The notes: a model not told the origin generated them from the letters alone. 64,000 bases of DNA from Candidatus Sulfopaludibacter sp. SbA3 (GCA_945865815.1 CAMBFR010000004.1:1-64000), one strand, 5' to 3'. Positions 1 to 64,000 are shown, numbered from the stretch's first letter. Made by a program: numbers and translations.

Positions 1-221
1 CCCCGCGCCCACAACCTCTGAAACGAAGTGCCTTCGAGAGCCGGTCCGGTTTCGTGCTAGTCCTGAGCACTCTAATGAAGCTCTGTGAATCCGGTTCGTT
101 TGCCTTCTTGAGTCCATACCAGCGAACCTCAAATTACTCCTTGTCAGAAAAAGGCCTTCGCATTACTCATTGGTTGGGAATTCTACGTGCTCACTAAATA
201 TTGGAAAATGGGACTAGTTAC

Positions 222-1327
222 ATGATGTTGAAACGAATGGCACTAATGGTTATTTTGGCCTCCTTCTCACGTTATCCGGCCCAACGGCTGCGGCGCCCGC
301 CCAGGAATTGGAGAATCCGGACCGGGACCGCATTCCCGCATTTGACTTGATCCAGGCCCCGGCGGTCCAGTTTCCTTCCGCCGTGGATTCCAACAGCCCG
401 GCATTTTGGCAGTTTACGCAGGGGCAGAATCGTCTGCACGTTGTAACCTCCTGGGAGAATCCCAGCATCAGTCAGGGTCTCACGATCCGCCGGCTCGGGG
501 CGACGCAGCCCGTCCGCTACCTGAGCCCAAACAGCGGCGGCCGATGGATGGAGGCGGTTCTGCAGGCCCCGAACGGCACGCTTTACGGTTACTACCACAA
601 CGAGCCGTTAGGGCTGTGCCCCAGAACGAACAAGACCGCGCCCCGAATCGGTGCCGTTCGCTCGCTGGACGGCGGACTTTCATGGGAGGATCTTGGAATC
701 CTTCTGGAGGTGCCTTCAGGCAGCCTGGACTGCAGGACGCCGAACGAATTTTTCGCCGGCGGCGTCGGCGACTTCACGGTTGTTCTGAACCAGCAGGAGA
801 CGGAAGCGTACTTCTTTTTTACGATCTACAGCGGAACGAGAACCAGGCAGGGCGTCGCCGTCGCACGCATGCCGTGGTCGCTGCGAGACACGCCGCGGGG
901 TAACGTCGCGGTCTGGGATCGCGGCGTATGGCTCTACCCCGCCGGACTCGGATCGGAGATCCGCCGCGGATCTTTTCAACCGCTTCCGATCTATGACGCG
1001 GCCGTGTCCTGGCACGATCGGTCGGCATCTGTCGATTCCTTCTGGGGACCATCGGTTCACTGGAACACGTTTTTGAACCAATACGTCATGCTGCTGAATC
1101 GCGCTGTCGATTCGGAATGGACGCAGGAAGGCATCTACATCGCGTTTTCGCCCGTCCTGGACGACCCGGCGCAATGGACCAAGCCAACGAAAATCATTGA
1201 AGGCGGGCACTGGTACCCCCAGGTGATGGGACTCGAGAGAGAACGAGGCACCGACAAGCTGGCCGGCTCGACAAGCCGTCTCTTCATCCGCGGCCGATCG
1301 GATTACTTTCTCGTCTTCCGGAACTGA
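222..1327 (+). CDS. Secreted BNR/sialidase-like hypothetical protein; apparent 1-nt frameshift in the signal peptide (intact ORF 308..1327)
   Basis: ORF 308..1327 (339 aa, TTG start). A signal-peptide-like start MMLKRMALMVILA lies at 222 in another frame, and LLLTLSGPTAAAPAQE lies in the frame of the main ORF. Confidence 0.45.
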
Positions 1328-1330
1328 CGC

Positions 1331-1798
1331 CTACTTAACAGAGTGAGTTCCCTTGAAAAACAGACACAGCGCAATGGCCTGCGTGCAGTGAAACACGTCG
1401 TTGTGGTTGAAGTCCGGATGGACCGCAACACCGCTCTGCTGAATCGCAAAACCTGCCGCCGTCACCAGGCCACCGGAAACCAACCATGGCGTATTCGGGT
1501 GACGGCGCCCCTTTGGTCCTGAGAATACGGCCCACAATACCGCCATCGAACTCGCCAGAATCAACGCCACGGTTACGTTCCAAATGAGGCGATGCGTGGG
1601 TTCGCTGAAGTACAGCGCGAATCCGTGCCAGGTTCCGCCCGTTGCCGCGGCCCCGCCCGTCAGCAGAAATCCGGCAATCCAGAGATACGTGGAGAGCCGC
1701 CGGGGCCGGCGGCGGCGCGACACAAGAACGGCAAGAACCACGGCGACGATTGCCAGAATGTAGTCTGTGATCAGGGTTGCCGGCTCGGTAATTGTCAT
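1331..1798 (-). CDS. Small multi-TM membrane protein, CREST/ceramidase-like hypothetical
   Basis: 155 aa, several hydrophobic helices, C-terminal HPDFNHNDVFH motif. Confidence 0.45.
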   Translation of the reverse strand: MTITEPATLITDYILAIVAVVLAVLVSRRRRPRRLSTYLWIAGFLLTGGAAATGGTWHGFALYFSEPTHRLIWNVTVALILASSMAVLWAVFSGPKGRRHPNTPWLVSGGLVTAAGFAIQQSGVAVHPDFNHNDVFHCTQAIALCLFFKGTHSVK

Positions 1799-1864
1799 GG
1801 AGTCGCGCTGTTAAGATTCGCGATACGGATTATACCTATGTACCTGCTCAACTCTTCGGGATCC

Positions 1865-1894
1865 GTGGGCGCGGGGCTGAAGCCCGGCGCCCAC
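1865..1894. repeat. REP-like palindrome GTGGGCGCGGGGCTGAAGCCCGGCGCCCAC
   Basis: Near-palindromic 30-mer; related copy at 15383..15411, half-copy at position 1. Confidence 0.6.
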
Positions 1895-1913
1895 GGGTGG
1901 ATCGGCTGCACGG

Positions 1914-2780
1914 CTACAAACGCTGCAGCGGGCGGGTCAGGCATGTGGGTCCTCCGGCGCCCGGTATGCAGATTTCGCTTCCGTCGAATTCGGAAACGGC
2001 GCAGCCCGCTTCTTCCAGACGGCTCCGGATTATCGGATTGCCGGCAACCATCAAGACCCGGCGGGGACGAAGAGCCAGCACATTGCATCCGAGTGTTTCG
2101 TACTCCTCATCGGGAACATCGACAAGCGCGACACCCCGCGCCGTTAGAAGTTCAAACAGCGGCACCGGCATGAGGCGCCGATACACGACAGCAAGATCGT
2201 CATCAAGCAGACTGATGAACGACATGAGATGCAGCACGTCGTGCGGCCCGTGCCAGTAAGGCAATTGAACCGGGATCACGGACACTCCCAATGGCATCAA
2301 TAAGGCCGCAAGCACCTCAATTCCGGCGGCGTTGGTCCGGAATCCCCGGCCCACCAGAAGCGTTTGCCGGTCCAGCCAGATCATGTCTCCGGCTTCCGCC
2401 GTTGCCGGCCCTCCGATCGTACCCAGTATGGGAATGCCCCAGCCCCTCAGCGCGTCGGCAAATGCCGGGCCTTCGCCACGGCGTGCTACTTTCCCCGTTT
2501 GAAAAATAACGGCGCCGAGTTCCGTCATCAGGACCGGATCGTGCGTGTAGAGAGAGTCGAGGCTGGTGCGGTCATCACGAGGCAGGTATAGAACTTCCGC
2601 GCCGGCGTCTTTCAGAAGCGCAACGAAATGCCGATGGTCCCTGGCAGCGCGATCGAGGTCCGGCGGCCGGGTGTAACCGAGCTCACGCCATTCTTTACTC
2701 AGCGTGGCTTCGTTGCCGAAGGCCTCCTCTGGGCGTTTCACGACAACGCTCCCGAGCGCCCCGGTCATGCTGTGGATCAC
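1914..2780 (-). CDS. Dimethylarginine dimethylaminohydrolase / amidinotransferase-like hydrolase
   Basis: 288 aa; HDPVLMTELGAVIF, GGPATAEAGDMIWLD and C-terminal GGPTCLTRPL are typical of the DDAH/arginine deiminase superfamily; ATGA overlap with the upstream gene. Confidence 0.75.
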   Translation of the reverse strand: MIHSMTGALGSVVVKRPEEAFGNEATLSKEWRELGYTRPPDLDRAARDHRHFVALLKDAGAEVLYLPRDDRTSLDSLYTHDPVLMTELGAVIFQTGKVARRGEGPAFADALRGWGIPILGTIGGPATAEAGDMIWLDRQTLLVGRGFRTNAAGIEVLAALLMPLGVSVIPVQLPYWHGPHDVLHLMSFISLLDDDLAVVYRRLMPVPLFELLTARGVALVDVPDEEYETLGCNVLALRPRRVLMVAGNPIIRSRLEEAGCAVSEFDGSEICIPGAGGPTCLTRPLQRL

Positions 2781-5236
2781 TGGGCGGGCTGGAGCAGCGG
2801 GTTCATGATGTTCCGCCGCAACGTATCGATGAGCGATTGCGATCCGGTGAACATGTTGTCTGGAAACTGGATGTACTTCTGCATTTCGAAGTAGATGGAT
2901 TCGGCCTGGTACAGATTCAAGCCCATACCCGCGAGGTACTGCAGGCGCAGATTGTAATCGCGGTTGATCATCGCGCCGTCCATCCAGGGTTTCAGGTCGG
3001 ATGCCCTGCCGCCATACGTCGAGAAGAGCTCGAGCGCCGAAAACATTCCGATGTCGCTGAGCGACTTGGCGACCTGCGCATATTCCGCGCTGCGGAGCCG
3101 CTCCTGCATTTCGTCGATGTTGATCTGTACGGGCTCGACCTGGCCGAGCAGTGCAAGGTCGTATCCCTGTCCCTGGACGGTGTTTGCCCAGATCACTCCG
3201 TTTGGAAAAACCTCGAAGAACGTGGCGATCTCGCTCTTCACCGCGTCTTCATTGCTCTCGTAGAGTTGCACAAACTGGGTAACCACACCGCCCGGGTTCA
3301 GATGCGCCTTTGCCACCTCGAAGAACTCTCTCGTATACAACGCCGCTGCGCCCTTCACCCATGGGTCGAGAGGATCGGACGTGATCCCGTCGAATTTTTC
3401 GTCCGTCGTCATCAGGAAATGACGGCCGTCATCGATACGTACGGTGACCTTGGGATTGCGAATGACATTGAAATTGTGTTCACCGAAATACGTGGACACC
3501 ACCGACGGCACGAGTGGTTCGATCTCCACGATCGTTACCTTCTCGGTTCTTGGATCGATGCTGACTGCACCTGCCGTAACGCCTGCGCCACAACCGATAA
3601 CAAGCATCGAACGCGGGTTCTTCGGCACGAGCGTCGTAACGTGTCCCAGCATCCGCTGCAGCCGCATATCTGATGGATGACTCGATGCCTGCACTTTGCC
3701 GGCGTTGTGGTAGTTCAGAACCCCGTCGGTGGATCGGGAAACCGCAACCGTGGCATTGACTCCCTCGCCCATGTATACAAGCGTGTTGCCGGCTCCGCGC
3801 ACCGGCGCAAAGCGGCCATACTCGACAAATCGCTCCTGCATGGGCGGAACCGCGCGCACCAGCAAAACCACCCACACCGCTGCGGCTGCAACCAGGATGA
3901 CGGTCGTTGGCTGGAGCGTTGTTTTCCGCCCGTCCTTCGAAAACAGAATGGGAAGAGCGGCCAGCAGGGCGGACAGTCCCGCTATGACAACAAGCAGTTG
4001 CTGCGCCCCCTGGCTGCCAAGCCATGCCACCAGCAGCAGGCTCGCACTGAGCGATCCAACGATGGCACCCACCGTATTCGCCGCATAAACCCCGCCGACA
4101 AGGCGGGCCGGGTCCTGTCCCGGCGTGGCGACGGCAGCCAGCGCGAGCGGAAAACTGGCTCCCCAGAGGATCGCCGGAACCAATGCCGCCCACAGGCAGC
4201 GAACCAGGTTGAGCTGGAAACTGAGCCATGGCGTGCTGGGCAGCAGGACATCGACCGGCCAGAACGGCAGAGAGACATTAAGAATGTACGCCGTCCAAAG
4301 TATGCCGACACACAACAGCAACTGACACCATGCCAGTGCCACGCGCGGACGCGCGATCTTCGCCGCAAGAGCCGATCCCAGACTGCTGCCGATTCCCAAG
4401 CCGAAGAGGAAAACCGCCAGGATCAGTGAAAACGCGTAGACCGTTGCGCCGATCAGCAGCGTGAGCAGCCGCGTCCAGATGACCTCGGCCGCGAGGGCCG
4501 TCATTCCGGACAGCGCGATCGCAACGTAGACCGACCAGGAACCGCGCGGAGCCCGCGCGCTGCTTTCAGCGGCCGGCGCCGGAGTGTAGGGCGTGGCTTT
4601 TGCGATAGCCAGGCTCAGCAGCGCCACGGTTACATTGATGGCAACCGCGGCAAATGTCGCAATCCAGACGTCGTAAACCCGCAGCAGGTAATAGCCGGCG
4701 AGCAGACTGCCGATAACGGCGCCGCCGATATTTCCGCCGTAGAAGAAGCCGAGCCAGGAAACGCCTTTCGGTGTCGTCTCCACCCAGCGGGCAATGGCGG
4801 GAAGAGTGGCTCCCATTAACAACGTCGGCGGAAGAAGACACAGCCCCGCAATCATGCCGCGCAGCAATATGCTGACGAAGCCGGAGCCTGCAATGCCGAC
4901 GTAAACCGTGCCGACCAGCGGCATTGCAAACAGCACGATCAGTCCGATCGCCGCAATGCCCAACTCCAGAAATGCGTAAACCTGCAACGGATGGCGCGTG
5001 TCCGGAATGAATCGAGGCAGCAGGAAACTGCCCAGGCACATGCCGCCCATGAAAGTCCCCAACAGGACGCCCAGGGAAATTGCCGAGGAACCGATGACCA
5101 GCTCCAGCAAATGGAACCAGACAATTTCATAGATGAGCGCGGCACACCCGCTCCCGACGAACAATAAAACGAGGTATGGAAGATACCGCTGCGATTCGGA
5201 AACGCCGAGGCGGTGGTCTGCGTTGGTCTTAGTCAT
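2777..5236 (-). CDS. Membrane-fused spermidine synthase-like protein
   Basis: N-terminal multi-TM half, C-terminal SAM-binding VIGCGAGVTAGAVS and DDGRHFL; start set at MTKTNADHR. Confidence 0.75.
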   Translation of the reverse strand: MTKTNADHRLGVSESQRYLPYLVLLFVGSGCAALIYEIVWFHLLELVIGSSAISLGVLLGTFMGGMCLGSFLLPRFIPDTRHPLQVYAFLELGIAAIGLIVLFAMPLVGTVYVGIAGSGFVSILLRGMIAGLCLLPPTLLMGATLPAIARWVETTPKGVSWLGFFYGGNIGGAVIGSLLAGYYLLRVYDVWIATFAAVAINVTVALLSLAIAKATPYTPAPAAESSARAPRGSWSVYVAIALSGMTALAAEVIWTRLLTLLIGATVYAFSLILAVFLFGLGIGSSLGSALAAKIARPRVALAWCQLLLCVGILWTAYILNVSLPFWPVDVLLPSTPWLSFQLNLVRCLWAALVPAILWGASFPLALAAVATPGQDPARLVGGVYAANTVGAIVGSLSASLLLVAWLGSQGAQQLLVVIAGLSALLAALPILFSKDGRKTTLQPTTVILVAAAAVWVVLLVRAVPPMQERFVEYGRFAPVRGAGNTLVYMGEGVNATVAVSRSTDGVLNYHNAGKVQASSHPSDMRLQRMLGHVTTLVPKNPRSMLVIGCGAGVTAGAVSIDPRTEKVTIVEIEPLVPSVVSTYFGEHNFNVIRNPKVTVRIDDGRHFLMTTDEKFDGITSDPLDPWVKGAAALYTREFFEVAKAHLNPGGVVTQFVQLYESNEDAVKSEIATFFEVFPNGVIWANTVQGQGYDLALLGQVEPVQINIDEMQERLRSAEYAQVAKSLSDIGMFSALELFSTYGGRASDLKPWMDGAMINRDYNLRLQYLAGMGLNLYQAESIYFEMQKYIQFPDNMFTGSQSLIDTLRRNIMNPLLQPAQ

Positions 5237-5321
5237 GAGTGAACTCCAAATCTGGAGCTTGGATGGTACGGTATCCCTCCGCCGCGACTCAATGCCAAAG
5301 GAAGGGGAGAAAATCAGAATC

Positions 5322-5418
5322 GGTCTAATTCGGGCCGGGCCGGTCAATTCCATATTTTCATACAACGAAAGCCTTCATCCGAAAATAGGAAATTGACCGG
5401 CCTGACCCGAATTAGACC
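5322..5418. repeat. Long imperfect inverted repeat (about 38-nt arms, about 21-nt loop)
   Basis: ggtctaattcgggccgggccggtcaattccatattttc versus gaaaataggaaattgaccggcctgacccgaattagacc, 34/38 paired. Confidence 0.8.
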
Positions 5419-5439
5419 AAGCTTGCCACACCGTCCAGA

Positions 5440-5460
5440 ATGTGTCACATTGTGACACAT
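5440..5460. promoter_or_regulatory. Palindromic operator-like site overlapping the antitoxin start codon
   Basis: atgtgtcacattgtgacacat is palindromic except at the central base; ATG of the antitoxin at 5459. Confidence 0.5.
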
Positions 5461-5710
5461 GAAATCTATTTCAATACGAGAGTTGCACGAGCGAACAGGC
5501 GAGTGGGTCCGAAAGAGCGAAAAGCTCGGCGCCATCACGGTGACCGATCGCGGCAAGGCGGTCGCTCGAATCGTGCCGGTCGAGGCTGAGTCAACGATCA
5601 ATATGTTCTCGGCGAGAAAGCTACGCCGAGGTTATGCCCGAATGCTTGGCTCGCTCAATCGCGGCACAGACAGCACACAGTTGGTTTCTGAGGATCGAGA
5701 TCGGAAGTGA
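5459..5710 (+). CDS. Phd/YefM-type antitoxin (VapB-like)
   Basis: 83 aa; MKSISIRELHERTGEWVRKSEKLGAITVTDRGKAVARIVP is typical of Phd/YefM; overlaps the next PIN gene. Confidence 0.8.
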   Translation: MKSISIRELHERTGEWVRKSEKLGAITVTDRGKAVARIVPVEAESTINMFSARKLRRGYARMLGSLNRGTDSTQLVSEDRDRK

Positions 5711-6135
5711 GCTATTTCGATTCGGCGTATATCGCCAAGTTTTATGTCGACGAACCGGAGAGCGACGCCGTCCGCCGTTTAGCCGAGACGCTTGGACGCG
5801 TGCACTGCTGCGCGCTCGGACGCATCGAGGTCGCCGGAGTTTTTCACCGCAAATGGCGGGAAGGCGCGTTCACGGAGCGCGAGTTTCGCGAAGTCTCGGC
5901 CCAATTTTTCGACGATTGCGCGGCCGGGTTATGGACATGGTTGTCGGTTACGGATAGCCTGATCGCGAATGCCGCGGAATCCTTTCGGACTCTGAGCAAG
6001 CGCACTACGATCCGATCGGCGGATGCATTGCATCTTGTGTGTGCCCGTGAGAACGGATTGCGGCGCCTCTACACGAACGACCAGAATATGCTTCGGGCTG
6101 CGACGGCGTTTAGCGTTGATGCCGAAACCGTTTGA
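5707..6135 (+). CDS. PIN-domain toxin (VapC-like)
   Basis: 142 aa; N-terminal YFDSAYIAKFYVDE, RSADALHLVCA, YTNDQNM; adjacent antitoxin. Confidence 0.85.
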   Translation: MSYFDSAYIAKFYVDEPESDAVRRLAETLGRVHCCALGRIEVAGVFHRKWREGAFTEREFREVSAQFFDDCAAGLWTWLSVTDSLIANAAESFRTLSKRTTIRSADALHLVCARENGLRRLYTNDQNMLRAATAFSVDAETV

Positions 6136-6163
6136 AATTCTCAACTCCCCTTGCCGTCGGAGA

Positions 6164-6214
6164 GTTCCGGAGACAGACACCCGCCCAACCACAATTCGGT
6201 GTCTGTCCCGGAAC
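6164..6214. terminator. Hairpin between convergent genes
   Basis: gttccggagacagacacc ... ggtgtctgtcccggaac, 17-bp stem with one bulge. Confidence 0.5.
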
Positions 6215-6334
6215 GCCACAAGGCAGTCCGATGCGGATTGCCTCTGCGCCGCCAGGTTCCACTGATTGATGTAGGTGTTCTTGAGATCCCGGGAAAAGAT
6301 CGTGTACGGGCCCGGGGTGCGTCCCCGGAATATC

Positions 6335-7528
6335 TCATTGCCGCAGGGATCGCGCCTTTTCCTCAAGCTCCCGGCGAGTTGGGCCTTCCTGTGCCCACTT
6401 AGCCGCTTCCTCGTAACTGGCAGCGGCAATGGCGGGTTGTCCGAGACCTTCGAAATAGGGAGCCAGAATCAGGGAGAGCATGAAGCGCGAAAAACGGGGT
6501 GTCGCTATCGCAAGCAGGGCGGACGTGGCGACGCGGAGGGCATCGCGGGAATTGTCGGTCTGGAGACGCGACTTGAGATCGGCGAACATCAGCCGGTAAG
6601 CGGGTGGAAGATCCTTGTATTCCCTTTCCACCTGCGTCATGTACCGCGTCAGCGTGGCCTTCTCGGCTGAAGGATAGACGGGCTGCGCCAGGAACGCCGG
6701 GGGCGCAGTCGAACGCGCAATGTCTTCGACGATCTGGACAATTACGGAAGTCTGGTCCGCAAGACGCCGGTAGTCGATCTTATCCGGCGTGTCACCCTCG
6801 CCGTGGTAGTCCTTATGCGTGGCGTTTGAAAAAAACAGATACGGCACGCGCTTGACGGCAAAGGGGGCGAAATCGCTTCGCGGCCCGACCAGATCCGTTC
6901 CGATCACGACCATTTCCGGCCGTGTTCTCTTCTGCACGATTTCCGCCAGTTCCTTCGAGTATTCGGTGCCGAGCACAAACAGCGCAAAGGTCTGGAGATC
7001 GATAAAACTGCGTCCCATCGTGTCGAAGATGATTGCGGCAGCCGCGTTCTGCAGGGGATAAATGGGGTGGTCAGTGTAGTAACGCGCGCCGTTCAGGCCC
7101 TGCTCTTCGTCGTCAAATCCCGCAACGACCAGCGAGACCGGAAGATTTTTCGCTTTCAGTTCCCGCGCGACTTCCAGGACCACGGCAACGCCCGCCGCAT
7201 TGTCGCTGGCTGATGGGAATCCCCTTCCCTGCCCGTCGTAATGCGCTCCCAGCAGGATGTACCGTTCAGCAGTCCCGCTCTTTGCGATCACGTTCTTCCG
7301 GTTGCCGCCGAACTCCTGCATCTGGGTCTCGAATCCCATTTCGCCGAGCTGAGAGGCAATGTACTGGGCCGCAAACGCCGCGCCCTCGGAACCCGCGCGC
7401 CGGCCTTCTCTGGCCGGCGCGGAAAGCGACTCCGTGTGCATCTTGATCCGGTCCACCGAGATCGCGGAAATCGAGACCAGTAAAACCGGAATCCAGACGG
7501 CTAAATGAAGAGTCTTTTTGAGCTTCAT
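6335..7528 (-). CDS. M28-family zinc aminopeptidase
   Basis: ILLGAHYDGQGRGFPSASDNAAG and FDDEEQGLNGA; start MKLKKTLHLAVW at 7528. Confidence 0.8.
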   Translation of the reverse strand: MKLKKTLHLAVWIPVLLVSISAISVDRIKMHTESLSAPAREGRRAGSEGAAFAAQYIASQLGEMGFETQMQEFGGNRKNVIAKSGTAERYILLGAHYDGQGRGFPSASDNAAGVAVVLEVARELKAKNLPVSLVVAGFDDEEQGLNGARYYTDHPIYPLQNAAAAIIFDTMGRSFIDLQTFALFVLGTEYSKELAEIVQKRTRPEMVVIGTDLVGPRSDFAPFAVKRVPYLFFSNATHKDYHGEGDTPDKIDYRRLADQTSVIVQIVEDIARSTAPPAFLAQPVYPSAEKATLTRYMTQVEREYKDLPPAYRLMFADLKSRLQTDNSRDALRVATSALLAIATPRFSRFMLSLILAPYFEGLGQPAIAAASYEEAAKWAQEGPTRRELEEKARSLRQ

Positions 7529-9882
7529 ATTCCTGATGTTTGAAGTTTGCAACCGAGGAGCGCAATCAATGCCAACAGGTATACACAAAGTCCGGCGACC
7601 AGCGTAGCAGTAACTCCCCAGAAGATTGCGATGAAAACAGCCAGCACGGAAGAGATCACCGAGAACGCCCCGTTGATGCCCCAGTACCAGGCCGTCGGCG
7701 CACCATCCCGATGAGAGGCGAGCTTGATTCCGACGGGAAACGCCATGCCCATCAGGAATCCGGAGGGAAACAACATTGCCGCCGATACTGCAATTCGAAC
7801 CGCGGTTGACGAGGCAACGAACGCGCGGGTGACCGGCGGGCTCAAAACGATGAACAGTCCGAGCGCCACGGGGAGCGCCCAAATGAGGCCTCCCATCCGA
7901 TGTGAGGAAAGGCTTCCCAGGCTCGATGACACAAGAAGTACGAAAAGAACCACGGTCAGGCCATAAATGGGATGACCCAGAAACACGATGAGACGCTCCA
8001 GCTGGCCGATCTCCACCAACATGAAGGCGAGTCCGATGGCGGCGAAATAGACCATCAGCGCCCCGGACCGGCTGTCGCGGACCTGCCTGCGCAACGCCAG
8101 CGGTATGCCAATCGCAACGAGACTCAGAATACTGACTACCCCCAGCAACGCTCCGAGCACCCGGACGGCCTTGAGATTGGTTTCATTCATCCCCTGGTAC
8201 GTCGAAGCTTTCAGCAGGTCTCCGGCGCGCAGCATGTGGAAGAAAAACGGCGTGTCGTCGGTTGGCGCTTCGATGTTCAAAGGATATTGCCGGATCAGTT
8301 CGTCGTACTTTTCGCGTGTGGCGATCGCCGCAAACTCGGGCCGCTCCGCAAATCGTGGCGTAAGGACGGGCACGAATTCCATCGATCGTGAAATGTCCAT
8401 CAGCGCGCCGATCTCTGCATCGACGAATGGCCTGCGTGACACAAGAATCGTGGCCACGCTGTATTCGCCTGTCTCGGAGCTGTCCTGTTTACGGATGATG
8501 ATGATGTGTTGCCGGGGATCGGAAACGCCCATCTCGATAAGAGAAGATGTTGCCAGCGCCGCCAGTCTCAGCGTTTCGGCGGGCTGCGCTTCGTAGTACC
8601 AGCGCGACATCGTGAGAATCCCGTCGCCGGTGAGATGATTGAGAAACGTAAGCCATGCTTCCTTCGTGTAGAGCCCGTTCTCGGTGAGCACATACGCGCC
8701 GGCCGAACTGGCCGCCCACGTGTCGATCAGAGACGCCTGGATGATGCCGAACTTCTCCTCGGACCGCGCGATATAGCTCCTCGCCTCGTCGTGAACGAGC
8801 GATACAGAAGGGATCTTGCCGAGATTTCCGGAGTAGCCGGCGAAACGCTCCGTAAGTACCGAAAGAATATCCGGATTGATCTCGACACCGACCACACGCT
8901 TCTGCCCGAACGCCAGCGCCGCAAGAATGTCCCGGCCGCCGCCGACTCCGATGACAAGCACCGAAGTGTCTTTCCGCAAATAGTGCGCAAGGGCGGTGAC
9001 GTCGTACTTCAGGTGCTCGAGGCGGTCCGGATTGCCGTCGAATTTCGTGATCACCGTTGCTGCCCCGGAATCGATGTTCAGGTACAACTGTTCCGACTTG
9101 TATGGCGGCCGGTACGCCGGACTCATTCCCCATCCAAATGGATCGCTTCCCGTTTCACGAACATGGATCCGCGACAGGGCGTTCCACTTCTCATAAAGCC
9201 CGCCGCCGCGGTTTCGCCCGCCTTTGATCCATTGAATGTCGATGAACCTGGCGGACTGATTGACGCCGGCCACTATCAGCAAAACAAGAGCGATGGCGGC
9301 GGTGGTCCACTGCAGGCGCGGTCTATGACCGCGCACCGCCATGGCGAATGCGCAGGCGCCGAGGGCCGCGATTCCCGCATTCAGGATCACGGCCGTCGGC
9401 GCATGGATGTTGTTCAGGATTGGAATTGTCAGGACGCAGCCCGCAGCCGATCCCGCCAGGTCCGCGGCGTATAGGGCCCCGGTGTGTGCGGGAAATCTGG
9501 TCAGGGCAACGCAGACCACGATGCCCGCAAAAACGAAAGGAACGGCGATAATCGTGAACGCCAGGACGGTCCAGGCTAACCGGGTTTCAGGATCGGCTGG
9601 AATGCTTAACTGGACTACAAAGCAGGCCGCGCTGCTCAGCGCAAACAGAAGACCGGTATTCGCAAGCGTCAGGTGGGCATTGCGGCGCCGCATCACTTCC
9701 ACCAGAACGGCCCCGGCGGCGAGGCCGAACATGGCCAGGGATATGGCCATGAACGCGAAGTGATACCACATCGTGACGCTGAAGATGCGCGTCAGGAACA
9801 GTTCGAGTTGCAGAAGCGAAAGAGTGGTAAGAAACAGGCCCGCGTATGTCCAGCCGCCGGGATCAGTATGAGAAGATGACAC
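7525..9882 (-). CDS. Second membrane-fused spermidine synthase-like / SAM methyltransferase-like protein
   Basis: 785 aa, TM segments, VLVIGVGGGRDILAAL and VEINPDIL. Confidence 0.7.
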   Translation of the reverse strand: MSSSHTDPGGWTYAGLFLTTLSLLQLELFLTRIFSVTMWYHFAFMAISLAMFGLAAGAVLVEVMRRRNAHLTLANTGLLFALSSAACFVVQLSIPADPETRLAWTVLAFTIIAVPFVFAGIVVCVALTRFPAHTGALYAADLAGSAAGCVLTIPILNNIHAPTAVILNAGIAALGACAFAMAVRGHRPRLQWTTAAIALVLLIVAGVNQSARFIDIQWIKGGRNRGGGLYEKWNALSRIHVRETGSDPFGWGMSPAYRPPYKSEQLYLNIDSGAATVITKFDGNPDRLEHLKYDVTALAHYLRKDTSVLVIGVGGGRDILAALAFGQKRVVGVEINPDILSVLTERFAGYSGNLGKIPSVSLVHDEARSYIARSEEKFGIIQASLIDTWAASSAGAYVLTENGLYTKEAWLTFLNHLTGDGILTMSRWYYEAQPAETLRLAALATSSLIEMGVSDPRQHIIIIRKQDSSETGEYSVATILVSRRPFVDAEIGALMDISRSMEFVPVLTPRFAERPEFAAIATREKYDELIRQYPLNIEAPTDDTPFFFHMLRAGDLLKASTYQGMNETNLKAVRVLGALLGVVSILSLVAIGIPLALRRQVRDSRSGALMVYFAAIGLAFMLVEIGQLERLIVFLGHPIYGLTVVLFVLLVSSSLGSLSSHRMGGLIWALPVALGLFIVLSPPVTRAFVASSTAVRIAVSAAMLFPSGFLMGMAFPVGIKLASHRDGAPTAWYWGINGAFSVISSVLAVFIAIFWGVTATLVAGLCVYLLALIALLGCKLQTSGI

Positions 9883-10429
9883 CCACGCTCACCTCGGCGA
9901 TGTTCAGCGTTCCAGCCTCAATCGACGATCCACTGCGCTGTACGCTGGGAATCGTGTAGCCGCGAATGTCGAAACGGATTCCAACCGGTCCCGCAGGAAG
10001 GATTTTCACGCCCCCACCATAGTTGATGGCGAACTTCCTGCCGAGATCCACAACCGAGTTGCCCATTGTAAAAACGGCTCCAACACCGACGGTTCCGTAA
10101 GGGCGAACGACCGGCAAAGGCGCCTGAACAATCAGATTGCTGTGGTACAGGATGGCCTTGCGGCTGCTCTCGATGAAATTCGGAGTGTACGCCAGCGTAT
10201 GTTCCGACCCGACCACCCTGCCCTTGCCATACCGGATGCCGAACACTCCAAAATTTCTCGGATCGAACGTTTGCTTAGCAGCCTGCCCCAGCTGACCAGT
10301 CGTGCCCGTGTCCAGGGTCACCATGCCCTGGCGCTGAAAGCCGCCATACAGCGTCAGGTCGCTCGCATCCACAGGCATTGCCGTCAACAACAACGCAATC
10401 AAGAAGAGAAAAGATCCCAAGGTTTTCAT
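9863..10429 (-). CDS. Outer-membrane beta-barrel-like protein
   Basis: 188 aa, signal peptide, GGGVKILPAGPVGIRFDIRGYTI. Confidence 0.55.
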   Translation of the reverse strand: MKTLGSFLFLIALLLTAMPVDASDLTLYGGFQRQGMVTLDTGTTGQLGQAAKQTFDPRNFGVFGIRYGKGRVVGSEHTLAYTPNFIESSRKAILYHSNLIVQAPLPVVRPYGTVGVGAVFTMGNSVVDLGRKFAINYGGGVKILPAGPVGIRFDIRGYTIPSVQRSGSSIEAGTLNIAEVSVGVIFSY

Positions 10430-10467
10430 CCTGCGACTTTATAATCTGTGCCGGAGTGAGGCAAGCG

Positions 10468-12177
10468 ATGATTCGTGATCGGTTTGGCGGCCCAGTCTCG
10501 ATCCTGTTTTTTGCAGCTGGCATTTTTCTTGTCGCTTTCATCCCCACTCCCGCATTGGCGCAGGTTGAAGAAGGCCGCGCGGCGATCGGGCGGGGCGAGT
10601 TCATCCGCGCCGTCGAAATTCTTTCCGCCGCACTGGCGGTCAACCCGGCTTCCGATACCTATCTCTATCTTGCCGTCGCGCACGGAAACATGCGCGACTA
10701 CGACAAGGCCCAAACAGTGCTTCAGGAAGCACTCGGCCGTTATCCCCAGGACACGCGGTTCCACAACGAACTCGCCGGGGTCCATCTGGCAAAGCGGGAT
10801 GTGGAAATGGCGCGCTCGGCGCTTCGCAACTCGCTTGCCGTGGATCCGGACAATGCTTACGCGTCGGACCTGCTTGCCAATATCGATATGTCCGAAGGCA
10901 AGGTTCAGGCCGCGCTGCAATCCTGGAATAAGACGGGGCGGCCCGTCATCGACGACATTCTCCACAACTACTACCTGGATTTCACGAACCACCTGGTGCG
11001 CAAAGCCACGGCGTTTCAACCCGCCGGAGTGCTTCGTTATGAGGAGTGGAAAACGACCGAAGCCAGGCTGCTGGAGGCAGGGAGCTTTTCGAACGTTGGA
11101 ATCGAAATTGAGCCGGCGCTGATTCCCGATCGCTACAATGCGATCATCCGCACAACGTCGAAGACAAACTCCTTCACCAACATCCTTTTTAATCTTGTAA
11201 AGGGTGCGCCGGTCGAAACGGCCAACCTGGATCTGTGGAACCTCCGGGACAGCGGCATCAACTTCAATTCGTCCTATCGATGGGATCCGGACCGGCGGCG
11301 CGCGGAAGGCCGGCTGAGAATTCCCTTGCCGCTGCCGGGCATTCTCTTTCTCGATCTTGGACAGACGTGGCGGTCCGAGCGATGGGACCTGTCGCCCGTG
11401 ATCCGCAGTGAATCGCTGCCCCGCGCCCGGTTCAACTACAAGGCCAACGCGCTCAGACTGAATCTCCGCCACATTCCTCACTATCGGTTTCTGATTGGCG
11501 CCGGCTTCGAGTACATCAATCGGGACGCCACGGGCGATTTGCCCGAGGTCTTCACCGATGGCCGCAATACCGGGCGATTCACGTTCGAAACCAGTCTGCG
11601 CCTGGCTGACCGGCCTCTTTACCAGAATCGATTTCGGATCGAAGGTTTTGCCGCCCGCAAATCGATCCTCGGGGATTTCGATTACACGGGCGGCACGGCC
11701 GAATTGAACAATCGTTTTACGCTGTCGAAGGATAAAGAGGCCTTTCTGGATTGGTCATTGAAGGCGGGCACAGCGCGAGGGTCGCTTCCCATAGAGGACT
11801 ATTTCGTGCTGGGCATCGAAACCCATCCGCGAAACCTGCTTCGGGGCCACGGCATTGCAGATCACGGCCGGTATGGGAACGGACCGATGGGAACGGACTT
11901 TCTGCTGGCCAACTTCGACATCGAACGCCGCCTGCGGACGATACCGCTCTTCAATACGCTTAATCTTCCGTACCTCACGATCAAACCCGAACTCTTCGTC
12001 GACGTGGCCATGACTTTCGACCGGCGCCGGATTTTCCAACAAGGCAGGCTCCTGGTCGACACCGGCGCCGGCCTGAAGTTCGAAACCCGGACCGCCGCGT
12101 TCAACCTCATCTACGGCCGGTCGCTGCGCGACGGCACGGGCGTGTTGTACGGGTATATCGAGAAAGTGCTCTGGTAA
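10468..12177 (+). CDS. TPR-repeat protein with C-terminal beta-rich/outer-membrane domain
   Basis: Signal peptide, TPR-like N-terminal region, C-terminal beta-strand-rich region. Confidence 0.6.
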   Translation: MIRDRFGGPVSILFFAAGIFLVAFIPTPALAQVEEGRAAIGRGEFIRAVEILSAALAVNPASDTYLYLAVAHGNMRDYDKAQTVLQEALGRYPQDTRFHNELAGVHLAKRDVEMARSALRNSLAVDPDNAYASDLLANIDMSEGKVQAALQSWNKTGRPVIDDILHNYYLDFTNHLVRKATAFQPAGVLRYEEWKTTEARLLEAGSFSNVGIEIEPALIPDRYNAIIRTTSKTNSFTNILFNLVKGAPVETANLDLWNLRDSGINFNSSYRWDPDRRRAEGRLRIPLPLPGILFLDLGQTWRSERWDLSPVIRSESLPRARFNYKANALRLNLRHIPHYRFLIGAGFEYINRDATGDLPEVFTDGRNTGRFTFETSLRLADRPLYQNRFRIEGFAARKSILGDFDYTGGTAELNNRFTLSKDKEAFLDWSLKAGTARGSLPIEDYFVLGIETHPRNLLRGHGIADHGRYGNGPMGTDFLLANFDIERRLRTIPLFNTLNLPYLTIKPELFVDVAMTFDRRRIFQQGRLLVDTGAGLKFETRTAAFNLIYGRSLRDGTGVLYGYIEKVLW

Positions 12178-12240
12178 GTTCCTGGTCAAAACATCCAACC
12201 GAAATTAGCGCGTTCGGATCTCCTGTGAAATAATCCCCGC

Positions 12241-13029
12241 ATGCGAAACTCCATCATTTTGCTTTTGGCCGGCTTGCTGTCTGTTCCTGCTGCGGCCCAA
12301 TCTCCCGCTGCAACACTGGCGCCTACCGGCACACTGCGCGCCGTATTCCTGGGTACGAATCCGGTACATGCTCGCGTGGACCCGCAGACAGGCGCGATCA
12401 CGGGTCCTGTCGCGGATCTGGTGAAGGAACTCGCCCGACAACTGGGCGTTCCATACACACTCATACCGGCGCCGAACCCGGCCGGCGTTATCGATCATCT
12501 GAAAAAGCGCCTGGTCGATATCGGCTTCATCGCATATGACGAAAGTCGCGCGCAGGAAGTGGATTTCGCCGGGCCCTTCGCCCTGATGCACAGCAGTTAC
12601 ATCGTTCGCGCGGATTCCCCGATTCAAAAGGCCGCCGATGCCGATCGTCCAGGCGTGCAGATCGGCGTGGCGAGAGGCCAGAGCCAGCAGATATTCATCA
12701 GCGCCAATATAAAGAACGCCGGCGTGAAGGTATTCGAGACGATGCCGCTCCAGGCGGAACTCGAGCGTTTGATAACGAGCGGCGAAATACACGCTTTCGG
12801 CGTAAACACCCAGCGCGCCGTTGACGCGGCCGCCGCGTCCTCCAGACTTCGCGCGCTGCCCGACAGTTTTCTTGGCGTGGAACAGTCATTCGCGGTGGAG
12901 AAAGGAAACGCTGCGAAGGCGGCCGCGATCAATCGGTTTGTCGACGCCCTCCGAGCGTCCGGTTTCATCAAGGCTTCCATAGAGCGTGCGAATCTCGCGG
13001 GGGTCGATGTAGCCTCCCCGCGAAAGTAG
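12241..13029 (+). CDS. Periplasmic solute-binding protein (family 3-like)
   Basis: 262 aa; GTLRAVFLGTNPVHARVDPQTGAITGPVADLVKELARQLG. Confidence 0.75.
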   Translation: MRNSIILLLAGLLSVPAAAQSPAATLAPTGTLRAVFLGTNPVHARVDPQTGAITGPVADLVKELARQLGVPYTLIPAPNPAGVIDHLKKRLVDIGFIAYDESRAQEVDFAGPFALMHSSYIVRADSPIQKAADADRPGVQIGVARGQSQQIFISANIKNAGVKVFETMPLQAELERLITSGEIHAFGVNTQRAVDAAAASSRLRALPDSFLGVEQSFAVEKGNAAKAAAINRFVDALRASGFIKASIERANLAGVDVASPRK

Positions 13030-13062
13030 TTCCGAATCAGCGGTTAGCGGCGCCCTAGAGCA

Positions 13063-13221
13063 TATTTTGAAATTGGACGAATCCTGCAGCTCAAGTCCGA
13101 GATCCGAAATTTTCAATTGGACCGGCGATCCTCCCCGAAACGACGGCTCGTGGCTCATGCCGTCCAATCTGATATTTCGGGATTTCAGATTTGAGCTGCA
13201 GGATTCGTCCAATTTCAAAAT
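13063..13221. repeat. Very long inverted repeat (about 58-nt arms) between convergent genes
   Basis: attttgaaattggacgaatcctgcagctcaa ... ttgagctgcaggattcgtccaatttcaaaat, outer 31 nt perfect. Confidence 0.85.
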
Positions 13222-13274
13222 CTCCCTTTGATGCCCCAAATCCAGGACGGTAGTTTCTTGCACAAAGCTCTCCT

Positions 13275-14348
13275 TCACCTGAATCTCTCCCATTGCCGCT
13301 CGGTCGCAACCGCGAGCAGCACAACCTGCGAATAGCTTCGAATCCCTTCGTCGACGTTGTTGGCTTTCAGATACCAGTCCAGAACCGCAGTCTGCAGACT
13401 GCTGACCCATCGAACCTGCTGCGACCGCCGCCGCTCTGCGATGCGTAGCATGTCCTGGCGGGGGCCTTCATCGATCAGTGCGTCGGCGTCGCGATTTCGC
13501 AGGTAGAACCACAGATTCAGCCAGCCGCTGTACTGCAGGCGTGGGTCGCCTGAGACAAGCGTTGCGAGGACGGCAACAAAGTTGGCATCGCCTTCGTTGG
13601 GATACCCGCGCACGTGAGCCAGCTCGTGCGCGATCACAAACGGACGCTCGATCTCGAGCAGGCCGTTACTGATGATCGGCTCATGGCTGAAGGGGTTGAA
13701 CAGGCCGTCTACACCTGCCATTTGAAACCAGGCATTCGCCAGCCGCGAGGTTTTCACGATCCGGGCGGCAGGCCAGCCCGACCCCCAGCCCGAACCATGG
13801 ATGACCTCCACAACCCGCCCCACTCGATCGGCGGCCGCAGATCGGACCTGCTGGTCGTCGTATTCCGAATTTGCCAACTCGCGATAGAGCCGGTTGATCT
13901 CTCCGGCAGCCGTGTTTCTAAACGCCTCGACCGGGGCTTCCACGGCGTCTGAAACCTCGACATTCAACCTGGCCGACAGCGCCGGCCGATGGTAGTTCAG
14001 TCCCCACGACCAGAAGAAAACCAGGTAAGCCCCAGCCACCACGCCGGAGAGTAAACGATACTTTCGGCGGTAAACCGTCCAGCCGGCGAATGGGATACCG
14101 GCGAGCAGCGCCGTGTCCAGCCAGGCAAAAGGAACCATGTCGGCCAGCAGGCCGAAGCTATAAGAGATGATGGGAAAGATCCCGTGAGCGTACCAGTTCT
14201 CGACCAGGACCGGTGGGAAGACTCCGGCCCAGGAGCATATGAAGGTCAGTAGAGCCAACAGAACAAGAACCGAGGCAAGGCCGCCATTCCTGACGGTTAC
14301 CCGAATGTTAGATACCCTCAATTTCTCCTTGACCGTGGAAGAGACCAT
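13275..14348 (-). CDS. DUF3810-like membrane zinc-peptidase-type protein
   Basis: N-terminal TMs, FVIAHELAHVRGYPNEGDANF zinc motif. Confidence 0.65.
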   Translation of the reverse strand: MVSSTVKEKLRVSNIRVTVRNGGLASVLVLLALLTFICSWAGVFPPVLVENWYAHGIFPIISYSFGLLADMVPFAWLDTALLAGIPFAGWTVYRRKYRLLSGVVAGAYLVFFWSWGLNYHRPALSARLNVEVSDAVEAPVEAFRNTAAGEINRLYRELANSEYDDQQVRSAAADRVGRVVEVIHGSGWGSGWPAARIVKTSRLANAWFQMAGVDGLFNPFSHEPIISNGLLEIERPFVIAHELAHVRGYPNEGDANFVAVLATLVSGDPRLQYSGWLNLWFYLRNRDADALIDEGPRQDMLRIAERRRSQQVRWVSSLQTAVLDWYLKANNVDEGIRSYSQVVLLAVATERQWERFR

Positions 14349-14470
14349 TTGCTACGATCCGCGGGTTCCTGAATCAACGATTTGCCATCAAGTCCTTCAA
14401 CATCAAATAAATACTGGTTACTCTAAAGGACTTTGGCCCTCTCGGGAAACTCACTATAAAGGAGTGACCA

Positions 14471-15373
14471 ATGGCCAAGCGGTTTTACACTTTCATTATC
14501 GTCCCGAACGCCAGTTCAGAGCTTCATAAACTCCGCGTTCCCGCCATTGTCATGTATGTCTTGGCCGCCATGGGCCTTATCTCATTCCTTGTAGTAGCAG
14601 GACTCGGTTTCAGTTACGCGAAGATGGCATTCACGGTCGCCGACTATACACAGATCGAGACCGAGAATACGCAGCTAAAGGTCGAAAAAAGAAATCTGGA
14701 AGTATCCACAGCCAAACTGACCTCGAAGATTTCGGACCTCGAAGCCCTTTCCGACCGGCTCATCAATCTGATAGGAAACGACGCCTGGACCAAGCGATTC
14801 GGCAAACTGAACATGCCGGCCGTTGGCGGTTCCAAAATCGATTATTCGACAGCCGACCTGCTCGAACCCTCCACCACGAAAGCCAACGTCGAATTGCTCA
14901 AAGATCGGACGGTCGAACTCGAAAGTGACCTCAAACTGCTCGAACAGGTGGCCGTTCGCCGAGATGGCATCATTCGGGCGACACCGACCATCTGGCCGGT
15001 GACCGGCCGCATCTCCAGCCATTACGGCAACCGCATGGACCCGTTTACCGGGGACAGGGAACTTCATATGGGCGTCGATATCGCAAGCCTCTACGGCACG
15101 GTCGTGCGCGCCCCGGCGGACGGAGCCGTGATATTCGCGCAGCGAAAAGCGGCGTATGGCAACCTCGTGATCCTCGACCACGGCAATGGCCTGACCACGC
15201 GCCTGGGGCACCTGGCTCGATTTGCCGTCCGGTCGGGACAGAAGATTCGCAAAGGCGACATCATTGGCCACGTCGGCACGACCGGACGAAGCACGGCTCC
15301 CCACCTCCACTACGAGGTGCGGTTCAATGACCACGCCGTGAATCCCAGAACCTACCTGCCCCAGGGGGACTAG
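14471..15373 (+). CDS. M23-family metalloendopeptidase
   Basis: TM plus coiled coil, [31 protein letters not shown]. Confidence 0.9.
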
Positions 15374-15382
15374 CCCCCACAC

Positions 15383-15411
15383 TGGGCGCCGGGCTGAAGC
15401 CCCGCGCCCAC
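15383..15411. repeat. REP-like palindrome copy
   Basis: tgggcgccgggctgaagccccgcgcccac, near-identical to the copy at 1865. Confidence 0.6.
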
Positions 15412-15485
15412 AGGCCATACCTACAACCTACAGCCGCTCACACTGCTGCCGTAGCGCCGTCTCCGGGGGCGTGTTAAACTTCTTC

Positions 15486-18127
<2,642 letters not shown>

Positions 18128-18149
<22 letters not shown>

Positions 18150-19612
18150 GCGACAAGAAAATTACCGGAGACGCCTATACCTTCGACGACGTGCTGATCA
18201 GTCCTCTGAAGTCGGAAGTCCTGCCTACCCAGGTTCAAACACAGACAAGGCTGACGAATCGAATAGAGCTGAATATTCCGGTCGTCAGCGCGGCAATGGA
18301 CACCGTGACCGAATCCAGGCTTGCCATCGCGCTTGCGCAGCAGGGCGGCATCGGCGTGATGCACAAGAACATGTCGATCGAGAAGCAGGGAGCTGAAGTC
18401 GACAAGGTCAAGCGGTCGGAAAGCGGCATGATCGTGGATCCCATCACGATGTCTCCGAACGACAAGATCGAAGATGCCGTGAAGCTGATGTCTCACTACA
18501 AGATCTCGGGCGTTCCGATCACCGAAAACGGGCGGCTCGTCGGGATTCTTACGAACCGGGACCTGCGGTTCGAGACACGATTTCACATGCCTATCCGCGA
18601 GGTCATGACGAAGGACGAACTCGTCACCGTTCCCGTTGGAACAACGCTGGAGGAAGCCCAGCGGATCCTGCATAAGCATCGCATCGAAAAACTTCTTGTC
18701 GTCGATAAGGACCAGCAGTTGAAGGGCCTCATCACGGTCAAGGACATCATGAAGAAGATCCGTTACCCGATGGCGGCCAAGGACGCCCAGGGACGCCTGC
18801 GCGTCGGCGCGGCGATCGGAGCCACGGGCGACTATCTCGAACGCGCCGCTGAACTGATTCGCGCGAAGACGGACGTCATTGTCATCGACACCGCGCATGG
18901 ACACTCGGTCCGTGTGCTGGAAGCGGTCCGGGAAGTGAAGCGCCGCTTCCCTGAACTCCAGTTGATCGCGGGCAATATCGCCACCGAAGAAGCGGCGCGC
19001 GACCTTATCTCCGCCGGCGCCGATGCCGTGAAAGTCGGAATGGGCCCCGGGTCGATCTGTACGACGCGCGTTGTCAGCGGAGTCGGCATGCCCCAGATAA
19101 CGGCCATTCTCAATTGCGCCCGCGCCACGCGCGAGGCAAAGGTTCCGCTCATCGCCGATGGCGGAATCAAGTTCTCGGGCGATATTACGAAGGCCCTCGC
19201 CGCCGGCGCGGACTGCGTGATGATCGGTTCCCTGTTCGCCGGGACGGATGAAAGCCCCGGCGAAACCATCCTGTATCAGGGCCGGACGTTCAAGTCCTAT
19301 CGTGGAATGGGATCGCTCGGCGCCATGCAGGAAGGAAGCCGCGACCGCTATGGCCAGGACCAGGAAGCGCCCGGGAAACTGGTCCCGGAAGGAATCGAAG
19401 GGCGCGTGGCCTACAAGGGACCGATCGCTTCAATGGTCACCCAGCTTGTCGGCGGCCTCCGGGCAGGAATGGGTTACTGCGGCGTCCGCACCATCGAAGA
19501 ACTGCAGAACAAGACTCACTTCGTCAAAATCACCGATGCCTCGCTTCGTGAAAGCCACGTCCACGACGTGTTCATCACCAAGGAAGCCCCGAACTACCAG
19601 TTGGACGAATAA
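18128..19612 (+). CDS. guaB: Inosine-5'-monophosphate dehydrogenase (TTG start at 18146 also possible)
   Basis: CBS domains, [20 protein letters not shown]. Confidence 0.97.
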
Positions 19613-19692
19613 ACAGCGGAAGCGGCGGGACTACCGAACTGCCGTAGCCCACAACACGTCCTCCATGCATACTAAATCCGCCCTTTGCTGGA

Positions 19693-20040
19693 TTGCAGGA
19701 ATCCAGCGTGAAACTGCCCCATCGCGAAAAAGCTTACGTACCCATTGCCAAAGTGCGCGATTACTTGCTTGCCGAGAGACATCCGAAAGGCTGGTCAAAG
19801 GCCAAGCTCTTAAGGGCGTTGGGACACGACGAGCGCACAATTGACATAATCATTCAAAACTTGCTCGACATCGCTTACTCTCAAGAAGTCAGTGATACGT
19901 ATGAGTCACGGTATGGCATCAGCTACGTCGTTGACGGTTTCTTACAGACGCCGGCCGGCGTTTCAGTTCGGTTCAGAACAGTCTGGTGCATCGACAACGA
20001 CGGTGAGCGGCCCCGATTCGTGACGGGTTATCCACATTGA
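19693..20040 (+). CDS. DUF6883-like small protein
   Basis: 115 aa; AYVPIAKVRDYLLAERHPKGWSKAKLLRALGH; followed by a DUF4926-like gene. Confidence 0.5.
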   Translation: MQESSVKLPHREKAYVPIAKVRDYLLAERHPKGWSKAKLLRALGHDERTIDIIIQNLLDIAYSQEVSDTYESRYGISYVVDGFLQTPAGVSVRFRTVWCIDNDGERPRFVTGYPH

Positions 20041-20050
20041 GGGAAAGGAA

Positions 20051-20263
20051 ATGATTCGAGAATTGGACGTCGTCGCGTTGAAACATGACATTGAGGAAGA
20101 GAACCTGAAAAAAGGGGATACCGGAACGGTTGTTCATTGCCACGGAGACGGAAAGGCATTCATTGTCGAGTTCATAGATGCAGACGGTACAACTACTGCG
20201 GTGATAACCCTTACCGACCACGATATCCGCATGGTCGAACATCCAACCCGAGAGGTCGGTTAG
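20051..20263 (+). CDS. DUF4926-like small protein
   Basis: 70 aa; IRELDVVALKHDIEEENLKKGDTGTVVHCHGDGKAFIVEF. Confidence 0.6.
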   Translation: MIRELDVVALKHDIEEENLKKGDTGTVVHCHGDGKAFIVEFIDADGTTTAVITLTDHDIRMVEHPTREVG

Positions 20264-20507
20264 TCCCGCACATTCTTCGGGACACGTGAACGCCGGTTTA
20301 AGCGAGTTCTGCCTGCCGAACGGAACGATTCCCCCAAATCCATTTCAGCGGAGTGGCTGTAATCAGGCCGAAGGTACTACTCCGAGCCTCAAAATTCCAA
20401 GAACCGCACGCACGCTGTTTCTTGATCGGAATAATGGAGAGCACCGCGTGCAGAAGCTGATCCTGCGTCTCGCAAAGCGGGATGATAAACCAAGCTGACG
20501 CCGGCTG

Positions 20508-21434
20508 CTAAGGCCGGGCGGCGCTCTGCTGCTCGGCCAGGACCGCCTTGAACATGGCTTCCTGGATTTCCGCCTCGGTCGTGCAGTTGGCGGGATCAAT
20601 GAACGGGTTCGGCCGGCCGCTCCCGAGCTTCGCGTGTTTTTCGTGCATGTTGTACTGCGCCGGGTGATCCCCGAGCAGCACGTCGCAGGGGAGCGTGCGG
20701 ACGAATCTATACGAGCGGTTCAGCTCCTCCGCGATCGCCGGCGTCACCACTCCGGGCGCGCGTAAGCTGCAGCCGAAAACCACATTGTAGGTTCGGCCGC
20801 CTTCCTGCGCCGTCGTCGTCCAGGTCGTGCAGCCGCGCGTATGGCCCGGCGTCAGATGTGCGACCAAAGTCATGCCGCCAAGCGTCACCGATTCTCCGTC
20901 GTGGAGAATCCTGTCGATCGGGTGCTCCTTGCCGCCGGGCTTCATCGCCTGGAGCGCAGGTACGTCTTCGGCCATCGCCATAACCTGTGCACCGGTCAAT
21001 TGCTTGACCAGGGCATCGCCTTCCTGGTGATCGCCATGGGCATGATTGCCGAGCAGGATCTTGATGTCGGAGAATTTGAACCCAAGATCGGTGACCGACT
21101 TCTCGATCGTGCGCACATTGCGCTCATAGGTGCTGTTGATGAGAATATTGCCTTGCGGCGTGACGATCAGGAACGAACTCAGCGTCCGCGTCCCCACATA
21201 ATAAATATCGCCGATGATCTTGTGCGGCGGGAACTGCGCCGTCTGGTCATCGGGCGTGCCCATGTTGCGCGCCAAGATCGAACGCGGCGTATAGGTCTGT
21301 CCCTTGACGGTAACCGCCGGATGATCGGGAGGCGGCACGTTCTGCGCGAGACCCGTGCTCGCGGCGGGAGCAAGCACGGCTCCAAGAAAAAACGTGATCA
21401 GCTTCAACTTGGACATCGTCGTCTGTTTTTCCAT
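20508..21434 (-). CDS. Subclass B3-like metallo-beta-lactamase fold enzyme
   Basis: Signal peptide, LLGNHAHGDHQEGD, LTPGHTRGCTTWT, LLGDHPAQYN. Confidence 0.8.
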   Translation of the reverse strand: MEKQTTMSKLKLITFFLGAVLAPAASTGLAQNVPPPDHPAVTVKGQTYTPRSILARNMGTPDDQTAQFPPHKIIGDIYYVGTRTLSSFLIVTPQGNILINSTYERNVRTIEKSVTDLGFKFSDIKILLGNHAHGDHQEGDALVKQLTGAQVMAMAEDVPALQAMKPGGKEHPIDRILHDGESVTLGGMTLVAHLTPGHTRGCTTWTTTAQEGGRTYNVVFGCSLRAPGVVTPAIAEELNRSYRFVRTLPCDVLLGDHPAQYNMHEKHAKLGSGRPNPFIDPANCTTEAEIQEAMFKAVLAEQQSAARP

Positions 21435-21438
21435 TCAA

Positions 21439-23400
21439 CTACCCGATCGTGGGGCGGCCGGAGCGGCGGAACGGTTCGCCGAGATACTTCTGGGCTTCGG
21501 CCTGGGCGCCGTAGGAGTCGTCGCCGGTATTGACGGCCTTTTGATACTCGGTAACCGCGCGTTCGCGCTGGCCGCGGATATCGAAGATCTTCCCGAGATT
21601 CACATAGGCCCAAACTTCAATCCATGCGGGTTTCAGATCGCCGTTGAGCGCTTCCCTGAAGATATTGGCGGCGGCCTGAAGGTTGCCCAATTCAAACAGC
21701 GCCTCGCCCATGCGGAACAAAGCCAGCGAGTTGCGTTCGTCGAGATCGATGGCGGCCTGGTACTCGTCGATCGCATGGTTGTATTCGCCTTCATTTGCAA
21801 ATTCTTCACCGCGAGTGATATGGACCGACACCTTCAGGTCTTTCGACATGCGCAGGACCCGGCCACGCGGATCGATCACGATGCTCTTCGGCTTCCTCAT
21901 CGTTGTTACATCGAAGTCGCTGGTCGATCCGGATACGTCGATCCGGACATACTCCGGCTCGCCGTCGGTCTGAATCTGCAGTTCGATCGGCATTTTAAAG
22001 AGGTCCAGATCCTGCTTTATCTGGCCCATCACTTTGTAACCGTCCTTTGTGCGGAAAACCGTGAACTCCTGCTCGAATTCCGGGACGCCTGAGGAATTCA
22101 ACCACTGGTCGAAAAAGTACGTCAGATCTTCATTGGCGACGTCGTTGGCCAGTTTCGTGAAGGCATCCGTCGATGCGGGCTTCTGTTGGAACTCCTCTAC
22201 GTATCGGGCCAGCAGTTCCTTGAACTTGTCCTCGCCGATCACCCATCCCAGCATCCGCAAAATGAACGCGCCTTTGTACTCGACAAGCGCGTGATAGTCG
22301 GGCGAATCCTTGTCCAGTCCTCCGGCCTGCGTCACCGCGGTGTTTCCTTCATAGCCCAGCGCTTTCACCAGCGCTTTCTCAATGTGCGGTTGCGCCTCTG
22401 CGGGGGCCAGCGCCTTTTCGAAATACAGCAGGCTTGCAAAGACCGACATGCCGTCTACGAGCCATGCATCCTCGCTCGGGTCCTGCACGGCGATCTTTAA
22501 TGGAAACCACTGGTGCGCGATCGTTTTCGCCAGCGCCGCAACGTCGAAGTCCTTGCGAAGCTCCGCTTTCGGCAGTAGAACCGCTCCGGCAGACCATTGG
22601 GATTGCCAGTTCGCGCCGTCCACTTCGATAATCTGCAAACCCGCTGCGGGAGCCGGCCCGAAAGTCTCCTTGTAGAAGTTGAAGATCTTCGCAGCGGCTT
22701 CGGCAATCGGCGCCGCAACATCGTCAGCCGCCGTCAGGGCGTGGACCGTAACTTCCGAGCCCTCGGAGGCCACGGTCTTTGGCGTGTATTTGCCCGCGGC
22801 AACCGTTCCCCAATAAGACGAGCTCGTGCTCGATAACGGATAAGCGGCATCGTTGGAAGGCGCCAGATCCGTAATGACGGTCCATCCGTCGGGAGCCGTA
22901 ACCCGGAGCTTCATCGCGGCCGTGTCCTTGTAAAGCGCGTTGGTGGGAAACCATTTTCCGGTGTAAAGGAGAAACGCGCTGGCTTCCGAGACGCGGCCCA
23001 CCACGGGATCGCGGCGATCATCCTCCAAGTCGAGAATTCCGGAGTATTCGACCTGAATGACCGGATCGCTCGAAAACTGCACGCCGCTAAGATCGATGTC
23101 CAGCGTGGAGTCGAGGTCGAACTGGCGAAAACGCGCCTCCGCGCCGGCAACGGACACAGTCGTGACACGCAAACGCCGATCGAGGTCGAATACCGCGAAG
23201 TTCCTGCGGTCCAGCTGTTTGAAACGGATCTCGGCTTTACCTGTGAGACGGCGCTCTTCCGGAATGATGGTCACGTCAACTGCATAAGACTCGACATCGA
23301 TCCGGGGACGATCGTCGTCCTGTGCGGGCCGCGTGGACTGGGCTCCAAGCGGAGCAGCCAGCGCAATAGGCAAGAGAAGCAAAGCGACAAAGTGTTTCAT
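21439..23400 (-). CDS. M1-aminopeptidase-like protein with C-terminal TPR region
   Basis: N-terminal beta domain; AHQWFP replaces canonical HExxH; TPR near C-terminus. Confidence 0.6.
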   Translation of the reverse strand: MKHFVALLLLPIALAAPLGAQSTRPAQDDDRPRIDVESYAVDVTIIPEERRLTGKAEIRFKQLDRRNFAVFDLDRRLRVTTVSVAGAEARFRQFDLDSTLDIDLSGVQFSSDPVIQVEYSGILDLEDDRRDPVVGRVSEASAFLLYTGKWFPTNALYKDTAAMKLRVTAPDGWTVITDLAPSNDAAYPLSSTSSSYWGTVAAGKYTPKTVASEGSEVTVHALTAADDVAAPIAEAAAKIFNFYKETFGPAPAAGLQIIEVDGANWQSQWSAGAVLLPKAELRKDFDVAALAKTIAHQWFPLKIAVQDPSEDAWLVDGMSVFASLLYFEKALAPAEAQPHIEKALVKALGYEGNTAVTQAGGLDKDSPDYHALVEYKGAFILRMLGWVIGEDKFKELLARYVEEFQQKPASTDAFTKLANDVANEDLTYFFDQWLNSSGVPEFEQEFTVFRTKDGYKVMGQIKQDLDLFKMPIELQIQTDGEPEYVRIDVSGSTSDFDVTTMRKPKSIVIDPRGRVLRMSKDLKVSVHITRGEEFANEGEYNHAIDEYQAAIDLDERNSLALFRMGEALFELGNLQAAANIFREALNGDLKPAWIEVWAYVNLGKIFDIRGQRERAVTEYQKAVNTGDDSYGAQAEAQKYLGEPFRRSGRPTIG

Positions 23401-23420
23401 AACCTGCTCGTTTCTTCCGT

Positions 23421-25625
23421 TCACGGTATTCTCACGACCAACTTTCCCATGCCGGCATTGTCGACCTGGTCATAGATCCGGAATGCAATCACATGCTCGC
23501 CCTGCGAGAGTTCCGGCGAAACGTAAGTAAAAGTCTCGGACTTTGAATCGAGGATTCCGTCGGTTGGAAATACGGGCCGCCACTCACCGGTGTCGATCGA
23601 GACTTCCGCATGATTCAATGTAGACGTAGGGTCCGCGGCATCGATAGCAATTCCTACCCGCCGTCCTGTAATGTTTTGCTGGCGCAGGCTCACGGCCGGC
23701 GGCGTGTTGTCGATCGAAAAAGGACGGCTTTCCATCTCGCCCAGCAATGCGATATCCGATGGGTTCGACGGGGCATCGCTGGCAGCAACCCGGACGACGT
23801 ACGTGCCGTCAGGCAGCGTGTCGGAATTGATCGTGTAAAAGTTGTCCTCGAGATCGCTTTTGAGCGGCTTCCAATTCCGTTCGTTATCTCCCCGATAAGA
23901 GACGTCGTATCTCATGGAGTCCTGGTTCTTGTCGGTGGCTGTCCATTGGAACGACTGTGCGCCCCTCTGGTTCACGCGCCGCGGAGGAATGCGCGGTGGA
24001 GCCGGCAGGCCCGTACGCGCGTTGTTGCGGGCGGTCTGAGGATCCGGAGTGCCGGTCGCAGGATTCAGCACAGGCACTTTCACCACGGCCACACCGGAAG
24101 GCAAAACCTCCAGATTCGTCACCTCGGGCCTGAAGTTCTGCTGCAAATAGGGCACTGTCAGACTCGACAGCCGCGGCGATCTTCCGGAATCCGCTTTCAT
24201 GACGGCCTTCCACTGAATGAATCTTGCCTTTGGACTCGCGGCTGCCCCGTCCGCGCCTACCGTGGCCCAGGCCGACCACGTCTTATCGGGCGAACTGGTG
24301 TTGCCGGTGCGCGTCGATATTTCAATCAGGTTCGCGCTTTCCGCTTTCCACGACACCTTGCCCCACGTGGAGACGGCGTCCGTGTCCTTTATGATGGATT
24401 CGTACTCGCCGGAAGCGGCCAGCACATCGGCCATGCCGAAAAGCTTCCCGATGTTTGCTGAGGTTGCGTAAACGCGATTGCCGGCTTCCAGCAGGCGCGT
24501 TGTTTGCTCTTCAGTCGACTCCAGAAGCAGTATCGTGTTCCGCGGATCCTCGATGGAATAGATCCGTCCTTTGGTTCCCGTGGAGAACAACAGTTTTCCG
24601 CTTCGAGGGAGGATCGAAAATACCATCTCGTCGCGCGATCTCCACAGCGTATTGACGGTCCCATCGGGCAGTATTTCGAGGATCTGGCTTTGCGAATTCG
24701 CATCGGTTGTTGAGCGGGCCGGCGAAGAACCGGAACCCACCGGCGGGTCAATCAAGGGTTCGATGACGTCGATCTGTTGAGCGGCGCTTGCTGCGTCAAC
24801 GGTAACGGTCACGGTCGCCCCGCCTCCTCCCGCGCTGGTGGTGGTGGGGCCGGACGGCGATGCCAGCGGCGTTACAGGGGAACGTCCGCTGATCACAGCC
24901 GCATAAATGGAGCCGTTGGCGCCGAGCGCAACAGAGTGAACCTCGCGCATACCCGAGTCGTACAGCACGAAGGCCGTGCCTTGAGGCGAAATGCGATAGA
25001 CATAACCCTTCGGATCGCCCCCGGCGATAACGTTGCCGTCACGATCCACAGCCATCGTGACGACGTGTGTTTCGTCGGTGTCGTAGAACGTTTCCGCCCG
25101 GCCATCCGGCGTGACCCGGTAAATGACGCCATTGTCGCCGGTGCCCACCAGCAACCGGCCCTGCCTGTCGAACACGAGTGACCAGATGTACTTCACGTCC
25201 GGGTCGTAAAACTGCTGAGGGTCCCGGCCGGGCTCGATCTTGTAGACTTTGCCGTCGGGCGACGTACCCGCATAGAGCACATCCCGGCTATCTACGGCCA
25301 ACGCGAGGACGTCGAGTTCGTCAAGGTCGGCCACCATCTGTCCCCGGCCGGCCGGATCGACCTTATAGACCTTGCCGTCGTGCCCCGTGCCCAGATAGAC
25401 ATTGCCGCCCGAATCCGCGACAGCCGACCACACCATCGCCTGCTCCGTGTTGAAAACCATATCCAGCCGTGGAGCCAGCACGAGTCCCGCGTCGCTGGTG
25501 AGCGAAACGTTGGTCAGCTTGCCGCGGCGAAGATCGTCGTAGGTGCGGACTTCCCAGAACTGCGGAGTCACTGCGAACAAGGGAATGGCGAGCGCGAGCG
25601 GTAATAGCCAAAGACTTTTCTTCAT
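23421..25625 (-). CDS. Secreted beta-propeller protein
   Basis: 734 aa, signal peptide, repeated GTGxDGKVYxxDP blades. Confidence 0.65.
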   Translation of the reverse strand: MKKSLWLLPLALAIPLFAVTPQFWEVRTYDDLRRGKLTNVSLTSDAGLVLAPRLDMVFNTEQAMVWSAVADSGGNVYLGTGHDGKVYKVDPAGRGQMVADLDELDVLALAVDSRDVLYAGTSPDGKVYKIEPGRDPQQFYDPDVKYIWSLVFDRQGRLLVGTGDNGVIYRVTPDGRAETFYDTDETHVVTMAVDRDGNVIAGGDPKGYVYRISPQGTAFVLYDSGMREVHSVALGANGSIYAAVISGRSPVTPLASPSGPTTTSAGGGGATVTVTVDAASAAQQIDVIEPLIDPPVGSGSSPARSTTDANSQSQILEILPDGTVNTLWRSRDEMVFSILPRSGKLLFSTGTKGRIYSIEDPRNTILLLESTEEQTTRLLEAGNRVYATSANIGKLFGMADVLAASGEYESIIKDTDAVSTWGKVSWKAESANLIEISTRTGNTSSPDKTWSAWATVGADGAAASPKARFIQWKAVMKADSGRSPRLSSLTVPYLQQNFRPEVTNLEVLPSGVAVVKVPVLNPATGTPDPQTARNNARTGLPAPPRIPPRRVNQRGAQSFQWTATDKNQDSMRYDVSYRGDNERNWKPLKSDLEDNFYTINSDTLPDGTYVVRVAASDAPSNPSDIALLGEMESRPFSIDNTPPAVSLRQQNITGRRVGIAIDAADPTSTLNHAEVSIDTGEWRPVFPTDGILDSKSETFTYVSPELSQGEHVIAFRIYDQVDNAGMGKLVVRIP

Positions 25626-27478
25626 TACGGTCTTACCGTGACGTTCAGGGATCTCTGTCCCTGAATTACATACCGGGATTGCGGAAGTTCGATTTCGCCT
25701 ATGGTGGAGTTCCGCGTGTTGGAAACGCTGCGGCTGGAGGAGCGGTCCGTATTGATGACAGCCGCCATCGATGGCGGAAGCGACGGCAACTCTTCTCCAC
25801 CGATCACGATGGCCGGGGCAAAACTCAGGATCTTGATATAGAGCCGGTCATTCTTGCGGAGATTGTTCAGCTCCTTGATGATCTGCGTCATGTCTTTCGG
25901 GACTCCCGCGGCGCCACGGCGGAGATCGGTCGTCGTTATAGTCGTACCGTCACCCACAAGCAACTGAACCGGACCTGCAGGCAGACCGGATGGAATCTGC
26001 ACCGGATGGCGCTCCACGACGATATCGCCGGTCGTGGCTCTCAGGAATGCCGACAGAATGACGGTTTCTCCGGGACGTACTTCTGTCTTGTCCACGGAGA
26101 TGCGTTCGAGTTGAGCGTTCGTTTTCCGGTCGGTGGAAACAATATCGAGATCCACGCCTTCGATGACGATGCCGTCGTAGCCTGCGTTCATCAAGTACTG
26201 CACGGGCGCGATGGTCCCGATCGTCGCTGTTGTCTGCGTATTCGCATCTCCGCTGAACACGTTGTCGACGCGGATGGGATCGTAGTCCTTCACGCGGATG
26301 CTTCCGGAAATATCGAGCGTCATCTCACCGAGGCCGCGTTCGCTGGCGGTAATGGCATTAAATAGGGTGAAATTCATCAGCAGAGGCGTCAGGAAACGAT
26401 CATTTGCGATTTCGAACTTGTACTGGTTCACCGTGTTCTGGCTGGAGCGCAGGTTCACGGTCATCGGAATCATTTTCGGAGCCCTGCCTATGGTTCCGGC
26501 AATTCCGGTAGCCCGGTCCTGGTCGAAGGAACCAACCACGTCCATGGGGACCGCCAACTTGAACGAGTTCTGAATATTCGGCAGCAGCGATATGACGTAC
26601 CCGGCAGACATCGGCAGATCCGTAGGTCCGACCGACATGTTGGGATGACCAAACGCGTATACACGGTTGCCATCCACATGGGTCACAGTGCCGTTTGCGC
26701 TGATATTCACGTCGCCACGAATGAGTTCGGCATTCACGGCCGATCCGGGCTGCAGGCTCGGCGTGGGGCCTGCCTGCAGGCTCGAAGCGCTTCCGCCGCC
26801 TCCACCCTGGACAGGCGTGAACCCAACGGCATTAAAGAATGGCGTGAATTGCCGGATCGCCGCCGGAGTTGCGCCCGCCAGGAACAACGGCGTTTCGATG
26901 CGGACAAGCGATGGGGCGCCTGCTGCCGGCTGAGCGGCCGCCGGATAACCCTGCCCTAGCCAAGCCTGATGCGCCTCCTGCAGTGACTTCCCTTCGCCAA
27001 GACGGCCCAATAAACCGTAAATGAATTCCGCGGGCGATTCCGTAGGCAGCGAGGCCGCCTGCGCCGCAGGAGCGGGCGCCGGCCGCTCGTTCAGGATGTT
27101 GACCATCTGAGAAATCGGCTGAATGCCCGCAATGGGCTCTTTCGCAAATGGAAACGCAAAAGCCACCGCGCCCAGGAGCTTGCCGTCAATGTAGACAGGG
27201 CTTCCGCTCATACCTGCAATCACGCCGGTTTGCGCCAGCGGTCCGCCCGAAAGGCGCGCCAGGATCATGTCCTGTTTGGGTGCGAAATTCTTCAGGACGC
27301 CTAAAAGTTCGACATCGAATTGCTCGATGGCGGTACCCTGAAAAACAGTTCTTCCAATGCCCTTCATGCCCGCGCGCACTTCGTCGACGGACATGAAAAC
27401 GGTGGACTGGGCGAATGCCGGAAGTGAAACCGCCACGACCATGATGGCAAGGGCTAAAATGCGTTTGGGTTGTGTCAT
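25625..27478 (-). CDS. SpoIVB/S55-type peptidase-domain protein
   Basis: DEVRAGMKGIGRTVFQGTAIEQFDVELLGVLKN, GMSGSPVYIDGKLLGAVAF. Confidence 0.8.
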   Translation of the reverse strand: MTQPKRILALAIMVVAVSLPAFAQSTVFMSVDEVRAGMKGIGRTVFQGTAIEQFDVELLGVLKNFAPKQDMILARLSGGPLAQTGVIAGMSGSPVYIDGKLLGAVAFAFPFAKEPIAGIQPISQMVNILNERPAPAPAAQAASLPTESPAEFIYGLLGRLGEGKSLQEAHQAWLGQGYPAAAQPAAGAPSLVRIETPLFLAGATPAAIRQFTPFFNAVGFTPVQGGGGGSASSLQAGPTPSLQPGSAVNAELIRGDVNISANGTVTHVDGNRVYAFGHPNMSVGPTDLPMSAGYVISLLPNIQNSFKLAVPMDVVGSFDQDRATGIAGTIGRAPKMIPMTVNLRSSQNTVNQYKFEIANDRFLTPLLMNFTLFNAITASERGLGEMTLDISGSIRVKDYDPIRVDNVFSGDANTQTTATIGTIAPVQYLMNAGYDGIVIEGVDLDIVSTDRKTNAQLERISVDKTEVRPGETVILSAFLRATTGDIVVERHPVQIPSGLPAGPVQLLVGDGTTITTTDLRRGAAGVPKDMTQIIKELNNLRKNDRLYIKILSFAPAIVIGGEELPSLPPSMAAVINTDRSSSRSVSNTRNSTIGEIELPQSRYVIQGQRSLNVTVRP

Positions 27479-27520
27479 GGAGCACCCATATTAAAGGAAT
27501 GGGGGTGTGGGGTCAACGCG

Positions 27521-28078
27521 ATGAAAATTAATGGTTTTGTGCTTGCCGGCGGGAAGAGCACCCGCATGGAACAGGACAAAGCGCTGCTGGATTGGCACGG
27601 CCGCCCCCTTCTGACTCACATGACGGATCTGCTTGCAGGCGCCGTCGAGAATGTTCAGGCCGCCGGACGCGATGGAATGCCCGACCGGTCGCCAGGCTGC
27701 GGGCCGCTGGGCGGCATTGTGACACTTCTCGAAACGAGTGAGACGGACACGAATCTGGTGGTAGCCGTCGATCTGCCATTTCTGACCCTTCCCTTCCTTA
27801 AATATTTTCGCGGCCGCCTTGAGACGTCGAAGAACCTTGCGCTGGCCTGCAATATCGAGTCCCGGTTCCCGCTCTGCCTGGGTGTCCGGCGCGGAGCCCT
27901 TACCATCGCGAATGAACGCATTAAGTCGGGAAAGTTAAGCGTGCACGGTTTTCTGGCCGAATGCGGCACCGAGGTCATCAGCGAATCGGAACTCCAGGAT
28001 GCCGGCTTTGGGCCCGCGATCTTCAGGAATATCAATACTCCAGAGCAGTACCTTCGGCTCCGCAAACTGGAGTTGTAG
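27521..28078 (+). CDS. mobA: Molybdenum cofactor guanylyltransferase
   Basis: FVLAGGKSTRMEQDKALL. Confidence 0.85.
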   Translation: MKINGFVLAGGKSTRMEQDKALLDWHGRPLLTHMTDLLAGAVENVQAAGRDGMPDRSPGCGPLGGIVTLLETSETDTNLVVAVDLPFLTLPFLKYFRGRLETSKNLALACNIESRFPLCLGVRRGALTIANERIKSGKLSVHGFLAECGTEVISESELQDAGFGPAIFRNINTPEQYLRLRKLEL

Positions 28079-28302
28079 CGCGGGCCAGTCTCACACGGCG
28101 CCGGTCTACCTGTGGGCGCGACAGTGTTGAGCCAGATATGTTATTGCCCCTTTTGGGGAGAGAGCGCCGCGAAGCGGCGGGTGAGGGCCTTTGAGCAACA
28201 CGCCCTCACAGCTCGGGAAGTGCCTAATTTTTTTCATGCCCCAGTTCTGTCCCTGCTGTGAAATACGGTTGCACTGGCCCAACTGTGCGAGGAGGTCTTT
28301 AC

Positions 28303-29034
28303 ATGACGCGATGCGTGAGGCGATGGCTGCTGAGTGGGATTGTGTCGATTGCCCTGTCCTTGATGTGTTCTACCGTGGCGTCCGCCCAGGTTTCCCAGGA
28401 TCTGGAGTTGAACGTCTTCGCAGCTTTCAGCGGCCACACCAAAAATGGATATGTGATCGGCGCTCCACAGTCGCTTACACCGGTGGAAGGATCGTTCAGC
28501 CTCGATCAGGTGATTCGAAGCGGTATGCGCGCCAACGTCTACACTCGCGGGCACTGGGGACAGGAGTTTTATTACAGCTTCGAGCAGAGCGACGTACACA
28601 TTGCCCGTATTACGAATCCGAAGGCGAGGGTCGATCTCCCAATTCAGATCCACAACCTTGGCATCAATGCCCTTTACTACTTCAGCGACGACGAACAACG
28701 CCGGACGCGCCCGTTTGTCAGCGCGGGCCTGGGCGCCATGATCTATCGTCCGACTCCTGAAGCCAAACAAATCGCGCTCGACCCGTTTGGCGCCAACCTC
28801 GGCGACTTCGATCAATCGAATGAATTGACCTTCAATTACGGGGCCGGCGTGAAGACGCGCGTGACATCCCGTTTCGGTCTCCGGCTGGATGTCCGGGGCT
28901 TTCTCAATCGCAATCCCTCCTTCGGATTTCCGCGGCGGTCCGACGACCCGAACGCGGTAATCCTGCCCACCGAAGGCGCGATTCACAGTATCGAGGCGTC
29001 GGTCGGAATCATCCTTTATTTAGGGCGCCGGTAG
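28303..29034 (+). CDS. Outer-membrane beta-barrel protein
   Basis: Signal peptide, barrel-like C-terminus SIEASVGIILYLGRR. Confidence 0.6.
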   Translation: MTRCVRRWLLSGIVSIALSLMCSTVASAQVSQDLELNVFAAFSGHTKNGYVIGAPQSLTPVEGSFSLDQVIRSGMRANVYTRGHWGQEFYYSFEQSDVHIARITNPKARVDLPIQIHNLGINALYYFSDDEQRRTRPFVSAGLGAMIYRPTPEAKQIALDPFGANLGDFDQSNELTFNYGAGVKTRVTSRFGLRLDVRGFLNRNPSFGFPRRSDDPNAVILPTEGAIHSIEASVGIILYLGRR

Positions 29035-29094
29035 TTAGCCCGGCACAATCAAACCAAGACAATAATTCCTGCCTTTACTGTAGAATCCGCGGCA

Positions 29095-30120
29095 ATGAGT
29101 GTGCGAATTCTGGTGGTTGACGATGAGCCTGAAATTGTCTCCTTCATTCGTGAACTGCTACAGCACCGTGGTTACGAGACGCGCGGCGTCAGTGATTCCA
29201 GGGAAGCCGTAGCCGAGTTTGATTCCTTCCATCCGGATGCCTGCATCTTCGATTTTCGGATGCCTCATGTTACCGGCTCCATGCTGCTGAGCGCAGTAAA
29301 GGAAAAGGATCCCACCGTCGAAGTCGTATTTCTCACCGCGGAAGATGAAACCTCGCTCGCCGTGGATATGATGAAGCGGGGCGCCAGCGATTACCTGCTC
29401 AAGCCGGTCGAACTGAACCAGCTTTCATTGGCGGTAAATCGGGCGCTGGAACATCGAAGGCTGGTGAAGGAAAATGAGGCCTATCGCCTGCACCTGGAAG
29501 CGCTGGTCGCCGAAAAGACTGCCGCGCTGAATGACGCTCTGCGCAGCCTCACGCACGTCCATTCCGCCACGCTTGAAGCGCTCTCGACGGCTCTCGATTT
29601 CCGGGATCAGAGCACGAGCGGCCATTCCCGCCGGGTTGCGAATCTGACTGCCGGGGCGGCCAGGTCGATGGGGATCGAAGGGAATGCGCTCATCCAGATC
29701 GAGCATGGCGCTCTTCTGCACGATGTCGGAAAGCTGAAGATCCCGGACAGCATCCTCTGGAAACCGGGTCCGCTGACCGAGGCGGAATGGGATACCATGC
29801 GCCGCCATCCTGAATACGGAAAGGATTTTCTGGATGGAATCGAATTTCTGAAGGGCGCCGCGGAACTTGTCTTCTCACACCACGAAACATTCGATGGGAC
29901 CGGCTATCCGAGGCAGCTTGCAGGCGATGCCATAACGTTCGGAGCCCGTGTATTCGCGATTGTCGACACCGTCGACGCCATGATCTACAAACGCCCGTAC
30001 AACACGCCGGTGACGTTTCAAGCCGCTGCAGACGAGGTCCGCCGCTGCACGGGGACGCAGTTTGATCCCGCCATCGCGGAGCCGACCCTGGAATACCTGG
30101 AAGGCAGGATTTCAAAATAA
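29095..30120 (+). CDS. Response regulator with HD-GYP domain
   Basis: REC domain VDDEPEI; HDVGKLKIPD; HHETFDGTGYP. Confidence 0.92.
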   Translation: MSVRILVVDDEPEIVSFIRELLQHRGYETRGVSDSREAVAEFDSFHPDACIFDFRMPHVTGSMLLSAVKEKDPTVEVVFLTAEDETSLAVDMMKRGASDYLLKPVELNQLSLAVNRALEHRRLVKENEAYRLHLEALVAEKTAALNDALRSLTHVHSATLEALSTALDFRDQSTSGHSRRVANLTAGAARSMGIEGNALIQIEHGALLHDVGKLKIPDSILWKPGPLTEAEWDTMRRHPEYGKDFLDGIEFLKGAAELVFSHHETFDGTGYPRQLAGDAITFGARVFAIVDTVDAMIYKRPYNTPVTFQAAADEVRRCTGTQFDPAIAEPTLEYLEGRISK

Positions 30121-30398
30121 GCGGCTAACCCGCGACCCTCTACACCACAGGCTTCGGTGATTTCGTTACCTTCATCGCCGCTCCGATTGTGACCGACTCG
30201 AGCGACAGAGGAAGTCTTGGATTTGGGGAGATGACGTCGACGCGCCGCTTTACCTGCGGACGCCCTCCGGGAGTTGTTCGGCTCCGCTGGTTAACTGCCC
30301 CGCGCGAGCCGCATTGCTGGCGGAGAAGGCATGGCGTTGACACTGTCTTCGGAACCCGTATACTGAACTGAAAGGTTGTATTTTCCAACTTTCTAACA

Positions 30399-30677
30399 GT
30401 GTCCAAGGGAGAAACTATCGTGCCGCTCGTAAAAGTAAAAGACAAATACCAGGTAACATTGCCGACCGCCGTGCGGGACGAAGCCGGCGTGGCTATCGGG
30501 GACATTCTCGAGGCCAAGGTGGTCAATGGCAAGATCACGCTTACCCCAAAGAGCGTCATTGACCGCGGCATTGCGGAGGGGCTTGCGGACTTCAAGAAAG
30601 GCCGTTTCATCGGGCCCTTTGATAATGCAGATGTGGCTGTAAAGGCCCTCCGTCAGGCCGCCAAGCGCAGTAAATGA
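30399..30677 (+). CDS. AbrB-type antitoxin
   Basis: VKVKDKYQVTLPTAVRDEAGVAIGDILEAKVVNGKITLTPK. Confidence 0.85.
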   Translation: MSKGETIVPLVKVKDKYQVTLPTAVRDEAGVAIGDILEAKVVNGKITLTPKSVIDRGIAEGLADFKKGRFIGPFDNADVAVKALRQAAKRSK

Positions 30678-30919
30678 AAGCGGCCTTCTCCAGCCGGTCC
30701 ATCCGCCAATACGCGAAACTGCACACCACAGTTCAGGATCGGTTCGACAAGCAATTGGGGTTGCTCCTCATGAATCTCCAGCACCCGTCACTCCGAGCCA
30801 AAAAATACAGCGAAGCCGAAAACATCTGGCAAGCCCGGGTGAACGACCATTACCGTTTCTATTTTCAGATCGTCGACGATACCTACCGGATTCTCGATAT
30901 CACAGGACATCCGAAATAG
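30674..30919 (+). CDS. RelE/ParE-superfamily toxin
   Basis: IWQARVNDHYRFYFQIVDDTYRILDITGHPK. Confidence 0.8.
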   Translation: MKAAFSSRSIRQYAKLHTTVQDRFDKQLGLLLMNLQHPSLRAKKYSEAENIWQARVNDHYRFYFQIVDDTYRILDITGHPK

Positions 30920-31019
30920 CGGCGCTGCGGGCAGACTACAATCTAATTTCCTCGCCAAGCCACACAATCGGCTCGCGTCGATGCCGCCAAAAAAGATCCT
31001 CCCGGAGTTAACGTGCCTT

Positions 31020-31278
31020 ATCACACCACGAAAAATTCGATGGGACCGGCTATCCGAGACAGCTTGCAGGCGATGACATAACGTTCGGCGCCCGTGTGTT
31101 CGCGATTGTCGACACCATCGACGCCATGATCTACAAACGCCCGTACAACACGCCGGTGACGTTTCAGGCCGCAGCAGACGAGGTCCGCCGCTGCTCGGGC
31201 ACGCAGTTTGATCCCGCCATCGTGGAGCCAACCCTGGAATACCTGGAAAGCAGAATTTCAAAGGGAGCGGCTACCCCG
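31020..31278 (+). pseudogene. Duplicated 3' fragment of the HD-GYP gene
   Basis: Near-identical to 29875..30133; encodes HHEKFDGTGYPRQLAGDDITFGARVFAIVDTIDAMIYKRPYNTPVTFQAAADEVRRC. Confidence 0.9.
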
Positions 31279-31280
31279 CA

Positions 31281-33641
31281 TTAGTGGTGTCTTGGAATCG
31301 CGGGACACGGAGAAGTTTTCGCCCCGCGGACGAAGTACTCGAAAATGCTTCCGCTTTCGTTCGAGAGGCAGCCCGTGGCCGGGTCGATCCGCGTTAGCAC
31401 GACGTCTTTCGGCATTTCGAACTCACCAGCGAGCAGATCAGGTCTCCAGCGGCGCACGGAATCGATGAAGGCGGCCCAGATGGGAGCGACTGTATCGCTC
31501 GCGAAAAGATTCTCCGCATTCTGGATCGGTGAGTGGCATCGATAGGTCAACAGGACCGCCACAACGAGCCGCGGGCTGACGGAGACCATCCAGACCTCAT
31601 GCGCTCCAGATCCCGTCTTCCCACCTATTGAAGCATCGGCCGGAAGACCGGTTTGCCGGAACGAATACCTGGCCGTGCCCTGCGCGCCATCCTCACCATG
31701 GCCCAACACAGATCGCATCATCTGAACAGTGATGAACGAGGCGGCCGGGTCGGCTGCCCGGATTGCGGTCTTCCGCTTGAAATCGACAGGGCGGCCATCG
31801 AGATAGACTTCGCCGATCGGCTCCAACTGCCGGATCAGACCGTTGTTGGCGAAGAGCGTGTACGCTCGGGCAAGCCCCAGAACCGAAATCTCGGAACCCG
31901 GTGCGGCGCCCATCGCCAGGGCTTCGGCCTCGGATGCCTGCACCGGGAGTCCCGTGACCTTTCTATAAATGCCGACCGCCTCCGCAGCCCCCATGAAGTC
32001 CAACAGAGACAGACCTAGTCTCCGATCGGAGCGAGCCAGCAGCGTGCGCATTCGGCTCTGGCCCGAACCTGACGCAGGCTTCACTAGGGACGCTGCGGTG
32101 TATCCGTGCTCCAAAGCCTGGGTCACGAAGAATGGCTTCACGGTGGACGCCGGAGCGGCAAGTGCATTGAGCGCGAATCTGGCGTACTGAACACCGCCGG
32201 GCCCTCCCGCTCCGCCCGCCATCGTGAGGATTTCGCCGGTAGCGGGATGGACGGCGACGAGCGCGCCGAGCATGCGGTCGTTTCCATCCCGGCACGTCCG
32301 GCCGCCGACCGGTGGATACCGGCGCTCGATCGCAGGAATCGCACCCTCAAGTATCCGCTGCGCCTCGCGCATCAATTCCGGATCAATGGATGTGTAGACG
32401 TGGAGGCCGGAGTACTCCTCCGCAGGCAATCCCTCGAGTTCCACGAGCGGCTGTTGCCTGCTCGCGTAGCCGACGAACGCCCGCGAAAGGACGTCTAACT
32501 CGCGCTCGGCCCGCGTTGGGGACACAAACTGGAGGCTCTCCTGTCTGGCCGGAGCCACCGTGGTGTTGGAGTATCGATCTGGCCAAACGTCGACCAACCG
32601 GCGCAGCACGCGGTCTCGCTGCGCCGTGAGTGCCCGATAGTTTCCGCCCCGGGCTTCATGAAGAAACCGCGTCGGCTGCGGCAGCATCGCGACGAGAGTC
32701 GCGCTTTCACTCAAACTCAGATCCGCGAGGGCGCTCTTGCCGAAGTATTCCCTGGCTGCGGCAAGAAACCCATACACATTGGGCGATCCCGTTTCACCGC
32801 CGAGAAAGACATGATTGGCGTACAGTTCCAGAATTCGCGCTTTTGAAAACCGCGATTCGAGAGCAGCCGCAAGGAAGATCTCATCGATCTTGCGGGGAAG
32901 CGCGCGAGTTCTGTTCAGAGACACAGCATTCTTTACGACCTGCGCCGTAATAGAACTACCTCCGCCGTATCCGTCGATCAGGAGGCTTCTCAGAATTCGG
33001 TCGAACCGCGTGCCGTTGTGAATCAGAAACAGGGAGTCCTCGCTGGCAATAAGCGCGTAGTACAAGTGCGTACTTGCGAGGTCGGCAAACTGGATGGCTT
33101 CGCGTCTCACAAACATTCTGGAGCGGGCGTCGCCGTTGATGGAGAGCACGAAAGTGCCCAGAGGTTCCGGCTCCAGAGCGGACTCCAGAACCGGCAAATC
33201 GGGTTCGCCGGCCCTGTCTGTCTCTGATAGAGAGACAATCCGGCGGCCTCCAAACGTAATCCGCAGCCGTTTGAATTCGGACAGCCGTGGCTCGACAACG
33301 AGCGAATCGCTCGCCGAAAACCAGTAGCTCCCGGGCTGCGGCGATTCCGCCGGTGACTCCAGTGGCGCGGCGGTGTAGGTGAACCCGATGCCTTGCAAGT
33401 GATCCGCAATCTGCTTCCTCGAGATCGCCTGCCCGACAAACACGCGCTTCTTCGCAGCGTAAAACGTCGCGCCACTCGCGTGGCGCGTGCTGAAGTCGAC
33501 GCGATCCAGCATCGCGTTGGCGGCAATCACGCGCAGTGCGACATAGACGGCCACAACTGTGACGGCGGCACTGGTGAACACGAGCGCCCGCAGATATGCC
33601 CGCGGCGGGTTACCGCGGCGAATGGGCTGTTTCACTTTCAT
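31281..33641 (-). CDS. Bifunctional penicillin-binding protein (PBP1b-like)
   Basis: GT51 GGSSITAQVVKNAV; transpeptidase ASTVKP and KTGSG; start MKVKQPIRRG. Confidence 0.85.
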   Translation of the reverse strand: MKVKQPIRRGNPPRAYLRALVFTSAAVTVVAVYVALRVIAANAMLDRVDFSTRHASGATFYAAKKRVFVGQAISRKQIADHLQGIGFTYTAAPLESPAESPQPGSYWFSASDSLVVEPRLSEFKRLRITFGGRRIVSLSETDRAGEPDLPVLESALEPEPLGTFVLSINGDARSRMFVRREAIQFADLASTHLYYALIASEDSLFLIHNGTRFDRILRSLLIDGYGGGSSITAQVVKNAVSLNRTRALPRKIDEIFLAAALESRFSKARILELYANHVFLGGETGSPNVYGFLAAAREYFGKSALADLSLSESATLVAMLPQPTRFLHEARGGNYRALTAQRDRVLRRLVDVWPDRYSNTTVAPARQESLQFVSPTRAERELDVLSRAFVGYASRQQPLVELEGLPAEEYSGLHVYTSIDPELMREAQRILEGAIPAIERRYPPVGGRTCRDGNDRMLGALVAVHPATGEILTMAGGAGGPGGVQYARFALNALAAPASTVKPFFVTQALEHGYTAASLVKPASGSGQSRMRTLLARSDRRLGLSLLDFMGAAEAVGIYRKVTGLPVQASEAEALAMGAAPGSEISVLGLARAYTLFANNGLIRQLEPIGEVYLDGRPVDFKRKTAIRAADPAASFITVQMMRSVLGHGEDGAQGTARYSFRQTGLPADASIGGKTGSGAHEVWMVSVSPRLVVAVLLTYRCHSPIQNAENLFASDTVAPIWAAFIDSVRRWRPDLLAGEFEMPKDVVLTRIDPATGCLSNESGSIFEYFVRGAKTSPCPAIPRHH

Positions 33642-33969
33642 CTCTCCTCTCCCTCCCGGTGCGTCCATGGCCATTAGGAATACTCCACACCACCGAGTGC
33701 AATCTGGCGAAGGCTTCGCTCATCTCCTGTGGCGAAGGTCTCGGTCCCGCCTGTGCCATCGCGGCCTCTCGATCTGCAAGGCTTCGGCCTCCCCTCCAGA
33801 GAAAAATCAAAAGCCCCCCATTTAGAACGTTAAGAAGCAGCGCCGAGATTGTCAGCACGATGTAGAAGGGAAAGCGAAGCGCCTCGTCCGCCGCGGCTGC
33901 GAGCGTGACGATGACGCCGGGCACTACAACGCAAATCGCCACGGAAGCCATTCTGGACACCATACTCAT
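33610..33969 (-). CDS. Small membrane protein
   Basis: 119 aa, two TM segments. Confidence 0.5.
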   Translation of the reverse strand: MSMVSRMASVAICVVVPGVIVTLAAAADEALRFPFYIVLTISALLLNVLNGGLLIFLWRGGRSLADREAAMAQAGPRPSPQEMSEAFARLHSVVWSIPNGHGRTGRERRDESETAHSPR

Positions 33970-33979
33970 GCATTCCTCC

Positions 33980-35461
33980 TTACGACGCGCGAGATGAATA
34001 GAGTTGGCGCGAAAGGCAAACCACCTCCTGCCCTTTCAACTGCGGCAGCAGAGGGCGCTCCATTTGGATTGCTTCTCCGAAGGCGTTCGTGACCGCACAC
34101 TCGTCGAACGGGATGCGCATCCCATCCCGATGGGGCCGCTGCTGCCCGAGCGCGGACAAGGAAAAGGAGATGTCGGAGCCGCGAAGCTCGTTTTTGGAGT
34201 GCTGGAAAACGAGTACAAATGGCGCGTCGCCCACATCCCCGTCGGGAAGCACCGTTACTGAAAAGGGCTCGACCTGGCGCGCGCGAAGCGCCTGCATCAG
34301 TCTGGAACGCGCAATCTCCTGGGCAACACCGTCGAGCCCACCGGAGTCCGGAATCTCCGCGGCGGAATCCGCTGAAGCGGGCTGAGCTGCCCGATTCAGA
34401 GCCTGCATCTCGATCGTCCACCGCGTTTCGTCCAGCGCCTTCGTGTAGCTGCTTTCGGCGATGAGAGCGTGCCGGCTGAGTTCGGTTTCCTGTTCGAGTT
34501 GTGTCTCACGCAGAAACGAGTCGGCGTCGGCGAGACGGTCGTACATGTCTTCGCCGTGGTTCAGCTTGGCCAGGAGGGGAATCATTTCCATGGCAACCAT
34601 CACGAACGAGAGCGCGACGTAGAGGCCCAGGAGCATCCAGTCCTTCCCGATGACTCTGAACAAGGCCCTGTGATTCGCCATGAAGCCTTTCTCTGCCGCC
34701 TTCGCCTCATTGGCCGGCCGCGCGATCGCCTGGAGATCGCGGAACTTCTCCTGCATGCGGGCATCGAGCCCGGCCAGTTCCTCGCGAAACTGATCCAGTT
34801 CGCGAACGGCGCGATCGTAGTCGACCTTCTTCTGTTCGAACAAAGGCCCCTTCCCGCGAAGAAGGGAGCCCGCGGTACCCTCCGCTTCGCGGATATAGGC
34901 GTCCCGAAGCTCACTCACTTCGGCTTCCTTCCGTTCAAGACGGATCTCCTTGTTCCTCTTGTCCTGGGTCATTCCGGCAAGTTCGGGCACCGCTTCACCG
35001 GCCCGATCGAGGTTCGTCTTCTGCGCCTCCAGCCGTTCCTGCGCCAGCTCGTTGTTGATCTCGTTGACGAAGAACCACTGCACGATCTGTTCGCCGATAA
35101 GGAGGGACAGCGCGATGGAGAGCGCGATGCGGACGAATGGAAGAACCTTGCCCCAGATCGTCGCCGCACCGTGCCTGGTTGTCATGAGCAGCAGGCGATC
35201 GAGCACCAGCACAATGCCCGCCCAGCAGGGCGCGATGATCAGCGCAGCCATCAGGGAGCCGCTCACCTGGTGGGCCACGCGCACCATTCCCAATCCCGAC
35301 AGCGAGGAAGCCACGTAAACCGCCGAGCCGAGCGCGCAGTAGTAGCTCTGCACCGGTTGCGAACACCGTGAAAGAATGGACTCCGCCGCCCCGCTCGGCC
35401 ACGAGAGGACCTTCTTGAGGACACTCCATTCAACGTTGTCTTGTTGGTTACTGGGATTCAT
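33980..35461 (-). CDS. DUF4407-like membrane/coiled-coil protein
   Basis: TM helices, large coiled coil; start MNPSNQQDN overlapping the upstream gene. Confidence 0.65.
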   Translation of the reverse strand: MNPSNQQDNVEWSVLKKVLSWPSGAAESILSRCSQPVQSYYCALGSAVYVASSLSGLGMVRVAHQVSGSLMAALIIAPCWAGIVLVLDRLLLMTTRHGAATIWGKVLPFVRIALSIALSLLIGEQIVQWFFVNEINNELAQERLEAQKTNLDRAGEAVPELAGMTQDKRNKEIRLERKEAEVSELRDAYIREAEGTAGSLLRGKGPLFEQKKVDYDRAVRELDQFREELAGLDARMQEKFRDLQAIARPANEAKAAEKGFMANHRALFRVIGKDWMLLGLYVALSFVMVAMEMIPLLAKLNHGEDMYDRLADADSFLRETQLEQETELSRHALIAESSYTKALDETRWTIEMQALNRAAQPASADSAAEIPDSGGLDGVAQEIARSRLMQALRARQVEPFSVTVLPDGDVGDAPFVLVFQHSKNELRGSDISFSLSALGQQRPHRDGMRIPFDECAVTNAFGEAIQMERPLLPQLKGQEVVCLSRQLYSSRAS

Positions 35462-36203
35462 AGCTTCTCCTCTCCATGTGATTGGGTTGTGAGCTGGCGC
35501 CAAAAACGACTCGTTCTACTTCCAGCCACGGTTTCTGAGCCCGCGTCAGAGCGGCTTGTACCGCATTCAACCTGAGACCAAGGCGCTGTCCGATAGCCGC
35601 CACGTCGTCAGTGGATCGCGTGTCTCCAGCCATCTCGGTAAACACGATGAGCCTCGCGTTAAAGAACTGCGCGAAAAGGTCGTCTGGAAACTTTTCCCCG
35701 CACAGTTCCCGAAGCGCCGCGACACACTCAGGGCGGTACCGGGCGGCGAACTCCTGGTAAAAGTTCTCGAAGCGTCTCTCGACGAGGACACGCAGGACGA
35801 TCGCGGTCTCTCGGCGCCGGTATCCCACAACAGAGCAACGCCAGCCTTCCGATTCGCGAGCGCTCATACTCTCAAGGGCGCGAAGTTCACGGGCTCGCCG
35901 TCTCCAGTGACTGTCTCTAACCCAGCACAATCGCTTGTGCAGGAAGGCCGAGACGCGGGTCGTATCCCCAAATCCTTCCTGGCGGCTCCTCAACCAGCCG
36001 AGGAACCCTACAATCGCGGTTTGCGCCAGATCGTCGGTTGTAGACGGGTCGAGGCCAAACCGCCCTGCCGCTTTGCGAAGCTCACCAGCCTTGCAGGCGA
36101 CAAGGCCGCCGATCGCTTCGGTCGTTTCCAAATCGAGCGATTCTGTTGTCGGAGGCACGTCGACAGGCGTCTCGGATTGGCTTGTGATCCGGCAATCGGT
36201 CAT
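35448..36203 (-). CDS. Sigma-70-like protein
   Basis: Region-2-like DDLAQTAIVGFLGWLRSRQEGFGDTTRVSAFLHKRLCW; C-terminal HTH-like IGQRLGLRLNAVQAALTRAQ. Confidence 0.45.
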   Translation of the reverse strand: MTDCRITSQSETPVDVPPTTESLDLETTEAIGGLVACKAGELRKAAGRFGLDPSTTDDLAQTAIVGFLGWLRSRQEGFGDTTRVSAFLHKRLCWVRDSHWRRRARELRALESMSARESEGWRCSVVGYRRRETAIVLRVLVERRFENFYQEFAARYRPECVAALRELCGEKFPDDLFAQFFNARLIVFTEMAGDTRSTDDVAAIGQRLGLRLNAVQAALTRAQKPWLEVERVVFGASSQPNHMERRSYESQ

Positions 36204-36574
36204 ATGGCAATCTCCCGCCACTCAACTTGCGAGCGAATCCGGCGTCGTACCTCCGCCGATGAAACGTCGTGACCGGGCTCTCTCCGTGGAGGCACGAAGT
36301 GCTTGGACTTGCGCCGTGTCTTTCCGAAGCCGTTACGGTTTCGGTAAACGGTGATAACAGTGTCTTCAGAGACGACGGCAGTGAGGCCCACGAGCCGCTC
36401 GAACTCGCGTTCCCGTCCTTTGGGGAGATCGCGCCTGCCGAGAAAATGGAACTCCGCGCCCGCGGCGTAGACGACGCGTCCAAACTGCAGCGCAACCCCG
36501 AGGTCAAGGACTCCTACGTTACGCTGCGCCATCCGGCGTGCCGCGTGATCGCTGATTCGAAACTGACTTCTCAT
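36200..36574 (-). CDS. DUF4258-like protein
   Basis: RISDHAARRMAQRNV ... ITVYRNR; ATGA overlap with the sigma-like gene. Confidence 0.6.
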   Translation of the reverse strand: MRSQFRISDHAARRMAQRNVGVLDLGVALQFGRVVYAAGAEFHFLGRRDLPKGREREFERLVGLTAVVSEDTVITVYRNRNGFGKTRRKSKHFVPPRREPGHDVSSAEVRRRIRSQVEWREIAI

Positions 36575-36647
36575 TCCAATCCTCCTTCGATGCGTGCTTC
36601 AGAACACGCCGAGTATGGGTGAAGGGGGATCTCTTGTCCGGGTAGGA

Positions 36648-36681
36648 ATGGTTTCGGAAATGTTTCAGAAATGGTTCGGAA
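36648..36681. promoter_or_regulatory. Three tandem 11-12 bp iterons
   Basis: atggtttcggaa / atgtttcagaa / atggttcggaa upstream of the minus-strand DUF4258 operon. Confidence 0.55.
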
Positions 36682-36714
36682 CGTGGCAGGGGCTGCGGCT
36701 TCCGACCCCGACGG

Positions 36715-37935
36715 TCAGGTGATGACGATGCGATCTGGAGGCACGCTCAGACCGTATCGAGACTCCCTGTATGGGCCGGAGTTATCGATCAAGTAACGAT
36801 CCATCGCGCCCACCGAGTTGAACGCACGCTTGATCTTGGAGAAGGCCCCAAGGTACGGCCTTGCAAGAACGTCTGGCGCTGTAGTTTGAGTGGCAAACGT
36901 TCTCAGCGTCGCGACGAATTTGAAGAACCTCGGCAGGTCTTTAGGGTGTGTGTCCTTGATGTCGGCAAGGGACCTTACCCTCCCTTTCGGTGGCATAATT
37001 CGGCGAAAAACGTTGTCTAGATCCTCTTCGCAGATTTCGCTGAGAGCGACGAACCCTTCTTTACCGTGCGCCTTCTGGCGAAAGATGGCGAACAACGTGT
37101 AGATGAACAGGTGGGGTTCGGTCAGTCGGACTTTGTGAGAGCCCACGGTTACGGTTCTCTCCCGCAGGTCTATGGTGACGTCCTGTGGCACCTCGATCAG
37201 GTTCAAGTCTTCCTGAGTCTGTCTCACAAGGTCGCTGTAACGAAATTGAGCAGTGTCCAATTTATCCGAGAGAAGTCCGCGAAGCCGGACAAAGGGAATC
37301 TCTGCCAGGAAGATTTGCGCCGCCTTGGTCGAAATCTTTCTCCCATCCTTCGCCTCGAGAGTTCGATGACGAGGCGGTTTATAGTAGAAAGTGGGTTTAG
37401 CTCCCTCGAAGTCATCGTTCACCAGCACATGCGACAGTGTGTCCAGCGGGCGAGCGAACAGTTGGAATGCCGCAGTGAGGTATATCCCCATGGTTTTCCG
37501 TCCGCCCGCCACCGAGGCATGAATCGGAGTACCAGGGTCTTGAGTCCACTGCCTCACGTACCTGCATATCGAATCCCCTGCGAACTCGTTCTCTTCCAAC
37601 GTCCGAATGTCCGGGAGAGCGGTGCCATCCGGGGTCCGCAATAGAGAGATGGTCGACTCATTGAATTCGATGTCGGTGGGATCGATTCCAAAGTCGCTGC
37701 AGAACTCATAGTACTTGCCGGAGTCGCGGTCCAACAGAACCTTGAGAAGCTTCTCCTGGCCGGCCACCGTTGTAATGACGCGAATCTTTTCGACGTGTTT
37801 CCGTGGCTCCTCCTGAGTCAGCACATACAGCGTCTCCGTGATGATCTGGGGGGTAAGTCCAGCGACACAGAGCATGATCAGCTTTTGCTCCTGCTGCTCC
37901 CTTTTGGTCTGTCGCCGAGGCGCCTTCTTAGTCAC
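36715..37935 (-). CDS. CARF protein of the NE0113-like family with C-terminal wHTH-like region
   Basis: MLCVAGLTPQIITETLYVL; HASVAGGRKTMGIYLTAAFQLFARPLDTLSHVLV; TVGSHKVRLTEPHLFIYTLFAIF. Confidence 0.8.
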   Translation of the reverse strand: MTKKAPRRQTKREQQEQKLIMLCVAGLTPQIITETLYVLTQEEPRKHVEKIRVITTVAGQEKLLKVLLDRDSGKYYEFCSDFGIDPTDIEFNESTISLLRTPDGTALPDIRTLEENEFAGDSICRYVRQWTQDPGTPIHASVAGGRKTMGIYLTAAFQLFARPLDTLSHVLVNDDFEGAKPTFYYKPPRHRTLEAKDGRKISTKAAQIFLAEIPFVRLRGLLSDKLDTAQFRYSDLVRQTQEDLNLIEVPQDVTIDLRERTVTVGSHKVRLTEPHLFIYTLFAIFRQKAHGKEGFVALSEICEEDLDNVFRRIMPPKGRVRSLADIKDTHPKDLPRFFKFVATLRTFATQTTAPDVLARPYLGAFSKIKRAFNSVGAMDRYLIDNSGPYRESRYGLSVPPDRIVIT

Positions 37936-38458
37936 CTTTGATGGTCTCCGCGCTGAGCGTGAATGCCCGTACATAGCCTTTGTTCTCCCACATATAGACC
38001 TGGACTGGCACCCAGTTGTCGAGAAGCGCTCCGATGCCCGCCGCAAGGGCGTACGGCCCACCATAAAAGAGATGCACTTCCCGGATGTCGGATTTCTTGC
38101 GAAGTTCATCGATGTCGCGGCGAATCTCATGAAGGACCATGAGGAAGTCGGCAGGCGGTAGGTGGCCGGTCTTGTCGTAGCTCACTACTAGCGGAATTCT
38201 GGCCTTCCCCTCGACGATTCCGAAGTGGCTCTCAAGGAATCCCTGGACCGAGGCGGCGATATGCGTGCCGACGCCGATGGAAATGGCGACGCTGCCGTCT
38301 GCTGGTTTCACCTGCAGCATCTTGTTGCGCCGCCGGTATTCGCCGCGAGCGCGCAGGAAGGCCACGATGGCCCAAATCACGCCCACCACCTGGAGCACCC
38401 CCAGAATATTGGCGAGCCAGGCGATGGAGTCTCCGGTGTTGTGCAGCCACTCAAACAT
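37928..38458 (-). CDS. Membrane-anchored SAVED-like protein, putative cOA effector
   Basis: N-terminal TM IAWLANILGVLQVVGVIWAIVAFL; VAISIGVGTHIAASVQGFLE and VHLFYGGPYALAAGIGALLDNWVPVQVYMWENKGYVRAFTL. Confidence 0.7.
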   Translation of the reverse strand: MFEWLHNTGDSIAWLANILGVLQVVGVIWAIVAFLRARGEYRRRNKMLQVKPADGSVAISIGVGTHIAASVQGFLESHFGIVEGKARIPLVVSYDKTGHLPPADFLMVLHEIRRDIDELRKKSDIREVHLFYGGPYALAAGIGALLDNWVPVQVYMWENKGYVRAFTLSAETIKGD

Positions 38459-38475
38459 AGATTCTCCCGTGCACG

Positions 38476-39573
38476 CTACAAGCGGTTGCCGAGTTTATCC
38501 AGAACAAATTGGTCTCCCTCGTAGTGGCCAAAGATTCGTTTCGCTCCCTGATCCGGCCCGGCGTCCAACTCGTGTGTCGAAGGCAGTTCGGGATCGCCCT
38601 TTAGTTGCTTGAGGTCGAGGGATCGCCGGTCCAGGTTGGTTTCGAGGTACTGGGCCAGGTGATCGATTTTCTGGTTGATCAGCGCCATCCAGTCAGAATC
38701 CAGGTCTCGAAGAGATTCTTGAAACGTTTCGCCGAAACGGATCTTCAAACTGGGAGAAGGCCAAAGCCTGCCGCGATAAATCTCTTTCCGGCTTTGCTCC
38801 CAAACCAGATTTCCCCATGGCGAAAGGGCCGTTTGACCGGCGACGGTCATCAGCAGAGTTTCGGGCACGCCGTCGGTATGTGCGACACCTAGGCTCGCGC
38901 CAAGGCGGCGAAACACCTGCAGATGCTGACGGACGGTATCGTTGGCCGTCAGTTTGATTGGCAAGCGGGGAATGCGCATCAAGTCGTTGGCTTCCTGGAA
39001 GAGGTAGATCACTTCATCAGCGTAGAACATTGCGATCGTCTGGAGGAACCCCTGAACGCTCTTGAATCCGCCGGTGAGATTGAAAATGATCCGATAGCCC
39101 CGCTCCCGATATCCCGGCAACGTTTCTTCGCTCCATCTCACGAGCTCCGACAGAGCGAGTTGGAAAGCCTCCAAATCCGCTGTTTGGAGATCTCTCTGTC
39201 GAATCACGTTTACAGACGCCCCCTGCTTTTTGAACCAGGCCTCGATAATCCTGGCCGTAGCTTCCCCCAGCCAGGTGTCGGTACAGAGCAAGATGTGATG
39301 GCTTCGGTCCGCCGACGCCTTTCCTCCGTAGAAGCGGATGAGCGCATTGAGTTCCGCCGACATTTTGGAGACCACGACGAGGTCCCCTGCGAGCAACTCT
39401 TCTTGGACCCGAGCCAGCAATTCTTCAGCCCACGGTCTATCGCAGTCAGGCACTTCCTCGCGATGTTTCAGGTTGGACAAACGAACAAGCTGCTGCCGCC
39501 GCTCGGGCTCCCGCGCCGCGTTCGTCAAGAGACTGGTACCGCACGTGGATAGAATCAGATCGCGAGATTGCAT
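38476..39573 (-). CDS. CARF-domain protein (APE2256/TIGR02619-like), putative cOA effector or ring nuclease
   Basis: LILSTCGTSLLTNA N-terminus; YRIIFNLTGGFKSVQGFLQTIAMFYADEVIYLFQ; start MQSRDLILS. Confidence 0.8.
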   Translation of the reverse strand: MQSRDLILSTCGTSLLTNAAREPERRQQLVRLSNLKHREEVPDCDRPWAEELLARVQEELLAGDLVVVSKMSAELNALIRFYGGKASADRSHHILLCTDTWLGEATARIIEAWFKKQGASVNVIRQRDLQTADLEAFQLALSELVRWSEETLPGYRERGYRIIFNLTGGFKSVQGFLQTIAMFYADEVIYLFQEANDLMRIPRLPIKLTANDTVRQHLQVFRRLGASLGVAHTDGVPETLLMTVAGQTALSPWGNLVWEQSRKEIYRGRLWPSPSLKIRFGETFQESLRDLDSDWMALINQKIDHLAQYLETNLDRRSLDLKQLKGDPELPSTHELDAGPDQGAKRIFGHYEGDQFVLDKLGNRL

Positions 39574-39584
39574 GGATTCCCTAT

Positions 39585-39886
39585 TTAGGCTGCGCCGAGG
39601 TGTAGGATCAGCGACATATTCCAGGGGAGGCATCCACACTTCTTTGTTCCCTTGGCTTCATCCACGGAGGCGACAGCGCGTCCCTTCTTCACTTCATTCA
39701 CGGCCCAAAGAAACAAGGCGAGGGCGTTTCCGACCAACTCCTCATTGGTCTTGATGCCCGCTCCCTTCACGTTCTCGATCTCTTGGGTCTTTTCCTCGAA
39801 CTTACCCAGAAGGTATCCAAATCGGGTTGCTTGTAATCCATGAGAGCGTTCCGAACCGACTCAGCCAGAGAGACCAGCAACGTCAC
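39585..39886 (-). CDS. Small operon ORF, apparently split by a -1 frameshift
   Basis: GTGA overlap start at 39886 gives VTLLVSLAESVRNALMDYKQPDL; coding continues in the -1 frame as GYLLGKFEEKTQEIENVKGAGIKTNEELVGNALALFLWAVNEVKKGRAVASVDE. Confidence 0.4.
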
Positions 39887-40812
39887 AGGTCCCCCCTATC
39901 GCCCCTCTTGAAGCTCAACCAGACACCGGGCCAGTCGTCGTGGAGGCGAGACTCTTTCTCCCAACAGTCAGCAGGCACGCGAACTAGCGTCGACCGGCGG
40001 TCACCACTATCTCCAAACGATCCAACACCTCTTCCCGCGAAGACGATTCGCTCAACCCCAGCGCGCTGATTTGCCCTGAATACAAGAAACCGATCATGAA
40101 ACAAGTTTCGCTCTGTCTTGGTCGTTGGATGGAGCTTGAATTCCCATTGAATGGTGGTCTCCCGGAATACTTGGTTTGCACGCTTAATCCCTTCAGCTCG
40201 GCTCCCTGGGAGGCTTGCCTCCCGTTCGCCGACATCCAGCGGAGACCAGCTACCGCTGCCGGTAACATGCGAAACGCCGTTCCGGTTTGCAAACAAAGCA
40301 AGCTTCCGCAAGGCAGGAGCGTTTCCGTCGGACAAGATGTATGGGTCGATGACATCGACTGTCCGGTGCGCCCAACACGCAAGTCTTAACGCCTCAAGAG
40401 CCTGTTCTCCGACCTTGCAGTGAGCGTAATGAAAGGGAAGCGTAGAAAACTCGCTCCGCTCCCATTCGGACATTGGAATCGCTTTCGGCGCGAGTCTGGC
40501 CGTTTCTCCGGGAGGAATTCTGGCCGTTGGGATCATTCCGCTTTCAATCAACATTTTCAGCTTCCGAAGTCGATCTGTCGGCAATCGTTTTTTTTCCAGA
40601 GTCGCTATGTGCACACGAACGGAGACGCAGGCGTTTCTATGGTTTTCCATCAATACACCGAAACACCCAAGGTAGCGGAGCAGCGCATCCCATCGCCCTT
40701 CGTTGGGTTCCTTTAGCCCGTATTCCACTAGCTGGTCGATCGACCATGGGATGCGGACGAACAGACTGCCGAACTCCGCTTCCTTGCTTAGGTATCGTCC
40801 GAGAGTCACCAC
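39883..40812 (-). CDS. Putative PLD-like-fold protein
   Basis: AHRTVDVIDPYILSDG and NLFHDRFLVF...FAGRGVGSFG; 7-bp overlap with the ATPase gene. Confidence 0.4.
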   Translation of the reverse strand: MVTLGRYLSKEAEFGSLFVRIPWSIDQLVEYGLKEPNEGRWDALLRYLGCFGVLMENHRNACVSVRVHIATLEKKRLPTDRLRKLKMLIESGMIPTARIPPGETARLAPKAIPMSEWERSEFSTLPFHYAHCKVGEQALEALRLACWAHRTVDVIDPYILSDGNAPALRKLALFANRNGVSHVTGSGSWSPLDVGEREASLPGSRAEGIKRANQVFRETTIQWEFKLHPTTKTERNLFHDRFLVFRANQRAGVERIVFAGRGVGSFGDSGDRRSTLVRVPADCWEKESRLHDDWPGVWLSFKRGDRGDL

Positions 40813-42338
40813 CTCATCCTTTCAAGCCACTCGCCATACAACAAATTGTCTCGCTGAGGAAAAAATCCATCGGGCCAGGGATCCATGAATTCTCCGTCCC
40901 CAGCCATTCGAATTCTTTGCACGCAGGTAACGCCGTTCTCGACATTCACGGCCAGGAGCGTCACATTTTCCGGATCGAGAACCCCTTCCCGCACTAACTG
41001 CTGGGCCGCGAGAACTAAGTACTCGCTATGGGTCTCGAGGATTGCCTGCGGATTTGCACTTCCGGCTTGTGGGGCACTCCGGCGCAAAGGCTCAGAAAAC
41101 AACCGCAACAGCTCCACCTGCCAATCGGGATGCAGGTGGAGTTCCGGCTGCTCTACAAGCAGGGTCTGCGGCTTGGTCCCCCCAAGCACCGCCGCCCATT
41201 CGGCCAGGATTGGAAGCAGTTGACTTACTCCGAAACCTACATCGGGTACGCCGACAGTTGCGCCGTGGGGACGTGTGTCTAAAAGGAAGAGTTCCACGAG
41301 TGCATCCAAAGTAAGCAATGGCCGGTTGATTACTTGGTAAGGAACGCGCATCGACTGCAGCATGTTGTTGATCGCTTCCTCCCGATCCGGAAATCTGAAG
41401 AGGATGTCACCCAGCCGTTCTCCGCGCGAACCTACCTCATCGTCCGTGGAACTATCGCGGGCATAGATCCGCTGGCCCGGAACACGGGTTGGGCCGATGT
41501 AACGCAGGTTTGCGAACTTCTTCGCAGATCCGAAAAAAAGGTCGTCAATCTCCCGGGTGAGTGCCGCGACGAACGGAGAATCCTCACTAAGCAGCGCAGC
41601 GTGGCTTTGTGTCCAACTCTCCCGGGCCTGCTTCAGTTCGGTGCCAAGCGTCTCCGCGGCCTGAACGGTAGACAGCCGGCCAGCACGCTTCTCCGCCTCG
41701 ATTATTTGCTCCACCGTGGGAACACTCCCCCTCTCGATACGCCGCGTATTCTCTGAAGGGTCCAAACGAATGACCGGGATGGCTGATCTCCGCTCCTTGT
41801 CTGCAAAGGCGCGCCAGCCAGCCACAAGGGGCGACGCCTGTTCAGCTTCCGAGTTTGGTGGTGCTATCTCAAGGAACGGGATCTCGATCTGGCGAGCCCT
41901 GTCATTGGTAACTTGGGCGCCGCCGAGGAGAATGGTTCCATTCCGGCCCCTCAGCGTGCAAGCTGTGAGTGTTCCAGCTTCGGGCAATCGGTTTTCATCA
42001 ATGTCCCCGGTAGCGTTCAGCAAATAATCCGCTTCCCATGTAAAGTCTGCGGACTTCTCACCTTCATCCCATGAAATCCCTATTTCCACGGGAACGTTAC
42101 GGTGTCGATGAGCAATGTTTCCGAATCTGCCCAACGTTACCAATCGCCCGGCCGGGCGGAGTTCGATGACGGCAGCAGGGCCGGATTCCCAACTCTGACG
42201 CAGCATGAGGAGAGCCTGCAGGATCGACGATTTCCCGGCAGAGTTCCCCCCCAACATAATCGTTAGGGGTCCCAGGGGAATCCGGGTTTGCTGGTCCCCA
42301 AAGCGCTTAAAGTTTCTCAGCCGAAGTTCAGAAATCAC
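40806..42338 (-). CDS. AAA ATPase, DUF3696-like, OLD/SMC-like
   Basis: Walker A GGNSAGKSS; Walker B LLVEQPELHLHP; ETHSEYLVLAAQ; C-terminal PWPDGFFPQRDNLL. Confidence 0.85.
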   Translation of the reverse strand: MISELRLRNFKRFGDQQTRIPLGPLTIMLGGNSAGKSSILQALLMLRQSWESGPAAVIELRPAGRLVTLGRFGNIAHRHRNVPVEIGISWDEGEKSADFTWEADYLLNATGDIDENRLPEAGTLTACTLRGRNGTILLGGAQVTNDRARQIEIPFLEIAPPNSEAEQASPLVAGWRAFADKERRSAIPVIRLDPSENTRRIERGSVPTVEQIIEAEKRAGRLSTVQAAETLGTELKQARESWTQSHAALLSEDSPFVAALTREIDDLFFGSAKKFANLRYIGPTRVPGQRIYARDSSTDDEVGSRGERLGDILFRFPDREEAINNMLQSMRVPYQVINRPLLTLDALVELFLLDTRPHGATVGVPDVGFGVSQLLPILAEWAAVLGGTKPQTLLVEQPELHLHPDWQVELLRLFSEPLRRSAPQAGSANPQAILETHSEYLVLAAQQLVREGVLDPENVTLLAVNVENGVTCVQRIRMAGDGEFMDPWPDGFFPQRDNLLYGEWLERMRW

Positions 42339-42342
42339 GCGG

Positions 42343-44604
42343 TCAACGCCATTTCATTTGAACGTTTCCAAGGTCGCCACCAGCTGTGACAACTACGGTG
42401 TATTTCTTCCCGACGGCGGCATCCTCCGGAGCCACTCCGAAGGCAACAACGCCTATTGCGGCGGGGCTCAGGACCTTGGCTTGCCACTTTCCTTTCTTGG
42501 ACAGCCCGGTCAGTTCGACCTCGATTCGGGTTCCACTCTTGATGCTCTGGGAGCGTGGCGCTTGGGTTGCTTCCCTCCAGGCCCCAACAGACTGCTTCTG
42601 CGTCCCGGCATCCCGTGTGGCGCTTCCAGGTTCAGCCGGCGGTCCGGCCAGCGTAATGGCGTGTCCTGCGGCACGGGCTTCCACTGCCCAGCGTTCAGTC
42701 GTTCCCGCCGACGGCAATGCGCGGCCGGCCTGTTTGGCGCTCTGGAATTCATTCCGGACGACAGGATCGTCGATGCGCATGTGCAGGCGATGCGGACTAC
42801 TTTCATCAAGCGTATGCGCCAACGCCCGGAGTTCGAAAAGCTCTCGGGAGTGCTTCCAGCCTCCCGGAATGTGGTTTTCGTCAGCGAACTTCTCCATGAG
42901 GCTCTCAAATTCCGCGCGAGCCTCATCGCCATTGCTAACCCCGATCTCCCGGACGTTCTCCAGGTTCATCTCAGCCACTTCGAATCGGCAGCGGCCATAA
43001 CCAAGAGATCGAGCCATTCCGAGCGTGTGCCGGGCTTCGTTGTCCTTGCCGAAATCCAAAGCCCAGAGCAGTGCTCCCAGTTCCGCCCTGCGTACGTTGT
43101 GAAGGCGAAGTCGTAAGAGGAAGGAGGTGCTTTCCGGTAACGGATTCAGCCGGGACGCGACGCGCGACACGTCCATCGCGCGACCATCGCCACGGGTCGG
43201 AAGAGCCGGACTGACGGGACCGGGCTGGGGCCGATACCGCTTCCATCCACGAACGCGAACATCTGAATCCATCCACGTCTTCCATTTCGGCTTGTTATTT
43301 AGAGCAGCCGGCTCGGCACCGGGTGCCGCCGGCCCCTGCTCGATATATGCCGGATAGTAACTAGCTTTGGGCGAACCAAGGACAACGTCGACCAAGGCCA
43401 CCGGTTTCGGATTGCCTTCCGCGCGAGCGAGGCCAAAAGAGACCCGCCCTTTGAGCAGCCGACCTTTGAATGTATCCGATTCCGAAGTCTCATCGATTCC
43501 TGGCGGGACATGCCCGAACAGCGTCTGGGCGAAGTCGAGAATGCCGTCGGTCTTCTTTAGCGCGGGTTGGCAGTTCAAGACTCCGTCCTTCACGCTATGG
43601 TCATATGGCAGACGAAACATCATGGCGAGACCAAACGCGCGGAGTTCGCCATTGGGATGCGCCAAAAAGAAGACAGGAACTTTCTTCCCCTCGTCGTAGT
43701 TCGATTTCCAGTACTCCCACTCCTCATTCGGGAGGAACTCGCGGCCGCGTGCATTCTGCTGGCCGCGGTCACTATGAACGAATTCAAAGCCCTTGAAGAT
43801 GTCGCTGCTGACGGGGACAGGTGTGCCGCTGCCATAAAACACGAAATCGTGATGCTTAGCCTGCCCACCGCCACGGCGAGGAGGTTGGTCCGGTCTCCAT
43901 GATGAAGGCTGGCCGGTAAACACCAGTGTCGCAGCAGTTGATCCCGGGCCAACAACTCGACCGAAACCGTAAGGTAAGGACACGCCCTGAACTGGTCGCA
44001 GTTTCTCTACTTCAACCATCACATCCAGGCTCGCCTTTCCCCATGCCCTGTACTTGCTCACCGAAGACTGGCGGTTGCCGGGAGAGAATCCCGGTACCTG
44101 CCGCTCCTTCGCGTAGGACATAAGGCGGCGATACTCGATCTTCGCGAAGTGGCATGGGGTAATCGTTGCTACCCTCTCCGATCCCTCACCTCGTTGCAGC
44201 CACCCTGCGATAACTTTCGGCATCGGTTGGCGGCTGCCATCCGGGGCGGACATGATCTCAGCCATGTGCTGGCCGTACACATCCTGATTGTGAAGGTCGC
44301 GCACACCGTAGCGGTGATCGTTGAACCGCGACATCCAGCCGAATGTTGCGATTTCAATGATGTTGCGGATGGCGCCGCGAATCGAACTTCCAGGAATGGC
44401 ATACACCGCGTCGGGCGTGCGAAAGAATTCGTCCTTATTACTTCCTCGGACGAAAATTGGCGTCTCGGCAATAAGCCTCAGGTCAATGGTTCCCGATAAG
44501 CCGTCCTCGAAGGGTAAGTCCTGCGAAACGGCTCCCTGCCACTCCGGAAGGAAGACATGCTCTGAGAGCGGTACGAAACCATAAGGTGCGTGAACAGAAC
44601 TCAT
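42343..44604 (-). CDS. TIGR03986-like large RAMP protein
   Basis: AETPIFVRGSNKDEFFRTPDAVYAIPGSSIRGAIRNIIEIATF; ATGA overlap with upstream gene. Confidence 0.85.
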   Translation of the reverse strand: MSSVHAPYGFVPLSEHVFLPEWQGAVSQDLPFEDGLSGTIDLRLIAETPIFVRGSNKDEFFRTPDAVYAIPGSSIRGAIRNIIEIATFGWMSRFNDHRYGVRDLHNQDVYGQHMAEIMSAPDGSRQPMPKVIAGWLQRGEGSERVATITPCHFAKIEYRRLMSYAKERQVPGFSPGNRQSSVSKYRAWGKASLDVMVEVEKLRPVQGVSLPYGFGRVVGPGSTAATLVFTGQPSSWRPDQPPRRGGGQAKHHDFVFYGSGTPVPVSSDIFKGFEFVHSDRGQQNARGREFLPNEEWEYWKSNYDEGKKVPVFFLAHPNGELRAFGLAMMFRLPYDHSVKDGVLNCQPALKKTDGILDFAQTLFGHVPPGIDETSESDTFKGRLLKGRVSFGLARAEGNPKPVALVDVVLGSPKASYYPAYIEQGPAAPGAEPAALNNKPKWKTWMDSDVRVRGWKRYRPQPGPVSPALPTRGDGRAMDVSRVASRLNPLPESTSFLLRLRLHNVRRAELGALLWALDFGKDNEARHTLGMARSLGYGRCRFEVAEMNLENVREIGVSNGDEARAEFESLMEKFADENHIPGGWKHSRELFELRALAHTLDESSPHRLHMRIDDPVVRNEFQSAKQAGRALPSAGTTERWAVEARAAGHAITLAGPPAEPGSATRDAGTQKQSVGAWREATQAPRSQSIKSGTRIEVELTGLSKKGKWQAKVLSPAAIGVVAFGVAPEDAAVGKKYTVVVTAGGDLGNVQMKWR

Positions 44605-45095
44605 AGTGCCCCCCAACCCGTGAACCGTGAAACATACAGACTCCACGGTCTGACACCATTGTCTTGATCCGGGCCGCGAGTCCAAAAGGTCTTGTAATTG
44701 AGTTTCAGATCAGGCTCTGTGGAGACGAAAACATCTTCGAGTGCCAAAGCTTCTTCCCCGACTCCCTCACTGATGCGTGTCCATCGCAACCGGCCGCCAT
44801 CACGCCAAACATGAATGCTACTAGTCTCCGATTCTTGAATCTCGGCGGACAGAGCAAACGCACACTCCGCGGCGCCTGGAGCAGACACTAAGGCTTCTTG
44901 CTCGGTGACGTCGTACCACTTGCCTTGAACACACCGAAGGACGCTACTGGGGAGGCATACCCAGGCTTCCGCAGTTCTCGATAGTTCGATCGCCACCTCA
45001 TCCACAGACGGATTTCCACCTGACACAGACACATGCGCTAACCCGACATTGCCAACCTTGGCGAGCCAATCCGCGGTGCTCATCGGTTCATTCAT
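44601..45095 (-). CDS. csx19: Csx19/TIGR03984-like type III-D protein
   Basis: Position between RAMPs; C-terminal WSLYVSRFTGWG; family call from context plus motif. Confidence 0.55.
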   Translation of the reverse strand: MNEPMSTADWLAKVGNVGLAHVSVSGGNPSVDEVAIELSRTAEAWVCLPSSVLRCVQGKWYDVTEQEALVSAPGAAECAFALSAEIQESETSSIHVWRDGGRLRWTRISEGVGEEALALEDVFVSTEPDLKLNYKTFWTRGPDQDNGVRPWSLYVSRFTGWGAL

Positions 45096-46530
45096 TTGCC
45101 ACCTTCTTGATCCAACTCCCATCGTCACTCCAGGCGACTTTACCTCTGCAGAACCCGTGCCCGCGGGCAGCGCCTGCGCCTATCGCGAGTTTGCCTTTGC
45201 AGAGATCATCGAGCGCTTTTTCGAACGCCGCGATGGAGTGACGCGGAGGCTTTGATTCACCAAAGTGCGTATCGATCACGACTTCCAGGGCAATGCTTCC
45301 ACCGTAGAGCGGTCTCTCATCGAACAAAGCGCCATCCATCGGTCCCTGGGTGAATCGATCCAGACTTACGTGATCCAAGCCGCCGGACCTTGGTTGTTCG
45401 ATCCAACCATCAGAGATGAAGACTCGTCCGGCAGTCCTGGGAAAAGACGCAGTCTCGCTGTTGTTCTCATTTCCGAACCACCAGAGCACGCCATCCCACT
45501 CCGCGAGAGCTTCCCTGATCTCAAGCCATGCCTTCGGACTCTCCGGAACTTCGACGAACGTACCCTCAAGCCGACGTCCGTGGAATGCGAGCCGATGCCG
45601 CAAAGCGCCCTTGATGCCGGATGCCGGAATTGAATGCTGCGATTCCACCACTTCTCCAGTGCCGGCCTTCCACACAATCCGCGCCTCTGTTACCGGCAAC
45701 GCCTCGTAGGCGCGGTCTCCACGTAAGTGTTCGTCGAGAACGGGTTCGCCACCGCCGAAGAACCAGAAGTCTTCGGGATTCAAAGTGACCGTGGCCTTTA
45801 CCCAACGGTCTTCGCCTTGCGGCTTGAGTGCGGAAGGCCCACGAAAGCGCAGCACGCCGTCGGGTATCGGACGGGACAAGTCTCGAGGAAGGTTTCTAAA
45901 GCGACTCCGGTCCTCCGATTTGCTCAGGTCGAATTCGTCCTTCCAGGAATCAACAGTGGCAAACGTACCCAACCCCCGGCGAGACTTCCCTCCGAATCGC
46001 AGAACGCCCGAATCGAGGCGCGCAAGGAGGCTGTCCAGTATCGTGGCCCCCTCCTCATGAACAAGAAGTTCGAACGTGAAGCGGGCTCCGGCGGGAACCG
46101 CGAGTTCGTCAAACTTTCCCCGTCCATCAACGACGCCGCGAGGGTTGATCCGGGCGTGATCACGTTTCACTCCGGCTCGCAGGCACGACAGCACGGGATC
46201 ACCCGTGAGGTTGGATTCGGAGTCGCACCGAAACGGCGTGGGGAGATTGTTCCGATCGTGTACCTGTCCCCAGGAAATCTCAACCGTCGAACTTTCGCCT
46301 CCGTTCTGATCCTGATAGCCGAACAACTCTCTCGCTCGATTCTCCGGAAATGCGTGCCGCAGCACCCCGGCAATGCTGCTGCCGGGCAGGGCTGGAAGGC
46401 CGTTTGCGTCGACGACAAACACGGCATCCCGAAGGTCATCCTCCGAACCAGATGAGACCAAGAAGGCCGTCCTGAATTCAATCGTGACGCGAGCTACCGA
46501 AAATATGAGCCCACGAGCCGCCTTAATCAC
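45088..46530 (-). CDS. Type III RAMP protein with two RAMP-like regions
   Basis: LPALPGSSIAGVLRHAF; SIPASGIKGALRHRLAFHG; GAGAARGHGFCRG. Confidence 0.8.
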   Translation of the reverse strand: MIKAARGLIFSVARVTIEFRTAFLVSSGSEDDLRDAVFVVDANGLPALPGSSIAGVLRHAFPENRARELFGYQDQNGGESSTVEISWGQVHDRNNLPTPFRCDSESNLTGDPVLSCLRAGVKRDHARINPRGVVDGRGKFDELAVPAGARFTFELLVHEEGATILDSLLARLDSGVLRFGGKSRRGLGTFATVDSWKDEFDLSKSEDRSRFRNLPRDLSRPIPDGVLRFRGPSALKPQGEDRWVKATVTLNPEDFWFFGGGEPVLDEHLRGDRAYEALPVTEARIVWKAGTGEVVESQHSIPASGIKGALRHRLAFHGRRLEGTFVEVPESPKAWLEIREALAEWDGVLWWFGNENNSETASFPRTAGRVFISDGWIEQPRSGGLDHVSLDRFTQGPMDGALFDERPLYGGSIALEVVIDTHFGESKPPRHSIAAFEKALDDLCKGKLAIGAGAARGHGFCRGKVAWSDDGSWIKKVANE

Positions 46531-48025
46531 GGTTTTCCCCCTTGCCCGGACGCACAACCCGAGCAGCAAGCATTTCCAGTCGAATGGCGAGTTGCTCGGG
46601 CGGTTGCCGCTTCATCCAACTCATCATGAAATCCCGAGCTGAGTTCTTTCCTGCGCGTACGGCCCAGCGGAGTGCACGGGCTCCACCGTGTTGGGCAGAG
46701 GCGCTTCCCTTCTCTCTGAGAGTCGGGGCAGGACGGGTGCCCCGGTCGAACTGCTCATTGAGGTATTGAGCGCCGTCGGGTTTGCGCTGAGCTGTCTGAG
46801 CGAGGGTCCTGATCCAACCCCATTGTGCGTTTCGGAGCTTGAAGTGGGCAAAGTCGTTAGCATCTCTTGTGATTTCCAGCAAGGCTTCTTCGCGGCTGCG
46901 AGTCTCACTGGCCCGCTGGTGAAGCCAGATTGCCAGCGGATCGATGATTGCCTTTTCGGTCGCAGTGGGTGGATCTCCTGGTTTCTCGAAGGTCACGCTT
47001 CTCAGTTTCAGCAAGGCAGGTTCGACATACACCTGCCCCAGACCATCCTGACGAAAGTCACCCACGCCGCTGCGAGTCGTCTCGACTACAGTCTGCCCTG
47101 AGACCTCAGGCGCCCTGTCGTTGCGCTCAAAAACCATCACAGACCCTGCGGCAATTACCTGCCGATCGAGGTCATGACGCCGGCGATGTCCGTTGAAAGG
47201 TGAGTATCGCCGTGTTCGAAGAAAAGTCCTTTTGAGATCGAGCGTCCATCCGTTGGGCAGCCCGAAGTCTGCCGCCTCCGGCAACAACCTCACCGCACCG
47301 GTATTCCTATTCCGAAGCGCAAGATCGGATGCGCACAGAAATATAGTGCGGTCTCCGTTGAACGAGCGTTCCATCGGAGCGGTTTCCGAGATCTGTACAC
47401 GTTCAATACTCACTTCTCCAAACTCTGCCGACCGAGAACGCCCGATGAAGATCGGCCTGCCCATCAGTGCGGCTTCGATGTTGTGAAGATGCTGGATATC
47501 CTCCGCATCAACCCTCGCGACGAAAGTCTGACCACCTGCCAAGGACTCGATGCCGAACAGCAAACCTTCCCGCGCCTTTCCGTGCTCGTCTACGGATGTG
47601 CGCATCGTTGAGCGGCGATCGCGGCTAAGAGTGCGCACCGAACGGACAGTGTCTCCCGCCGCGTCCAATACCCAGCCCGACCGGTACTGTTCATACTGCG
47701 TCGTCGATTCTCTGTCGACTAAGGCGAGAGTCACATCAGGCGCGTCTTCTTCGGCGCGTTTCTCTCGATGAAAAGCGAGCGGAGCAGGAATCGCGGGAAC
47801 CCCATCCAGCTCGGGCACGCCGTTGCCAAAACGAACCGCGCCGGAATGGAACATTGCAAAAGCGTCCTCTCTGCTGAGCCCCTCCCGGTAGAGTTGCTCG
47901 GCTGCCGCGCCAAGAAGTGCGGCCCCAGGGATGTAGTCCAGTGAGGATGCGCCGCCCACACTCGCATTTCGCTCCGTCAGGACGACGTCGCTCTTTAGGG
48001 TAATCTTCAGCGTCATAGAGGTCAT
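46523..48025 (-). CDS. csx10: Csx10-family RAMP (type III-D)
   Basis: ASSLDYIPGAALLGAAAEQLYRE; IFIGRSRSAEFGEVSIERV; starts in ATGA overlap. Confidence 0.75.
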   Translation of the reverse strand: MTSMTLKITLKSDVVLTERNASVGGASSLDYIPGAALLGAAAEQLYREGLSREDAFAMFHSGAVRFGNGVPELDGVPAIPAPLAFHREKRAEEDAPDVTLALVDRESTTQYEQYRSGWVLDAAGDTVRSVRTLSRDRRSTMRTSVDEHGKAREGLLFGIESLAGGQTFVARVDAEDIQHLHNIEAALMGRPIFIGRSRSAEFGEVSIERVQISETAPMERSFNGDRTIFLCASDLALRNRNTGAVRLLPEAADFGLPNGWTLDLKRTFLRTRRYSPFNGHRRRHDLDRQVIAAGSVMVFERNDRAPEVSGQTVVETTRSGVGDFRQDGLGQVYVEPALLKLRSVTFEKPGDPPTATEKAIIDPLAIWLHQRASETRSREEALLEITRDANDFAHFKLRNAQWGWIRTLAQTAQRKPDGAQYLNEQFDRGTRPAPTLREKGSASAQHGGARALRWAVRAGKNSARDFMMSWMKRQPPEQLAIRLEMLAARVVRPGKGENRD

Positions 48026-48687
48026 GGCGTCACCAAGTGCGCATCGACTCGGCCGAAACCACGGTTACGGTGACTTCCCAAGGTGCGCAGAAAAAGCCTT
48101 ACGGATTCATCAATGGCGTCCCACGGCGTTGCATTACTGCCGGTGATGAAGGCGTGGAGGGTCATAGGCACGACCACTTCGATAGTTCGGAGGGTCTGGT
48201 CTTTGGCAATCCCGGTATCCCTGCAGATCGCGGTTTGGGAAACATACCCGTAGAGCTCGGGAGTAACTCTCGACTCGTCCTCTCTGTCACGCCAGCGAGC
48301 CCAACTGGACCAGTCGTCCTGCTCGTTGCGTGTTGCCCCAAGGTGGGCGCTTGAGAATCGCAGGTCACCCTTCTTAGTTCCGAAGCGTGCCTGCTCCAAG
48401 GCCCGTACCCGCTTGAACTCATTGTGCTCAGGTGATTCGCCCTGCTTGGGGGGCCCGGTCCCAAAGAGATCTTCCAACGTTGCTGAATCCAGAACGCCAG
48501 CCGCTGCTCCAACCCGGCATGCCTCACGCACCAAGCCCTTGACTGTACGGCCCGGCAGAAACGGCAGTTTGTCTTCCTTACCTTTCCGAACGACCGCGTC
48601 CGCGGTGACACCATCACCACGGCCCGTCCCGGGGTGCCACCAGGTCAGAAGGTTGAATGCCAGAGTTCGCTGAACGGATGGACTCAT
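48022..48687 (-). CDS. Csm3-like RAMP
   Basis: DGVTADAVVRKGKEDKLPFLPGRTVKGLVREA; GSHRNRGFGRV; overlaps cas10 stop. Confidence 0.8.
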   Translation of the reverse strand: MSPSVQRTLAFNLLTWWHPGTGRGDGVTADAVVRKGKEDKLPFLPGRTVKGLVREACRVGAAAGVLDSATLEDLFGTGPPKQGESPEHNEFKRVRALEQARFGTKKGDLRFSSAHLGATRNEQDDWSSWARWRDREDESRVTPELYGYVSQTAICRDTGIAKDQTLRTIEVVVPMTLHAFITGSNATPWDAIDESVRLFLRTLGSHRNRGFGRVDAHLVTP

Positions 48688-50081
48688 GTCGTCCTCCAAA
48701 GGCGTAAGTCACCGGTGCGCTTTTCAGATTGCAGATTGATCCACATCAACGCGTCCGGAATGGGAGTTCGCATATCACTCCAGCCGGTCTGAACGCCAAC
48801 GTCAAGATCTTGAAGAGCCCTATCAAAGTGTTCCATGGCTCCCTCGTCTGCAACCTCCCTTAGCCGTTGCCATCGTGCTTTCGCCCTCGTCTCGGACACT
48901 CGGCATTCACCAACCCAGTTGCGAAGCGCTCCACGAGGCAGGTTGCTCGCTGCGGCGCACAAGGTATCCAGCTTCGGAAGGTGTTCCAAAAGCCACGGTC
49001 CATGAGCGAGTACGTGATCACTTCCGCATTTGAGCTCGGAATCTCTGATCTCCTTCCATTTCAAGTCCGCATCGGCGGTGGTAACGCGATGGAACAGCAG
49101 ACCGCTCCTCTCGCGGCCAAGTTCTTTCTTTGTGGCTCTGCAGAGATCCTCCGCAAGTGCGTGGGCTTGCGCGAAAGGCCACCCGGACTTCACGAGCGCT
49201 ATCCCCGCGCTTGCCGTAATCCCCCTGGTTTCGGGATGTTTGTCTGCCTTCATCCTGAAATCGCGAAGATAGAACTCCGCAAACGGTATTGCAAATTTTC
49301 CATGCACAATGACCGTCAGGTCGTCGCCGCCCAGAACGATAGCGCGAGCCTGTATCCACTGAGCATCGTCTGATTCCGGATGATTCACCAAGGCGTCAAA
49401 GGCGGCTTTTGCCGCGCTCTCCGTGACGGTGCGCAGGGAAGCAGAAAATTTCTTTAACCCTGCGAGATCATTCCCATACTTCAGCACATGCTGGCCGACT
49501 CCGTTACCGTCGATGTGAATGACGGCAATGTATCCCTCGTCGAAGAGGTCGGCATCTTCGATAAATTTTCGATTCTCACTCGGTGGAAGCAAAATCTAAC
49601 GCAGCGAATCTCCGTCCCTTTTGAAGCTTGCAAGCTTCTCTCGCACGATCCGATCTTCGAGCCCGTCCTTCTCTCCTATCCGCACTGCAGGGAGACCCGT
49701 TCGACCGCTGCGGTTGGCCAGCGGACCAGCAACCGGCAGATCGGGAGTTAGGACGTTCCGTGCATCGCCAAGCTTCGGATAGACGTCCCTCATGTTCTCG
49801 GCCCATGCCTGCACAATCTGAAGCCCCGGAGCACGCTGGGATACAAAAAAAGGCCAATGGTTTGCAAATGCCTGGAGATTCTCGGCTCTATCGAAGAGCA
49901 TCGTCGCGCCTCCTGCGGCCGCAAAACATTCTTTTGCGTGACATTGTCCCGCAAGCTCCTGAATCTCTTTGTCGAGCTTGACGATGATATTGCTGCCGCC
50001 GCAGAGCTCGCGCAGGCGGTCGGACTGGAGAATCCAAGCCTGAATACCCTTTGCTTCCGTTCGGTAAAAGAAATCAGCCAT
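48684..50081 (-). pseudogene. cas10: cas10 (HD-less) interrupted by one in-frame TAG; parts 49596..50081 and 48684..49592
   Basis: GIQAWILQSDRLRELCGGSNIIVKL (part 1); YIAVIHIDGNGVG and palm LGGDDLTVIVHG (part 2). Reverse complement around 49596 reads SLR-TAG-ILLPPSENRKF in a single frame. Confidence 0.85.
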
Positions 50082-50224
50082 TAGCCCTCACAAGGTTTTC
50101 GGAACCATAGGATGAAACGCTTTGGCTTCGTGAACGCGTTCGAGCCGTTCGGATTCCGATGACTCCACATCCCTGACGACATAAACTTCCGTCGGTGTAG
50201 AGTTCTTACAAATAGGACGCAAGA

Positions 50225-51103
50225 ATGTTCGTCAGTCTAGCCGCAGAAGTTGAGATCTTGCAAGAGACAGTCATTCCTCTCGCACATGGCGAGGCCATGC
50301 ATGCGGAATTCTTACGCCGTGTGGCGAACCTCGATCCGGCGGTTGCGACCCACCTTCACGGAGAGGCAGATGGGAGACCACGCCCCTATACGCTATCCGG
50401 ACTTCAGGTCGAACAGCCGGTCGTTAGAGATGGACGGGTCTCTCTGCGAACAGGAGACAGGGCGTGGTTCCGTCTAACCGCGATGGGGGAGTTGCCGTGT
50501 CAGGCGCTTCTGGCAATGTCGGAGTCTACGGATCGGTGGCTTATCCGGGGCAGGGGGTTCGAGAGTGAGGCTCACGTACGGCGATGGTGCGCGCACGCTG
50601 AAGAGCATCCCTGGGCAGGAATGGTAAGCACGAAAGAGTTGCAGGAATCTGCATGGGCGGCGGCGGAATCTGAACCGAAGGGATCGCTTCTAGTCTTTCA
50701 CAGTGCGACGGCGTTTGAAGAGTCGGATAAGGGATGGGCCTCCGGGATGCCGCTGCCGGTGCCCCGTCTGGTGTTTGGAAGTCTGAGGCGGCGGGCGCTC
50801 GAATGCACGTCTTTCGGTGAGCCGGCCAACGCGGCAGAACTCATCGAAAGGCACATTGCTCTCGGCCGGTTTGGGCCACTCTTGTCGCAGATACTCTTCT
50901 TCGAAAAGCACAGGTTTCAGCGGTCCGGGTTTACCGGAGAATGCGAGTTTCGTTTTGACCGCGAATTGCCTGAGCCGATTCGGGTCTGGTTTCACCTGCT
51001 CGCGAATCTGGCCTTCTATAGCGGTGTTGGCCGGGAGACCAGTTGGGGCATGGGACAGATCCGCCGCGAACCTGAGGACAAGTTTTCCTATCGCGGTCCG
51101 TAA
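50225..51103 (+). CDS. cas6: CRISPR pre-crRNA endoribonuclease Cas6
   Basis: C-terminal Gly-rich loop YSGVGRETSWGMGQIR; adaptation operon next to the array. Confidence 0.8.
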   Translation: MFVSLAAEVEILQETVIPLAHGEAMHAEFLRRVANLDPAVATHLHGEADGRPRPYTLSGLQVEQPVVRDGRVSLRTGDRAWFRLTAMGELPCQALLAMSESTDRWLIRGRGFESEAHVRRWCAHAEEHPWAGMVSTKELQESAWAAAESEPKGSLLVFHSATAFEESDKGWASGMPLPVPRLVFGSLRRRALECTSFGEPANAAELIERHIALGRFGPLLSQILFFEKHRFQRSGFTGECEFRFDRELPEPIRVWFHLLANLAFYSGVGRETSWGMGQIRREPEDKFSYRGP

Positions 51104-51144
51104 GAACTCGGGTGAATCACGCGTTATCTCTATATAGAAGGGAG

Positions 51145-51714
51145 ATGCACGTGGACGATTCATCGAACAACAACCAATCGGCGCTGGACCGGCTGCGAGG
51201 CGGGGACGACGTTCAGGACGATTCCTCGGAAACGGGGCTGGAGCGGGCCAACCAGGAACTGCAGGTACGGGCCGATCCGAGGCGCGTAACGCCCGGAAAG
51301 ATTGTCTGGCCGTGGTCGCGCGAGGCGCGGGCCCGTTCGGCGGCCCGGGACTTGAGTGTCGAAGCGCAGTTGGATATTTTCAAGGACGATCTCCGCGCCA
51401 TTCGGATCGCGCGCGAAGTGCTCAGCCGGGCGGCGACGATGCGGGCCGTTCAGGCGGCAGAGACGGCCATCTTCGAGATTCGGTGCCTCGGTGAGAGCGC
51501 GCGTTTCGCTGTCGTGAACCGCACGCACCTCGAGATGACGCGGCAGTTTCTTTTGCAGCTCGAAACGATCGAAGGATTTCGCGGACGCGTCACACCGGAA
51601 ATTCTCGACGCGCTGAAGGAACGGGCCCTGTCCGAGTTTTCCACGCGAATGAACCGGGCGTCGAAGTCGGACTTCGAATTCTCGAAGGACGACATTCTCA
51701 AGATCAAACCCTGA
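51145..51714 (+). CDS. Unknown protein between cas6 and RT
   Basis: Start MHVDDSSNNN preceded by an SD-like aagggag; charged, helix-rich; no family recognised. Confidence 0.6.
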   Translation: MHVDDSSNNNQSALDRLRGGDDVQDDSSETGLERANQELQVRADPRRVTPGKIVWPWSREARARSAARDLSVEAQLDIFKDDLRAIRIAREVLSRAATMRAVQAAETAIFEIRCLGESARFAVVNRTHLEMTRQFLLQLETIEGFRGRVTPEILDALKERALSEFSTRMNRASKSDFEFSKDDILKIKP

Positions 51715-51725
51715 GCGGCGCAGCA

Positions 51726-52865
51726 ATGACAGACCTTCTCAAGATTGCGGGAATGGCTGAGGTCCCCGGCGTCGTCTTGGCAACCGAACTTGACCTCCGC
51801 GGCGCGTGGGAGCGGGTTCACAAGAAGGCCGGAATGCCGGGCGCGGACGGCGTTACGACCAGCCGTTTCGGCCGCTCGGCCGAAACCGCCTTCAGCAATC
51901 TCGAAGCAGATCTCGCAAACGGACGGTACCGGCCGTTGCCGCTTCGAATGGCGCAGCTTGAAAAGAAGGCCGGAGGCGGCCTGCGGCTTCTTCTGGTTCC
52001 GCCGGTGGTGGACCGTGTGGCGCAAACCGCCGCGGCGCAATGGCTCGGCAGGAAGTGGAACCCCGCCTTCGATCAGGCCAGCTATGCCTATCGCCCGGGC
52101 ATGGGTGTCCGCGATGCTCTCCACCGGCTTGGCGAGTTACGCGATCAAGGATTCCGTTGGATTCTCGACGCGGACCTCCGGTCCTTTTTCGATTCGATCG
52201 ATCACGATCTTCTCCTGGCCCGGCTGCGGCGCTGCCTCGGAGAGCGTTCGCCGATGGCCGGATGGATACAGTCCTGGATCCGCGCCACCGTGTGGGACGG
52301 CGCCGAGCTGTTGTGCGTGGAGCGCGGCGTCCCGCAGGGCTCGCCGCTGTCCCCGATCCTCGCGAACTTCTACCTGCACGAATTCGACGCGCGAATGCGC
52401 GCGGCAAAGATGCATCTCATCCGGTATGCCGACGACTTCCTTCTGCTGGCGCGAACCCCGTTCGAACTGGAGGAAGCGCGGACGCTCGCAAAGGACGTCT
52501 TGAAGGACTTGAATCTCGAACTGAACGACGAGAAAACGCGGACGGTGACCTTCGAGAGCTGCTTTCGGTTTCTTGGAGCGGAGCTGCAGAAGGACTCGAT
52601 CCTGTTGCCGTTCGAAAAGAGAAAAGAACCGAAGCGCCCTGCCTACATCGCGCCGGTCATGCCGCCCGCCCTGCTGCGGGCGTTTCGGGCCGGGGATTTG
52701 AAGGCGTCACGGCCACTGGTCTGGAACGGATCGGCCGGAAGGATGCGCGGACCGGAACCGGCGCCGCCGGCGCCACCGCAACGTTCGAAACCGAAGGCGC
52801 ACGAAGTTCTGGCGGGCGCGACGCGCACGGCTTCGTTGAGCTTGTTGAAAGGGAGTGGGAGATGA
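51726..52865 (+). CDS. CRISPR-associated reverse transcriptase, not fused to Cas1
   Basis: ILDADLRSFFDSIDHD; RGVPQGSPLSPILANFYLHEFD; IRYADDFLLLA; LELNDEKTRTV; Pro-rich C-terminal tail. Confidence 0.9.
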   Translation: MTDLLKIAGMAEVPGVVLATELDLRGAWERVHKKAGMPGADGVTTSRFGRSAETAFSNLEADLANGRYRPLPLRMAQLEKKAGGGLRLLLVPPVVDRVAQTAAAQWLGRKWNPAFDQASYAYRPGMGVRDALHRLGELRDQGFRWILDADLRSFFDSIDHDLLLARLRRCLGERSPMAGWIQSWIRATVWDGAELLCVERGVPQGSPLSPILANFYLHEFDARMRAAKMHLIRYADDFLLLARTPFELEEARTLAKDVLKDLNLELNDEKTRTVTFESCFRFLGAELQKDSILLPFEKRKEPKRPAYIAPVMPPALLRAFRAGDLKASRPLVWNGSAGRMRGPEPAPPAPPQRSKPKAHEVLAGATRTASLSLLKGSGR

Positions 52866-54028
52866 GCCGGGAAGAGACTTCATTGGTGGTGAATCTTGCG
52901 GCTGGAGAAGGCTTCGGGCCGCATGAGGAAAACCTCCGTCTGCGGCGTCTTCAGGCGGTGGACGCCGCCGTGCGCGGCAGCTTGGGAAGCGCGAACACGC
53001 GATTCCTGCACATCACAGAGCAGGGATCCATGCTTCGCCGCTCGGGCGAACGCGTGGTCGTGACGAAGGAGGACGCCAGGCTGCTGGAGATTCCGTTGAT
53101 CAAACTGCAGGGAATCCTCCTGTATGGGAATGTTCAGGTCACAACGCAGTGCATCGGCAGTCTGCTCGAAGAAGGCGTGTGGGTCAGCTTCCTGTCGCGT
53201 GGCGGCAGGTATCGCGGCCGGTTGCAGCCGCCGCACGAGCGCGGAGGCCGGTTGCGGCAAATGCAGTGGCATCGCTCCAAAGACGCGGCGTTCTGCCTCC
53301 GGTTCGCGCAGGCCGTGGTGCGGGGCAAGATCCTCGGGCAGAAGCTGGTCGCCGCGGCGTATGCCAAGAACTATCTGGCGGAGACTCTCGGTGAGGGACA
53401 TACCGTTCTGCGGGATTCGCTGGAGCGGGTCGACTCCGTGCAGAGCCTGGACGAATTGCGCGGGGTGGAAGGCAATGCCAGCCGCGCGTACTTCGATTTG
53501 TTCCGGCGGTGGAACCGGTCCGAGCTGCCATTCGAAGGGCGCCACAAGCGAACGGCGTCCGATCCCATCAACGCGCTGCTGAACCTGGGCTACACGCTGC
53601 TCACGAGAGAGCTGGAAGGATTGATCGAGTCCGCCGGCTTCGATCCAACCGTCGGCTTCTATCATCAGCCCGACGACGACCGGCCGTCACTCGCATGTGA
53701 CTGGGTCGAAGAATTCCGGCACGTGGTCGTGGACCGGTTGGTCTTGAGGCTCATCAACACCGGAAGCATTCAGGCCAGCCACTTTGAGGTTCATGAAGAC
53801 AAGGGCGGGATTCGTATCCGGCCCGAGGGACTTCGCAAGTTTCTCGTGGCGTATGAGAAAACCGTGATTGGCGCGGAGAGCGAAGAGAAGCAGGCCTTGA
53901 GGTTTCGAGCTGTCTTCCTCAACCGCCTGGCGGCGTTGCTGGACTCCGTGACGCGCGCGGCCGGGCCCTACCGGACGCATCTCGAAATGGCAGAGGAAAA
54001 TGCGGCAGGCGTCCGATGCTCTACATAG
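52862..54028 (+). CDS. cas1: CRISPR integrase Cas1
   Basis: ATGA overlap with RT; GVEGNASRAYFDLFRR; NALLNLGYTLLTRELEGLIESAGFDPTVGFYHQPDDDRPSLACDWVEEFR. Confidence 0.93.
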   Translation: MSREETSLVVNLAAGEGFGPHEENLRLRRLQAVDAAVRGSLGSANTRFLHITEQGSMLRRSGERVVVTKEDARLLEIPLIKLQGILLYGNVQVTTQCIGSLLEEGVWVSFLSRGGRYRGRLQPPHERGGRLRQMQWHRSKDAAFCLRFAQAVVRGKILGQKLVAAAYAKNYLAETLGEGHTVLRDSLERVDSVQSLDELRGVEGNASRAYFDLFRRWNRSELPFEGRHKRTASDPINALLNLGYTLLTRELEGLIESAGFDPTVGFYHQPDDDRPSLACDWVEEFRHVVVDRLVLRLINTGSIQASHFEVHEDKGGIRIRPEGLRKFLVAYEKTVIGAESEEKQALRFRAVFLNRLAALLDSVTRAAGPYRTHLEMAEENAAGVRCST

Positions 54029-54291
54029 TTTGCTACGACATTTCTGATGACAGCGCAAGGACCCGAATGTCCGATAAGCTTCTGGATTTTGGCGTCCGCA
54101 TCCAGGAAAGCGTTTTCGAGTGCGTCCTCGATCCGTATTCGTACGTCCGTATGATGCAATCTTTGGACAAGGTTCAGATCGCCAAAACCGACCGGCTCCG
54201 CGTCTATAAGGTGTGCCAGACCTGCACGGAGGATATTCGCATCTATGGTCCCGGGGAAGTGACCTGTGACCCGGACTATTACCTGGTATGA
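54016..54291 (+). CDS. cas2: CRISPR-associated endoribonuclease Cas2
   Basis: LYIVCYDISDDSARTRMSDKLLDFGVRIQESVFEC. Confidence 0.93.
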   Translation: MLYIVCYDISDDSARTRMSDKLLDFGVRIQESVFECVLDPYSYVRMMQSLDKVQIAKTDRLRVYKVCQTCTEDIRIYGPGEVTCDPDYYLV

Positions 54292-54532
54292 CGGCAGATA
54301 CGGCCCAAAAGGAGCGATTCGCATGGAGGGTCAATCATTTATGGGGTTTCCGAAAATCGGCCTCCGATGGCCGAGGGTTACGCGGATGCTAAAACTCGCT
54401 CCGAATGAACAGTTTGTCGGGAAGGAAGTAGCGCTTGAGGTGTCCTGCGCCATATGGAACGAAAGCAACGAATGCGATGTACGGAAACCGGTGCTACAAT
54501 CCGTGTGCTTTCAAGGACGTGGAGACGCCGCT
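54292..54532 (+). promoter_or_regulatory. CRISPR leader; candidate extended -10 (tgcTACAAT) with TACAAT at 54495-54500
   Basis: Non-repeat region between cas2 and repeat 1; TGnTACAAT about 33 nt upstream of repeat 1. Confidence 0.5.
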
Positions 54533-55644
54533 GCGGCGAGATTGGAAGGCGGGCAACCGCACTGAAACTCAGAATCGGCGACGCATATCACTGAAGTATC
54601 AGCGGGCGGCGAGATTGGAAGGCGGGCAACCGCACTGAAACATGCTGGTTCCGCTTCGTGATGTTGAGCATATGTTGCGCGGCGAGATTGGAAGGCGGGC
54701 AACCGCACTGAAACAATACTCCCAGGCTTGTTCCACCTGAATAGACTGGCGGCGAGATTGGAAGGCGGGCAACCGCACTGAAACTCGGACCTGACATCCA
54801 CCTGTCCTTCATAACCCAAGCGGCGAGATTGGAAGGCGGGCAACCGCACTGAAACCAAGTAAAGCTTTTTTCGTACTCATATTTACCCCCCTGCGGCGAG
54901 ATTGGAAGGCGGGCAACCGCACTGAAACTCTTTTTCTGCTACTGGCATTAAGATTGTGCACATGCGGCGAGATTGGAAGGCGGGCAACCGCACTGAAACC
55001 GGAATCTAGACTAGCGAGGAAAACCTATCGCTGGCGGCGAGATTGGAAGGCGGGCAACCGCACTGAAACGCGCCAGTGAACGCGGTGAACGCGAAACGTG
55101 CATTGCGGCGAGATTGGAAGGCGGGCAACCGCACTGAAATAAGTCTTGTCATTTGCAAGTAGTCCTTTACTAGTGGGCGGCGAGATTGGAAGGCGGGCAA
55201 CCGCACTGAAACTCATCCTTAGTTGTGCTGTTTCCCTTGCTTTGGTTCCAAGCGGCGAGATTGGAAGGCGGGCAACCGCACTGAAACACAAGAACTGCGT
55301 CTCCGGGCGGTGATTCTGCCAAGCGGCGAGATTGGAAGGCGGGCAACCGCACTGAAACTTTCTTCCCTCTCTTCTTGAGTATATGACACATACGCGGCGA
55401 GATTGGAAGGCGGGCAACCGCACTGAAACGCGGCTCCTCCCGTGACAGCCAGCCACTCAAGCCAGCGGCGAGATTGGAAGGCGGGCAACCGCACTGAAAC
55501 TCTGCTCCATCGTATACATCGGGCATCTTCTCCCGGCGGCGAGATTGGAAGGCGGGCAACCGCACTGAAACTCATGGGTTCGATGTTGCCGGAAGAAGTT
55601 TGCCGCACGCGGCGAGATTGGAAGGCGGGCAACCGCAATGCAAT
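54533..55644 (+). CRISPR. CRISPR array: 16 repeats of 36 nt, GCGGCGAGATTGGAAGGCGGGCAACCGCACTGAAAC; 15 spacers of about 34-39 nt
   Basis: Repeat starts 54533, 54606, 54679, 54749, 54820, 54893, 54964, 55034, 55105, 55177, 55252, 55323, 55394, 55465, 55536, 55609; last repeat degenerate at its 3' end. Confidence 0.99.
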
Positions 55645-55846
55645 TCACGAATTGCGCGGCGATGACGGCGTGGATCGATCGGACGGATTCGAAGCGATTG
55701 CGGACAATCTGATCAATTTGGGGCGCCTTCTGGCCGCCCAAGCGGCGAACTGAAAGAAGATCCAGGCAAGAAAAGCCGGCGAATTCAGAGAGTAGGAAGC
55801 CGATCCAAGACGTCATTCTTGCCCCGGAAAATAACTAACCAGCCGG

Positions 55847-57421
55847 CTAATTGACCTGCCAGACCCAGAACGCGCTCTGATTCCCGATCGTGTCCACGAC
55901 TTCCAGATCCAGGTTCCCCAGGCGCGTCAGCTCCTCAAGCGTCCTGTCTTCGGCAATGCACAAGACACGTGGGTTACTCGCGATCAAGGTTGTCATCTCG
56001 TCAGCCGAAAAGATACCGCGCGCGTTGTTGTATCTATAGAACTGGAGTCCGTATTCCATCCATCGGGGGGGCTTGTAAAGAAATACCACCTGGTCCGCGG
56101 GCACCAGCTCCGAGAGCGCATGGTCCCAGGGCCTCATCGTTTCCTCCCTGTCGAACCTTGGAAAGATGAAGTTCGTCGCAGCCAGCACCAGCAGGGTCAT
56201 GGTGATCGCGTTGAATCCGGCAAGCACCGGCGGCGTCATCCAGAGAGCCACCGCCACAAGCGCTGCCGCAATGCCGAACGTGACCGCTGCGATCAGCGAT
56301 CCGCTGACGTGCGCCTCTACATTCAGCATGCTTCCGAAAAAACCGAACGCGATGCCAATGAATACCATCGTTCCCGCCTCGATGAACACGGCCGTCTTGA
56401 AAAAGCGCGAGGAGGGCTGCCATATCTCTTTTCCGCAAAGGAGCGCGATGGGAGGAACCATCGGCAGGATGTATCCCGGCAGTTTCGATCCCGACATCGA
56501 GAAAAGAATAAACGGCACAATCGCCCACCAGAAGATGAGTTGCTCGTTCTTTCCGAAACGGCGCCGAAGCGCGGGAATCAGCAGAAACGTCCATGGGAAT
56601 GTCAGCAGCAGCAAGACAGGGACATAAAAATAAAACGGCCGAAAGTGCCCGTGAATCGTGGATGTGAATCGCTGGAAGTTTTGATTGATGAAGAAAACGT
56701 CGATGAACTCCCAACCGTTCAGCGCCGTGCAAACCAGGTACCACGGAGCCGCGACACCGAGGCCCACGAGGATTCCGCCGGGATGCCAGGTCTTCCATTC
56801 GGACCACTTGCCCCTGAAAATCAGGAATCCCGCCAACGCGAACGCCGGCAGCGCGAACGCCACCGGCCCTTTGGCCAGCGCACCAAGACCGAGCGCTGCA
56901 TAGAACGCGTAAAACCACCAGCGGCGCTTTGGCCCCGTATCGTTGTAGCCGACCAGGAAGAAAACCAACGCCATTGTCAGGCAGGCTGTCAGCGGCATGT
57001 CCATTGATGCCGCGCGCGCAAACGCAAAAAACCCGATGGAAGATGCCATGACGATGGCGGCCAGAAGACCCGCAGTCCGGTGCCACAAGCGGTGCCCGCA
57101 AAAGTAAACAAGGAACACGCAAATCGTGGCGCCCAGTGCTGAAGGGAAGCGTGCACCCCACTCATTAATGCCGAAAATTGCATAGCCGAGCGCCGCAAAC
57201 CAGTACATCAGCGGCGGCTTCTCGAACCATGGAATCCCATGCAGCCGAGGGGTTATGTAATCGCCGGTCAGGAACATCTCGCGCGCCACCGCGGCGTAAC
57301 GGGGCTCGTCCGGGCCGATCAGGCCGAGGCCCCCCAGCCGATAGAAGAACAGGAGGTAACAGAGGCCTGCAAGCGCAAGGATGATGAGCAGGTCGAGATG
57401 CCGATGCAGTCCAGGTTTCAT
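55847..57421 (-). CDS. ArnT/GT39-like membrane glycosyltransferase
   Basis: GLGLIGPDEPRYAAVAREMFLTGDYITPRLHGIPWFEKPPLMYW, many TMs. Confidence 0.85.
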   Translation of the reverse strand: MKPGLHRHLDLLIILALAGLCYLLFFYRLGGLGLIGPDEPRYAAVAREMFLTGDYITPRLHGIPWFEKPPLMYWFAALGYAIFGINEWGARFPSALGATICVFLVYFCGHRLWHRTAGLLAAIVMASSIGFFAFARAASMDMPLTACLTMALVFFLVGYNDTGPKRRWWFYAFYAALGLGALAKGPVAFALPAFALAGFLIFRGKWSEWKTWHPGGILVGLGVAAPWYLVCTALNGWEFIDVFFINQNFQRFTSTIHGHFRPFYFYVPVLLLLTFPWTFLLIPALRRRFGKNEQLIFWWAIVPFILFSMSGSKLPGYILPMVPPIALLCGKEIWQPSSRFFKTAVFIEAGTMVFIGIAFGFFGSMLNVEAHVSGSLIAAVTFGIAAALVAVALWMTPPVLAGFNAITMTLLVLAATNFIFPRFDREETMRPWDHALSELVPADQVVFLYKPPRWMEYGLQFYRYNNARGIFSADEMTTLIASNPRVLCIAEDRTLEELTRLGNLDLEVVDTIGNQSAFWVWQVN

Positions 57422-57423
57422 TA

Positions 57424-58389
57424 ATGACAGTCAGCGACAGTCAGCGTCGAAAGTATGTGAAAATACCACGAATGCGCGGCGGGACTAAAGATTTCATCGA
57501 ATACACGCTGGCCCGGTTGCTGCTGGGAATCTTTGGTTTGATGCCGCGGCGCATTGCCTCGCTCGCCGCCAGGCTGTTTTCATGGCTGGGATTCAAGCTT
57601 GCTCGCCGTCAGCGAATGGCCGGACTTCATAACCTTCGAATGGCATTGCCCCAACTTTCGGACGACGAACGATACCGGATTCTGGGCGGATGCTTCCGGA
57701 ACCTGGGCCGCCTTCTTGTCGAGTTCAGCCGCTTCCCATCCCTGACCCGGGCCAACATTGACAAACTCGTCTTCTACGACGGCCTGGAAAACTACCATGA
57801 AGCGCTGCGGCGGGGCCGCGGCGTCATTTTCCTCACCGGACATTTCGGCTCGTGGGAACTCAGCGCGTTTGCGCACTCCATTTTCGGATATCCGATGAAA
57901 TTCGTCGTACGGCCGATCGACAATGCGCGCGTCGATAAACTCATCACACGGTACCGGACGCTCGGCGGGAATATCCCGATTCAGCGCAGAAGCACCGCAC
58001 GCGACATACTCCGGGCGCTCCGGCAAAACGAAGTGGTCGGAATTCTCTTCGACCAGAACACGACGCGCTCCGAAGGCGTGTTTGCCGACTTCTTCGGCAT
58101 TCCCGCAGCAACGACGAGCGCCATAGCAACCCTTGCGCTGAGAACGGGCGCTGCCGTTATTCCGGGGTTTCTCATCTGGGAGGAAAAGCTTGGAAAGCAC
58201 CGCCTGCGGTTCGACCCGCCGGTGGAACTGGTGGAAACGGGCGATGCGGCGGGCGACGTTGTCGAGAATACGCGTGCGTTCAATCAAATACTGGAAGGAT
58301 ACGTGAGGAAGTATCCGGACCAATGGTTGTGGATACACAGGAGATGGAAGACGCGTCCGGAGGGGGAAGAGAGTCTTTATCCGCAATGA
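57424..58389 (+). CDS. Lysophospholipid acyltransferase (LpxL/HtrB-like)
   Basis: VIFLTGHFGSWELSAFA; VGILFDQNTTRSEGVFADFFG; start may be 57472. Confidence 0.85.
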   Translation: MTVSDSQRRKYVKIPRMRGGTKDFIEYTLARLLLGIFGLMPRRIASLAARLFSWLGFKLARRQRMAGLHNLRMALPQLSDDERYRILGGCFRNLGRLLVEFSRFPSLTRANIDKLVFYDGLENYHEALRRGRGVIFLTGHFGSWELSAFAHSIFGYPMKFVVRPIDNARVDKLITRYRTLGGNIPIQRRSTARDILRALRQNEVVGILFDQNTTRSEGVFADFFGIPAATTSAIATLALRTGAAVIPGFLIWEEKLGKHRLRFDPPVELVETGDAAGDVVENTRAFNQILEGYVRKYPDQWLWIHRRWKTRPEGEESLYPQ

Positions 58390-58468
58390 CAAATGAGAAT
58401 TGACCAGTGAACAATGACAAAGCCCCAAAAAATTTGTCATTGTTCACTGGTCAAGTCTCATTTGTCAT
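58387..58468. terminator. Near-perfect 35-bp stem-loop between convergent genes
   Basis: tgacaaatgagaattgaccagtgaacaatgacaaa ... tttgtcattgttcactggtcaagtctcatttgtca, one mismatch. Confidence 0.75.
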
Positions 58469-58477
58469 CTATCTGAC

Positions 58478-59335
58478 CTACCGGAGCGCCTGCCCGTAGA
58501 CCATGGCTTCCAGGCGCGCGATCCGCTCTTCCATCGGCGGATGAGTGCTGAAAAGGCTCATCATGCCGCCGCCCCGGAGCGGGTTCACGATGAACATGTG
58601 CGCTGTCGCCGGAGTCGCCTGCATGGGAACCCGTTGCGATGAGGCGTGAAGTTTGCGAAGGGCGCTGGCCAGCCAAAGGGGGTTTCCGCAGGCCTTGGCG
58701 CCTGTGGCATCCGCCTCGTATTCACGAGAGCGGGAAATCGCCATCTGAATCAGGGCTGCCGCAATCGGAGCGACTATGATCATCGCAAGCGCGCCGATTA
58801 ATCCTCCCCGGCTGTCTTCATCGCGGCGCCCGCCGCCGAAGATCATTGCCCACTGGGCCATGTTGGCCAGCATGCTGATCGCGCCCGCAATCGTCGCGGC
58901 AATCGTTCCGATCAGAATATCGCGGTTCTTGACGTGGGCAAGCTCGTGCGCCATCACTCCGGTGAGCTCTTCGCGCGAAAGCAGCCGGACGACGCCTTCT
59001 GTAGCCGCTACGGCAGCATGGGCCGGATTACGTCCCGTGGCGAACGCATTGGGAGCATCCGAAGGGATGATGTACACCTTCGGCATCGGGAGGCTCATCT
59101 TCATCGCCAGGTCGCGCGTCACGCTGTACAGCACCGGCGCCTCTTGCTCGGTCGCTTCTTTGGCGCTATACATCTTCAACACGATCTTGTCGCTGAACCA
59201 ATAGCTGAACACATTCATCGCAGTCGCCAGGCCGAAGGCAATGAACATTCCCTGCCGCCCTCCGAAAGCGCCGCCGATCATTACCAGTAACACCGTCAAA
59301 CCGACCATCAGAACAACTGTCTTTGTTGTGTTCAT
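58478..59335 (-). CDS. htpX: M48 protease HtpX
   Basis: [36 protein letters not shown]. Confidence 0.93.
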
Positions 59336-59374
59336 CGAAAACTTCTCCTTAATCCAGTCTGCCGGACTTATATG

Positions 59375-60628
59375 CTAATCCAGGCTCCGCGCCAGTAATT
59401 CTACAGGATGGACGACCTCCAGGCTAATACCCGCCCGCCGGGCGCCGTATCGGAACTGGAACATACAGCCGGGATTTCCAGTGGCCAGGACCTCTATATT
59501 CGCTTTCCGTATGTTCACCATCTTGCGGTCCAGGATCTCCATCGACAACTCATTCTGGGTGATGTTGTAGGTGCCCGCGCTCCCGCAGCACTGATCCGCG
59601 CCTTCAATCTCCACAAACTGAATGCCCGGGATGGATTTCAGCAACATTCTCGGTTGTGTCTTAACGCCCTGGCCGTGAATGAGATGGCATGGATCGTCGT
59701 ATCCGACGCGGCGCTCGATCGGAATCCTTAGACGGTCGTAAATGCGAGTCGATGCCAGAAACTCCGCAATATCCTGAACTTTCGAAGCGAACCGTTCCGC
59801 GCCGGCAATGCCGTCAGTCAAGACCGGATATTCCTTAAGCATCGCGCCGCAGCCGGCCGCATTAATAATGATGGCATCGACATCTCCCGCGCGAAACGCC
59901 GCCAGGTTTTTACCGGCCATCTCGCGCGCGGTGTCACGAAGTCCCGCGTGATTCGCGAGCGCGCCACAGCAGATCTGGCTGCCCGGCACAACAACGTCAT
60001 ACCCTGCCGCGGTCAGAAGCCGCACCGAAGCGCGGTTGATCGACCCCATCATCGAGTTCATGACGCAACCGGTGAAAAAGGCGACTGTCCCCTGTTTCCT
60101 GCCTTCCGCCCGGTGGTAACTCTCCAGCGTAACGCCGCTCTCGATTTCGACATCCGGCATCAACGCTTCCGCCGCGGCCATCTTTGGGGCAAGCCGTTCG
60201 AGCAACCCGGTCGATCGAACGAATCCCTGAAATCCGGACTTGCTGTAAAGCTGCAACGCGCGTGAGGCGAGTTCGAACCGCCACGGGTATGGGAACACGT
60301 GATTCAGCACGAGGCGGGAAAGCCAGTGCGTCGAGCGTTCGCTGACGATCTCGGCGCGCATGGACTCCATCATCTCGCCAAAATTCACGCCGGACGGACA
60401 AGCGGTCTCGCACGCCCTGCAATCGAGACATCGATACATGTGTTCGACGAACGAGCCGGTAATCTTCGTGCGGCCCTCGTCATACGCGCGCATCAGGTAG
60501 ATGCGCCCGCGGGGCGAGTCCATCTCGGTTCCAAGCACTCGATAGGTCGGGCACGACGGCAGGCAAAGACCGCAGTGGACACAGTCCAGATACAACTCGG
60601 CGTGCCTATTTGCTGCTTTCACCATCAA
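59375..60628 (-). CDS. glcF: Glycolate oxidase iron-sulfur subunit
   Basis: CVHCGLCLPSCPTY; CLDCRACETACPSGV; YDDPCHLIHGQGV; CCGSAGTYN. Confidence 0.88.
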   Translation of the reverse strand: MMVKAANRHAELYLDCVHCGLCLPSCPTYRVLGTEMDSPRGRIYLMRAYDEGRTKITGSFVEHMYRCLDCRACETACPSGVNFGEMMESMRAEIVSERSTHWLSRLVLNHVFPYPWRFELASRALQLYSKSGFQGFVRSTGLLERLAPKMAAAEALMPDVEIESGVTLESYHRAEGRKQGTVAFFTGCVMNSMMGSINRASVRLLTAAGYDVVVPGSQICCGALANHAGLRDTAREMAGKNLAAFRAGDVDAIIINAAGCGAMLKEYPVLTDGIAGAERFASKVQDIAEFLASTRIYDRLRIPIERRVGYDDPCHLIHGQGVKTQPRMLLKSIPGIQFVEIEGADQCCGSAGTYNITQNELSMEILDRKMVNIRKANIEVLATGNPGCMFQFRYGARRAGISLEVVHPVELLARSLD

Positions 60629-61724
60629 CGTGGCGTCCGGGGTTCAAGCGGCCTTCCGGATCGAATGCCTCCTTCATTTTCTTCATCAAATCGTATTCGG
60701 CGGGAGCCGGAGCAAAAGTTCCCACTTCTCTTCGCATCTCAACCGGCGCCTTCTCGACCACAACACGGTAGCGGCTGCGAATTGCCCGGATTTCGTCGCT
60801 GGTGGAAACGGCCATGAGGACAATTCCATTCAAAACGTGGGCGATCCATGCCTTGGGCTTGTACTCGCTGACGATCTCGCTTACGGTGCCGGGAAGGCCG
60901 ATCACCCGGAGCATAACACTCCCGAGTTCGTGGTAGTGTTGCCGCAGCTTCTCCCATTCAGCGGACTCGCCGGCGCCTTCGATGATCTGCCAGTCTGCCG
61001 CTGGAAGATTCCGGAGCTGCCAGTCGACGGCGCTCGGATGTTCCCCAAACCGAATCCAGACGGCGTTCTCGGGCCCCACCCATTCGCATGAAACGGGATT
61101 CAGAGGACTGCTTCGTATGGCCGACAGCAGCCCTGCCGCGGCCGCGGCATTTTCGCAGCGGACCCTGGCGGTCGCCGTTCGGGCGAATCGAGCCCTCAAC
61201 TTGAGGCTTATTTCGGCAATTACCACGAGTGTCCCCAGTGAACCCGTGTACAGCTTCGCCAGATCGTAACCGGTGACGTTCTTCACGACGCGGCCGCCCG
61301 TTTTGGAGATCCGGCCGTCCACGTGAACGACCTTCATTCCGATGATCCAGTCACGAATGGTACCAGTTGCGCGAAAGGGTCCCTGCGCGTTAGCCGCAGC
61401 GATGCCGCCAATAGTGGCCCGCGGGCCATTCCATGGATCGAGCGGCAGGAACTGTTTGTTCTCCAGCAGCGCATGCTGGAGCTGCTCGAGCGTAACGCCG
61501 GCTTCCACATGGATTGTCAGATCCGCGGGATTGTATTCGGTGATTCGCGAAAGGCGGGTGAGATCCAGCGCACAGTCGGCGCGGCGAAGTGGATTGCCGA
61601 AAAAGGTTTGCGTAGCGGCGCCCACTGGAACGATGGCGCCGGTCTCAGCGCGGAGGGCCTGGGAAAGTTCGTCGATCGACTCGGGCCTGAGGATCTTTGC
61701 GGGAGTGATGCCGTCTATGGTCAT
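60606..61724 (-). CDS. glcE: Glycolate oxidase FAD-binding subunit
   Basis: LTIHVEAGVTLEQLQHALLENKQFLPLDPWNGPRATIGGIAAANAQGPFR. Confidence 0.85.
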   Translation of the reverse strand: MTIDGITPAKILRPESIDELSQALRAETGAIVPVGAATQTFFGNPLRRADCALDLTRLSRITEYNPADLTIHVEAGVTLEQLQHALLENKQFLPLDPWNGPRATIGGIAAANAQGPFRATGTIRDWIIGMKVVHVDGRISKTGGRVVKNVTGYDLAKLYTGSLGTLVVIAEISLKLRARFARTATARVRCENAAAAAGLLSAIRSSPLNPVSCEWVGPENAVWIRFGEHPSAVDWQLRNLPAADWQIIEGAGESAEWEKLRQHYHELGSVMLRVIGLPGTVSEIVSEYKPKAWIAHVLNGIVLMAVSTSDEIRAIRSRYRVVVEKAPVEMRREVGTFAPAPAEYDLMKKMKEAFDPEGRLNPGRHVDGESSK

Positions 61725-63223
61725 CGGACGGGAAGTACGCTGTGGGCGCGAGGCTTCTGCCCCAGCAACATTTTCTCCACCCTTTTGCCGATCTCTTCCG
61801 TACTCGTCGTGCCGGGCCTTCCGATTTCGGTGCATCCCCGATGCGTCGGGAAAATTTTTGAAGGATTCAAAAGCCCACTGGGATTAAAAACCCGCTTTAC
61901 GTTTGCCATCGTCTGCAGGTCCGATTCGGTAAACACCATCTCCATGAAATCGGCCTTTTCGCAGCCGACACCGTGCTCCCCGCTGAGCGCTCCTCCGACG
62001 CCGACGCAAAACCTCATGATCTCTTCGCCCATCGTGAGGATCTTGTCCACCTGGTCCTGGCGCCGGCTGTCGAAAAGGATCAGTGGATGAAGGTTTCCGT
62101 CGCCCGCATGGAATACATTCGCTACGGGCAACTGATACTGCTCGGAAATGCGATTGATCTCGGCCAGGACCTCGGGCAGCCGCGTCCGCGGAATGACTGC
62201 ATCCATGACCATCATGTCGGGACTGATGCGGCCCATCGCGCCAAACGAGCCCTTTCGCCCCATCCAAAGCCTCGCCCGCTCTTCCTCGTCTTTGGCGACG
62301 CGGACGTCGTATGCATTATTCCGCCTGCAGATCTCGATGATTTCAGCGGCGGTCTCGTTGAGCCCGTCGCTGAATCCGTCGACTTCGATCAGAAGCACCG
62401 CGCGGGCGTCCAGCGGATAGCCGGCCCGGTACACGGACGCCTCCACCGCTACGATAGTCTTGTCATCCATGAACTCGAGCGCAGCGGGAACGATACCGCC
62501 GGCCACAATGTCGGACACAGTCTGGCTGCATTCCTCAAAGGATTTATAAGCCGCCAGCAACGTTTTGACGGCCTGAGCCTTTGGCAGCAATCGCACCGTA
62601 ATTTCCGTCACGATCGCGAACGTTCCTTCGGAACCGACAATCGCGCCCACGAGGTCCATGCCGCAGGCTTCGCCGGCCGTATTTCCAAGACGAACAACTT
62701 CGCCCGTCGACAGCACGGCTTCGATCGCGAGAATGTGGTTCGTTGTCATGCCGTATTTCAGGCAGTGCGGGCCGCCGGCATTCTCCGCCACATTGCCGCC
62801 AATGCTGCACGCGGACTGGCTCGAAGGATCGGGCGCGTAGTAAAGCCCGTGAGGCGCCACGGCCTGGGAAATATGAATGTTGACGACGCCCGGTTGGACA
62901 ACGGCAAAACGGTTTTCTACATCCACGGACAGGATGCGGTTCATCCGCTGCAACTCAATGATGATACCGCCGTCAATCGCCATCGCGCCGCCGCTCAATC
63001 CGGTGCCCGAACCGCGAGGGAGAAATGGAATCCGATATTCGTTGGCAATTCGAACGGCCTCGGCGACCTGTTGAGTGTTTGCGGGGAAAACGACGGCGTC
63101 TGGTTTGTTTTTGAAAATGGCGAGGGCGTCACACTCGTAGACAAGGAGTTCGGTATCGTCGGTAGTCACCGCCGCGGCCCCGAGCGCCCGCTCGAGCCGG
63201 TCAATGATCTCTCTGCGCACTAC
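61721..63223 (-). CDS. glcD: Glycolate/lactate FAD-linked oxidase
   Basis: PRGSGTGLSGGAM; GGNVAENAGGPHCLKYG; GVGGALSGEHGVG. Confidence 0.92.
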   Translation of the reverse strand, partial: VVRREIIDRLERALGAAAVTTDDTELLVYECDALAIFKNKPDAVVFPANTQQVAEAVRIANEYRIPFLPRGSGTGLSGGAMAIDGGIIIELQRMNRILSVDVENRFAVVQPGVVNIHISQAVAPHGLYYAPDPSSQSACSIGGNVAENAGGPHCLKYGMTTNHILAIEAVLSTGEVVRLGNTAGEACGMDLVGAIVGSEGTFAIVTEITVRLLPKAQAVKTLLAAYKSFEECSQTVSDIVAGGIVPAALEFMDDKTIVAVEASVYRAGYPLDARAVLLIEVDGFSDGLNETAAEIIEICRRNNAYDVRVAKDEEERARLWMGRKGSFGAMGRISPDMMVMDAVIPRTRLPEVLAEINRISEQYQLPVANVFHAGDGNLHPLILFDSRRQDQVDKILTMGEEIMRFCVGVGGALSGEHGVGCEKADFMEMVFTESDLQTMANVKRVFNPSGLLNPSKIFPTHRGCTEIGRPGTTSTEEIGKRVEKMLLGQKPRAHSVLPVR

Positions 63224-63801
63224 TTTGTCTGCTGTGCTTTCAGCGCCTCGATCTGCTGTTTGACAACGTCGATCCGCGGATAGGTGGGATGCGCGTCGAC
63301 CAGCTTCTGCCACGCTTCGAGCGCGGCCTGGGCGTTGTTCTTGCCGTGCAACTGCGCAACGCCGATGTTGTAAAGCGCCTGGGGATGTGTCGGATCGAGC
63401 GTGAGCGACTTCTCGAACTCCACGATCGACTCGTCGATGCGCTGGGCGTAAAAGTACGTCGTGCCCAGGTCCGCGTGGATATTGGGATTGTCCGGCTCGA
63501 CTGCGAGCGCCTTCTCATACCAGCCGCTGGCTTCGGCGAACTTGCTCTGGTCGAAGTCAATATTCCCAAGTTCGATAAGGGCCTCGAAATCTCCCGGGTT
63601 CTGCTTCACCCTGTCGGTCAGGCTCTGTACAAGCGCAGGATCCGGCGGGGGCGGCGGGGGCAGCTCGCCGGGCCGCGACAGGGGCACGGCTCGCGCCATT
63701 GCCCGGACAACCTCCGGAGCCCGCTCTTTCGTCCAGGTAAACACGACGCCATAGCCGGCAACGAATCCGGCAAGCAGGAATATGAAAGGGGCCTTTTGCA
63801 T
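63220..63801 (-). CDS. TPR-repeat membrane-anchored protein
   Basis: N-terminal TM, WYEKALAVEPDNPNIHADLGTTYF repeats. Confidence 0.75.
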   Translation of the reverse strand: MQKAPFIFLLAGFVAGYGVVFTWTKERAPEVVRAMARAVPLSRPGELPPPPPPDPALVQSLTDRVKQNPGDFEALIELGNIDFDQSKFAEASGWYEKALAVEPDNPNIHADLGTTYFYAQRIDESIVEFEKSLTLDPTHPQALYNIGVAQLHGKNNAQAALEAWQKLVDAHPTYPRIDVVKQQIEALKAQQTK

Positions 63802-64000
63802 CGGTTGATCATACCAAAAACGCTGCAAACAGCCCCCGATAAACGTCATCCGGAAAGTCCGGACCATGCTTACACGAGTGCATCAGATCGATGACCACGG
63901 TCTGCAATGCGAGGTTGATCGGCGCTTCAATTTCGACCGCAAGCACCACCGACAATCCGGGAAACCGCCTGCTGATCGTTCGGAGCCTGACGCCGGTCAA

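Follow-up and report, generated by a model that had tools for sequence, protein, structure and literature searches.

Introduction

Reverse transcriptases (RTs) associated with CRISPR systems prime on RNA and on DNA templates and feed the Cas1–Cas2 proteins (PMC10415136), and for the Marinomonas RT-Cas1/Cas2 proteins it has been reported that 3' DNA tails are added to RNA protospacers, integration following (PMC11014452). Toro and colleagues have catalogued CRISPR RTs that are not fused to Cas1 (14 of 110 in PMC5541045; clades 9 and 13 in PMC6013744), and Silas and colleagues have proposed that adjacency of the two genes came before fusion and that fissions occurred later (PMC5513706). It is debated whether RT-Cas1 fusions have a single origin or several, and whether the unfused RTs represent the ancestral form or the products of a split (PMC5513706 versus PMC6013744). 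A word search of the main texts of PMC5513706 and PMC6013744 gave no mention of the Acidobacteriota.

Here we describe a locus from this phylum, found in a 64,000-nt stretch of DNA (the window) on contig C4 of a 4.34 Mb genome assembled in 193 contigs. Our working hypothesis, to which we assign a probability of roughly 60 %, is that the locus serves a type III-D CRISPR-Cas system as its adaptation module, that its CRISPR-associated RT is a stand-alone protein and that RT and Cas1 are kept in an adjacent-gene (pre-fusion) state.

Results

Organization of the locus

Gene content, gene order, overlaps, motifs, subtype and phylogenetic placement were observed or computed directly. The initial annotation had placed five ORFs, in the order Cas6, ORF200, RT, Cas1 and Cas2, on the plus strand at 50225–54291, and our analysis agrees with it on place, strand and order (Table 1). 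Cas6, RT, Cas1 and Cas2 were each matched by curated families (Pfam, NCBIfam, PADLOC) as products of separate genes, ORF200 being without a family, and the operon is indeed divergent from the interference operon, cas10 starting at 50081 on the minus strand. The adaptation genes are closely packed, with an overlap of 13 nt between cas1 and cas2, and the motifs of RT, Cas1 and Cas2 are intact; the view that the region is a type III adaptation module linked to an RT, its genes unfused and its catalytic motifs intact, is thereby supported.

Table 1. Positions of the features of the locus, counted from the first letter of the window
Feature	Position	Strand	Evidence or remark
Cas7 RAMP, III-D, 780 aa	42343..44685	-	PADLOC Cas7_IIId 1.6e-119
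175-aa protein in effector operon	44601..45128	-	No family match (PADLOC and PHROGs profiles included)
Double Cas7 RAMP, III-D	45088..46569	-	PADLOC Cas7_IIId 1.9e-91
Csx10 (Cas5 of III-D)	46523..48025	-	PADLOC Cas5_IIId 3e-62; TIGR02674 5.3e-10, below cut-off
Cas7/Csm3-like RAMP, III-D	48022..48699	-	PADLOC Cas7_IIId 2.8e-32
cas10, III-D	48684..50081	-	PADLOC Cas10d; GGDD in C-terminal part
Cas6, stand-alone crRNA endoribonuclease, 292 aa	50225..51103	+	PF10040 3.5e-13, over cut-off; PADLOC Cas6d 2.3e-16
ORF200, 200 aa, no family	51112..51714	+	Likely start 51145 or 51151
Stand-alone CRISPR-associated RT, 379 aa	51726..52865	+	RVT_1 1e-35; PADLOC 'RT' 2e-77
ATGA overlap, 4 nt	52862..52865	+	RT stop TGA 52863-52865; cas1 start ATG 52862-52864
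Cas1, 388 aa	52862..54028	+	PF01867 7.9e-87, match begins at residue 49
Cas2, 91 aa, full-length	54016..54291	+	PF09827 6.9e-19; TIGR01573 over cut-off
Presumed leader	54292..54532	+	Between cas2 and first repeat, 241 nt
CRISPR array	54533..55644	+	16 repeats of 36 nt, 15 spacers of 34-39 nt

Identity of the reverse transcriptase

Both RT motifs quoted in the initial annotation, DADLRSFFD and YADD, are present, and the protein ends in a C-terminal tail of about 65 aa. An RT domain with YADD, a cas1 neighbour within a type III locus and a grouping with CRISPR RTs together identify it as a CRISPR-associated RT; its position inside a set of such RTs had support of 96/95 in the smaller tree and 98/93 in the larger. 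The initial annotation had allowed that the RT might instead clade with mobile group II introns, a placement that was rejected by the AU test (p=0.0006 with the smaller set, p=0.001 with the larger). That the protein belongs to a resident mobile group II intron which adjoins cas1 by chance has, in our estimation, a negligible probability: its best NCBIfam match was group_II_RT_mat (7e-71), though below the cut-off, whereas Rfam found no group II intron RNA near the gene, Pfam matched RVT_1 only and no maturase or HNH domain, the AU test was adverse and the RT gene overlaps cas1 within the operon. This reading was rejected on the Rfam result, the domain content and the AU test. An AlphaFold model of the RT, built from a seven-sequence alignment and of modest quality (pLDDT 65), matched the structures of group II and other RTs.

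The initial annotation had also implied that the module is an unfused counterpart of the Cas6-RT-Cas1 proteins, and this did not hold. Forcing the RT together with those proteins gave AU p=0.079 with the smaller data set and p=0.014 with the larger, and the RT grouped with acidobacterial RT-Cas1 fusions that lack Cas6, so that the RT tree and the AU test led us to reject the idea. In a scan of the genome collection, followed by gene maps, its nearest relatives were these acidobacterial fusions, proteins of about 700 aa with 36–44% identity in the RT.

The RT–cas1 junction

RT and Cas1 do not share one reading frame; their genes lie in different frames and overlap by the 4 nt ATGA. Directly upstream of the overlap stands AAAGGGAG, a good Shine-Dalgarno sequence, and the arrangement is consistent with translational coupling. 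No heptamer suited to -1 slippage was seen close to the end of the RT gene. Across the frame overlap a single X-XXY-YYZ heptamer occurs, CCCGGGC at 52095; as it sits inside the RT core, a programmed frameshift yielding a fused product is not credible. A one-base indel in this metagenome-assembled contig could also mask a true RT-Cas1 fusion, and the fragmentation of the genome and the presence of a second anomaly in the same locus (the TAG in cas10 described below) speak for such an assembly error; nevertheless, the junction combines a good Shine-Dalgarno sequence with an exact ATGA overlap, there is no homopolymer of at least 5 nt near it and unfused relatives exist, and we regard an error as very unlikely.

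The Cas1 protein, the only one in the genome, carries an N-terminal extension of 45–48 aa, and its catalytic residues are conserved in the alignment (E in GVEG, H in FYH and E in WVEEF).

Cas6 and ORF200

No second Cas6 was matched by the same family anywhere in the genome. ORF200, which lies 8 nt 3' of cas6 and 11 nt 5' of the RT gene, has a G+C content by codon position (.64/.44/.75) resembling that of RT and cas1, and from this composition and the tight spacing it is probably a real coding gene of the operon. It had no match among Pfam, NCBIfam, PADLOC and PHROGs profiles and no credible relative in 396 genomes of the phylum, in 61 relatives (about 450 genomes together) or in IMG/VR; its best match among PDB sequences had E=0.31, and phmmer did not find it in any of the mapped related RT loci. 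Its AlphaFold model is all-helical but of a quality (pLDDT 59) too low for a structure search to be meaningful, and such a search gave no lead. ORF200 is the main unexplained part of the locus.

The CRISPR array

The repeat of the array downstream of cas2 ends in ACTGAAAC, and since the terminal repeat at the end far from cas2 is degenerate, the leader is placed on the cas2 side. The repeats are near-identical, which suggests that the array is maintained. The predicted fold of the repeat as a hairpin was no better than that of shuffled sequences. Searched against the genome itself, the spacers matched only the array; against phages they had no match, against plasmids only noise at E=9, and the cores of five spacers had no match in IMG/VR. 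No protospacer was found that would indicate an origin of the spacers from RNA or from DNA.

The III-D effector operon

The occurrence of Cas10 together with Csx10 (Cas5) and III-D Cas7 proteins assigns the system to subtype III-D. Beyond the effector operon lie genes for an AAA ATPase, a 309-aa protein without assignment, a CARF-RelE protein, a SAVED protein and a CARF protein. The subtype III-D identity of the effector genes, the 16-repeat array and an in-frame TAG in cas10 had not featured in the initial annotation. The TAG, at 49596–49598, breaks cas10 into parts of 161 and 302 aa, so that the gene has no intact frame; the two halves, in the same frame, match a single PADLOC Cas10d model in order (2–147 and 174–433). 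Because of this codon interference may be impaired and the system may be partly inactive. One could go further and read the nonsense codon and the separation of RT from Cas1 as signs of a decaying locus whose system is losing function, a reading with which the long branches of RT and Cas1 would also agree. Set against it are the intact catalytic motifs of RT and Cas1, a full-length Cas2, almost identical repeats and tight reading frames, and we think general decay quite unlikely.

Phylogeny of fused and unfused RT and Cas1

A class-wide search gave three further loci with separate RT and Cas1 genes (L169, L170 and L172). The fused RT-Cas1 proteins were monophyletic, with support of 96/93 in the RT tree and 100/96 in the Cas1 tree, and the two trees concur on the kin of the window proteins, both of which sit on long branches. 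In the RT tree the window was sister to the fused clade (95/85) and the other unfused loci came next (85/83); in the Cas1 tree the lineages of the window and of the three other loci were basal to the fused clade and Cas1 proteins without an RT lay outside. The fewest changes of fusion state required were two on the Cas1 tree and four on the RT tree. A further fused protein, L034, is an outgroup by its RT; placing its Cas1 within the fused clade was rejected (p=0.0004), so that it was probably fused independently. Placing the unfused loci in a single clade was not rejected (p=0.14 for RT, p=0.09 for Cas1), nor was joining the fused RTs and that of L034 in one clade (the alternatives tested span p=0.09–0.16).

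With unfused lineages branching below the fused clade, and Cas1 proteins without an RT outside it in the Cas1 tree, the trees favour an ancestral adjacent-gene state that preceded fusion. The opposite history is a secondary fission, in which a frameshift in the linker split an ancestral RT-Cas1 protein and left behind the ATGA overlap and a remnant of the linker on Cas1; the module would work alike, the history alone being different. We preferred fission at first, all close relatives then known being fused, and the three unfused loci reversed this preference. Several features would still suit it. The window Cas1 begins 48 residues before its domain, as against 3–8 residues in some two dozen ordinary stand-alone Cas1 proteins (longer multi-domain and truncated ORFs were excluded from this comparison), yet the extension showed no similarity to the fused linkers above that of shuffled sequences. 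In some fused relatives the linker, over its whole length, is similar to the RT tail of the window (1 of 300 shuffles scored as well for L009, 2 of 300 for L031). Read upstream, the cas1 frame stays open as far as 52040, and a single -1 shift would yield a fusion; the distance between the domains, however, is about 113 codons as against about 45 in the fusions, and a single indel is therefore insufficient. Lastly, the fused L034 lies outside in the RT tree, whereas two unfused lineages branch off just below the fused clade, with RT-less Cas1 proteins beyond them. Taking these points together, we consider fission possible although doubtful, and retain the pre-fusion state as the preferred reading.

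Discussion

The intact RT, Cas1 and Cas2 genes, in a tight operon beside the leader, point to an RT-assisted adaptation module. We envisage that RT, Cas1 and Cas2 would be expressed from a single operon and that, given that the RT stop codon overlaps the start codon of cas1 in ATGA, RT and Cas1 are probably co-produced and work in a common complex. By analogy with fused relatives the RT would copy RNA fragments, and probably DNA fragments as well, into DNA prespacers, which Cas1–Cas2 would insert as spacers at the leader end adjoining cas2; Cas6 would cleave the array transcript at the repeats and so supply the III-D effector. Formation of a complex, use of RNA, the direction of evolutionary change and any role for ORF200 are what we infer in this model, and the acquisition of RNA-derived spacers by the window RT belongs with them, by the same analogy. 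An alternative is that the RT mainly copies or primes on DNA fragments, as a polymerase that makes prespacers and not as a sampler of RNA, with spacers that are DNA-derived. The priming of CRISPR RTs on both RNA and DNA (PMC10415136) would allow this, as would the failure to trace any spacer here to RNA in the genome itself, phages and plasmids, yet the relatives that have been tested take spacers from RNA in an RT-dependent manner (PMC5541045, PMC10415136, PMC11014452) and type III effectors act on transcripts. We therefore hold predominant use of DNA to be unlikely.

In evolutionary terms, an RT would have been recruited beside a stand-alone Cas1 within the Acidobacteriota; the window and the three other loci would have retained adjacent genes, and one sister lineage would have fused the two. 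It is tempting to go further and speculate that the window represents the adjacent-gene stage behind one fusion clade, coupled through ATGA and already equipped with linker-like extensions, and that ORF200 is a lineage-specific component of the adaptation complex, but in this full form the proposal is tentative and its chances are low. The locus is valuable mainly because it may illustrate a step on the way to the RT-Cas1 fusion, the form in which most of its relatives have the two proteins. In the Acidobacteriota, unfused and fused forms of one lineage are found side by side, and both occur in one genome (G439), so that the order of events can be tested by sampling. With RT and Cas1 split, moreover, the two activities can be purified and mutated separately.

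The novelty of separate genes, as put forward in the initial annotation, was overstated, unfused CRISPR RTs having been described before both in the tabulation cited above (14/110, PMC5541045) and as 'stand-alone CART' (PMC10415136). The unfused RT and Cas1 are of a known kind, and the acidobacterial series from unfused to fused is the part worth following. In Toro clades 1, 9, 13 and others (PMC5541045, PMC6013744) and in the stand-alone CART, the RT likewise adjoins an unfused Cas1 in a type III setting, the hosts being archaea, Chloroflexi and others, whereas the window is from the Acidobacteriota. The Cas6-RT-Cas1 fusions (PDB 7KFT; Marinomonas) share with the window the three activities and their order, but they are fused and their RT (AU p=0.014) and Cas1 are of other lineages. 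The loci L169, L170 and L172 resemble the window in having separate RT, Cas1 and Cas2 and occupy adjacent branches in both trees; their RTs are shorter and without the tail, they have no ORF200, and the N-terminal extension of Cas1 present in the window is missing in L169 and L172. L169 contains, by inspection, an upstream Csm4-like gene suggesting subtype III-A, whereas the window is III-D. Nearest of all in both RT and Cas1 are the acidobacterial RT-Cas1 fusions (L009/L157, L027, L028, L031–L033, L035, L036 and others), which like the window have Cas2 and an array downstream and, in L157, a divergent effector operon too; they lack ORF200, their RT carries no fused Cas6, and they encode as one polypeptide of about 700 aa what the window encodes in two overlapping genes.

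Variant RT loci

One genome (G439) carries both a fused RT-Cas1 of 834 aa (locus L164) and an unfused RT/Cas1 locus (L172), both of the same lineage. RT-Cas1 ORFs of this length are found at L164:445-2946 and L035:9935-12436, and in the RT part of each some 110–120 aa are inserted in frame after residue 83 (window RT numbering). Stand-alone RTs adjoining cas1/cas2 in other Acidobacteriota (L154:1-1611, L155:5478-6875 and L156:3113-4540) contain an extra 120–135 aa or so between residues 189 and 199 (again in window RT numbering), and form a distinct clade in the RT tree with strong support (100/100).

At L171:8945-10456, an RT of the fused clade runs directly into Cas2, the entire Cas1 part being absent, and the resulting ORF adjoins RAMP-type effector genes. 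The RT-Cas1 gene at L038:1047-5770 is in pieces, with approximately 2.6 kb of what looks like an insertion element separating both RT parts. In Lentisphaerae (L042:532-4911), cas1 and cas2 are followed by a separate ORF of 1016 aa, with the RT within its first third.

Cas10 and likely effector genes of the window

The cas10 gene contains an in-frame TAG codon (49596-49598, minus strand) flanked by pieces of 161 and 302 aa, both in the same frame, and this may represent a nonsense mutation, an error in assembly or a Cas10 in two parts. Putative cyclic-oligoadenylate effector genes are grouped elsewhere on this strand (Table).

Table. Genes of the likely effector cluster
Product	Position in window	Strand	Assignment
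CARF protein (NE0113)	within 36715-42338	-	likely cyclic-oligoadenylate effector cluster
SAVED protein, 176 aa	within 36715-42338	-	likely cyclic-oligoadenylate effector cluster
CARF-RelE protein	within 36715-42338	-	likely cyclic-oligoadenylate effector cluster
AAA ATPase, NsnB-like	within 36715-42338	-	accompanies CARF/SAVED genes
309-aa protein without assignment	within 36715-42338	-	accompanies CARF/SAVED genes
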